43,323 bases of DNA from an uncultured Mycobacteriales bacterium (GTDB lineage: Bacteria > Actinomycetota > Actinomycetes > Mycobacteriales > CADCTP01). The notes below the pieces were generated by a model. The model did no database searches. It saw only the letters and a list, made by a program, of their open reading frames with translations, and had not been told where the DNA came from. Both the position numbers and the translations under genes were made by a program. The stretch covers positions 1 through 43,323 of the forward strand of contig CADCTP010000124.1 in NCBI GenBank assembly GCA_902805565.1. Reading direction: 5' to 3'. Shown one piece after another: positions 1 through 43,323 of this stretch (the first letter of the stretch is position 1; each line of letters opens with the position of its first letter).

Positions 1-2
1 CC

Positions 3-620
3 CGCCGCGGTGCCGGCGACCGGGCGGGCCGGAACACTGGCCGGATGCGACTCCCGCGTCCCGGCCGGCCACCCGCCCGCCGGCGCCGGCGGACCCGGCG
101 GACCCGGCGACCCCGCCCGGTCGAGCCCGGCGCCTTCCTGCACTCCGAGGAGCGCAGCCGGCTCGTCGACGCCCCGCCGGAGGCCGTGTGGCGGGCGATC
201 ACCGCGATCGGCGGCGAGCACGGCTCGTACCGTTTCGGTGGACCCTGGGTGCTGCGCGGCGCGGTCGACCGGCTGGCCGGCGGCGTGGGCCTGCGCCGGG
301 GCCGGCCGGACCGGCTCCGGGTCGGCGACCGGCTGGACTTCTGGCGCGTGGAGGAGCTGCGGTCCGGCGAGCTGCTCCGCCTCCGCGCCGAGATGCGGAT
401 GCCGGGCGTCGCCTGGCTGGAGCTGCGGGTGGGCACCGACGACCGGGGCCGCACCGTCTACCGGCAGCGGACCGTCTTCCGCCCGCACGGCCTGCCCGGG
501 CACCTCTACTGGTGGGCGGAGCTGCCCGCGCACGGCCTCGTCTTCGGCCGGCTGGCGACCGCCATCGCGACCGCCGCCCAATCTCAGCAGGACATGCCGA
601 AGCACGCTCCGAACGCCTAG
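3..620 (+). CDS. DUF2867 domain protein, 5' end outside window
   Basis: The frame is open to the left edge, so the N-terminus is not seen; the first ATG inside is at 45, but the stretch after it is arginine/proline-rich and looks like a linker. From about residue 30 after that ATG the protein reads as a DUF2867 domain: an SRPBCC-like 'VDAPPEAVWRAI' opening, then a VGLRRGR segment, 'LDFWRVEEL', 'LRLRAEMRMPG', and 'LPGHLYWWAELP' near the end. In the family this domain usually follows an NAD(P)-binding SDR domain, which may lie upstream of the window. Biochemical function is unknown. No neighbour informs its role. Confidence 0.65.
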   Translation, partial: RRGAGDRAGRNTGRMRLPRPGRPPARRRRRTRRTRRPRPVEPGAFLHSEERSRLVDAPPEAVWRAITAIGGEHGSYRFGGPWVLRGAVDRLAGGVGLRRGRPDRLRVGDRLDFWRVEELRSGELLRLRAEMRMPGVAWLELRVGTDDRGRTVYRQRTVFRPHGLPGHLYWWAELPAHGLVFGRLATAIATAAQSQQDMPKHAPNA

Positions 621-730
621 CTTCATCCCCCATCGCCCCCGTCACTGGCCCTTGCCGGTGCCCCGACCCGCTTGTACGGTCACTCTATCGAACATCTGTT
701 CGAACTCGAACAGCCGGAAGGGTGACACTC

Positions 731-1393
731 GTGGGGACCGAGGTGACGTTGGGTGCGGCCGGGCGCAGCGGGCGCGGCTACCTCAGCGAGCCGCCGGGCA
801 AGGGCCCCGGTGTGGTCGTCGTCCACGACGAGTGGGGCCTGCTGCCGCACGTCCGGCAACGCTGCGACTGGCTGGCCGAGGCCGGCTTCGTGGCGCTCGC
901 CGTCGACCTGTTCGACGGCCGCACGGCGGGCGAGCCGGCGGAGGCCGCGCGGCTGGCCGGTCGGCTCGACACGCTGCGGTCCCGCGGCCTGCTGGCCACG
1001 GCGGCGACCCAACTGCTGGCCCGGCCCAAGGTGCGGCCGCAGCGGGTCGGCGCGGTCGGCTTCGGCCTCGGCGGCCGGCTGGCCCTGCTGACCGCGACCA
1101 CCGGGGCGCTGGACGCCATCGTCGCCTTCTACGCGGTGCTCGGCGAGGCGGAGCGGTCGCTGGTGCCCTGCCCGACGCTGCTGCACCTGACCGGCGGGCC
1201 GGCCGAGCAGGACCTGGTCACCCGCGGCTTCCTGCATGACCTGCGGAGCTCGGGCACCGAGGTCACCGCGCGGACCTGGTCCGGCGTCCCACCCGGCTTC
1301 GCCAACGCCGACCGCCGGACCTACCAGGAGAAGCCGACGGTCGCGGCGTGGGTGGAGACGGCGGGCTTCCTCGCCGGCCACCTGCGCCGGTGA
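731..1393 (+). CDS. dienelactone hydrolase-fold protein, catalytic residues lost
   Basis: About 220 residues with the alpha/beta hydrolase layout of the dienelactone hydrolase family: [10 protein letters not shown] near residue 30, ALAVDLFDG near 57, the nucleophile-elbow strand near 106-115, and a C-terminal '[11 protein letters not shown]' near 189. The GTG at 731 is chosen because GGAAGGG sits 8 nt upstream. The usual nucleophile elbow G-Y/F-C-L-G-G reads G-F-G-L-G-G here (Gly112 replaces Cys), and the usual G-A-G/P-H-G/A-F reads G-V-P-P-G-F (Pro188 replaces His). Two of three catalytic residues are therefore absent, so hydrolase activity is doubtful. It stands alone between unrelated genes. 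Confidence 0.8.
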
Positions 1394-1535
1394 CCCGCCG
1401 GGCCGGCCCCGCCGCCGCCCAGGACCCCCGGTCGAGCACCCGGCCGGGACCGCCTCGTGCCGCCCGGTCCCGGTTCCCGGGCGGCGCGGGGGCGGTGCCG
1501 CCCGGGCACCGGGGCGGGTGCGGGACAATCGACAC

Positions 1536-1943
1536 GTGACCGAACCGCAGTCCGACCAGACGCTCTATGACCTCGTGGGTGGCGAGGAGACGTTCCGTCG
1601 GCTGGTGGGCCGGTTCTACGAGGGCGTGCGGGCGGATCCGGTGCTGCGCCCGCTGTACCCGGAGGAGGACCTCGGCCCGGCCGAGGACCGGCTCCGGATG
1701 TTCCTGGTCCAGTACTGGGGCGGCCCGCGGACGTACTCGGAGCGTCGCGGCCACCCGAGGCTCCGGATGCGGCACGCGCCGTTCGCGATCGGCGAGGCCG
1801 CCCGGGACGCGTGGCTGCGGCACATGCGGGAGGCGCTGGACTCGCTGGAGCTGCCGGCCGACCAGGCCGGGACGCTGTGGCGCTACCTGGAGATGGCGGC
1901 ACACAGCATGCAGAACCAGTGGGACGGCTCGCGGACCGGGTAG
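1536..1943 (+). CDS. group II truncated haemoglobin (GlbO type)
   Basis: 135 residues, typical for a 2-over-2 globin. The N-terminal '[16 protein letters not shown]' and '[16 protein letters not shown]' match helices A, B and the CD turn, with the B10 tyrosine in 'RFYEGV'. The proximal histidine lies in '[11 protein letters not shown]', the group II hallmark, and 'RDAWLRHM' supplies the G8 tryptophan. The GTG at 1536 gives the standard N-terminus of the family. TrHbO proteins bind oxygen and act in redox or nitric oxide/peroxide chemistry; the exact role here is not shown. It is followed 43 nt later by a GH13 glucosidase on the same strand. Confidence 0.93.
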
Positions 1944-1986
1944 GTCTCGCCGGACCCGAAAGTACCCACCGCCCCGGAGCCGCCCG

Positions 1987-3612
1987 ATGACGTCATCGCC
2001 GAGGAGTTCTGTGCACCGCTCGCCCGACAGTCGCACGACCACGTCCCCGAGAGGGGACGTCTGGTGGAAGACCGCGGTCTTCTACCAGGTCTACGTGCGC
2101 AGCTTCGCCGACGCCGACGGCGACGGTGTGGGCGACCTCGCGGGCATCCGCGCGCGGCTGCCGTACCTCCACCTGCTCGGCGTGGACGCGCTGTGGCTGA
2201 CCCCGTTCTACCCGTCGCCGATGGTCGACCACGGGTACGACGTGGCCGACCCCCGGGACGTCGACCCGCTGTTCGGCACCCTGGCGGACTTCGACGCGCT
2301 GGTCGCCGACGCGCACGCGCTCGGCATCAAGGTGACCGTCGACCTGGTGCCGAACCACACCTCGGACCGGCACGTCGACTTCGCCGGCGCGGTGGCGGGC
2401 CCCGGCCCGGAGCGGGCCCGGTACGTCTTCCGCGACGGCAGGGGCGACGGCGGCGCGGAGCCGCCGAACAACTGGCGCTCGATCTTCGGCGGCCCGGCGT
2501 GGACCCGCGTGCCGGACGGCTCGTGGTACCTGCACCTGTTCACCGCCGAGCAGCCGGACCTGGACTGGACGAATCCGGAGGTCGCGGCCGACCTGGAGCG
2601 CACGATCCGGTTCTGGCTGGACCGGGGCACGGACGGGTTCCGCATCGACGTGGCGCACGGGATGGCGAAGGCCGCCGGACTGCCCGACATGGACGTGCCG
2701 GCGGGCGTCGACGCGGTGCCCAACCAGCGCGACGGGCAGGACCCCCGCTTCGACGCGGAGGAGGTGCACGACGTGCACCGCATGATCCGCCGGGTGCTCG
2801 ACTCGTACCCGGAGCGGATGGCCGTGGGCGAGGTCTGGGTGGACGGCGACGAGCGGCTGGCGCGGTACGTCCGGCCGGACGAGCTGAACCTGGCCTTCAA
2901 CTTCCGGCTGCTGCAGGCGGACTGGGACGCGGCGGCCTTCCGGGAGGCGATCGACGCGTCGCTGACCGCCATGCTGGCGGTCGGCGCCCCGACGACGTGG
3001 GTGCTGTCGAACCACGACGTCGTCCGGCACGCCACCCGGTACGCGGTGGACGCCGACGAGGCGACCGGCCGGCGGCGGGCCCGCGCCGCCGCGATGGTGC
3101 AACTCGCGCTGCCCGGTGTGGCGTACCTCTACTACGGCGACGAGCTGGCCCTGCCGAACGTGGACCTGCCGGACGAGGTCCTGCAGGACCCGGTCTGGGA
3201 GCGCAGCGGCCGGACCGAGCGGGGCCGGGACGGCGAGCGGGTGCCGATGCCGTGGTCCGGCGAGAAGCCGCCGTACGACTTCAGCTCCTCGGCGCGCACC
3301 TGGCTGCCGATGCCGGACGACTGGGCCCACCTGACGGTGGAGGCCCAGCTCGAGGACCCGGACTCGACCCTGTCGCTCTACCGGCGGGCGCTGGAGCTGC
3401 GGCGGGAGCACCCGGCGTTCGGCCGGGACGGGCTGGAGTGGTTCAGCGCGCCGGCCGGCTGCCTGGCGTTCCGCCGCCCGGCCGGGCTGCTCTGCGCGCT
3501 GAACGCGTCGAGCGAGCCGGTCCCGATGCCGCCCGGCGACCTGCTGCTGGCCAGCGGCCCGCTGCCACCGGACGGCACTCTCCCCGCCGACACCGCCGTC
3601 TGGCTGGCCTGA
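1987..3612 (+). CDS. GH13 alpha-glucosidase
   Basis: 541 residues forming a complete GH13 (beta/alpha)8 enzyme with a C-terminal beta domain. Conserved regions appear in order: 'DLVPNHTS' (about 119-126), 'DGFRIDVAHG' with nucleophile Asp221, 'MAVGEVWV' with acid/base Glu282, and 'VLSNHDVVRH' with Asp344. The N-terminal 'WWKTAVFYQVYVRSFAD' and the overall length fit the oligo-1,6-glucosidase/alpha-glucosidase group rather than secreted amylases, and no signal peptide is visible, so it is probably cytoplasmic and acts on short alpha-glucans, sucrose or maltose. Exact substrate cannot be read from the sequence. It converges on the next gene with a 15-nt gap. Confidence 0.92.
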   Translation: MTSSPRSSVHRSPDSRTTTSPRGDVWWKTAVFYQVYVRSFADADGDGVGDLAGIRARLPYLHLLGVDALWLTPFYPSPMVDHGYDVADPRDVDPLFGTLADFDALVADAHALGIKVTVDLVPNHTSDRHVDFAGAVAGPGPERARYVFRDGRGDGGAEPPNNWRSIFGGPAWTRVPDGSWYLHLFTAEQPDLDWTNPEVAADLERTIRFWLDRGTDGFRIDVAHGMAKAAGLPDMDVPAGVDAVPNQRDGQDPRFDAEEVHDVHRMIRRVLDSYPERMAVGEVWVDGDERLARYVRPDELNLAFNFRLLQADWDAAAFREAIDASLTAMLAVGAPTTWVLSNHDVVRHATRYAVDADEATGRRRARAAAMVQLALPGVAYLYYGDELALPNVDLPDEVLQDPVWERSGRTERGRDGERVPMPWSGEKPPYDFSSSARTWLPMPDDWAHLTVEAQLEDPDSTLSLYRRALELRREHPAFGRDGLEWFSAPAGCLAFRRPAGLLCALNASSEPVPMPPGDLLLASGPLPPDGTLPADTAVWLA

Positions 3613-3627
3613 CCCGCCGGGCCGTCC

Positions 3628-4326
3628 TCAGCGGGGGCTGAGGCCGAGGCCGGTGGTCTCGTGGTGGTAGGACGAGCCGTACGGGCCGGCGAGGCGGACC
3701 CAGCCGCCGGTGGCGGAGACCATCACCGCGTCCCCTCCGCCGTCGCCGAGGAACCCCATCTTGGTGAGCGCGCTGAGCACCCGCAGCGGCAGCGCCGCCG
3801 TCCGGCCCGCCCCGGTGACCGTGAGCGACTCGTGGTCGAGCAGGGTCTCCCCCGCGGTCGCCGCCGCCCCGGCCGGCACCGCCCGCAACGCCTCCCGGCC
3901 GGCCCGGACCAGCGCCCGGACGACGTCTCCGGGCACCTGGTCGAGCAGCCGCCAACCACCGCCCGGGGGAAGCGCGGCCCGCCACCGGACGTCCTGGAAC
4001 GCCGGCCACGGCACCGACCGCCCGGTCCCGCCCCCGGATCCCGCTCCGCCCGCCGGATCAGCCCCGCCGGTGGACGGTCCGGCCTCGGGCGGCATGTCCA
4101 GGCCGGCCACCAGGTCGGCCGCCCGCACCGACACGTCCGCGGGCTCCGCGGCGCCGGTCACCGTCCGGCTGACCAGCACCCCGAACGGCAGCCGCACGTA
4201 CGCCGTCACCCGCCCCCCGCCGGCCCGCAGCCGGGTCAGCGCCGCGGGGTCGAGCGCCACCGCCCGGCCGAGGAACGACGCCAGGTCGGCCACGTCCGCC
4301 GGGTCGCCCAGCCGCAGCCCGGTCAT
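3628..4326 (-). CDS. conserved actinobacterial protein of unknown function
   Basis: 232 residues with no motif I recognise. The ATG at 4326 is preferred over the GTG at 4335 because GGGAGG lies 8 nt upstream of it. The protein has an alpha/beta-looking N-terminal half, a Gly/Ser/Ala/Pro-rich low-complexity linker around residues 90-105, and a C-terminal half with 'LLDHESLTVTGAGR' and 'LSALTKMGFLGDGG'. It contains no predicted membrane segment or signal peptide. It is transcribed in the same direction as ettA, about 105 nt downstream of that gene, but a shared function is not implied. Confidence 0.7.
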   Translation of the reverse strand: MTGLRLGDPADVADLASFLGRAVALDPAALTRLRAGGGRVTAYVRLPFGVLVSRTVTGAAEPADVSVRAADLVAGLDMPPEAGPSTGGADPAGGAGSGGGTGRSVPWPAFQDVRWRAALPPGGGWRLLDQVPGDVVRALVRAGREALRAVPAGAAATAGETLLDHESLTVTGAGRTAALPLRVLSALTKMGFLGDGGGDAVMVSATGGWVRLAGPYGSSYHHETTGLGLSPR

Positions 4327-4431
4327 CCGGGACACCTCCCGTGGACCCGGCCGGCACCGTCCGGCCCGGCCCCGACCGCGCCGGACCTCCGCCGGAGCAC
4401 GGCGGGGTGGCGCGGCCGGGGGGACACGTCC

Positions 4432-6114
<1,683 letters not shown>

Positions 6115-6174
6115 ACCGCTTGCCGCTCCCGTCGCCTGAGTCGCCCTCCAGTGTCCCAGCCCGGTGGGCCGAGG

Positions 6175-6654
6175 TCACACGGCGGCTCCCGTCAGCTCCC
6201 GCGCCGGCGTCGGCGCCGGGTCGACACCGGCGTCGCCGAAGGACCCGGCCGTGCCCGACGAGGCCGGGCCGGACCCGGCGTCGTCGGACGCGGGCCGGGC
6301 CGAGCGGCGGAAGACCGCCGTCCCCCGGCCGAGGTCCGGGCCCACCGCGTACGCCTCCAGCTCGATGGCCGTGCGGTGCTGCCCGTCCTTCTCGTACGTC
6401 CGGGTGGAGAGCTTGCCGGTGAGCACCACCGGGTCGCCCTTGCGCAGCGACTGGCTGACGTTGCCGGCCAGCGCCCGCCAGCAGCTGACGGAGAGGAAGA
6501 GCTGGGCGGAGTCGACGTACTGCTCGGTGTCGCGGTCCCAGCGCCGGGACGTCGACGCGACCCGGAAGCCGGCCACCTCCAGGCCGCTGTCCAGCGTGCG
6601 CAGCCGCGGGTCGTCGACCAGGTTGCCGACGACGGTCACCATCGTCTCGTTCAC
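6175..6654 (-). CDS. ssb: single-stranded DNA-binding protein
   Basis: 159 residues. The OB-fold spans about residues 1-110: 'MVTVVGNLVDDPRLR', 'VAGFRVASTSRRWDR', 'LFLSVSCWRALAGNVSQSLRKGD' and 'VVLTGKLSTRTYEKDG'. The tail is Ala/Gly/Pro/Asp-rich. The GTG at 6654 is selected because GAGGAG lies just upstream and because it begins exactly at the fold; a longer reading to 6756 adds an arginine-rich stretch unlike the family. The tail does not end in the acidic DDDIPF-type tip of canonical SSB, so this could be a secondary SSB rather than the replication one. Upstream lies a perfect DnaA-box sequence. Confidence 0.88.
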   Translation of the reverse strand: MNETMVTVVGNLVDDPRLRTLDSGLEVAGFRVASTSRRWDRDTEQYVDSAQLFLSVSCWRALAGNVSQSLRKGDPVVLTGKLSTRTYEKDGQHRTAIELEAYAVGPDLGRGTAVFRRSARPASDDAGSGPASSGTAGSFGDAGVDPAPTPARELTGAAV

Positions 6655-6747
6655 GGGGAACTCCTCTCGCAACGGCCCGCCCCAGCGGCGGCACCGGGGA
6701 CCACGCTGCCGCCACCGCCGGCCGGCCGGAAGCGTCCGAGGGCCATC

Positions 6748-6756
6748 TGTGGACAA
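6748..6756 (-). promoter_or_regulatory. DnaA-box match upstream of ssb
   Basis: The minus strand reads TTGTCCACA, the actinobacterial DnaA box consensus, about 95 nt upstream of the ssb GTG start. A partial second copy (TGTGGACGG on the plus strand) follows at about 6766. A single box does not make an origin; it could be a DnaA-responsive site for ssb or chance. Confidence 0.35.
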
Positions 6757-6883
6757 CGGATTTCCTGTGGACGGCCGGTTGGTGGGCGGGCCGGAACCCC
6801 GGTTGGCTGTCCGGCATGAGCGACATCCGAGACAGGCCCATCGCGCGGCCGGCGCCCGCGACAGCGAGCGCCGGCCGGCGACC

Positions 6884-9009
6884 TCAGGCGCGCACCAGCT
6901 CCCCGACCGGCGGCTCCAGCCGCTCCCGCCGCCGCAGCACCGCCGGCGCCCACCAGTTCCACCGGCCCAGCAGCGTCATCGCGGCCGGCAGCAGCACCGC
7001 CCGGACCAGCGTCGCGTCGAGCAGGATCGCCGCGGCCAGGCCGACCCCCATCTGCTTGAACTCCACCCCGCTCAGCGTGGCGAAGATCGAGAAGACCGCG
7101 ACCATCACCACCGCGGCGCTGGTCACCGCCCCGGCCGAGCCGATGATGCCCTGCCGGACCGCCTCCGGCGTCGGCATCCCGCCCAGCGCCAGCTCGCGGA
7201 TCCGGGACACCACGAACACGTGGTAGTCCATCGACAGGCCGAACAGCACGACGAACAGGAACATCGGCAGCCAGGCGACGATCGTGCCGGTCGACCGGAA
7301 GTCGAGCAGCCCCTCCGCCCAGGTGTGCTGGAAGACCAGCACCATCAGCCCGTACGCGGCCCCGACGGACAGCAGGTTGAGCACGATGGCGGTCGCCGCG
7401 ACCACCACCGACCGGAAGGTCCACAGCACCAGCACGAAGGTCAGCGCCAGCACGAACCCGACGACCAGCGGCAGCCGGTCGGACAGCCCGCGGGAGAAGT
7501 CGACGGAGGCCGCGGTGTCACCGCCGACCGCCGCGGTCGCCCCCGGCACCCGGCCCACCGTCGCCGGCAGCAGCGTCGTCCGCAGCAGCTCCAGCGAGCG
7601 CTTCGCCCGGTCGGAGTTGCCCTCGTCCGGGATGGCCAGCGACAGTCGGGTGACCGTGCCGTCCGCGGACACCTCCGGCGTGCCCGCCCCGGCGAACAGC
7701 GGGTCGCCGGACACCCGGCGGGCCAGGTCGGCCAGCGCGGCCCGCACCTCGCCGGACCGGGCGGCCGGCGCCGACACCGCCAGCACGTGGGCGGCGCCCT
7801 CGTCCGGGAACGCCGCGGTCAGCCGGTCGTACGTCTGCATCGCCGGGATCGACCGGGGCAGGTCGTCGATCGTGCTCAGGCTGGTCCGCATCCCGGTCGC
7901 CGGCAGCGCCAGCGCCACCAGCACGCCGGTGCCGAGCAGCAGCGCCACGGCCGGGCGGCGCAGCGTCGGGCGGAGCACCGCCGGCCACAGCCGCGGCGGC
8001 CGGTCGGTCAGCCGGTGCAGCAGCGGCACCCGCGGCCGGTCCACCCACCGGCCCAGCCCGGCCAGGACCGCCGGCAGCACGGTCACCGAACCCAGCACGG
8101 ACACCACGACGACGAGGATCGCCCCCGCCGCCAGCGAGCTGAAGATGATGCTGCCGGACAGGAACATACCGGCCATCGCGATCGCGACGGTGGCGCCGGA
8201 GACCACGACGGCCCGCCCCGAGGTCGCGGCGGCGATCTCCACCGCGGCCGACGCGCTGCGGCCCAGGGCCCGCTCCTCCCGGGCCCGCCGCACGTAGAAC
8301 AGCGAGTAGTCGACGCCGACGGCCATCCCGATCAGCAGCACCACGCTCGCCGTCGTGTCGGACACCGGGAGCAGGTGCGACACCAGCGCGGAGAGCCCCA
8401 TCGCCGCCGCACCGAGGTCAGCGCGAGCAGCACCGGCACGGCCGCGGCCAGCAACGCGCCGAAGGCGACGACGAGCACGGCCAGCGTCACCGGCACGCTG
8501 AGCCGCTCGGCCCTCTCGAAGTCGTCCCCGTACGTCTTCTCCAGCGCCTCGTCCACGGTCGCCACGCCGACCTGCTCCACCCGCAGGTCCGGGTACGCCG
8601 CGCCCACCGCCGCCGTCACCTCCAGCAGCGGCCGCACCCGGTCGGCCGCGTCCGCCGGGTCGCCGCGCAGCTCGGCCCGGACCAGCACGGCGTCCCCGCC
8701 GGCCGCGGTCACCGGATCGGTCACCGCGGCGACCTCCGGCAGCGCCCGCAGCCGGGCGGCCACGTCCGCCGCCGCCCGGGCGCCGCCCGGCCCGGTCACC
8801 AGCACGTTCTCCACCGCCGGGTCGACCAGGCCGCCATCGGCGACGATCCGCTCGAACCGGCCCCACTCCCCCACGGCCGCCTGGGCGTCGGTCTGCGTGC
8901 GGGTCCCGGCCAGCCCGCCGACCCCGACGCACACCACGACGAACGCCACCCACGCCAGCACCGCCCGCCAGCGGTGCTCCGCGCTCCAGCGTGCGATCCG
9001 TACGACCAC
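6884..9009 (-). pseudogene. MMPL/RND-family transporter, interrupted by a frameshift
   Basis: The reading starts at a GTG at 9009 (GGGGAG six nt upstream): an N-terminal membrane segment ('AVLAWVAFVVVCVGVGGLAGT'-like), then a periplasmic domain and a second membrane segment ending 'LLALTSV'. At about 8401-8421 the frame must shift by one base to continue into 'AAAMGLSALVSHLLPVSD', 'MAVGVDYSLFYVRRAR', a second periplasmic domain and the C-terminal MMPL half with 'GLSMDYHVFVVSRI'. Restoring one G in the run gtg-cggcgg would give V-A-A-A-M and one continuous protein of about 708 residues. MMPL proteins export lipids or antibiotics or confer resistance. The break may be real or a sequencing error in a GC-rich run. 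Confidence 0.85.
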
Positions 9010-9165
9010 CGTGTGCTCCCCTCGACGACGGTGGGTCGAGGGTTCCGCCGGGACGGGGTGCGCGTCTGTGTCGCCCGCACCCGGGTCGGGGGTGGGGGCA
9101 GCCCTACCCGCGCCGGCCGGCTGGCCGCATCGGCATCCGGGCCCGGCGACCCTACGGTGGGCCTT

Positions 9166-10437
9166 GTGAGTGCGGCGGGCCCGGTGAGCGGGGCGGAGCG
9201 GGACGAGCCGGCCGGCGCCGACGCCTGGCTGACCACGGTGCACCTGCTCGTCGGGCTGTGGGCCGGGCTGCCGGCCTTCCTCACGCTCGGCTGGCTGCTG
9301 CCGCTGGGCCTGGCGCTGACCCCGTTGCTGCTGACCGGGCTGCCCGTCCTGGCGGTCGCCCTCGTGCTCTCCCGGCTCTTCGGCCGGGTCGAGCGGGCCC
9401 GGTTCCGGCTGGTCCTCGGGGTGGACATCCCGACGCCGTACGCGAGGCCCGCGACCGGCTCGGCGGTGGAGCGGTTCCGGGCGCTGCTGCGGACCCCCGC
9501 CGGCTGGCGGGAGGCCGCGTACCACGTGGCCCGGTTCCCGCTGAGCGCCGTGCAGGTGGTGCTGGCGGCCGCGGCCTGGCTGCTGCCGCTGGGCGCGCTG
9601 ACGCTGCCGATCTACAACTGGGCGCTGCCCCGGGGCGGGGCGAACCTGTGGCTGTTCACCGTGCGGACCTGGTGGGCGACGGTGCTGGTGGGCCTGCTCG
9701 GCCTGGTCCTGCTGCCGCTGGCGCCCCGGGCGGTGCGGCTGCTCGGCCGGCTCGACGTCGCCGTGGCCCGGTCGCTGCTCGGCCCGGACCGGTCCGCGGC
9801 CCGGGTGGTCGAGCTGGAGCGCAGCCGGGCCGCGGTGGTGGTGTCGGTGGAGCAGGAGCGGCGGCGGATCGAGCGGGACCTGCACGACGGCGCGCAGCAG
9901 CGCCTGGTGTCGCTGGCCATGCAGCTCGGCCGGGCCCGGGCCCGGTTCGTCGACGACCCGGACAAGGCCCGGGCGCTGCTGGACGAGGCGCACGGCGAGG
10001 CCAAGCTCGCGCTGGCCGAGCTGCGGGACCTCGCCCGCGGGCTGCACCCGGCCGTGCTCACCGACCGCGGCCTGGACGCGGCGCTGTCCGGGCTGGCCGC
10101 CCGGGCACCGATCCCGGTGGCGGTCGAGGTGGACCCGGAGATCGGCGCGTCCCGGGTCCCGGTCGTCGAGGCCATCGCGTACTTCGTGGTCGCCGAGGCG
10201 CTGACCAACGTGGCCAAGCACGCCGGGGCGACCAAGGCCGCCGTCGTGGTCCGCCGGTGGAACGGCACGATGCGGGTGGTGGTCACCGACGACGGCGTCG
10301 GCGGCGCCGACCCGGCCGCCGGCACCGGCCTGCGCGGGCTGGCCGACCGGGTGTCCGGCGTGGACGGCTCCCTGCACGTGGTCAGCCCGCCGGGCGGACC
10401 GACCGTCCTCACCGTGGAGCTGCCGTGCGTGTCGTGA
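9166..10437 (+). CDS. NarL-type sensor histidine kinase
   Basis: 423 residues from a GTG at 9166. The N-terminal third holds a putative membrane sensor region: two closely packed hydrophobic segments around 25-65, then two more around 130-190. The dimerisation/phosphoacceptor HisKA_3 box reads 'ERRRIERDLHDGAQQRLV', with His in 'DLHDG', and is followed by a HATPase domain carrying 'EALTNVAKHAGA' (N box), 'VTDDGVGG' (G1) and 'GTGLRGLADRV' (G2). It overlaps the downstream response regulator by 13 nt, so the two form a two-component system. The signal is unknown. It is divergent from the broken MMPL transporter, which it might control. Confidence 0.92.
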   Translation: MSAAGPVSGAERDEPAGADAWLTTVHLLVGLWAGLPAFLTLGWLLPLGLALTPLLLTGLPVLAVALVLSRLFGRVERARFRLVLGVDIPTPYARPATGSAVERFRALLRTPAGWREAAYHVARFPLSAVQVVLAAAAWLLPLGALTLPIYNWALPRGGANLWLFTVRTWWATVLVGLLGLVLLPLAPRAVRLLGRLDVAVARSLLGPDRSAARVVELERSRAAVVVSVEQERRRIERDLHDGAQQRLVSLAMQLGRARARFVDDPDKARALLDEAHGEAKLALAELRDLARGLHPAVLTDRGLDAALSGLAARAPIPVAVEVDPEIGASRVPVVEAIAYFVVAEALTNVAKHAGATKAAVVVRRWNGTMRVVVTDDGVGGADPAAGTGLRGLADRVSGVDGSLHVVSPPGGPTVLTVELPCVS

Positions 10438-11069
10438 TCGCCGAGGACTCGGTGCTGCTGCGGGAGGGGCTGGCCCGGCTGCTGGACGAGGCCGGGTTCG
10501 ACGTGGTCGAGGCGGTGCCGGACGGTGAGCAGCTGCTGCGCGCGGTGGCCGAGCACACCCCGGACGTGGTGCTGGCCGACGTACGGATGCCGCCGACCCA
10601 CACCGACGAGGGACTGCGGGCCGCGCTGGTGATCCGCCGGCGGTGGCCCGGGACCGGGGTCCTGGTGCTGTCCCAGTACGTCGAGGAGCGGTACGCCACC
10701 GAGCTGCTGGCCGGCGACACCCGCGGCGTGGGCTACCTGCTCAAGGACCGGGTCGCCGACGTGGACGAGTTCGTCGGCGCGCTGCGCCGGGTCGGCGCCG
10801 GCGGGGCCGCGCTGGATCCGGAGGTGGTCTCCCAGCTGCTGCTGCGCGGCCGCCGCCGCCCGCTCGACGCGCTCACCCCGCGCGAGCAGGAGGTGCTGCG
10901 GCTGATGGCCGAGGGCCGGTCCAACGGCGCGATCGCCGCCGCACTGGTCGTCACCGACGGCGCGGTGGAGAAGCACGTGAGCAGCATCTTCAGCAAGCTC
11001 GGCCTGGCCCCGGCCGACACCGACCACCGCCGGGTGCTGGCCGTGCTCAGCTACCTCGACGGCCGGTGA
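10425..11069 (+). CDS. NarL/LuxR-family response regulator
   Basis: 214 residues. The receiver domain begins 'VVIAEDSVLLREGL' with the acidic pair, the phosphoacceptor Asp is in 'VVLADVRMPP', and the conserved Lys in 'GYLLKDRV'. A C-terminal LuxR-type helix-turn-helix follows: 'LTPREQEVLRLMAEGRSNGAIAAAL' region and 'VEKHVSSIFSKLGL'. The GTG start at 10425 lies inside the end of the kinase gene and has GGAG upstream, giving translational coupling with its partner kinase. It is a DNA-binding transcription regulator acting in the cytoplasm. Confidence 0.94.
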   Translation: MRVVIAEDSVLLREGLARLLDEAGFDVVEAVPDGEQLLRAVAEHTPDVVLADVRMPPTHTDEGLRAALVIRRRWPGTGVLVLSQYVEERYATELLAGDTRGVGYLLKDRVADVDEFVGALRRVGAGGAALDPEVVSQLLLRGRRRPLDALTPREQEVLRLMAEGRSNGAIAAALVVTDGAVEKHVSSIFSKLGLAPADTDHRRVLAVLSYLDGR

Positions 11070-11106
11070 CCGGTGTGCCCGGCACCCGGCTGGGCAGGAC
11101 ACCGGC

Positions 11107-11661
11107 ATGACGATGGTGCTGACCGGGGCCAATCCGGGGGTCCTGCTCACGAACGGCGGCGAGACGACCGCGTTCGCCTCGGTGTGGCAGGTGGACTGGT
11201 CCGAGCGCGGCGCGGGCCGGGCGGTGGTGCTCTGGCACGACGGCCGGGTGCGGCTGCTCGGCCCGGACCCGGAGCTCGCCGAATGGCTGGCCGAGACGTT
11301 CGTCCGGCACTTCGGCGAGGTCGCCGGGCTGCCCTGGGTGACCACGGTCGAGCGGGCGGACGTCGACCTGGCGCTCGACCTGGGCACCGGACTGGTCGCC
11401 AAGGCCGCCGACGTGACGGTGGAGCTGGGCGGGATCCTGGACCGGCGGGTCTTCACCATGGACGGCCTCACCCTGGGCGACAGCACGTACGCGCTGTCGA
11501 ACGTCTACGCCCCCTGCCGCACCGCCCGGATCACCGTCGCCGGCACCCCGGTGCCCGGCACCCCGGACGTGGACGAGGCCGGGGATCCCCCGGCCTCGTC
11601 GGCGTTCCTGGCGGTCAACGAGTCCTGGGTCAGGTCTTCTCCAGCAGCGCCACGCCCATGA
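11107..11661 (+). CDS. protein of unknown function
   Basis: 184 residues from an ATG at 11107. I do not recognise the family. The middle is rich in beta-strand-like stretches ('RAVVLWHDGRVRLLG', 'DVTVELGGILDRRVF', 'TMDGLTLGDSTYALSNVYAPC'), and it contains 'LAEWLAETFVRHFGEV', which looks like an amphipathic helix. No signal peptide or membrane segment. It starts 37 nt after the response regulator stop on the same strand, so it could be the third gene of that operon. Its 3' end overlaps the convergent methyltransferase gene by 32 nt, which places the left border of the azoxy-type cluster here. Confidence 0.6.
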   Translation: MTMVLTGANPGVLLTNGGETTAFASVWQVDWSERGAGRAVVLWHDGRVRLLGPDPELAEWLAETFVRHFGEVAGLPWVTTVERADVDLALDLGTGLVAKAADVTVELGGILDRRVFTMDGLTLGDSTYALSNVYAPCRTARITVAGTPVPGTPDVDEAGDPPASSAFLAVNESWVRSSPAAPRP

Positions 11662-12541
11662 AGTCCGACGCCGCCACGTACGGCTTGCGCCCGCCGTACC
11701 GGCGGATCAGGTCGGGCACCCGCAGCGCCTCGACCGTCCGGAACCCGGCGAAGGAGGCGGCGTCGGCGGCCTGCCGCCGGGTCAGCCCGAGGATGTAGGG
11801 CTCACCCCGCTTGGCCACGATCCGCGCGGCGAACTTGGCGCTGAAGTACTTCGAGGTGCCGTTCACCACCGACGGGTCCAGGTAGTCCCACAGCACCCGG
11901 CTGCCCGGCGCGCACATCGAGGCCAGGTCGGCCAGCGCCCGGTCGAACGACGGCCGGCGCAGGTAGTACGACACGCCGATCCAGGCGAACAGCGCCGGCT
12001 GCTCCGCGTCGAACCCGGCCCCGGGCAGCGACTCGGCCAGCGAGGTCGACTCCAGGTCGACCGGCAGGTAGGTCACGGTCGGCGTCTGCACCCCGGCCGC
12101 GGCGAAGATCTTCCGCTTGGCGCCCTGGGTGGCCGGGTGGTCGACCTCGATGACCTTCAGGCCCTCCAGGTGCCGGTGCCGCAGCGCGGTGGAGTCGTAG
12201 CCGGCGCCGACCAGCACCAGCTGCCGCACCCCCTGCGCGTACGCGTCGGCCAGCACGGCGTCCAGGTAGCGCACCCGGAGCAGGATCTCGGCCAGGAAGC
12301 CGCCGAAGACCTTGTCGAACGCGCCCAGCGCCAGCCGGGCCGTCAGCGGCGACCGGACGTAGTACTTGTAGCGCGGGGCCCGGCTGGCGACCAGCTTCGC
12401 GTACGGGTCGTCGGCGAGCCGCCGGTCCGCCGGCAGCCGGTGGTCGACGGCCCGCATCAGCGCGTTCAGGCCGGCGGTGCCGCTCGGCTTGCCCGAGCCG
12501 AGCAGCGTCCCCTGAGCGGGCGCCGAAGCCGGTGTGGACAT
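11630..12541 (-). CDS. LCM-type class I SAM methyltransferase
   Basis: 303 residues of the leucine carboxyl methyltransferase family (PF04072/TIGR00027): 'LPADRRLADDPYAKLVA' at the N-terminus, then the SAM motif 'QLVLVGAGYDSTALR', 'KVIEVDHPATQGAKR', 'TYLPVDLE' and 'LFAWIGVSYYLRRPSFD'. AGGAGA precedes the ATG at 12541. Members transfer methyl groups to carboxylates or hydroxyls of small polyketide-like molecules and to protein C-termini. It is the last gene on the minus strand of the putative azoxy cluster, 35 nt after the kinase. Carboxyl methylation of the acrylate end of the product is an attractive inference, not shown by sequence. Confidence 0.85.
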   Translation of the reverse strand: MSTPASAPAQGTLLGSGKPSGTAGLNALMRAVDHRLPADRRLADDPYAKLVASRAPRYKYYVRSPLTARLALGAFDKVFGGFLAEILLRVRYLDAVLADAYAQGVRQLVLVGAGYDSTALRHRHLEGLKVIEVDHPATQGAKRKIFAAAGVQTPTVTYLPVDLESTSLAESLPGAGFDAEQPALFAWIGVSYYLRRPSFDRALADLASMCAPGSRVLWDYLDPSVVNGTSKYFSAKFAARIVAKRGEPYILGLTRRQAADAASFAGFRTVEALRVPDLIRRYGGRKPYVAASDFMGVALLEKT

Positions 12542-12576
12542 GCGTCTCCTCGTGAAGTGGTCGGGTGTGGGACAGC

Positions 12577-13590
12577 TCAGCCGGCGACCGCGGCGCCGGG
12601 CGCGAGCACCGGCACCGCCCCCGGCACGACCTCGAGCGTCACGGCGGTGCCGCCGCCCGGGCGCACCTCGCCGTCGCTCTCGAACGGCAGCGGCCCGCCG
12701 TCGGACCGCTCGATGCGGACCGTGCGGCCCTGGGCGTAGGCGACGCCCGGCCGGCCGACGTGGGTGCCGCCCATGACGTGCGGGGCCAGCTCGCCGATGG
12801 CCGACATCGGCAGCGCGCCGTCCACCACGCACACGTCCAGCAGCCCGTCGTCGAGCACGGACCGCGGCAGCACCTCGAAGGTGCCGACCCGGTGCCGGCC
12901 GCCGCCCACGGTGGCCAGCAGGGTCAGCCCGTCGTGCAGCAGCTCGCCGTCCACCGTGACCGTCCCCGGGTACGGCGCCGGCGCGGACAGCACCTCGCCG
13001 AGGGCCTTGTGGTAGCGCTCGCGGCCGCGGATCTCCGGGTACTTCAGCGCCACCCGGGTCACGTCGGCGATCAGCCCCGAGGACGCGCCGAGCGCGATCG
13101 CCCGGTCGTCCTCGACCAGCCGCAGCAGGTCCAGCTGGCGGACCCGGCAGCCGCCGGCGGCCAGCACCCGCAGCACCTCGTGGGTGGGCAGCTGGCCCCA
13201 CAGCGCCCGGGCGGTGGAGTTGCCGGTGCCGCCGGGGAGCACGAGCAGCGCGCCGCCGCCCGCGCCGGTGCCGCCGCCGGGCCACCGGCCCAGCCCGCGG
13301 GCCAGCCCCTCGGCCAGCTCGCGGGCGGTGCCGTCGCCGCCCACGCAGACGAGGGCCGCCGGGCCGTCCGGGTCGGTCACCACCGACCCGGCGATCCGGG
13401 TGGCCTCACCGGCCGAGGTCGTCCAGCGCACCGAGACCTCGCCGGACACCTCGGCCACCGCCGAGACGACCTCGTCGACCAGGGTGCGGGTGACCCCGCC
13501 GGCGGTGGGGTTGGCCACCACCAACCACGGCCCGGCGGCCAGACCGGGGACCGATCCGGACTGGACCTCGGCGTCGGTGCTCGAGCTCAC
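12577..13590 (-). CDS. diacylglycerol kinase-like ATP-dependent kinase, VlmJ counterpart
   Basis: 337 residues with the diacylglycerol kinase catalytic fold (PF00781): 'VVANPTAGG' near the start, the ATP loop 'VCVGGDGTARELAEGL', then 'LLVLPGGTGNSTARAL'. The C-terminal lobe has 'ASSGLIADVTRVALKYPEIRG'-type residues and 'VLDDGLLDVCVV'. The GTG at 13590 is chosen because GGGAGG lies 7 nt upstream; a TTG at 13620 is less likely. In valanimycin biosynthesis VlmJ, of this family, phosphorylates valanimycin hydrate so that VlmK can eliminate phosphate. The presence of the other vlm-like functions supports that role over lipid or sphingoid kinase activity. It lies 38 nt after the tRNA gene on the same strand. 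Confidence 0.87.
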   Translation of the reverse strand: MSSSTDAEVQSGSVPGLAAGPWLVVANPTAGGVTRTLVDEVVSAVAEVSGEVSVRWTTSAGEATRIAGSVVTDPDGPAALVCVGGDGTARELAEGLARGLGRWPGGGTGAGGGALLVLPGGTGNSTARALWGQLPTHEVLRVLAAGGCRVRQLDLLRLVEDDRAIALGASSGLIADVTRVALKYPEIRGRERYHKALGEVLSAPAPYPGTVTVDGELLHDGLTLLATVGGGRHRVGTFEVLPRSVLDDGLLDVCVVDGALPMSAIGELAPHVMGGTHVGRPGVAYAQGRTVRIERSDGGPLPFESDGEVRPGGGTAVTLEVVPGAVPVLAPGAAVAG

Positions 13591-13628
13591 CCGCGAACCT
13601 CCCGTGACCGGTGCCGACAAGAGAAGAG

Positions 13629-13715
13629 CGGAGAGGGCAGGATTCGAACCTGCGGAGGCCGGAGCCCGCCCCGGGCCGGAGCCCGGGTCCCGTGGACCGC
13701 TTCGGGTACCTCTCC
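13629..13715 (-). tRNA. serine-type class II tRNA lacking an anticodon loop (putative non-decoding seryl-tRNA)
   Basis: On the minus strand: 7-bp acceptor GGAGAGG/CCTCTCC, then TA, a D arm CCC/GGG with GG in its loop, a T arm GCAGG-TTCGAAT-CCTGC (5 perfect pairs) and discriminator G73; CCA is not encoded. Between D and T arms there are two hairpins. The first, in the anticodon position (13671-13688), pairs CCCGGGC with GCCCGGG, seven unbroken base pairs, closed by a UCCG (UNCG-type) tetraloop, leaving no 7-nt anticodon loop. The second, in the variable-arm position, is a 4-bp GGGC/GCCU stem with the same UCCG loop. A long variable arm plus G73 indicates serine identity, which SerRS reads without the anticodon. 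It sits between the flavin reductase and the VlmJ-like kinase on the same strand. A forced 7-nt loop would read CCG. Confidence 0.8.
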
Positions 13716-13739
13716 AGGTTGATTACGTGCTCGCGGCCC

Positions 13740-14261
13740 TCACCCCGCGCTCGAGATCTCCCAGTACCGGCGGTCGTGCCAGAGCAGCGGCCGGCCCGGG
13801 GTGCGGCGGGCGGCGGTGATGCGGCCGACCACGATGCTGTGGTCGCCGTACACCCGCTCGTCCTCCACCAGGCAGACCGCGTACGCCAATGCGTCCCGGA
13901 AGACCGGCACGCCCAGCACGTCGTCCCAGTGCTCGCCGGCGAACCGGTCCCGCGCCGTCAGGCCGGGCCGGGAGAACCGCTGGCTGCGGTCCTGCTGGCC
14001 CTCCCGCAGCAGGTGCACCGCGAACGCCCGGTGCCGCCGGATCGCCCGCAGCGTCCGGGTGTCGGCGGCCAGGCAGGCCAGCAGCAGCGCCGGGCGCACC
14101 GACAGCGAGGTGACGGAGCTGGCGGTCGCGCCGACCGGGCCGTCGGCGTCGCGGGAGGTGAGCACGGTGACCCCGGCCGCCAGGGCCTGGAACAGCTCCA
14201 GCGACGGGCGCACCGGCAGTCCGTCGTCCTCGACGAACGGCCGGGGCAGCACCGAGGTCAC
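13740..14261 (-). CDS. flavin reductase, two-component monooxygenase partner (VlmR-like)
   Basis: 173 residues of the flavin reductase-like FMN-binding split-barrel family (PF01613): 'FQALAAGVTVLTSRDADG', 'GATASSVTSLSVRPALLLACL', 'FAVHLLREGQQDRSQRFS', 'YAVCLVEDERVYGDHSIVVGRI' and 'PLLWHDRRYWEI'. Such enzymes use NAD(P)H to make free reduced flavin for a separate oxygenase. Within this cluster the obvious partner is the acyl-CoA-dehydrogenase-fold enzyme at 17117-18253, mirroring VlmR with the N-hydroxylase VlmH; diiron proteins could also take electrons from it. It starts at a GTG overlapping the upstream stop codon (GTGA), so translation is coupled to the SRPBCC gene. Confidence 0.9.
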   Translation of the reverse strand: MTSVLPRPFVEDDGLPVRPSLELFQALAAGVTVLTSRDADGPVGATASSVTSLSVRPALLLACLAADTRTLRAIRRHRAFAVHLLREGQQDRSQRFSRPGLTARDRFAGEHWDDVLGVPVFRDALAYAVCLVEDERVYGDHSIVVGRITAARRTPGRPLLWHDRRYWEISSAG

Positions 14262-14734
14262 GCCCGGCCCCCCACCTTCGCCTCGTCCTCGGTGTCCAGC
14301 TCGCGCGCGTCGCCCAGCAGCCCCTGCAGGATCAGCAGGATGTTGCTGCGCAGGGCGGACTTGGCCACCGGGTCGAGGATCGAGGCCAGCGTCGGGATGC
14401 CGAGGTCGAACGCGGAGTCGAAGGTGACCTCGCTGCCGGTGCCGGCCGGCACCACCCGCCAGGTCCCGGTGAACACCGCGAAGTCGCCCTTGACCTGCTC
14501 GAAGACCACGGTCCGGGTCTCCGGCACGAAGCTGTCCCGCTCGGTCCAGCGCAGCAGGCCGTTGCGGAAGTGCACCGTCCAGCGGGAGAGCACCGAGCCG
14601 TCCGAGTCGGCCGGCTCCAGGTCCACCTCCTGGACCGCGGTGGTCAGCTCGGGGTAGCGCTCGAACCGCCGGACCCGGTCGAACGCCTCGTCGGCGTCGA
14701 GGCCGGTGGCGACCCGTACGGTCACTGCTGGCAC
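14258..14734 (-). CDS. SRPBCC (polyketide cyclase-like) family protein
   Basis: 158 residues with the helix-grip START-like layout: 'TVRVATGLDADEAFDRVRRFERYPEL' opening, alternating beta strands ('LSRWTVHFRNGLLRWTERDSF', 'VFTGTWRVVPAG', 'SEVTFDSAFDLGIP'), and a long C-terminal helix after 'LDPVAKSALRSNI'. The family includes aromatase/cyclases and ligand carriers such as coenzyme Q-binding proteins. GTG start at 14734 with GGAGGAG upstream. No canonical polyketide synthase is nearby, so aromatisation is unlikely; a role in binding or rearranging a lipophilic intermediate is a guess. Coupled to the flavin reductase downstream. Confidence 0.82.
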   Translation of the reverse strand: MPAVTVRVATGLDADEAFDRVRRFERYPELTTAVQEVDLEPADSDGSVLSRWTVHFRNGLLRWTERDSFVPETRTVVFEQVKGDFAVFTGTWRVVPAGTGSEVTFDSAFDLGIPTLASILDPVAKSALRSNILLILQGLLGDARELDTEDEAKVGGRA

Positions 14735-14774
14735 GCCTGCTCCTCCGTGTCGTGGACTGTCTGGGGTGGGACGG

Positions 14775-16040
14775 TCAGGCCCGGTCGCGGACCTCCGCCA
14801 GGGACTCGGCGACCGCGGTCACGCACTGCCGCAGCTCGTCCGGGGAGAGGATCGCCGGCGGGGTCAGCCGCAGCACGCTCGCCGCGTTCAGCGAGTGGTT
14901 GGCCAGCACGTCCCGGTCGACCAGGGACAGCACCATCTCCCCGACCAACCCGGGGTCGGCCATCTTCAGCCCGATCAGCAGCCCGCGGCCGCGGACCTGC
15001 TCGACCATGCCGGGGAAGCCGGCGGCCACCCGGTTCAGCTCGGCCAGCAGCTCGTCGCCGAGCGAGGCCGCCCGGGTGACGATGTGCTCGTCCCGCAGCA
15101 CCGTGATCGCGGCGAGCGCGGCCGCGCTGGCCAGCGGGGAGCCGCCGAAGGTCGAGGTGTGCAGGAACGGGTCGTCGCCGAACGGCTGGTACGCCGCCTT
15201 CGTCGCCAGCACCGCCGCGACCGGCACCACCCCGCCGGACAGGCCCTTGCCGACCAGCAGCAGGTCCGGCTCGACGTCCTCGGCGTCGATCCCCCACCAG
15301 CTGCCGAGCCGGCCCAGGCCGGTCTGCACCTCGTCGATGACCAGCATCGCGCCGGCCTGCCGGCAGGCCGCGGACACCTCGCCGAGGTAGCCCGGGGGCG
15401 GCACCACGACGCCGCCCTCGCCCTGCACCGGCTCCAGGATCACGCAGGCCCGCGACCCCAGCCGGGCCAGCGTCTCCCGCATCGCCCCGATGTCCCCGTA
15501 CGGGATGTGGGTGCGGGCCTCGGCCAGCGGCTCGAACGGCCGCTGGTAGAGCGGGTTGGCCGTCGCCGACAGCGCGCCCAGGGTCTTGCCGTGGTAGCCG
15601 GACACCGCGGAGACCAGCCGGTCGTGCCCGTGCACGCGGGCCAGCTTCAGGGCGGTCTCGGTCGCCTCGGCGCCGGAGTTGACGAAGTGGACCTGGTCCA
15701 GCCCGGGCGGCGCGATCCCGGCCAGCGCGCGGGCGGCCAGCGCGGTCATCGGCTCCAGGAACACCCGGGTCGCCAGCGGGTGCCGGTCCAGCTGGTCGTG
15801 CACCGCGGCCACCACCCGGGGGTGCCGGTGGCCGAGGATGAACACGCCGTACCCGCCGACGTCGAGGAACCGGCGGCCGTCGGCGCCGGTCACGTACGCG
15901 CCGGCGGACCCGACCTCGGTGATGCCGCCCATCACGCTGCCGAGCATCGACCGGCCCGAGCCGAGGTGGGCCCGGTACAGCTCCAGGACGTCGACGCCGT
16001 CGGCCGGGTGGGCCGGGACGGTCTCCGGGGCGAGGGTCAT
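14775..16040 (-). CDS. class III PLP-dependent aminotransferase
   Basis: 421 residues, fold type I, class III (acetylornithine/putrescine aminotransferase type). Visible signatures are 'NSGAEATETALKLAR' (from residue 121), 'GYHGKTLGALSATAN' (from 148), 'ILEPVQGEGG' (201-210), 'MLVIDEVQTGLGR' with the pyridine-nitrogen Asp236, and 'LLVGKGLSGG' with the PLP lysine Lys265. The ATG overlaps the upstream stop (ATGA), coupling it to the reductase gene. An aldehyde-forming reductase directly upstream suggests it converts a fatty aldehyde to the primary amine using an amino acid donor. In valanimycin the amine comes instead from valine decarboxylation, so this would be a pathway substitution. Confidence 0.92.
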   Translation of the reverse strand: MTLAPETVPAHPADGVDVLELYRAHLGSGRSMLGSVMGGITEVGSAGAYVTGADGRRFLDVGGYGVFILGHRHPRVVAAVHDQLDRHPLATRVFLEPMTALAARALAGIAPPGLDQVHFVNSGAEATETALKLARVHGHDRLVSAVSGYHGKTLGALSATANPLYQRPFEPLAEARTHIPYGDIGAMRETLARLGSRACVILEPVQGEGGVVVPPPGYLGEVSAACRQAGAMLVIDEVQTGLGRLGSWWGIDAEDVEPDLLLVGKGLSGGVVPVAAVLATKAAYQPFGDDPFLHTSTFGGSPLASAAALAAITVLRDEHIVTRAASLGDELLAELNRVAAGFPGMVEQVRGRGLLIGLKMADPGLVGEMVLSLVDRDVLANHSLNAASVLRLTPPAILSPDELRQCVTAVAESLAEVRDRA

Positions 16041-17083
16041 GCCGCCGCCTCCCGGGCGAAGGCGTCGGACGCGGCGAACCCGCTGTGCACCGCGCAGAAC
16101 TCCACCGTCCGGCGGAACGCCTCCAGCGTCGCCTGCCGCGACATCTGCAGGTCCAGCCCGATCTCGGCCATCGAGCTGCGCAGCGGCGCCTCGTTCTGGA
16201 ACATCATCATGAGCTCCGAGAACGCGGTGAACTGCAGCCGCACCGCCCGCGGCATGACGCCCTCCATCAGCGGCACCAGCAGCCGGTCCACGGCCTCGAC
16301 CGGGATCAGCCGGGGCGCGGTCGTCTCCAGCCCCAGCTCGTCGGCGACGGCCAGGATGGTGTCGTTGACCATCGAGTCCAGCGTGGGCGCCGCGTCCCCG
16401 GCGGTCAGCCAGAAGTCGCCCTCGGTGATCCCGGAGCGCAGCACCCGGCCGGTGGCCCGGCACACCACGTCCATCGGGATGCAGTCGATGGTCGAGCCCG
16501 GGTCGGCCGGCAGCACCGGCAGCTCGTTCTTCAGCGTCGCCACGACCACCTTGTGGATGCCCTGCAGCGCCGAGATGTAGCCGTCGGCGGAGTTGCCGAG
16601 CACCACCGACGGCCGCAGGATGACCGCCGGGTGGCCGGACGCGCGGACCTGGTCCTCGGCGTCGATCTTGGACCGGACGTACGCGGTGACGCCGGTCAGC
16701 GGGACGTCGTCGGCCGGCGGCCGGGCCACGAACGCGGTGCTCATGTGGTAGAGCGGGGCGCCGGCGGACCGGGCGAACTCGATCGCGTGCTCGGTGCCGA
16801 GCTGGTTGGTGCGGCGGATCTTCTCCGGCCGCAGCCGCCAGTTGGTCGACGCGCCGCAGTGCAGCACCGCGGCGACCTCGCCGATGTCCCGCCGGGTGAA
16901 GTCGTCGAACCCCAGCCCCGGCTCGGACAGGTCACCCTGCGCCTCCCGCACCCGGGGGTCGCCCACCGGCGTGCGGTGCCGCAGCGCGACCACGTCGAAG
17001 TCGTCCGCGAGCTCGTCCAGCAGCGCCCGGCCGAGCACTCCGCTGGCGCCGGTCAGCAGCACCGTCGGCCTCGGGTCGGTCAT
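16037..17083 (-). CDS. extended SDR, thioester reductase / fatty acyl reductase-like
   Basis: 348 residues. The N-terminal Rossmann fold has 'LLTGASGVLGRALLDEL' (TGASGVLG at 11-18), 'VLHCGASTNW' near 73, the catalytic set Ser115, Tyr135 and Lys139 in 'YHMSTAF' and 'AYVRSKI', and 'VILRPSVVLGNSADGY'. This is the NAD_binding_4 / thioester reductase pattern, which reduces carrier-protein or CoA thioesters to aldehydes with NAD(P)H. Here it is a stand-alone enzyme rather than the C-terminal domain of a synthetase. It is coupled to the aminotransferase by an ATGA overlap, supporting a joint reduction-amination step. A simple epimerase function cannot be excluded. Confidence 0.82.
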   Translation of the reverse strand: MTDPRPTVLLTGASGVLGRALLDELADDFDVVALRHRTPVGDPRVREAQGDLSEPGLGFDDFTRRDIGEVAAVLHCGASTNWRLRPEKIRRTNQLGTEHAIEFARSAGAPLYHMSTAFVARPPADDVPLTGVTAYVRSKIDAEDQVRASGHPAVILRPSVVLGNSADGYISALQGIHKVVVATLKNELPVLPADPGSTIDCIPMDVVCRATGRVLRSGITEGDFWLTAGDAAPTLDSMVNDTILAVADELGLETTAPRLIPVEAVDRLLVPLMEGVMPRAVRLQFTAFSELMMMFQNEAPLRSSMAEIGLDLQMSRQATLEAFRRTVEFCAVHSGFAASDAFAREAAA

Positions 17084-17116
17084 GTCCTGGTCCTCCTGGA
17101 GATGTGGATGTCGCCC

Positions 17117-18253
17117 TCAGGCGATCGTGAGCGGCTCGCCGAGCAGGTACGCGGCCAGCGGGCCGGCCATCTTCGGCCGGCCGGGCGGGTGGAAGCCGAG
17201 GCCGTTGACCGAGGCGGCCAGGTAGCCGACGTCGTCGCCGCGGATGAACTGCATGCCGCCGAGCAGCTCGACGGCCTTGGGCACGGCCCGGGCGATGGCG
17301 TCCTGGGCGGCGTACCGGGCCAGCAGGCTGCGCACCAGCAGGCTCTCGTCGCGCTGCTCGGCCGGCACCAGGTGGGCGATCGCCTCGACACCGGCCATCG
17401 CGCCCTCCAGCTCGACCACCAGCGCGAGCCGGTCGCCCGGGGCCACCCGCTCGTCCTGCAGCACCCGCTCGACCAGCGCGCTGGCCGCGCCGAGGTAGCT
17501 GGCCGCCATCAGCAGCTCGAACCACACGAAGCCGGCGACGGTGAGGTCGTCCAGCGACCGGCCCGGCGGCACCTCGGTACGGATCATCAGTTCCTCGGGC
17601 ACCGCCACGTCGGTCAGCGTGACCTGGTCGCTCTCCGCGCCGGCCAGCGCGAAGCTGCCCCAGAACGGGCTGACCGTGATCCCCGGCGCGTCCGCCGGCA
17701 CCAGCAGCACCGCCAGCTGCTCGCCCTCGCCGTCCAGCCGCGGCACGAGCGCGCTGCCGGTCAGCAGGTCCATCGACCGGGCCAGGCTGCACGGCCGCTT
17801 GACCCCGCTGACCAGCACGCCGCCGCCGGGGGCCGCGACCGCGGTCATCGTCGGCTGCAGGATGCTGCGGTCCGGCCGGCCCTCGGCCCAGCCGGAGGCC
17901 AGCAGCCGCTTCCCGGTCGCGGTCGCCTCCAGCACCATCCACTCGAAGCCCTCGCTGGTCTCGCTGAGCACGACCAGGCTGGCCACCGAGAAGTGGTGCA
18001 TGGTGGTGGCCACCGCGAGCGACGGCGACCGGCTGCCCAGCGCCCGCTGCACCCGTACGGCCTCCAGCGCGGAGGCGCCGAGCCCGCCGTGCTGGCTCGG
18101 CACCAGCAGCGCCGGCCCGTTGCACTCCCGGAAGTCGGCGACCGCCGGGCTGCCGGGCTTCTCCGTCTCGCTCAGCGAGTGGCCGGTCAGCCGCTCGTCC
18201 AGCCCGGGCAGGAACTTGTCCATCGTGGACCGCTCGCGCTCCAGGAACCGCAT
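17117..18253 (-). CDS. acyl-CoA dehydrogenase-fold flavoenzyme, probable amine N-hydroxylase (VlmH-like)
   Basis: 378 residues with an acyl-CoA dehydrogenase layout: helical N-terminal domain ('VPSQHGGLGASALEAVRV'), beta domain ('GKRLLASGWAEG', 'GGGVLVSGVKRPCSLARSMDLL', 'GITVSPFWGSFALAGAESDQV') and C-terminal helical bundle ('AIARAVPKAVELLGGMQFI'). The usual C-terminal 'YGG-G-E' and 'IYEGT' motifs that carry the dehydrogenase base and cofactor contacts are not recognisable. Two-component flavin monooxygenases, including the isobutylamine N-hydroxylase of valanimycin, share this fold, and a flavin reductase is in the same gene string. N-hydroxylation of the alkyl amine is therefore the favoured role; acyl desaturation is the alternative. 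GGAGGAAG precedes the ATG at 18253. Confidence 0.8.
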   Translation of the reverse strand: MRFLERERSTMDKFLPGLDERLTGHSLSETEKPGSPAVADFRECNGPALLVPSQHGGLGASALEAVRVQRALGSRSPSLAVATTMHHFSVASLVVLSETSEGFEWMVLEATATGKRLLASGWAEGRPDRSILQPTMTAVAAPGGGVLVSGVKRPCSLARSMDLLTGSALVPRLDGEGEQLAVLLVPADAPGITVSPFWGSFALAGAESDQVTLTDVAVPEELMIRTEVPPGRSLDDLTVAGFVWFELLMAASYLGAASALVERVLQDERVAPGDRLALVVELEGAMAGVEAIAHLVPAEQRDESLLVRSLLARYAAQDAIARAVPKAVELLGGMQFIRGDDVGYLAASVNGLGFHPPGRPKMAGPLAAYLLGEPLTIA

Positions 18254-18287
18254 GCAACTTCCTCCGGGTCTGCTGTGGACGGACTGG

Positions 18288-19265
18288 TCAGATCGAGTTG
18301 GTGACCCGCAGGAGGCGCCACACCGACGACAGGCGGGGCCGGCCGGAGAAGGCGACGTACTCGGGGACGATCGCGTGCGGCCCCCATTTCTCCTTGTAGT
18401 CGACCTGGGTGCGGGCCGGGTAGACCTTCTCGCCGCGCTCGGCGAAGAAGGTCATGAGCTTGTCGACCTTCGGGCTGCCGCCCTCGACGGCGTGCTTGGC
18501 GTCGAGCCCGGCGAACGGGGTGAAGCCGAAGTGCAGCCACTGCGCGCCCTCGGCGGTGAACACGTCGAGGGCGGCCTTGTTCGCCGCCTCCATCACACCC
18601 GGCGGCACCTCGACCCGGCGCCGGCTGAGCGCGTGCATCCAACCGGGCCGGCTGCCGTGCACCGGCGTGTAGACGATGTAGCCGAGCACCCCGGACGGGC
18701 CGCGGGCGACGAACACCCGCCCGTCGGGGGCGTCCCGCTCGCAGACCAGGAAGCGCAGCGGCTTGACGTGCCGGCCCTTGCTGCGCAGCCACTCCCGGTC
18801 CAGCCCGTCCAGCTCGCGGGCGATGGCCGGGTCCTTGATGCTCTCCTCGGCCACGGTGACCCCGGCCTTGGTGGCCCGGGAGATCTTGTTCCGCAGCCGC
18901 ATGAACTTCGACCCGCGCAGCGTGAACCGGGCCAGGTCGACCGCGTACGAGGCGCCGACCTGGTTGACCGTGTAGCCGTTGCGGGCGAACACCTCGGCGT
19001 CGGCCGGCTGGAGCTGGATGGCCACCACGTGCTTGCGGTGCTCGGCGGCGTGCTCGGTGAACCGGCGCAGCAACGGCTCGTAGTCCGCGGCCGGCGCGAA
19101 CGGCCCGCCCAGCCCGACCAGGTGCCGGCCCGCGGTGCGGTGCACCACCACGCCGGACAGGTCCGGCTGGGTGAAGTACTCGTTGCCCGGGTTCAGCGCC
19201 AGGAACGCGCTCGGGTTGTCGGCGAAGGTCTCGACCGCGGCGCGGACGTCAAGAGCGGACGACAC
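18288..19265 (-). CDS. DUF2156 (GNAT-fold) aminoacyl-tRNA-dependent transferase, putative seryltransferase (VlmA-like)
   Basis: 325 residues related to the C-terminal domain of lysyl-phosphatidylglycerol synthases (DUF2156/LPG_synthase_C): 'NEYFTQPDLSGVVVHRTAGRHLVGLGGPF'-type opening, 'GYTVNQVGASYAVDL', 'RNKISRATKAGVTVAEES', 'EWLRSKGRHVKPLRFLV', 'GVLGYIVYTPVHGSRPGWMH' and a final 'VYPARTQVDYKEKWGP'. Members use aminoacyl-tRNA as acyl donor. In valanimycin VlmA moves serine from seryl-tRNA to the hydroxylamine oxygen. A serine-type tRNA without anticodon is encoded about 4.6 kb downstream on the same strand, matching that need. The GTG at 19265 follows AGGAG and overlaps the upstream gene by 17 nt. 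Direct homology to VlmA needs alignment. Confidence 0.78.
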   Translation of the reverse strand: MSSALDVRAAVETFADNPSAFLALNPGNEYFTQPDLSGVVVHRTAGRHLVGLGGPFAPAADYEPLLRRFTEHAAEHRKHVVAIQLQPADAEVFARNGYTVNQVGASYAVDLARFTLRGSKFMRLRNKISRATKAGVTVAEESIKDPAIARELDGLDREWLRSKGRHVKPLRFLVCERDAPDGRVFVARGPSGVLGYIVYTPVHGSRPGWMHALSRRRVEVPPGVMEAANKAALDVFTAEGAQWLHFGFTPFAGLDAKHAVEGGSPKVDKLMTFFAERGEKVYPARTQVDYKEKWGPHAIVPEYVAFSGRPRLSSVWRLLRVTNSI

Positions 19266-19824
19266 CGGAGATCCTCTCCTTCGCCGGGGGCACCGGGGCA
19301 CCGGTGCCGGCGGTGGACGGCTCGGGGTGCGCGTCGTGGGTGACGTGCGCCCCGTGCGGCTCGTGCTCCACCCACTCCGCCGGCCCCGGCCGGTACGCCC
19401 GCTCCAGCGCGGCGAACGCCGGGTGGGTCGCCGGCTCGAACCGGACCCCGAACGGCTTGAGCGAGTTGCCGAACAACGCCCGGTCGCCCATCAGGTGGAT
19501 CGGCAGCGCGAGCAGCGCCCACTCCCACCCGACGAACAGCGCCCACAGGCCGGCGATGGCCGCCGCGGTCACCAGCGAGTGCATGGTGTTGTACGCGATG
19601 TAGTAGCCCTTCGACACCTGGCCGTCCGGGCTCCGCCGGAACGCGATCGCCCCCGGGAGGTAGCCGATGAGGTCGATCACGAGGAACAGGGCGATGAAGA
19701 CGCCCCACCGGATGTCGCCGAGGTGCAGCAGCGCCAGCACCGACGCCACGACCAGCGCGGTGAACCATTCCAGCCGGTGCAGGGCGAAGGTGGTGCGGGT
19801 CTCGAAGCGGTTGTGGCCGTCCAC
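19249..19824 (-). CDS. small integral membrane protein, candidate N-N bond-forming protein (VlmO-like)
   Basis: 191 residues from a GTG with TAGGAGG upstream. Three to four hydrophobic helices lie in residues 18-115 ('FTALVVASVLALLHLG', 'VFIALFLVIDLIGYLPGAIAF', 'LVTAAAIAGLWALFVGWEWALLALPIHLMGD'). Polar residues conserved-looking for a catalytic membrane protein fall between them ('YYIAYNTMHS', 'IHLMGDRALFG'), and a His/Pro/Glu-rich soluble tail follows. The topology resembles small DUF4260-type proteins. Its stop lies inside the DUF2156 gene, a tight coupling. In valanimycin a membrane protein, VlmO, rearranges the O-seryl hydroxylamine to an N-N bond; position next to the seryltransferase makes the same role plausible, but this is inference. 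Confidence 0.65.
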   Translation of the reverse strand: MDGHNRFETRTTFALHRLEWFTALVVASVLALLHLGDIRWGVFIALFLVIDLIGYLPGAIAFRRSPDGQVSKGYYIAYNTMHSLVTAAAIAGLWALFVGWEWALLALPIHLMGDRALFGNSLKPFGVRFEPATHPAFAALERAYRPGPAEWVEHEPHGAHVTHDAHPEPSTAGTGAPVPPAKERISGVVRS

Positions 19825-19883
19825 TGCGGATCCTCCTACCGGTGCCTCCGCGGCGCGCGGAGAACCTGTCAGGTAGGACTACG

Positions 19884-19900
19884 CGGATACCGCCGGGTAA
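19884..19900 (-). promoter_or_regulatory. shared 17-bp palindromic element, copy 1
   Basis: Plus-strand sequence CGGNTACCGSCGGGTAA, 60 nt upstream of the GTG of the membrane protein gene. The same element occurs at 28692-28708, 65 nt upstream of the acyl-AMP ligase gene; 15 of 17 positions are identical. Neither copy has a good TTGACA/TATAAT context, so it could be an operator or a promoter for an alternative sigma factor such as the one at 22537-23160. Confidence 0.45.
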
Positions 19901-19945
19901 CCCTCGCGCCCGAACGGGCAGGGCGGTGGGCCCGGACGGGCAGCC

Positions 19946-20563
19946 TCAGCCGAACGCGCCGGCGGGCAGCCGGTCGGCGGAGGACGGCAGCAGGCCGTCC
20001 AGCAGGCCGTCGACGACCTCCAGCACGGTGGCCAGGGTCTCCGGGTCCGGGCTGCGGCCGGCCATCTGGGCGGCCTCGGTCAGCGCGCCGCGCAGCACCT
20101 GGGTGAGCAGGTCGACCGGCCGGCGGGCCCGCTCGGTCTCCGTCATGGCGGCGGTCAGCCCGTCCTGCAGCAGGGCGGAGAAGTGGCACGCGTCGACCGC
20201 CCGCCAGACCTCCCAGCCGAGCACGGCCGGGGCGTCCTGCAGCACGATCCGCTGCACGACCGGGTCCTGGCAGGCGATGACGAAGTCGCGCATGCCGGCG
20301 CGCAGCCGCGCCCGGGGGTCGGGCGAGCCCTTGGCCGCGGCCAGCACGCCGCGCACCAGCTCGGCCTCCACGTCCTCGAACACGGCGAGGAAGAGGGCTT
20401 CCTTGTTGTCGAAGTGGTGATATAGGGCGCCCTTGGTCACCCCGGCCCGGCGCACCACCTCGTCCAGCGGCGCCGCGGCGAAACCACGCTCGCCGAAGAG
20501 GCCGCGGCCCGCGGCGACGAGCGCGCCCCGGGTGGCCTCCGAGCGGGCTGCGTGGGTGACCAT
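19946..20563 (-). CDS. TetR-family transcriptional regulator
   Basis: 205 residues. The N-terminal helix-turn-helix is clear: 'TRGALVAAGRGLFGERGFAAAPLDEVVRRAGVTKGALYHHFDNKEALF', the classic TetR_N pattern (residues about 9-58). The C-terminal ligand-binding half is all-helical with 'VVQRIVLQDAPAVLGWEVWRAVDA', typical of the TetR_C_33/AcrR-like group. It follows the KAS III gene by 31 nt on the same strand, and the gap contains the palindrome CGTACTTTACG. It is the natural candidate repressor of the cluster, sensing a pathway product or intermediate; which operators it binds is not established. Confidence 0.92.
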   Translation of the reverse strand: MVTHAARSEATRGALVAAGRGLFGERGFAAAPLDEVVRRAGVTKGALYHHFDNKEALFLAVFEDVEAELVRGVLAAAKGSPDPRARLRAGMRDFVIACQDPVVQRIVLQDAPAVLGWEVWRAVDACHFSALLQDGLTAAMTETERARRPVDLLTQVLRGALTEAAQMAGRSPDPETLATVLEVVDGLLDGLLPSSADRLPAGAFG

Positions 20564-20566
20564 GAA

Positions 20567-20577
20567 CGTACTTTACG
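20567..20577 (-). promoter_or_regulatory. 11-bp palindrome just upstream of the TetR gene
   Basis: CGTA-CTT-TACG, a perfect 4-bp inverted repeat with a 3-nt centre, begins 3 nt before the ATG of the TetR gene. Placement over the translation start suggests an autoregulatory operator, but the arms are short and chance is possible. Confidence 0.3.
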
Positions 20578-20594
20578 CCAGCGGGGGGCGGCCG

Positions 20595-21584
20595 TCAGGG
20601 AAGCCGGACGACCTGGGCGGCGTACAGCAGCCCGGATCCGAACCCCATCAGCAGCGCCCGCTGCCCGCTGCGCGCCTCCCCCGAGGACAGCAGCTGCTCC
20701 ATGGCGAGCGGGATGGACGCCGCGGAGGTGTTGCCGGTACGGACGATCTCGCGGGCCACCACCACCCGGTCGGACAGGCCGATGCCCTTCACCAGCGCGT
20801 CGGTGATGCGCAGGTTGGCCTGGTGCGGGATGAACACGTCGATGTCGTCCAGGGTCAGCCCGGCCCGGTCCACCGCGTCCCGGGCGATCGGCGCCAGCTC
20901 GGTGACCGCCCAGCGGAACACCTGCTGCCCGGCCATCCGCAGGGTCGGCGCCGGCACGGTCGGGTCGGCCCGCACGTCCGCCCAGGAGTACGGCTGGGCG
21001 ATGGCGTCGAGCTGGCTGCCGTCGGAGCCCCAGCGCACCGGGCCGATGCCGTCCTCGGCGCCCGGCCCGACCACGACGGCGCCCGCGCCGTCGCCGAAGA
21101 TGAACGCGGTGCCGCGGTCGGTCGGGTCCAGGATGTCGGTCATCCGCTCCACGCCGGCCACCACGACGTACCGGGCGCTGCCGGCCCGGACCGCGTCGGC
21201 GGCGGCCGCGAGGGTGTAGCAGAAGCCGGCGCAGCCCGCGCCGGTGTCCATCGCCCCGGCTCCGTTCGAGCCGATCCGGAAGGCGACCTCCGCGGACAGC
21301 GGCGGGGCCTGCCGGACGTTGCTCATGGTGGTGGTGAGCACGAGCGACACGTCGCCCGGCGAGACCCCGGCCTCGCCGAGCGCCTTGCCGGCGGCGGCCG
21401 TGGCCATGTCGCCGAGTGACTCCCCCGCGCCGGCGAAGTACCGGTTGCCGATGCCGGACCGGGTCCGGATCCACTCGTCGCTGGAGTCGATCGGGCCGGC
21501 CACCTCCTCGTTGCCGACGGACCGGGCGGGCCGGTAGACGCCGAGGCCGAGGATCGCCGGGCTCGCCGGCGCGGGGGTGGTCAT
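20595..21584 (-). CDS. 3-oxoacyl-ACP synthase III (FabH-like KAS III)
   Basis: 329 residues with the complete thiolase-fold catalytic triad: Cys118 in 'DTGAGCAGFCYTL', His in 'VFIPHQANLRI', and Asn in 'GNTSAASIPLAM'. Also 'SSDEWIRTRSGIGNRYF' (from 34), which is the FabH N-terminal signature. KAS III enzymes condense an acyl-CoA starter with malonyl-ACP; some members perform acyl transfer instead. In this cluster it could prime or extend the fatty chain that becomes the amine. The ATG overlaps the stop of the upstream diiron gene (ATGA), so the two are translated together. It is not part of a full FAS operon. Confidence 0.93.
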   Translation of the reverse strand: MTTPAPASPAILGLGVYRPARSVGNEEVAGPIDSSDEWIRTRSGIGNRYFAGAGESLGDMATAAAGKALGEAGVSPGDVSLVLTTTMSNVRQAPPLSAEVAFRIGSNGAGAMDTGAGCAGFCYTLAAAADAVRAGSARYVVVAGVERMTDILDPTDRGTAFIFGDGAGAVVVGPGAEDGIGPVRWGSDGSQLDAIAQPYSWADVRADPTVPAPTLRMAGQQVFRWAVTELAPIARDAVDRAGLTLDDIDVFIPHQANLRITDALVKGIGLSDRVVVAREIVRTGNTSAASIPLAMEQLLSSGEARSGQRALLMGFGSGLLYAAQVVRLP

Positions 21585-22540
21585 GCTCCGAGCCCCATGT
21601 AGGCCAGCCGGGAGGCCTGCATCTCGGCCGACCAGGTCAGCCCCTGGGTGATCCGCTCCTCGACGGTGGTGTCGACGATGCGGCGGCCGGGCCAGATCTC
21701 GTAGTCGCCGGCGGCGTCGCGGTGCCGGTCCAGACCGGCCTGGAAGAGCGTCTCCCGGCGGCCCAGCATGTCGACCACCGGCACCTTGCCCCACAGCTCC
21801 TGGCCGCGGCCGACGAGCTCCTCCAGCCGGCCCCGGTCCTCCGGGTGCGCGACCAGGTGCTCCTTGACGATGCTGCTGCCCACGGTGAGGTGCCGGATCT
21901 CGTCGATGCCGGCGCCCCGCTCGATCTGGGCGGCGGCCGGGTCGAGCACCCGCCACTTCCGCTCGGACAGCTCGGCGGCCGGGGCGAGCACACCCTCCAC
22001 CAGCACGGTGAGCAGGATCACCCCGCCGATGAAGTCCCCGGCCTCGAGGACCGGCGCGGAGAACTCCTCCAGCGGCACCAGCACGGCCTCGATGTCCGCG
22101 CCGGACTCCCGGCGGATCGTCTCGTCCAGCTCCTGGACCGGTACCCCCATCTCCACGAGATGCCCACGGAACACGCGGGCATGCCTCGCCTCGTCGATGA
22201 GCTGGGTGGAATAGAACTCCATCGTGTCCAGGTCGGGCGCCGTCTCCACCAGCGTGGCGATGGCCCGGGTGGCCTTCTCCTCGGCCACCGACCGGAAGCC
22301 CAGCTCGCTGACCAGGGCCTGCCGCAGCGGATCGGCCGGGTCCCGCATGTACGCCGGGGTGGCCGCGTCGGGGTGGTGACCCCGGACCAGGCCGGCCAGG
22401 GTGCCCTGGGCGACCGCGGCGAGCCAGTAGTCCAGGTTGCAGTCGGCGGCGGTGAGCGTGAGGTTCATCGCCCCGTCGACCAGGCTGGGCGCGGTGTCCC
22501 AGCCGGCCTCGGCCGGGATCGGCCCTGCGGTGGCGGTCAT
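21581..22540 (-). CDS. AurF/VlmB-type diiron oxygenase
   Basis: 319 residues, helical ferritin-like fold. Two iron-ligand blocks of the form E-X28/30-D-E-X2-H are present: Glu87 to Asp116-Glu117-Ala-Arg-His120 ('LIDEARHAR'), and 'LVEGVLAP' to 'GIDEIRHLT' later. This doubled pattern is the hallmark of N-oxygenases such as AurF and CmlI and of the azoxy-forming VlmB. Within a cluster carrying the other vlm-like functions, oxidation of a hydrazine intermediate to the azoxy group is the leading assignment. It is coupled by ATGA overlaps to the sigma factor upstream and the KAS III downstream. Desaturase or N-oxygenase action on another intermediate remains possible. Confidence 0.83.
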   Translation of the reverse strand: MTATAGPIPAEAGWDTAPSLVDGAMNLTLTAADCNLDYWLAAVAQGTLAGLVRGHHPDAATPAYMRDPADPLRQALVSELGFRSVAEEKATRAIATLVETAPDLDTMEFYSTQLIDEARHARVFRGHLVEMGVPVQELDETIRRESGADIEAVLVPLEEFSAPVLEAGDFIGGVILLTVLVEGVLAPAAELSERKWRVLDPAAAQIERGAGIDEIRHLTVGSSIVKEHLVAHPEDRGRLEELVGRGQELWGKVPVVDMLGRRETLFQAGLDRHRDAAGDYEIWPGRRIVDTTVEERITQGLTWSAEMQASRLAYMGLGA

Positions 22541-23160
22541 CGGCGCTCCGTTCCGGGGCAGGTGTTCAGTCCTCGGGGATGATTGCGCACCGGCGGCCGC
22601 CGTCCCGCCGAGGGCTGGCGGGGCGGGCCGTCGGGCCGCATGGTCCGGTCGTGGGCGACCCGCAGCCGGGCCCGGGCGCGGCCGAGCGCGCTCTCCACCG
22701 CCTTCACCGAGATCTGCAGGTGCCGCGCGGCGTCGACGGTGCTCATCCCGTCCGCCCTGGCCAGGATCACCTGCCGCTCCCGCCCGCGCAACTGCTGCGC
22801 CTGGACCATCATCCAGTCACCGACCGCGGCCTCGACCACGGTCTCCTCCGGCCCGGGCGGGCGCTCGGCGTCCCCGATGCGCTGCCGGAGCCGGTGCTGC
22901 CGGTTGGCGCCGCGGTGCACGTCGACGCACAGCCGCAGGACGGTGGAGGTGAGGAAGGCGCCGACCCGGCGCTCGTCCAGGTGCGGGAACAGCGCCGCTC
23001 GCAGCAGCGCCTCCTGCGCACAGTCCTCGGCGTCCTGGGCGCTGTGCAGCCGGGAGCGGGCCAGCCTGCGCAGCCGCTCCTGGTGCGGCAGCAGCAGCGC
23101 CCACCGTTCGGGGCTGACCTGCGGTGACACCGCCTGTTGAGGTTCGGAGAGTGCGGTCAC
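22537..23160 (-). CDS. ECF-like sigma-70 family factor
   Basis: 207 residues. Region 2 reads 'RLRRLARSRLHSAQDAEDCAQEALLRAAL' and region 4 'LRGRERQVILARADGMSTVDAARHLQISVKAVESALGRARARL', a helix-turn-helix. No region 1.1 or 3. The GTG at 23160 is chosen because GGAGGAGG lies 6 nt upstream; it gives an N-terminus 'MTALSEPQQAVSP'. The C-terminal 25 residues are Pro/Arg-rich and run into the ATG of the diiron gene with an ATGA overlap, so regulator and enzyme are translated in tandem. No anti-sigma gene is adjacent. It is a candidate cluster-specific regulator. Confidence 0.86.
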   Translation of the reverse strand: MTALSEPQQAVSPQVSPERWALLLPHQERLRRLARSRLHSAQDAEDCAQEALLRAALFPHLDERRVGAFLTSTVLRLCVDVHRGANRQHRLRQRIGDAERPPGPEETVVEAAVGDWMMVQAQQLRGRERQVILARADGMSTVDAARHLQISVKAVESALGRARARLRVAHDRTMRPDGPPRQPSAGRRPPVRNHPRGLNTCPGTERR

Positions 23161-23457
23161 AGCGTTCCTCCTCCAGCACCCCGCGCGGTCGGGCGTCGGG
23201 GCGGGCTTCGGTGCGCCGCGGGACCGGGCGGCGGTACGGACTGACAGCGGTCCGAGCGGTCGGGGCAGCGGGCTGCGCACTCCGGGCACGGTCGGACGGG
23301 CCGCACGGGGGCAGGAGCGGTTGCCCCGCGGGGTGGCGGGGAGCCGCAGGCGACCTGGGGAGCCCGGGCTCGTACGACCACCGGGTCCCCGGACCGGGTG
23401 ACTGCCGTGGCGAGGCAGATCCGGAGGATCGGGGAAGCATGTCCGGCGTGGGCTCCG
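23161..23457 (-). other. long 5' leader of the sigma factor operon, no gene seen
   Basis: If transcription starts from the promoter at 23464-23493, the messenger has a leader of about 300 nt. I see no convincing coding frame, tRNA or riboswitch core in it. It is very GC-rich and could fold into several hairpins. Together with the promoter, operator and terminator entries it accounts for the gene-free stretch 23161-23742. Confidence 0.4.
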
Positions 23458-23463
23458 GGAGGG

Positions 23464-23493
23464 AATCTAGGCATACCGAAGGTATGCAGTCAA
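23464..23493 (-). promoter_or_regulatory. promoter with a palindromic operator filling its spacer
   Basis: On the minus strand TTGACT (23488-23493) and TAGATT (23464-23469) are separated by 18 nt, a good housekeeping sigma promoter facing the sigma factor gene. The spacer holds GCATACC-TTC-GGTATGC (23471-23487), a perfect 7-bp inverted repeat with 3-nt centre. A dimeric repressor bound there would block both hexamers. Its TACCG..GGTA core recurs at 23627 and 28782, and it resembles gamma-butyrolactone-receptor (ARE) sites. Confidence 0.65.
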
Positions 23494-23614
23494 TGTCCTC
23501 CCGGGCACTTGTCTGCCCGTTCGTCCGGTCTCCACCGGGCGGCCTAGCCGGTCCGGGAGAGCTGTCACCCGATGCGCCCCGCCGGGCCCCCCGTTCGGGC
23601 GAACCGGATCGAGT

Positions 23615-23643
23615 TTGACATTTCCGTACCGGCAGTATGTAGT
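23615..23643 (+). promoter_or_regulatory. promoter-like element with operator-like core, no gene downstream
   Basis: TTGACA (23615-23620), 17 nt, then TGTAGT (23638-23643) on the plus strand. The spacer contains TACCGGCAGTATG (core 23627-23637), related to the palindrome at 23471-23487. Downstream is only the terminator hairpin at 23658-23695 and the antisense strand of a methyltransferase gene, so any transcript would be very short or antisense. Confidence 0.35.
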
Positions 23644-23657
23644 GGCGCATCGGCGGC

Positions 23658-23695
23658 CGGGGCCGGCCCGATCGGGACGGATCGGGCCGGCCCCG
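23658..23695 (-). terminator. strong terminator after the acyl ligase-methyltransferase operon
   Basis: A perfect 16-bp GC-rich inverted repeat with a 6-nt loop (GGGACG in plus sense) begins 48 nt after the stop of the minus-strand methyltransferase gene. No T-run follows, as is usual in actinomycetes. The dyad is symmetric, so it could act in both directions. Confidence 0.75.
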
Positions 23696-23742
23696 CCGTC
23701 CTGTGCGGCGGCGACCGCCCCGCCCCTCCGGGGCCGGCCGGG

Positions 23743-24414
23743 TCAGCCGGCGGTGGGCCGGGTGGCCCGGAAGTAGACGATGGACCCGGACCTGCGGGTC
23801 CGGACGCCGGTGAAGCCGGCGCCGGCGATCCAGTCGACCACCCCGCTCGGCGGCACCACCACGTCCAGGATGTGCCGGGCCTGCCACAGCCGGATGAAGG
23901 CGTCCTCGCGCCGCCCGGCGCCGGTCACCACCACGCTGCCGCGCAGGCCGCCGCCCGGCCGCAGCACCCGGAACATCTCCGCCACCGCCGTCGCCGGGTC
24001 CGGTACGCAGTGCAGCCCGCTGTAGCTGGCCACCACGTCGAACTCGCCGTCGGCGAACGGCAGCGCCCCGGCGTCGACCTCCCGGGTCTCCACGCCGTCC
24101 AGCCGGCGCCGGGCGGCCTCGGCCCGCACCCGGGCCAGCATCAGCGGGGAGATGTCACCGGCGACGTACCGCAGGCCGTGCCCGGGGCGCAGGGCGCGCA
24201 GCAGGACCCCGCCGCCGCTGGGCACGTCGAGCACCGCGGTGCCCGGCGGCAGCTCGGCCAGGCTGTCCATGTCCGCGTACATGATCCGGTTGTCGGTGCC
24301 GAACACCACGGCGCCGTAGACCATCGCCACCGGCCAGCTCTTCACGCCGCGGTCCCAGGCGGCCACCAGCGGCTTGTTGGAGCGCCAGTTGGTCATCGTG
24401 GTGGACTCGGTCAC
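23743..24414 (-). CDS. class I SAM-dependent methyltransferase
   Basis: 223 residues with the Methyltransf_11/25 fold: 'AVLDVPSGGGVLLRAL' (motif I, near 60), 'YVAGDISPLMLARVR' (acidic ribose contact), 'LPFADGEFDVVASYSGLHCVPD' (motif for the active site) and 'FRVLRPGGGLRGSVV'. The substrate is unknown; hydroxyl, carboxyl or carbon methylation are all possible. GTG start at 24414 with GGAGGAG upstream. It is the last gene of the minus-strand operon that begins with the acyl-AMP ligase, and is followed by a strong terminator. Confidence 0.88.
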   Translation of the reverse strand: MTESTTMTNWRSNKPLVAAWDRGVKSWPVAMVYGAVVFGTDNRIMYADMDSLAELPPGTAVLDVPSGGGVLLRALRPGHGLRYVAGDISPLMLARVRAEAARRRLDGVETREVDAGALPFADGEFDVVASYSGLHCVPDPATAVAEMFRVLRPGGGLRGSVVVTGAGRREDAFIRLWQARHILDVVVPPSGVVDWIAGAGFTGVRTRRSGSIVYFRATRPTAG

Positions 24415-24468
24415 TGCGGGTCTCCTCCAGCCGGTGGGGGGCCGGCGCGGGCGCGGCGGCCGGGGTGC

Positions 24469-25851
24469 TCAGGGGGTGGGTACCGACGTCGTCGCGACCC
24501 GCCGCAGCCCGAGCCGCGGCTCGTACGCCAGGTAGAGGCCGCCGACCGCGGTGCGCTCGGAGTCGGGCATCGCGTCCATCGCCCGGTTGTGGCCGCCGAC
24601 GTCGGCGCCGGAGGCGAGCCGGGCCGCGATCGCGTCCAGGCCGCTCTCCCGGGCGTCGGCGAGGTCCTCGACCCCGGACACGACCTGCAGGAACGACTCG
24701 TACAGCTCGAGCATCCGGCGCTCGCGGCGGGTCAGCTTGTCCGCCTGGAACAGGTGCGCCTCCCGCTCGTAGCTGCCGTAGAGCAGCGACACCAGCACCA
24801 GCAGCCGCTCGTACGACTGGCGGTAGGCGCGGTCGTAGAACCGGGCGGCCTCGTCCTCGGCCAGCTCGCCCCGGGAGACGCTGCCGATCGACGCCGCGGC
24901 CAGCAGCCCGCTGAAGGTGGCCAGGTGCACGCCGGTGGACAGCAGCGGGTCCAGGAAGCAGGCCGAGTCGCCGGCCATCAGCCAGCCGGGGCCGGCGAAC
25001 CGGTCGCAGGCGTACGAGTAGTCCTGCTCCGTCTTCAGGTCGCCGACCAGCTCGGCCGGCTCGACCAGGTCGGCGATCCGGGCGCACTCGGCGACCGCGG
25101 TGGCGTACATCGCCCGCAGGTCGCCGCCGGCCGCGGCCCGCCGCTCGGCGAACCGCACCTTGCTGGTGACCAGGCCCACGCTGTACGTCCCGTCGTGCAG
25201 CGGGATCCCCCAGAACCAGCCGTCCGGGACCGAGCAGACCGCGATGGCGCCCTCCGGGCCCCGGTCCAGCGGCTTCGCGCCGCGCCAGTAACCCCAGGTC
25301 GCGACGTTGCGGAACGCCTCGTTGTACGTCCGGTTGCGCAGGTGCCGGGTGGCCAGCACGCCGGCGCGGCCGGTCGCGTCGACCAGGTGGTCGAAGGCGA
25401 TCCGGCCGATCCGGTCCCCCCGCGCCCAGGACGCGGCGACCGCCCGGTCGCCCTCGAACTCCACCCGGCGCACCGAGGTCCCCTCGACCACCTCGACGCC
25501 CTGCTCCCGGGCGTGCTCGAGCAGCAGCTGGTCGAACTCCGAGCGGACCACCTGGTAGCTGTGCCGCTCGGTGCCGCGGATGTGGTCGAAGTTCAGCTCC
25601 CAGTTCTCCGGGCCCCACTCGAACCAGGCGCCGCCCTTGCGGACGAAGCCGTGCCGCTCGACCTTCTCCCGGGCGCCGAGCAGGTCCAGCACCGGCAGGC
25701 AGGACGGCAGGATCGACTCCCCGATGTGGTAGCGCGGGAAGGTGGCCGCCTCCAGCAGCGTCACCTGCGCGCCGGCCCGGGCGAGCAGGCCGGCGGCCAC
25801 CGAGCCGGCCGGCCCGCCGCCGGCGACGAGGACCTGGGTGGCGTCACGCAT
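24469..25851 (-). CDS. FAD-dependent halogenase-like oxidoreductase
   Basis: 460 residues. An N-terminal GxGxxG-type FAD site 'VAGGGPAGSVAAGLLARAG' (9-27), 'FPRYHIGESILPS' (39-50), a halogenase-type 'GFVRKGGAWFEWG' with Lys72, 'LVDATGR' (157-162), 'GWFWGIPL' (211-218), which matches the W-x-W-x-I/P halogenase signature, and 'LMAGDSACFLDPLLSTGVHLA'. This is the tryptophan-halogenase-like family that includes CmlS-type enzymes, but members without the full signature can be hydroxylases or reductases. Chlorination or hydroxylation of the fatty chain or its amine is plausible. ATG at 25851, 9 nt after the upstream methyltransferase stop. Confidence 0.85.
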   Translation of the reverse strand: MRDATQVLVAGGGPAGSVAAGLLARAGAQVTLLEAATFPRYHIGESILPSCLPVLDLLGAREKVERHGFVRKGGAWFEWGPENWELNFDHIRGTERHSYQVVRSEFDQLLLEHAREQGVEVVEGTSVRRVEFEGDRAVAASWARGDRIGRIAFDHLVDATGRAGVLATRHLRNRTYNEAFRNVATWGYWRGAKPLDRGPEGAIAVCSVPDGWFWGIPLHDGTYSVGLVTSKVRFAERRAAAGGDLRAMYATAVAECARIADLVEPAELVGDLKTEQDYSYACDRFAGPGWLMAGDSACFLDPLLSTGVHLATFSGLLAAASIGSVSRGELAEDEAARFYDRAYRQSYERLLVLVSLLYGSYEREAHLFQADKLTRRERRMLELYESFLQVVSGVEDLADARESGLDAIAARLASGADVGGHNRAMDAMPDSERTAVGGLYLAYEPRLGLRRVATTSVPTP

Positions 25852-25860
25852 GGCTCTCTC

Positions 25861-26661
25861 CTAGGGGGTCGTCCGGCCCCAGGCCGACACCATCGTGGGC
25901 GTCAGGGCGTCGAAGTCCGGGTCGGCCATCCGGGCCGCGAACGCGGCCAGGTCGTCCTGGGTGAGCAGGCCGGCCGCCAAGACCTTGGGCACCAGGGCGG
26001 CGAAGGTCTGCCGGTGCACCGACGCGGTCGGCGAGCCGGCACCGCGCAGGGTCAGCACCCGGCCCACCGCGTCCACCCCGGACAGGCCCAGCCGCCGCAG
26101 CAGCGTCGGCAGCCGCCGGCCCAGCCCCGGGTCGAAGCCGCCCTCGACCAGCACCCGGGTGAAGGCGGCGATGGTCCGCTCCGCCGCCGGGGACGGGAAC
26201 GCCGGGCCGTAGGAGGCCCAGTCGTACTCCTCGACCAGCAGCGCGCCGCCCGGCCGCAGCCCGCCGGCCAGGGTGGCGAGCACCGCGGCCGGGTCCGGCA
26301 GGTGGCCGAGCAGCAGCCGGGCGTGCGCGACGTCGTACCCGCCGCCGGGCAGCGTGCCGGCGGTGACGTCGGCCGCGTGCACCTCGACCGTCGGGGCGGC
26401 CAGCGCGGTCAGGAACCGCGGGTCCAGGTCCACGGCGACCACCGTCCCGGCCGCGCCCACCCGGCCGGCGGCCCAGGTCACCAGGCCGCCCGCGCCGGCC
26501 CCGGCGAACAGCACCCGGGCGCCCGGGCCGACCCCGAGCCGGGCCAGGTGCTCGGCGCTGGTCGGGTCGTACGCGGCCTCCAGCGCCCGCAGCCGCTCCA
26601 GCTCGCCCGCCGCCGCGTTGTCCAGGACGTACCCGGTGGCCTGGCCGGGGGACGTGCCCAT
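25861..26661 (-). CDS. class I SAM-dependent methyltransferase
   Basis: 266 residues: 'ATGYVLDNAAAGELERLRALEAAYDPTSAEHL' opening, then 'ARVLFAGAGAGGLVTWAA' (SAM loop), 'TVVAVDLDPRFL', 'YDVAHARLLLGHLPDP' and 'LRPGGALLVEEYDWA'. This pattern fits small-molecule O- or N-methyltransferases of the Methyltransf_25 type. The GGG of the usual VLDvGcGtG loop is altered to AGAGAGG, still Gly-rich. Its ATG overlaps the acyl carrier protein stop by one base (TGATG), giving tight coupling. Target unknown; a second methyltransferase follows two genes later. Confidence 0.87.
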   Translation of the reverse strand: MGTSPGQATGYVLDNAAAGELERLRALEAAYDPTSAEHLARLGVGPGARVLFAGAGAGGLVTWAAGRVGAAGTVVAVDLDPRFLTALAAPTVEVHAADVTAGTLPGGGYDVAHARLLLGHLPDPAAVLATLAGGLRPGGALLVEEYDWASYGPAFPSPAAERTIAAFTRVLVEGGFDPGLGRRLPTLLRRLGLSGVDAVGRVLTLRGAGSPTASVHRQTFAALVPKVLAAGLLTQDDLAAFAARMADPDFDALTPTMVSAWGRTTP

Positions 26662-26915
26662 CAGTGCGTGACGGCGCCGGAGCTGCGCACCAGCTCGACC
26701 AGGTCGGCGACGGTGAGCACGTCCATCGCGGACTCCTCGTCGATCGGCTCCAGGCCGAACTCCTCCTCCAGCGCGGTGGTCAGCTCCACCGTCGCCAGCG
26801 AGTCGAAGCCCAGGTCCTCGGTCATCCGGTGCTCCGGCAGCGCCTCCCGCGGCCCCAGCGGGGACATCTCCCCCACCATCGCCCGCACCCGGCGGCCCAG
26901 CTCGTCGTCGGTCAT
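26661..26915 (-). CDS. acyl carrier protein
   Basis: 84 residues with the phosphopantetheine attachment site 'DLGFDSLATVELTTALEEEFGL', Ser near residue 40, followed by the acidic recognition helix and 'VADLVELV'. It is coupled by an ATGA overlap to the acyl-AMP ligase upstream and by TGATG to the methyltransferase downstream. The gene pair ligase-carrier is the standard way to activate and load a free fatty acid for secondary metabolism; the thioester would be the substrate for the reductase at 16037-17083. Confidence 0.95.
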   Translation of the reverse strand: MTDDELGRRVRAMVGEMSPLGPREALPEHRMTEDLGFDSLATVELTTALEEEFGLEPIDEESAMDVLTVADLVELVRSSGAVTH

Positions 26916-28627
26916 CTCGCCCTCTCTCCCGCGCCGGCCGGCACGGGCCGGTCCAGTGCCTCGCCGAGCAGTGCCACCCGGTCCCAGCCGGCCAGGTCGC
27001 CGGCGTCGATCTGGCCCCAGACGATCCGCCGCCGGGGCTTGCCGCTGGAGGTGCGCGGGATCGACCCGCGCCGCCCCCGGTACGCGACCACGGTCACCGT
27101 CTCGGCGGTGTGCGCCCGCAGCACCGCGACCGCCTCGTCGGCCCACTCGTCGCCGTCCGACTCCACCAGCGCCGCGGCCACCGGCCCGGTCCGGGTGGCG
27201 CCGAAGACGACCGCGACCCGACCCGGCTTCACGCCCGGCACCCGGGTCAGCTCCGCCTCCAGGTCCTCGGCGAAGACGCCGCGGCCGCGCACCTTCAGGC
27301 TGTCGCCGACCCGGCCGAGCACGTACAGCTCGCCGTCGATCCACAGCCCGGCGTCCCCGGTCGCGAACCCGCCGTCGCCGAAGTCGCGCAGGGTGCCGTC
27401 GGCCAGCCGGTAGCCCTCGGCCACCGAGCCGCCGGCGATGACGATCTCGCCGACCACGCCGTCCGGCACCGGCACGCCCTCGTCGTCGACGACCGTCGCC
27501 GACAGGCCGTCCAGGGTCGGGCCGCAGCCGGTCAGCCAGCCGCCGCCGTCGCCGCGGTCCACGCCGAGCACGCCGCGCTCCAGCACCTCGACCGGCTCGC
27601 CGGGGGCGCCGCCCGGGCCCAGCCGGACCGTGCGGCCGGGGGTCTCCGGCGCCACGCCGGTGACGGCCAGGGTCGCCTCGGCCAGCCCGTACGCCGGCAG
27701 GTAGGTCGTCGGGGAGAAGCCGTGCGGCCCGGCCAGCGCGGCGAAGTCGGCCAGCGCGCTCGGGTCGATCCGCTCGGCGCCGATGATCGCCACCCGCCAG
27801 CGGCTGAAGTCGAAGCCCTCCAACTGCTCCGGCTTCACCCGGCGGGCCGAGTACGCGTACCCGAAGCTGGGGGCGGTGGTCATGGTCACGCCCTGGGTGC
27901 CGAAGCACTCCAGCCAGCGCAGCGGGGACCGGATGAACTGGTCCGGGGTCATGATCCACAGGTCGGCCCGGGACACCACCGGGGTGAGCAGGGCGCCGAT
28001 CAGGCCCATGTCGTGGTAGACGGGCAGCCAGGTGGCGAAGTTGTCCTCGGAGTTCCAGCCGACCCACTTGCGGATCGAGGTGAGGTTGGCGTCCAGGTTC
28101 TCCTTGCGGACCCGGACACCCTTGGGATTGCCGGTCGAGCCGGAGGTGAACTGCAGCAACGACAGGTCCGCCATCGGCACCCGCGGCGCGTCGCCGGCGG
28201 TGGCCCCGTCGGACAGGTCCAGCCTGGTGACCATCGCGGTCATCCCGACCCGCTCGGCGGCCTCCATCGTGGTCGCGTGCAGCAGCTCGTCGGTGATGAC
28301 CGCCCGGGAGCCGGCCCCGGAGAGCACGCCGGCCACGTGGGCGACGTAGTGCTCGCGCTTGCGGAAGGCGATCGGGGTGGCGATCGGCGACGGCGTGCAG
28401 CCGGCGAGCAGGGTGCCGAAGAAGGCCACCGTGAACTCGCCGGGGTCGGCCAGCAGCAGCGACACGACCGAGCCCCGCGGCACGCCCAGCGCGTGCAGCT
28501 GGTTGGCCGCCCGGTGCACGTCCGCGGCGAGCTCCGGGTAGGGCCGGGTGGTCCAGCCCCCGTCGTGCGAGGCGACCCGGACCGCCCGGTCGGTGACCGG
28601 GGACTCCAGCCAGTCGAGGACCAACAC
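26912..28627 (-). CDS. fatty acyl-AMP ligase (FAAL-type)
   Basis: 571 residues of the ANL superfamily. Core motifs: 'LLQFTSGSTGNPKGVRV' (A3, P-loop), 'WLPVYHDMGLIGALLTPV' (FAAL/FadD32-type), 'TTAPSFGYAYSARRV', 'YLPAYGLAEATLAV', 'GDAGLWIDGELYVLGRVGDSLKVRGR' and the A10 lysine in 'PRTSSGKPRRR'. The HDMGL segment and the extended region around 'APSFGYAYSARRVKPEQL' favour a fatty acyl-AMP ligase that passes the chain to a carrier protein rather than to CoA. The GTG at 28627 has GGGGAG about 10 nt upstream; an ATG at 28678 is possible but has no site. It leads an operon of five genes. Confidence 0.9.
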   Translation of the reverse strand: MLVLDWLESPVTDRAVRVASHDGGWTTRPYPELAADVHRAANQLHALGVPRGSVVSLLLADPGEFTVAFFGTLLAGCTPSPIATPIAFRKREHYVAHVAGVLSGAGSRAVITDELLHATTMEAAERVGMTAMVTRLDLSDGATAGDAPRVPMADLSLLQFTSGSTGNPKGVRVRKENLDANLTSIRKWVGWNSEDNFATWLPVYHDMGLIGALLTPVVSRADLWIMTPDQFIRSPLRWLECFGTQGVTMTTAPSFGYAYSARRVKPEQLEGFDFSRWRVAIIGAERIDPSALADFAALAGPHGFSPTTYLPAYGLAEATLAVTGVAPETPGRTVRLGPGGAPGEPVEVLERGVLGVDRGDGGGWLTGCGPTLDGLSATVVDDEGVPVPDGVVGEIVIAGGSVAEGYRLADGTLRDFGDGGFATGDAGLWIDGELYVLGRVGDSLKVRGRGVFAEDLEAELTRVPGVKPGRVAVVFGATRTGPVAAALVESDGDEWADEAVAVLRAHTAETVTVVAYRGRRGSIPRTSSGKPRRRIVWGQIDAGDLAGWDRVALLGEALDRPVPAGAGERAR

Positions 28628-28691
28628 GCTCGTTCGTCTCCCCTCGTCCCGCGGCTCCCCGGGGTCGGGGGCCGGCATCTGGAAGGTGTTA

Positions 28692-28708
28692 CGGCTACCG
28701 GCGGGTAA
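28692..28708 (-). promoter_or_regulatory. shared 17-bp palindromic element, copy 2
   Basis: Second copy of the CGGNTACCGSCGGGTAA element (see 19884-19900), 65 nt upstream of the acyl-AMP ligase GTG. Similar spacing in both places supports a function at the transcription start of two biosynthetic operons. Confidence 0.45.
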
Positions 28709-28750
28709 TCCCCCCGCGGCTGCCCGGTCGGGACGGGGCGGCGGGCCTGA

Positions 28751-28792
28751 TTGACCACGTTTGGGGCCTGCACTATTTTCCGACCGACGGTA
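28751..28792 (+). promoter_or_regulatory. promoter with operator overlapping the start site, SGNH hydrolase gene
   Basis: TTGACC (28751-28756), 17 nt, TATTTT (28774-28779) on the plus strand, a good housekeeping sigma promoter. Immediately after the -10 lies GACCGACGGTATG (core 28782-28792), related to the palindromes at 23471 and 23627 and to half of an ARE site. Binding would cover the transcription start. Confidence 0.55.
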
Positions 28793-28815
28793 TGTTTCTT
28801 CGCGAAGGAGCGATC

Positions 28816-29523
28816 ATGAGCGTGCCCGCCGACCAGCAGACGTTCGACCGGGAGGCGCTCGACCCGCACTGCCTGTCCGACGCCGAGGCCGACCGGCTGC
28901 TCGCCGGCGCGCCCTGGACGCGGTTCCTCGTCGTCGGCGACAGCATCGCCGAGGGCCTGGGCGACCGGTCCGAGGGCTACCGGGAGCTGGCCTGGGCGCA
29001 GCGGGTCTCCCGCGCCCTGGAGCGGCAGCAGCCGGACGGGTTCGCCTTCCTCAACCTCGGCCTGCGCGACCTGGTGATCTCCGAGGTCAAGGAGCAGCAG
29101 CTCGCCCCGGCGGTGGACTTCCGGCCGGACCTGGCGCTGGTGATCGCCGGCGGCAACGACATCCTCCGGCCGGTCTTCGACAACGGCGAGCAGGTGCAGG
29201 CGGACTTCGACGAGATCGTGACCACCCTGCAGGGCACCGGCGCCGAGGTGCTGACCTGCACCATGTTCGACATCACCCAGTCGCCGATCGTGCCGGACGG
29301 CTACAAGGCGCAGCTGGGCGAGCGGCTGTCGGAGCTGGCCGGGCGGCTCACCGCGGTGGCCACCGAGCGCGGCACCATGCACGTGGACTTCCACACCCAC
29401 CCCGCGGCCGGCGACGCCGGGATCTACAGCAAGGACGTCCGGCACTGCAACCACCGCGGCCACGCCATCGCGGCCTCGGGCGCGATCCGCCGGCTCGGCG
29501 AACGGCTGGGCAACACGCTCTGA
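28816..29523 (+). CDS. SGNH/GDSL hydrolase
   Basis: 235 residues. Block I is 'FLVVGDSIAEGLG' with Ser43, block III 'VIAGGNDIL' with Asn114, and block V is 'KDVRHCNHRGHA' with the Asp207/His210 pair near the C-terminus, so the catalytic set appears complete. No signal peptide, so likely intracellular. GAAGGAG lies 5-6 nt before the ATG at 28816. Divergent from the acyl-AMP ligase operon and sharing its intergenic control region. It could hydrolyse an ester of the product or a misloaded intermediate; not needed in valanimycin. Confidence 0.87.
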   Translation: MSVPADQQTFDREALDPHCLSDAEADRLLAGAPWTRFLVVGDSIAEGLGDRSEGYRELAWAQRVSRALERQQPDGFAFLNLGLRDLVISEVKEQQLAPAVDFRPDLALVIAGGNDILRPVFDNGEQVQADFDEIVTTLQGTGAEVLTCTMFDITQSPIVPDGYKAQLGERLSELAGRLTAVATERGTMHVDFHTHPAAGDAGIYSKDVRHCNHRGHAIAASGAIRRLGERLGNTL

Positions 29524-29529
29524 CCCGCA

Positions 29530-29568
29530 CCACGGGGCCCCCACCGCGTCCGGGCGGGGGCCCCGTGG
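29530..29568. terminator. bidirectional terminator between convergent genes
   Basis: A perfect 13-bp inverted repeat (CCACGGGGCCCCC and its complement) with a 13-nt loop separates the SGNH hydrolase stop (29523) and the diiron gene stop (29578). Confidence 0.7.
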
Positions 29569-29577
29569 CGGCTCAGC

Positions 29578-30672
29578 TCACTCGGCGCCGACGGCGACGG
29601 TGGTGTCGATCTCCTGCCGGCGCTGCCGGAGCTCCAGCTTCTCCTGGTCGACCTTGTCCGCCATGGCCTCGTCGGCCGCCAGCATCGCGGTCAGGTCGCC
29701 GGCGCTCATCTGCAGCACGCCCATGTCGTCGTACGCCTTCTGCACCTGCGGGCTCCACAGCCCGATGTCCCGGACGCACGGCACGATCCGGGTGAACAGC
29801 AGCGAGCGGAACGCCTGCTGCCGCGGCCCCTTGTCCATGTACTCCAGGCACTCCGCGACGTCGTAGCCGAGGTTCTCCCAGACCTCCTGCATCCGGAAGC
29901 GGTCCCGCATCGCCTTGCAGCCCTCGATGACGAACTCCTCCCGCTCGGCGAGCTCGGCCGCCGAGAGCTGGGAGTAGTAGTCCTTCAGGGCCAGCCGGCC
30001 GAAGGCCACGTGCCGGGCCTCGTCCTGCATGATGTAGGCCAGGATCTGCTTCGGCAGCGGCTTGGTGGTCCGGTCCCGGAGCACCCCGAAGGCGGCCAGC
30101 GCCAGCCCCTCGATGAGCACCTGCATCCCCAGGTACGGGAAGTCCCACCGCGAGTCCGACAGCGCGTCGTCGAGCAGCCCCTGCAGCGAGGTGTTGATCG
30201 GGTACGCCATCTGCAGCTTCTCCAGCAGGAACTTGCTGAAGATCTCGGCGTGCCGGGCCTCGTCCATCACCTGCGTCGAGGCGTAGAACTTCGAGTCCAG
30301 GTCGGGGACGGACTCCACGATCCGGGCCGAGCAGATCATCGCGCCCTGCTCGCCGTGCAGGAACTGGCTGAACTCCCAGGACGCCATGTGCCGGCGCAGC
30401 TCCCGCCGGTCCTGGACGCCCAGCTTGTTCCACTGGTTGGAGCCGTAGATCGACAGGGACCGCTCCGGGGTGCCGAGCGCGTCGAACGGGTCGACCTCCA
30501 GGTCCCAGTCGATCCGGGCCACGCTGTCCCACTGCTTGTCCTTGCCCTTCTGGTACAGCGACAGCAGCCGGGCCCTGCCCTCGTCGTACTCCCAGCTGAA
30601 CCGCGCCGCGCCGGAGGCGGGCACCGCCCAGCCGTCGCCGACGGGCGGCAGCGTGTACGGGGCATCGGTCAT
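29578..30672 (-). CDS. second ferritin-like diiron oxygenase
   Basis: 364 residues, helical. It carries the doubled E-X28-D-E-X2-H pattern: Glu108 to Asp137-Glu138-Ala-Arg-His141, and 'VLIEGLALAAFG' to 'MQDEARHVAF', again 28 residues apart. It is longer than the enzyme at 21581-22540, and the two are clearly different in sequence. Diiron enzymes of this group oxidise amines or desaturate/hydroxylate acyl chains. With one VlmB-like protein already present, this one may modify the alkyl chain or serve a separate N-oxidation. Divergent from the MmgE/PrpD gene across a 109-nt region. Confidence 0.83.
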   Translation of the reverse strand: MTDAPYTLPPVGDGWAVPASGAARFSWEYDEGRARLLSLYQKGKDKQWDSVARIDWDLEVDPFDALGTPERSLSIYGSNQWNKLGVQDRRELRRHMASWEFSQFLHGEQGAMICSARIVESVPDLDSKFYASTQVMDEARHAEIFSKFLLEKLQMAYPINTSLQGLLDDALSDSRWDFPYLGMQVLIEGLALAAFGVLRDRTTKPLPKQILAYIMQDEARHVAFGRLALKDYYSQLSAAELAEREEFVIEGCKAMRDRFRMQEVWENLGYDVAECLEYMDKGPRQQAFRSLLFTRIVPCVRDIGLWSPQVQKAYDDMGVLQMSAGDLTAMLAADEAMADKVDQEKLELRQRRQEIDTTVAVGAE

Positions 30673-30781
30673 CGATCGTCCTTCCCGGTCGGATCCTGTG
30701 GCCGCATACCTCCTTTACGCACGAGTAGCTTCCCGCCCTCGGCGATCCGAGGACCGGAGGGGGCGGCGTCCGTATACGGGC
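30673..30781. promoter_or_regulatory. divergent control region with palindromes
   Basis: This 109-nt gap separates the diiron gene (minus) and the MmgE/PrpD gene (plus). It holds GCATACC at 30703-30709, the same 7-mer as the arm of the operator at 23471, and a perfect 10-bp palindrome CCGTATACGG at 30770-30779, directly ahead of the GTG at 30782. I cannot place clear -35/-10 hexamers. GGAGGGG lies about 20 nt before that GTG, too far for a standard ribosome site, so near-leaderless translation is possible. Confidence 0.4.
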
Positions 30782-32287
30782 GTGCCCACGTTGCTGGAAG
30801 AACTCTCGGGCTGGGCCCGCGACCTGGACCTGGACGACGTCCCCGAGCCGGTCCTGCGGCTCGCGGGCAGCCAGGTCCTGTCCCAGCTGGCGGCGGCGCG
30901 GGCCGGGATGGCCCACCCGCTGGGCCGCCGGATGATCGCGGCGTTCGGCCCGCCGCTGCAGGACGACCCCGTCCGCGCGGCCTGCTCGCTGGCCGGCCTG
31001 ACCTCGTGGCTGCAGATGGACGACACCGCGTACGCCGGGCACCTGGGCAACTCCACGGTCACCGTGCCGCTGGCGTACGCGCTGGCCGGGCAGGCCGACG
31101 GCCGGGACCTGCTGCGGGCCGTGGTGGGCGCGAACGAGTGCGCCGCCCGGGTCACCGCCGCGGCCACGCTGGGGCCGTTCCGCGGGCAGAGCGCGACGCA
31201 CACCGCGCTGGTCGGCGCGGTCGCCGGCCGGTTCGGGATCACCGGGGCGACGCACCGGCAGTGGGTGGACGCGCTCGCGCTGGCCTTCGGGATGCCGCCG
31301 CGGGTGCTGTCCCCGGCCTTCCTGCGCAGCGACACCAAGATGCTCAACGCGCTGGTCCCGGTGCGGGCCGGGCTGGACGCCTGCGACGCCGCGCTGGCCG
31401 GGCTGAGCGGCGCCGCCGACATCCTGGAGCACCCGGAGGGGTTCCTGTCCCGGTTCTCCTCGGTGCCGCTGCCGGAGGCGGTCACCGCCGGGCTGGGCCG
31501 CCGCTGGCACACCGAGACGCTGTCGTTCAAGCTGCACCCGGGCGGGCCCGGGGTGGACTCGGCGGTGGACTGCGCGATGGAGCTGGCCGCCGAGCTGGGG
31601 CCGCTGCGGCCCGGCGACGTCGCCGACGTGCTGGTCGAGACGTCGTACTACACGGTCTTCGTGGACCGGAAGGTCGCGCCGGTGGTGGCCGGGGCGGACA
31701 CGCCGCTGACCGCCCTGGTCATGTCCACCCCGTACGGGGTGGCGACCGCGCTGCTGACCGGCGGGCTGGAGCCCGGCGACTACGCCGGCGCGCGGCTGGC
31801 CGACCCGGACCGGTGGGAGCTGGCCGAACGGGTCCGGGTGGAGCACGACCCGGCGATGACCCGGGACTCCTTCCGCTGCGAGGTGCCCTTCGGCGAGGCG
31901 CTGCGGCTGGCCGGCGACCGGGCCGCCCGCTGGGAGTTCGGCAGCCTGGGCTCCGACCTGGACGCGCTGGGCCTGTCCGGGCTGACCGCGGACCTCGGCC
32001 CGCCGAGCGAGTCGTTCGCCGGGGCCCGCAAGGTCACCGGCGCCCGGGTCACCGTCACGCTGGCCGACGGCCGCACCGCGGTCCGGGAGCGGGCCGTCCC
32101 GCGCGGCGCCGCCGGCCCGGAGACCCGGGCCGCGCACCAGGAGCTGGTGCGGGAGAAGTTCCTGCGCACCGGCGGGCCGGTGGCGGTGGCGGACCTGCTG
32201 GCCGGGCTGCCGGACGTGCCGGCCGGGCGGCTCGCGGCCGCGATCCGTGCCGGGTTGGCCGAGTGCCCGGCGACCGAGGACGCGTAA
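30782..32287 (+). CDS. MmgE/PrpD family protein, VlmK counterpart
   Basis: 501 residues of the 2-methylcitrate dehydratase/iminodisuccinate-type MmgE/PrpD fold: 'ACSLAGLTSWLQMDDTAYAGHLGNSTVTVPLAYALA' (the DDT..GH segment near 75-95), 'VVGANECAARVT', 'HTALVGAVAGRFGI', 'LALAFGMPPRVL' and 'ETLSFKLHPGGPGVDSAVDCAM'. Members add or remove small groups at alpha/beta positions. In valanimycin VlmK of this family eliminates phosphate from the VlmJ product to give the acrylate. Presence of a VlmJ-like kinase 17 kb away on the other side supports that role here. First gene of the rightward operon. Confidence 0.87.
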   Translation: MPTLLEELSGWARDLDLDDVPEPVLRLAGSQVLSQLAAARAGMAHPLGRRMIAAFGPPLQDDPVRAACSLAGLTSWLQMDDTAYAGHLGNSTVTVPLAYALAGQADGRDLLRAVVGANECAARVTAAATLGPFRGQSATHTALVGAVAGRFGITGATHRQWVDALALAFGMPPRVLSPAFLRSDTKMLNALVPVRAGLDACDAALAGLSGAADILEHPEGFLSRFSSVPLPEAVTAGLGRRWHTETLSFKLHPGGPGVDSAVDCAMELAAELGPLRPGDVADVLVETSYYTVFVDRKVAPVVAGADTPLTALVMSTPYGVATALLTGGLEPGDYAGARLADPDRWELAERVRVEHDPAMTRDSFRCEVPFGEALRLAGDRAARWEFGSLGSDLDALGLSGLTADLGPPSESFAGARKVTGARVTVTLADGRTAVRERAVPRGAAGPETRAAHQELVREKFLRTGGPVAVADLLAGLPDVPAGRLAAAIRAGLAECPATEDA

Positions 32288-32324
32288 AGGGAGCTGGGAC
32301 AGTCGACCCACGCAGGAGGAGATC

Positions 32325-33695
32325 ATGACGGTGACCACAGCGGAGACCCGGACGTACGAGGGGTCCTTCGACGGTGGCGGGCGCTACATCGTGAAGGTGC
32401 CGGCGGGCTGGAACGGCACGTTGCTCACCTACACGCATCACTACCGGTATCCGGGCATGCCATGTCCGGCGATCCTCGCGCCGACCGACCTCGAGGTCGG
32501 GCCGCGGATGGACGGCCCGGTGATCGAGCGGCTGCTGCTGGAGCGCGGCTACGCGCTGGCCGGCACCGCCGACCAGGTCGGCTGGATGATGGCCGAGTCG
32601 CTGCGCGACCAGGTCCTGCTGCTGGACTGGTTCGCCGCCGAGGTCGGCACGCCCCAGCGGACGTACGCGTGGGGCACCTCCCCGGGTGGGCTGGCCGCGC
32701 AGATGCTGGTGCAGCTGTTCCCCCGCCGGTTCGACGGTGGCCTCTCGCTGGGCGCGGACTCGTCCGGCGTGATGAACCAGATGAACCTGCGGCTGGACGC
32801 CGGCTACGCGGTGAAGACCCTGCTCGGCCCGGACAGCGGGCTGCAGCTCGGCCGCATCGGCGACCCCGAGGCGAACGTGAACATCGCGCTCGGCCTGATC
32901 ATGGGGGCCGCCGGCGGCGACCCGAAGGCGGGTGCCCGGCTGCTGCTGGCCGGCGCCGTCGCCAACATGGTGCCGGTCAACGACAGCCACGCCACCGAGC
33001 TGCCCGACGACCTCGACGTCGCGGTCAAGACGCAGGCCTGGATGCTCGCGATGTCGCACAGCGGGGTGACCTACGGCGCCGCCCGCAAGAACATCGAGGA
33101 GCGGGCCGGCGGCAACCCGATGTGGAACACCGGCGTCGACTACCGCGAGCTGTACGCCCGCTCGACGATGAAGACGCTGGTCGAGAAGGCGTACGCGGCC
33201 GCGGGCGCGGACCTGTCCGCCGACCTCGACGTGCTCAACGGCGGCGAGCGGATCGAGGCCGACCCGGCCGCGACCCGCTACCTCATCCGCACCGGCGGCT
33301 TCCCGGGCCTGACCCCGGTGCCGGTGGTGACCGTGCACACCACGCTGGACGGCGCGGCCCCGGTCGAGCACGACCGGGCGTACGCCGACCGGGTCGCGAT
33401 CGTGGGCACCCCGGAGAACCTCCGGCAGCTGCACGTCGGCCGCGGCTTCACCTGCACCTTCAGCCCGGCCGACGTGATCACCGCGTTCGACGTGCTGCGC
33501 GAGCGGGTGGAGACCGGTTCCTGGGGCGACACGTCGCCGGAGACCCTCAACGCTGCGGCAGGGGCCTACCCTGAGGACGAGCGTCGGGTCTTCAACTTCT
33601 CCAAGCCGATCGACGAGCCCAACCGCTACGAGGTGATGGGGCCGGCATTCGTCAACTACAAGCCGGCCGAGTTGCCCCGCAACTTCCCGTTCTGA
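32325..33695 (+). CDS. alpha/beta hydrolase-type protein
   Basis: 456 residues from an ATG with AGGAGGAG 5 nt upstream. It begins with 'YEGSFDGGGRYIVKVPAGWNGTLLTYTHHY', typical of large secreted-type hydrolases without a signal here, and carries the nucleophile elbow 'WGTSPGGLAAQMLVQLFP' (G-T-S-P-G) near 120. A later 'VVTVHTTLDGAAPVEHDRAY' supplies the Asp strand, and 'LHVGRGFTCTFSP' could carry the His. The family resembles large alpha/beta hydrolases of unknown substrate. It follows the MmgE/PrpD gene by 37 nt and ends at a strong terminator, so it is the last gene of the putative cluster on this side. Confidence 0.8.
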   Translation: MTVTTAETRTYEGSFDGGGRYIVKVPAGWNGTLLTYTHHYRYPGMPCPAILAPTDLEVGPRMDGPVIERLLLERGYALAGTADQVGWMMAESLRDQVLLLDWFAAEVGTPQRTYAWGTSPGGLAAQMLVQLFPRRFDGGLSLGADSSGVMNQMNLRLDAGYAVKTLLGPDSGLQLGRIGDPEANVNIALGLIMGAAGGDPKAGARLLLAGAVANMVPVNDSHATELPDDLDVAVKTQAWMLAMSHSGVTYGAARKNIEERAGGNPMWNTGVDYRELYARSTMKTLVEKAYAAAGADLSADLDVLNGGERIEADPAATRYLIRTGGFPGLTPVPVVTVHTTLDGAAPVEHDRAYADRVAIVGTPENLRQLHVGRGFTCTFSPADVITAFDVLRERVETGSWGDTSPETLNAAAGAYPEDERRVFNFSKPIDEPNRYEVMGPAFVNYKPAELPRNFPF

Positions 33696-33703
33696 GCTGA
33701 CCG

Positions 33704-33739
33704 GTCGGCCACCCGCGGCGCTGGCCGCGGGTGGCCGAC
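33704..33739 (+). terminator. terminator closing the rightward operon
   Basis: A perfect 15-bp inverted repeat with a 6-nt loop lies 8 nt after the alpha/beta hydrolase stop and is followed by a short GCTTT. It is a good right border for the azoxy-type cluster. Confidence 0.8.
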
Positions 33740-33756
33740 GCTTTCCCGGAGGATTC

Positions 33757-35142
33757 ATGATTCTCGCGGCCGCACCAGTCGCACCTTTGTCGCAACACAC
33801 CTTGCTGGTGTTTCTCCTGCAGGTCGCCGCGCTGCTGGGAATCGCCCTGCTGCTCGGCCGGCTCGCCGTCCGGTTCGGCCTGCCCGCGCTGGTCGGCGAG
33901 CTGCTGACCGGCGTGCTGCTCGGCCCGTCCCTGCTGGCGCACCTGGCCCCTGACCTGCAGAGCTGGCTGCTGCCGGCCGAGCGGGAGCAGATGCACATCC
34001 TGGACGGCCTCGGCCAGTTCGGCGTGCTGCTGCTGGTCGGCGTCGTCGGCGCGCACCTCGACCTCGCCGGGCTCCGCCGGCGGCGGGCCACCGCGTTGCG
34101 GATCAGCGCCTTCGGCCTGGTGATCCCGCTGGGCCTCGGCATCGCCGCCGGCCTGCTGGCGCCGGCACAGCTGGTCGCCGACGGCAGCGACCGGGCGACG
34201 TTCGCCTTCTTCGTCGGCGTGGCGATGTCGGTGTCCGCCATCCCGGTCATCGCCAAGACGCTGGCCGACATGAAGCTGCTGCACCGGGACATCGGACAGC
34301 TCACCCTCACCGCCGGCATGATCGACGACGCAATCGGCTGGACGATGCTGGCGCTGGTCTCGGCCATGGCCACCAGCGGGCTGTCCGCCGGCAAGGTCGG
34401 CGACGCCGTGCTGGACCTGGCCCTGGTGCTGCTGTTCGCCTGGCTGGTCGGCCGGCGGATAGTCGACTGGGCGATGAAGCAGGCCCAGAAGTCCCGGGAC
34501 AACACCCCGCCGGTCGCCACCGCGGTGGTGCTCATCCTGCTCGGCGCCGGCGGCACCCAGTGGCTCGGCCTGGAGGCGGTGTTCGGCGCGTTCCTGGTCG
34601 GCATCATGATCTCCCGCTCGGCCGACCCGGCCCGGCTGGCGCCGCTGCGCACCGTGGTGCTCGCCGTGCTGGCGCCGATCTTCCTGGCCACCGCCGGCCT
34701 GCGCATCGACCTGACGGCCCTCGGCGACCCGGAGGTGCTGCTGTCCGCGCTGGTCGCCCTGGCGATCGCGATCTTCGGCAAGTTCGCCGGGGCCTACCTC
34801 GGCGCCCGGACCAGCCGGATGTCGAACTGGGAGGGCGTGGCGCTCGGCGCCGGGATGAACTCCCGGGGCGTGGTCGAGGTGGTCGTGGCCATGGTCGGCC
34901 TGCGGCTGGGCGTGCTCACCACCGAGACGTTCACGATCGTGGTGCTGATCGCGGTGGTCACCTCGCTGATGGCCCCGCCGATCCTGCGCTGGTCGATGAC
35001 CCGGATCGAGCAGACCGCGGACGAGAACCTGCGGGCGGTCGAGCAGGAGGCGTGGACCGGCTCCGCTCCCCCGGCCGACTCCGGCGCTCCCGCCGGCGGC
35101 ACCGGCACCCCACCGGCCGGCCCGGCGGCGACCGAGCGCTAG
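33757..35142 (+). CDS. cation/proton antiporter (CPA2, KefB-like)
   Basis: 461 residues with about 11-12 hydrophobic helices and a Na_H_Exchanger (PF00999) pattern: 'LVGELLTGVLLGPSLL', 'DGLGQFGVLLLVGVVGAHLD', 'AMSVSAIPVIAKTLADM', 'LTAGMIDDAIGWTMLAL' (Asp pair of the transport site), and 'GAGMNSRGVVEVVVAMVGLRLGVL'. A hydrophilic 40-residue tail follows and no TrkA-N domain is present. It exchanges monovalent cations for protons at the cytoplasmic membrane. GGAGG precedes the ATG. It lies just after the cluster terminator; a role in self-protection is possible but more likely housekeeping. Confidence 0.92.
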   Translation: MILAAAPVAPLSQHTLLVFLLQVAALLGIALLLGRLAVRFGLPALVGELLTGVLLGPSLLAHLAPDLQSWLLPAEREQMHILDGLGQFGVLLLVGVVGAHLDLAGLRRRRATALRISAFGLVIPLGLGIAAGLLAPAQLVADGSDRATFAFFVGVAMSVSAIPVIAKTLADMKLLHRDIGQLTLTAGMIDDAIGWTMLALVSAMATSGLSAGKVGDAVLDLALVLLFAWLVGRRIVDWAMKQAQKSRDNTPPVATAVVLILLGAGGTQWLGLEAVFGAFLVGIMISRSADPARLAPLRTVVLAVLAPIFLATAGLRIDLTALGDPEVLLSALVALAIAIFGKFAGAYLGARTSRMSNWEGVALGAGMNSRGVVEVVVAMVGLRLGVLTTETFTIVVLIAVVTSLMAPPILRWSMTRIEQTADENLRAVEQEAWTGSAPPADSGAPAGGTGTPPAGPAATER

Positions 35143-35150
35143 GACGCGCG

Positions 35151-35185
35151 GAGGGGCCGCCGGCGGCGTCCGCCGGCGGCCCCTC
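35151..35185. terminator. bidirectional terminator between convergent genes
   Basis: A 16-bp perfect inverted repeat with a 3-nt loop between the antiporter stop (35142) and the acyl carrier protein stop (35195). Confidence 0.75.
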
Positions 35186-35194
35186 GGCCGTCCG

Positions 35195-35431
35195 TCAGGC
35201 CGCGACCTTGCGGAGCACCAGCCGCTCCAGGTCCCCGTACGTGCGCAGGGCCGCCAGCTCGTCGTCGGTGATCCGCATCGAGAAGCGGTCCTCCAGCGCG
35301 GTGGCGAGTTCGATCCCGGCCAGCGAGTCCAACCCCAGGTCGTCGGCCAGCAGCGCGCCGTCGGCCAGCAGCGCCGGCTCGATCTGGAGGTGCGCGGCAA
35401 CGGCGCCGCGCACCTCCTGCGGTCGTCCCAT
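35195..35431 (-). CDS. stand-alone acyl carrier protein
   Basis: 78 residues with the attachment motif 'DDLGLDSLAGIELATALEDRFSM'; the phosphopantetheine Ser is in DSL near residue 36. The N-terminus 'VAAHLQIEPALLADGALLADDLG' and the C-terminal 'DDELAALRTYGDLERLVL' complete a carrier fold. Its ATG overlaps the stop of the universal stress protein by one base (TGATG). It is separated from the azoxy-type cluster by the antiporter and two terminators, so it may serve a different pathway; no acyl synthase is near it. Confidence 0.93.
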   Translation of the reverse strand: MGRPQEVRGAVAAHLQIEPALLADGALLADDLGLDSLAGIELATALEDRFSMRITDDELAALRTYGDLERLVLRKVAA

Positions 35432-35934
35432 CAGTCCTCCCCGGTCCCGGTCCGGGCGGCCGGCTCGCCGCCGACCGGGTCGCCCTCGACCGGCGGCCGG
35501 ACGACCACGACCGTGCAGGTGGCGTTGCGCAGCGTGTCCTCGCTGACCGAGCCGACCAGCCAGGAGGCCAACCGGCCGTGCGGGGTCGAGCCGACCACCA
35601 GCAGGTCGGCGGTGTCGCAGAAGCTCAGCAGTGCCTTGCCGGCCGTCTTGTGCACCGCATGCACGGCCAGCTCGCACGTCACGCCGCCCGGCAGCACCTC
35701 CTCGACGATGCCGGCCAGCCGCCGCTCGGCCTGCTCCTGGTACGCCTCCATCGGCGGGGCGACCCCGCCCCACTCACCCGGCGGCCGGGGCTCGTCCCGG
35801 ACCTGGAAGCCGTACACCACGTCGAGGGGGCAGCCGCGCAGCTCGGCCTCGCGCGCGGCCCAGGTGAGCGCCTGGCGGGACAGCGGCGAGCCGTCCACCC
35901 CGACCACGATGTGCCCGTACGCCGGCGTGTCCAT
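35431..35934 (-). CDS. universal stress protein (UspA family)
   Basis: 167 residues. 'HIVVGVDGSPLSRQALTWAAREAELRG' opens the domain and 'ADLLVVGSTPHGRLASWLVGSVSEDTLRNATCTVVVVRPP' closes it with the ATP-loop pattern G-x2-G-x9-G-S. An Ala/Gly/Glu-rich tail follows. GGAGG is 5 nt before the ATG at 35934. Expressed with the acyl carrier protein downstream. In many actinomycetes such proteins respond to hypoxia or stationary phase. Confidence 0.92.
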   Translation of the reverse strand: MDTPAYGHIVVGVDGSPLSRQALTWAAREAELRGCPLDVVYGFQVRDEPRPPGEWGGVAPPMEAYQEQAERRLAGIVEEVLPGGVTCELAVHAVHKTAGKALLSFCDTADLLVVGSTPHGRLASWLVGSVSEDTLRNATCTVVVVRPPVEGDPVGGEPAARTGTGED

Positions 35935-36052
35935 CAGAACCTCCGCGGGAGCAGCAGGGGGATTGTTGACATTACCCGGTCGATACCCCCTCCGCGCGTC
36001 CGTCGATCATGTCGGGAACGTGGGATGCTCTCGGCCGAAGCAGGGTAGGGAG

Positions 36053-36070
36053 CCGGGCCTCGAGGCCCGG
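36053..36070 (+). other. perfect hairpin in the leader of a universal stress gene
   Basis: CCGGGCC-TCGA-GGCCCGG, a 7-bp stem and 4-nt loop (the whole 18-mer is self-complementary), ends 12 nt before the TAGGAGGA ribosome site of the gene at 36096. It could stabilise the message or modulate initiation. It is not a terminator, since translation starts right after it. Confidence 0.35.
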
Positions 36071-36095
36071 ACGGGGCTCCTAGGAGGACCGCAGG

Positions 36096-36590
36096 ATGGA
36101 TCCGCGTACCGCCCACAAGGTCGTGGTCGGAGTGGACGGGGCGCCGCGCACGATCGCGGCGCTGCGCTGGGCGGCCAGCGAGGCGCTGCGCCGCGACGCC
36201 GAGCTGGTCGCCGTGCACGCCTGGGGCAGCATGGTGCGCCCCGCGTCGTACGCGCCGGTGGGCGCCAGCGCGTCCCCCGACGAGTGCGCGTCGCAGGCGG
36301 CCGAGGTGCTCGCCGCCGCGGTGCGGACGGCGTTCGGCGCGACACCACCGGTGCCGGTGCGGCAGGTGGTGGACGAGCGGGCGGTCGTGCCGGCGCTGCT
36401 CGGGCACGCCGGGGACGCCGAGCTGCTGGTCGTCGCCTCCCGGGCACCGGGTGCGCCCGGGGCCCGCGGCGAGTCCGGGCCGGGCCCGATCACGCTGTCC
36501 TGCCTGCGCCAGTCGGCCTGCCCGGTGGTGGTGCTGCCGACGGTGGGCGACCGGGTCGCGGCCGACCAGAGGTCGTCGACCCTGGTGTGA
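36096..36590 (+). CDS. universal stress protein (UspA family)
   Basis: 164 residues: 'KVVVGVDGAPRTIAALRWAASEALRRDAEL' at the start and 'AELLVVASRAPGAPGARGESGPGPITLSCLRQSACPVVVLP' near the end. The ATP-loop glycines are partly replaced (ASRAPG..), so nucleotide binding may be weak or lost. TAGGAGGA precedes the ATG at 36096. Divergent from the other universal stress gene and followed 48 nt later by the phosphoketolase gene, suggesting a shared stress/low-oxygen response. Confidence 0.88.
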   Translation: MDPRTAHKVVVGVDGAPRTIAALRWAASEALRRDAELVAVHAWGSMVRPASYAPVGASASPDECASQAAEVLAAAVRTAFGATPPVPVRQVVDERAVVPALLGHAGDAELLVVASRAPGAPGARGESGPGPITLSCLRQSACPVVVLPTVGDRVAADQRSSTLV

Positions 36591-36638
36591 ACCGGCCAGC
36601 CGGGGAAGGCTGCTCACGACCCGACCTCTGGAGGATTC

Positions 36639-39161
36639 GTGACATCCGGTATCTCGGCGGACACCGCGACCCGTGAGCCCGCCGCCGGCACCGACCGGCT
36701 GCAGGTGCTCGACGCGTGGTGGCGCGCGGCCAACTACCTGTCCGTGGGGCAGATCTACCTGCGGGACAACCCGCTGCTGCGGCAGCCGCTGTCGCTGGAG
36801 CAGGTGAAGCCGCGGCTGCTGGGGCACTGGGGCACCACGCCGGGCCTCACCTTCCTGTGGGCGCACCTCAACCGGGCCATCGTCGACCGGGACCTGAACA
36901 CGCTCTACGTGACCGGGCCCGGGCACGGCGGCCCCGGCGTGGTCGCCGCGGCGTACCTGGAGGGCACGTACAGCGAGCTGTACTCGGCGGTGACCCCGGA
37001 CGAGGACGGGATGCGGGAGCTGTTCCGGCAGTTCTCCTTCCCCGGCGGGATCCCCAGCCACGCCGCGCCGGAGACGCCCGGGTCGATCAACGAGGGCGGC
37101 GAGCTGGGCTACTCGCTCATGCACGCCTACGGTGCCGCGTTCGACAACCCGGACCTGCTGGTCGCCTGCGTGATCGGCGACGGCGAGGCGGAGTCCGGGC
37201 CGCTGTCCGCGTCCTGGCACTCCAACAAGTTCCTCGACCCGGCCACCGACGGCGCCGTGCTGCCGATCCTGCACCTCAACGGGTACAAGATCGCCAACCC
37301 GACGGTGCTGGCCCGGATCCCCGAGTCGGAGCTGCTGGACCTCATGCGCGGCTACGGCTACGCGCCGTACGTCGTCGAGGGCGGCTTCGACGGCGAGGAC
37401 CCGATGGCCGTGCACCGGCGGATGGCCGCCACCCTGGACGAGATCCTGGACCGGATCGCCGACATCCAGCGGGCGGCCCGGTCCGGCGACGGCGCCGTCG
37501 ACCGGCCGCTGTGGCCGATGCTGGTGCTGCGCACCCCGAAGGGCTGGACCGGCCCGCGCGAGGTCGACGGCGTCAAGGTGGAGGGCACCTACCGGTCCCA
37601 CCAGGTGCCGCTGGCCGAGCTGGCCAGCCGGCCGGACCACCTGCAGCAGCTGGAGGAGTGGCTGCGGTCGTACCGGCCGGAGGAGCTGTTCGACGACGGC
37701 GGCGCGCTGCGGCCGGAGCTGGTGGCGTTCGCGCCGGCCGGGCCGCGGCGGATGAGCGACAACCCGCACGGGAACGGCGGCGCGCTGCTGCGCGACCTGC
37801 GGCTGCCGGACTTCCGGGACTACGCCGTCGACGTGCCCGAGCCCGGCCGCGCCTCCGCCGAGGCGACCAAGGTGCTCGGCACCTGGCTGCGGGACGTCAT
37901 CCGGCTGAACCCGACCACGTTCCGGCTGATGGGCCCGGACGAGACCGCCTCGAACCGGCTCAGCCCGGTCTTCGAGGTCACCAACCGGGTGTGGGCGGCG
38001 TCGATCGAGGACGGCGACGATCACCTCGCCCCGCGCGGCCGGGTCATGGAGGTGCTGTCCGAGCACCTGTGCCAGGGCTGGCTGGAGGGCTACCTGCTCA
38101 CCGGGCGGCACGGCGCGTTCTCCTGCTACGAGGCGTTCATCCACATCATCGACTCGATGTTCAACCAGCACGCCAAGTGGCTGGAGACGTCGCGGAAGAT
38201 CCCGTGGCGGCGGCCGATCGCGTCGCTGAACTACCTGCTCACCTCGCACGTGTGGCGGCAGGACCACAACGGCTTCTCGCACCAGGACCCCGGCTTCATC
38301 GACCACGTGGTGAACAAGAAGGCCGGCGTGGTCCGGGTCTACCTGCCGCCGGACGCCAACACCCTGCTCTCCACGTACGACCACTGCCTGCGCAGCCGCA
38401 ACTACGTCAACGTGGTGGTGGCCGGCAAGCAGCCGGCGCTGACCTACCTGGACATGGCCGCGGCGATCCGGCACTGCACCCGCGGCGCCGGGATCTGGGA
38501 GTGGGCCTCCACCGACGGGTCGGCCGAGGACGGCGGCGGCGCGCTGCCGGACGTGGTGCTCGCCTGCGCCGGGGACATCCCGACGCTGGAGGCGCTGGCC
38601 GCGGCCGACCTGCTGCGGCAGCACCTGCCGGAGCTGAAGGTCCGGTTCGTCAACGTGGTGGACCTGATGCGGCTGCAGCCGGAGAGCGAGCACCCGCACG
38701 GGATGAGCGACCGCGAGTTCGACACGCTGTTCACCACCGACCGGCCGATCGTCTTCGCCTTCCACGGCTACCCGGGCGTCATCCACCGGCTGACCTACCG
38801 GCGCACCAACCACGCCAACCTGCACGTGCGCGGGTTCAAGGAGGAGGGCACCACCACCACGCCGTTCGACATGGTGATGCTCAACGACCTGGACCGCTTC
38901 CGGCTGGTCATGGACGTCATCGACCGGGTGCCCGGCCTGGGCGAGCGGGTCGCCGGGCTGCGGCAGCGGATGGCCGACGCCCGGCTCGACGCCCGGGCGT
39001 ACACCCGGGAGCACGGCGAGGACGTGCCGGCGATCAGCGGCTGGTCCTGGCCGTACCTGCCCTCCGGCGAGCGGGTCGGGTCCGCCCCGGCGGCGACCGC
39101 CGACACCGGCGACGACAACCAGAGCGCCGGCGGCGAGGACGCCATGGCGGCCTCCGGATGA
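36639..39161 (+). CDS. xfp: xylulose-5-phosphate/fructose-6-phosphate phosphoketolase
   Basis: 840 residues, the size expected for the full three-domain enzyme. '[22 protein letters not shown]' and '[19 protein letters not shown]' mark the TPP active site, '[21 protein letters not shown]' is the GDG-type cofactor motif, followed by '[16 protein letters not shown]'-like and '[17 protein letters not shown]' in the middle domain and '[15 protein letters not shown]' in the C-terminal domain. It cleaves xylulose-5-phosphate (or fructose-6-phosphate) to acetyl phosphate plus a triose (or tetrose) phosphate. GTG start with GGAGG. It overlaps acetate kinase (ATGA), which converts acetyl phosphate to ATP and acetate. 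Confidence 0.96.
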
Positions 39162-40235
39162 GGGTCCTGGTCGTCAACACCGGCTCGTCGTCGGTCAAGC
39201 TGCGGCTGGTGTCCGGCGGGGAGCTGCTCGGCTCCACCGACCTCGGCGCGCCGTCGACGCTGGAGCCCTCGGCGGTGGCGGACGCGGTCGGCTCCCTCGG
39301 CGCGGACGTCGAGGCGGTCGGGCACCGGGTGGTGCACGGCGGGCCGGCGTACACCGGCCCGGTGCGGGTGGACGACGAGGTGCGGGCGGAGCTGGAGTCC
39401 CTGGTGGACCTGGCCCCGCTGCACCTGCCGGCGTCACTGGCCGGGCTGGACACGGTCCGGGCGGCGCTGCCGGGCGTGCCGGCGGTGGCCTGCTTCGACA
39501 CCGCGTTCCACGCCACGATCCCGCCGGAGGCCGCGACGTACGCGCTGCCGGCGGCCTGGCGGGAGCTCGGCGTCCGCAAGTACGGCTTCCACGGGCTGTC
39601 CCACGCGTACGCGGCCCGGCGGTCGGCCGAGCTGCTCGGCCGGGACCCCGCGGGCCTGCGGGTGGTGACCTGCCACCTCGGCGCGGGCGCGTCGCTGTGC
39701 GCGGTGTCCGACGGCCGGTCGGTGGACACCACGATGGGCTTCACCCCGCTGGACGGGCTGGTCATGGCCACCCGCTCCGGCTCGGTGGACCCGGGCGCGG
39801 TGCTGTGGCTGCAACGGCAGCGCGGGCTGTCCGCCGACGAGGTGTTCGAGGGGCTGGAGCGCGGCTCCGGGCTGCTCGGGCTGGCCGGCACCGCCGACAT
39901 GCGGGAGGTCCTGGCCCGGCTGGACACCGGCGACGAGCAGGCCCTGCTGGCCTTCGCCACGTACGTCCACCGGGTGCGGGCCCAGATCGCGGCGATGGCG
40001 GCGGCGATGAACGGGCTGGACGCGGTCGCGTTCACCGGCGGGGTCGGCGAGGCCTCGGGGGCGGTCCGGGAGGGCTCGCTGGCCGGGCTGGAGCACCTCG
40101 GCGTGGCCGTCAACCCCGGCCAGAACGAGGCCGCGCGCGGCGACGCGAACGTCTCCGCGCCCGGCTCGCCGGCCGGGGTCGCCGTGGTCACCGCCCGGGA
40201 GGACCTGGAGATCGCCGCCCAGGTCGAGGCAACGC

Positions 40236-40243
<8 letters not shown>
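39158..40243 (+). CDS. ackA: acetate kinase
   Basis: 361 residues of the acetokinase family: N-terminal '[16 protein letters not shown]', '[14 protein letters not shown]', '[21 protein letters not shown]', '[15 protein letters not shown]', the adenosine loop '[13 protein letters not shown]', '[24 protein letters not shown]' and '[14 protein letters not shown]'. Somewhat shorter than the usual 400 residues. It phosphorylates ADP from acetyl phosphate and is coupled to the phosphoketolase by an ATGA overlap, completing a bifid-type shunt for ATP from sugar phosphates. Its 3' end overlaps the convergent GH2 gene by 8 nt. Confidence 0.95.
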
Positions 40244-42107
<1,864 letters not shown>

Positions 42108-42170
42108 ATCGTCCCGGAAGCGGGTGAGCGGTGCAGGCCGTGGCCCCCACCGCTTCCCCCGCCGGGGGGA

Positions 42171-43323
42171 CTACTGCTTCTCGTCGGAGCCCAGGGTGAC
42201 CGGGACGGTCACGGTGCCGCCGCCGCGGCGGACGGTCAGCGTGACCTCCGTGCCCGGCGCGTACGACCGGACGGCCGCGACCAGCTCCTGGGAGGTGTCG
42301 ATCACCCGGTCGTCCACCTTGGTGACCACGTCGCCGGCCCGCAGGCCGGCCGCCGCGGCCGGGCCACCGGCCGCCACCGAGGCCACCGTCGCGCCGGCGG
42401 AGGTGCCGCCGGCCGCCGGGGTCTCCGACCGCGTCTGCACACCCAGGTAGGCGTGTGAGGCGGTGCCGTCCTCGATCAGCTCACCGGCGACCCGGCTCGC
42501 GGTGTCGGCCGGGATCGCGAACCCGATGCCGATGTTGCCCTCGCGGGTGTCCCGGCCGTACTGGCCGGGGCCGGAGCCCGCGGTGGCGATCGACTGGTTG
42601 ATGCCGACCACCCGGCCGGCCAGGTCGACCAGCGCGCCGCCGGAGTTCCCCGGGTTGATCGGCGCGTCGGTCTGGATCGCGTCGATGACCGCGCTGTTGT
42701 CCGAGCTGCCGGTCGTCGGCCGGTGCAGCGCGCTGACGATGCCCTCGGTGACGGTGCCGTCCAGGCCCAGCGGCGACCCGACCGCGACCACGGTCTGCCC
42801 GACCCGGACCGACGCCGAGTCGGCGAACGTCGCCGCGGTCAGCCCGGTCAGGTCCACCTTCACCACGGCCAGGTCGGTCGCCTTGTCCGCGCCGACCAGC
42901 GTCGCGGTCGCGGTCCGCCCGTCGGCGAAGCTCACGGTGATCGCGCCGCCGGAGCCGGCGCCCGCGATCACGTGCTCGTTGGTGAGGATGTGGCCGTCGG
43001 AGCGGATCACCACGCCGGAACCGGTGCCGCCCTCCCCGGCGCCGCGCACCGACAGCGTGACGACGCTCCTCATCGCCGTGGCCGCGGCCGCCTCCACCGT
43101 CCCGTCCGCCGCGGCCGCGGTCGGCGCGGCGCCGCCCGCGACGGAGATCCCGGCCGCCGACACCGTCGCGGCCGGGTCCCGGTCGAGCAGGGCGACCGCG
43201 CCCCCGCCGACCAGCCCGGCCAGGACGGCGGCGACCGCGGCCACGGCGGCCAGCCGGGTGATCCCGCCGGCCCGCTTCGGCGCCGGACCGGGGTACGGCC
43301 ACGGGGGGCCGTCCGGCCCGGCC
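42171..43323 (-). CDS. HtrA/DegP-like S1C serine protease with PDZ domain, 5' end outside window
   Basis: The frame is open to the right edge. A Gly/Pro-rich cytoplasmic stretch is followed by one membrane anchor ('LAAVAAVAAVLAGLVGGGAVALL'), so the protease faces outward. Catalytic residues: His in 'ILTNEHVIAGAG', Asp in 'KATDLAVVKVDL', Ser in 'INPGNSGGALVDLAGRVVGIN'. A C-terminal PDZ domain carries 'GLRAGDVVTKVDDRVI'. Such proteins handle envelope stress and misfolded exported proteins. The start codon is not in the window. Confidence 0.92.
   Translation of the reverse strand, partial: AGPDGPPWPYPGPAPKRAGGITRLAAVAAVAAVLAGLVGGGAVALLDRDPAATVSAAGISVAGGAAPTAAAADGTVEAAAATAMRSVVTLSVRGAGEGGTGSGVVIRSDGHILTNEHVIAGAGSGGAITVSFADGRTATATLVGADKATDLAVVKVDLTGLTAATFADSASVRVGQTVVAVGSPLGLDGTVTEGIVSALHRPTTGSSDNSAVIDAIQTDAPINPGNSGGALVDLAGRVVGINQSIATAGSGPGQYGRDTREGNIGIGFAIPADTASRVAGELIEDGTASHAYLGVQTRSETPAAGGTSAGATVASVAAGGPAAAAGLRAGDVVTKVDDRVIDTSQELVAAVRSYAPGTEVTLTVRRGGGTVTVPVTLGSDEKQ

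Follow-up and report, generated by a model that had tools for sequence, protein, structure and literature searches.

A tRNA-Ser-like gene without an anticodon loop: a probable dedicated seryl-tRNA for azoxy-type natural product biosynthesis

Introduction

What can a tRNA do that has no means of reading a codon, and why should its gene lie among antibiotic-type genes? These questions are raised by a locus in an uncultured Mycobacteriales bacterium, where what appears to be a serine tRNA gene lacking an anticodon loop sits in a valanimycin-type cluster. How Ser-tRNA is directed away from translation into valanimycin is unknown, according to a review (PMC4052509), and a private non-decoding tRNA would be a direct, testable answer to that diversion. 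We analyzed the whole 43,323-nucleotide stretch carrying the locus, hereafter the window, together with its relatives in other genomes. We hold with considerable confidence that the gene encodes a seryl-tRNA that does not decode and is reserved for the biosynthesis of azoxy-type natural products. This reading is based on what can be derived from sequence, namely structure, family, co-occurrence, adjacency, and a shared operator. Transcription, charging by SerRS, exclusion from the ribosome and EF-Tu, and serine donation to VlmA are inferred, in the absence of RNA, charging, or transfer data.

Results

A tRNA-Ser body with a capped anticodon arm

The tRNA-like gene occupies positions 13629..13715 of the window on the minus strand, with its 5′ end at 13715 and G73 at 13629. 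Its arms comprise a 7-bp acceptor (13709-13715/13630-13636, GGAGAGG/CCTCTCC), a D arm with a 4-bp stem and GG in the loop (13689-13706), a long variable arm closed by UCCG (13654-13669), and a T arm, GCAGG-TTCGAAT-CCTGC (13637-13653). The bacterial tRNA-Ser criteria of G1-C72, G2-C71, a long variable arm, and G73 are all met. The arm at the anticodon position (13670-13687), CCCGGGC-UCCG-GCCCGGG, forms seven unbroken pairs under a UCCG cap and fails the criterion for a decoding tRNA, which is a 5-bp anticodon stem, a 7-nt loop, and U33. A preliminary description of the locus had reported these arms, the two UCCG caps, and an 11-mer, GGGCTCCGGCC, present in both the anticodon and the variable arm; every one of these features was borne out on the minus-strand sequence. 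The designation as a non-decoding tRNA-Ser-like gene rests on this fold, on the Rfam score, and on a family of 76 relatives.

The Rfam tRNA covariance model (RF00005) gives the gene 37.4 bits (E=1.6e-6), which exceeds the gathering cut-off of 29 bits. Because it scores over the cut-off, with a genome-wide E of 5.1e-6, a chance match is excluded. It is the lowest-scoring of the 40 tRNAs above the cut-off in its genome, and a fast Rfam scan of the whole window passed it over.

Could the gene nonetheless decode, perhaps at a rare or frameshift event? ARAGORN assigns it as tRNA-Arg(CCG) and reports odd 2- and 4-nt anticodons in relatives, and the window loop can be written as 8 nt. However, ViennaRNA energies place the cloverleaf with the 7-bp arm and tetraloop at -49.9 kcal/mol versus -41.9 for the version with a 5-bp stem and 8-nt loop, so that opening the loop costs 8 kcal/mol. 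Folding with a forced 7-nt loop had been suggested as a check, and it came out in favor of the capped arm: within 17 nt, the window gene cannot form an arm that has both five pairs and a 7-nt loop. Moreover, the anticodon that would be implied changes from relative to relative almost without exception, and none of the relatives forms a full canonical arm (below). We therefore find a decoding role scarcely credible.

A valanimycin-type gene neighborhood

The gene lies in a minus-strand series that begins with a VlmO-like protein (19249..19824), of a family common to VlmA clusters, and a VlmA-type seryl-tRNA:hydroxylamine transferase (18288..19265; PF09924 LPG_synthase_C / DUF2156, Pfam 1.8e-54). 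There follow a VlmH-like flavin-dependent N-hydroxylase of acyl-CoA dehydrogenase fold (17117..18253), a thioester-reductase-like NAD-binding protein (16037..17083; PF07993, 2e-30) that probably makes the aldehyde, and a class-III aminotransferase (14775..16463; PF00202, 3e-84; true start probably near 16040) that probably makes the amine precursor. Next come a polyketide-cyclase-like (SRPBCC) protein present in many VlmA clusters (14258..14734), a VlmR-like flavin reductase (13740..14261; PF01613), the tRNA-like gene, a diacylglycerol-kinase-like VlmJ homologue that groups with VlmJ of other clusters (12577..13590; PF00781/PF19279), and an LCM-type O-methyltransferase (11630..12550; PF04072, 4.3e-40). 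A VlmB-like protein, again of a family common to VlmA clusters, is encoded at 21581..22540 on the same strand, and an ORF on the plus strand (30470..32287) contains a VlmK (MmgE/PrpD) homologue that clusters with the VlmK family. The window meets the criterion for a valanimycin-type azoxy cluster, that is, homologues of VlmA, VlmH, VlmB, VlmO, and VlmR together, the set named as conserved in PMC9379638. Beyond VlmB, phosphopantetheine-site and AMP-ligase-like ORFs (26661-28067 and 26912-28678, minus strand) possibly belong to the same cluster.

The distant PDB sequence relatives of the 18288..19265 protein are aminoacyl-tRNA-dependent phosphatidylglycerol synthases, and we propose this VlmA-type enzyme as the consumer of the charged tRNA. 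The tRNA-like gene begins 24 nt after the reductase gene and ends 38 nt before the likely vlmJ start, read from the sequence as a GTG at 13590 behind GGGAGG. Judged from this spacing alone, it is probably co-transcribed with both neighbors. Only one SerRS gene was found in the window genome.

A multi-copy family in which the arm varies and the pairing persists

Relatives of the VlmA protein in GTDB have odd tRNAs nearby that share the body of the window gene. A phylum-wide search of 296 genomes with the full pattern gave no match except the window, and the family was therefore sought in Streptomycetaceae and in the window's own order. With at most one mismatch allowed, a 24-mer taken from the T arm and the 3′ acceptor had matches in 46 of the 395 Streptomycetaceae genomes searched, often with several per genome. 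Copies reach 16 per genome and are either dispersed or arrayed in tandem at intervals of about 106-132 bp (G452, G496, G484, G391, G468, and G462; e.g., L087-L089 and L092-L099), and those fetched include 76 distinct sequences. On sequence grounds, the window gene belongs to a family of actinomycete genes present in multiple copies. In one complete Streptomycetaceae genome with ten family copies, none of the ten appeared among the results of an Rfam tRNA search. Some copies (L059, L064, L099) have the acceptor GGATAGG, in which pair 4-69 is a U-C mismatch; this variant has been amplified in G462 and G484.

Across the 76 relatives, the acceptor, D, and T arms, the long variable arm, and G73 are near-invariant; G1-C72, G2-C71, A3-U70, C11-G24, and G73 are present in 75. 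The anticodon arm differs in length and sequence yet pairs, closing with a 4-nt loop in 57 relatives, of which 31 are of GNRA (21) or UNCG (10) type. A full 5-bp/7-nt arm with U33 is formed by 0/76, so that homologues with an ordinary 7-nt loop, which would have refuted the preliminary description, did not appear. At a looser threshold of 4 of 5 pairs, 22 of the 76, including the window gene, can be made to adopt a 7-nt loop with U33; at a looser threshold, ordinary type-II tRNAs form the 5-bp/7-nt arm with U33 in 12 of 12 cases.

Covariation was assessed in the 20 arms of 22 nt, where 97.8% of cells are paired and nine cells have changed on both sides. The covariation score is 0.430 versus 0.306 in shuffles; none of 500 shuffles reached it, and all slid controls were lower. 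In the same arms, doubly changed pairs are no more numerous than in shuffles (3 versus 2.5). When halves were swapped between 68 distinct arms, pairing fell from 4.88 to 4.19 of 6, with a maximum of 4.5 in 2000 shuffles.

The gene tracks VlmA

VlmA homologues (E<=1e-40) occur in 64 of the 395 Streptomycetaceae genomes, and they are present in 41/46 tRNA-positive genomes versus 23/349 others (p=1.4e-33, odds ratio 116). This p value overstates independence, since the species are related. On the VlmA tree, the tRNA label requires at least 4 changes versus 17 in shuffles. The tRNA lies within 1 kb of vlmA in 21 genomes, often as tandem arrays, and within 20 kb in 29; many other copies are far from VlmA. 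A search of other vlm-like clusters for the same gene, proposed in the preliminary description, succeeded. In the window's order, outside Streptomycetaceae, VlmA is present in 4/4 further tRNA-positive genomes. Within 10 kb of the VlmA relatives L032, L038, and L039, which belong to mixed clades, there is no tRNA.

The association was also examined in 72,556 plasmids as an independent set, 13 of which have VlmA and 14 the tRNA. Every one of the 11 Streptomyces plasmids with VlmA also carries the tRNA, and the two VlmA plasmids without it come from Embleya and Paraburkholderia, with VlmA identity of about 41%. The latter, P. phymatum pBPHY01 (L178), has a betaproteobacterial VlmA homologue of 41% identity and no such tRNA within 6 kb. 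Three plasmids, NC_022001.1 (S. collinus Tu 365), NZ_CP107797.1, and NZ_CP051007.1, bear the tRNA without VlmA, which may be chromosomal.

Five tRNA-positive Streptomycetaceae genomes have no close VlmA; four hold broken or degenerate copies (L056, L057, L062, L066), and the fifth match is unrelated (L063). Such breakage is as expected if selection lapses in the absence of VlmA. One might instead see in the family a decayed tRNA-Ser or an integration-site (att) remnant that travels with the clusters, since tRNA genes are common integration sites and some copies are indeed broken. But the broken copies occur where close VlmA is missing, and elsewhere there are compensatory pairing under selection, conserved promoters, and near-invariant bodies across families. 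No neighboring gene family is common to the dispersed copies, although integrases were not specifically sought. We give this explanation almost no weight. Decoding, frameshift, and att-remnant readings are rejected on variable anticodons, lack of a canonical arm, compensatory pairing, and conserved promoters.

A shared operator upstream of the tRNAs and pathway genes

A classical SARP site consists of three heptamers at 11-bp spacing. The motif TCAG-N7-TCAG, with its 11-bp spacing, is found in 73 of the 79 distinct sequences upstream of family members, 67 of which have the 22-bp pair too; shuffles contain 0.08 such pairs, and the opposite strand has one. The 79 regions include some re-fetched loci, and the independent number is somewhat lower. 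In the upstream consensus, GTCAG recurs in 11-bp steps, and a −10-like CANNNT starts 10 nt beyond the final TCAG; its most common position is 54-60 nt upstream of the tRNA 5′ end. In design this is a putative SARP activator operator, for which no binding data exist at the family boxes. The SARP VlmI has been reported to bind upstream of vlmJ and vlmA-vlmH (PMC10972967).

GTCAG boxes also precede pathway genes. On the plasmid of Streptomyces sp. NBC_00212, a valanimycin-like cluster with valine-pathway genes, a decarboxylase, SerRS, and MmgE/PrpD has them before vlmJ and vlmH, and also before an array of two tRNA genes next to the SARP gene. Dispersed Streptomyces chromosomal copies far from VlmA bear the same boxes. 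No GTCAG operator was found upstream of the window copy. Lone copies mostly have a GTCAG operator of their own without shared neighboring genes, and the retention of so many is unexplained.

A shared SARP-like regulon and a multi-copy, dispersed distribution would also suit a regulatory or sponge RNA of the pathway, one that senses serine charging, for example, or shields SerRS from the product, rather than donating serine. Indeed, the Bacillus cereus pseudo-tRNA tRNAOther has been proposed as a regulatory RNA (PMC3399842). However, a base-pairing regulator would be expected to conserve a loop, whereas here the acceptor, D, and T arms and the serine-identity positions are near-invariant and the anticodon hairpin is variable, as expected for a charged substrate. 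The gene also tracks a seryl-tRNA-using enzyme specifically. A regulatory role thus seems to us improbable. The alternative of a dedicated donor for the DUF2156/VlmA enzyme, put forward in the preliminary description, gains support from co-occurrence, adjacency, tandem arrays, the shared operator, tRNA decay without VlmA, and the plasmid set.

Links to serine

Bacterial serine identity is independent of the anticodon and is set by the variable arm, acceptor pairs, and G73 (PMC9976931). The family keeps these positions (75/76 for G1-C72, G2-C71, and G73), and the closest ordinary tRNA in genome G391 is tRNA-Ser(UGA). VlmA loci with the tRNA often have VlmJ, VlmK, or SerRS; among 24 tRNA-less VlmA loci examined, VlmJ and SerRS were each found in 0 and VlmK in 1. 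Most tRNA-less loci look like azodyrecin-type clusters; these have been proposed to use alanyl-tRNA and contain no gene for an aminoacyl-tRNA synthetase (PMC9379638). Two odd tRNA calls in tRNA-less loci (L131, L142) were inspected and fall outside the family, as does L124, an ordinary tRNA-Arg. Since most clusters lack a SerRS gene, the housekeeping SerRS would have to accept the tRNA-like RNA.

The T-stem pair A51-U63 is cited as weakening EF-Tu binding in staphylococcal tRNA-Gly (PMC4052509). The pair is present throughout the family, with A51 in all 76 members, and G51 is found in the seven ordinary tRNA-Ser examined, four of G391 and three of the window genome. A51 is not diagnostic alone, as the tRNA-Tyr of G391 has it too. 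On S. lavendulae pSA3239, near an azoxy-type cluster with SerRS, a member of the class I tRNA ligase family (L180, 1462-3756) lies beside an NRPS and possibly marks a further aminoacyl-tRNA-linked pathway.

Discussion

Our analysis suggests, as an inference beyond sequence, that the gene works like a non-proteinogenic donor tRNA, being a tRNA-Ser by its body and not a decoding tRNA by its anticodon arm. In the window, the tRNA would be cut from the transcript of an apparent operon, between the vlmR-like flavin reductase and vlmJ; in Streptomyces, it would usually be made from its own promoter under the cluster SARP activator. Because it retains what SerRS recognizes, namely features of the acceptor, the variable arm, and G73, serine would be attached to it by the housekeeping or the cluster SerRS. 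With its anticodon arm folded into a capped hairpin, it should be unable to read codons, and the seryl ester would thus be kept for VlmA, which would transfer serine to the alkylhydroxylamine. VlmJ/VlmK may dehydrate the serine residue later, and extra tRNA copies could increase supply when the pathway is on.

More broadly, azoxy-type antibiotic chemistry in bacteria appears to have a private supply of tRNA. We extend this only tentatively, with somewhat less than even confidence, to a separate tRNA economy for specialized metabolism in actinomycetes: a SARP-controlled, multi-copy regulon of anticodon-less seryl-tRNAs, with some clusters having their own SerRS, VlmA reading the conserved body or the hairpin, and the pair orthogonal to translation.

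The dedicated-donor reading may be relevant in several ways. First, if true, an RNA gene joins the parts list of antibiotic clusters, one that is possibly needed for heterologous expression. Second, standard annotation hides the gene, through false ARAGORN identities and copies absent from the Rfam tRNA listing, and it could serve as a genome-mining marker for serine-derived azoxy clusters. Finally, the family offers a natural tRNA scaffold that is apparently charged, by inference, yet unable to decode. In the literature searched, which did not extend to bioRxiv or the original valanimycin cluster papers, we found no description of such a tRNA, nor of a tRNA gene in azoxy clusters.

It is useful to compare the family with known systems. 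The VlmA/VlmL pathway of valanimycin has the same transferase family and the accessory genes VlmH/B/O/R/J/K, SerRS, and SARP; published accounts have it use cellular Ser-tRNA, whereas we propose a dedicated tRNA. The valanimycin-like NBC_00212 plasmid cluster has two such tRNAs beside its SARP gene. Among ordinary tRNAs, Streptomyces tRNA-Ser(UGA) has the closest acceptor and D arm (GGAGAGC..CCCGAGCGGCC; L164) but a normal 7-nt loop and a GUGGG rather than GCAGG T stem. tRNA-Sec resembles the family in its long variable arm, G73, SerRS charging, and being kept from EF-Tu (PMC9976931), yet it decodes UGA, whereas the family has no anticodon loop. The B. cereus tRNAOther is likewise a tRNA-like RNA outside translation and linked to antibiotics; unlike the family, it bears an anticodon for Trp and accepts lysine only poorly, and its proposed action is within a larger regulatory RNA (PMC3399842). 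The staphylococcal non-proteinogenic tRNA-Gly isoacceptors that feed FemXAB are likewise reserved for a non-ribosomal transferase (PMC4052509), and their EF-Tu-weakening T-stem pairs include the A51-U63 whose A51 the family shares. Those tRNAs serve the cell wall, whereas the family described here combines a capped anticodon hairpin, antibiotic clusters, and SARP-type operators.
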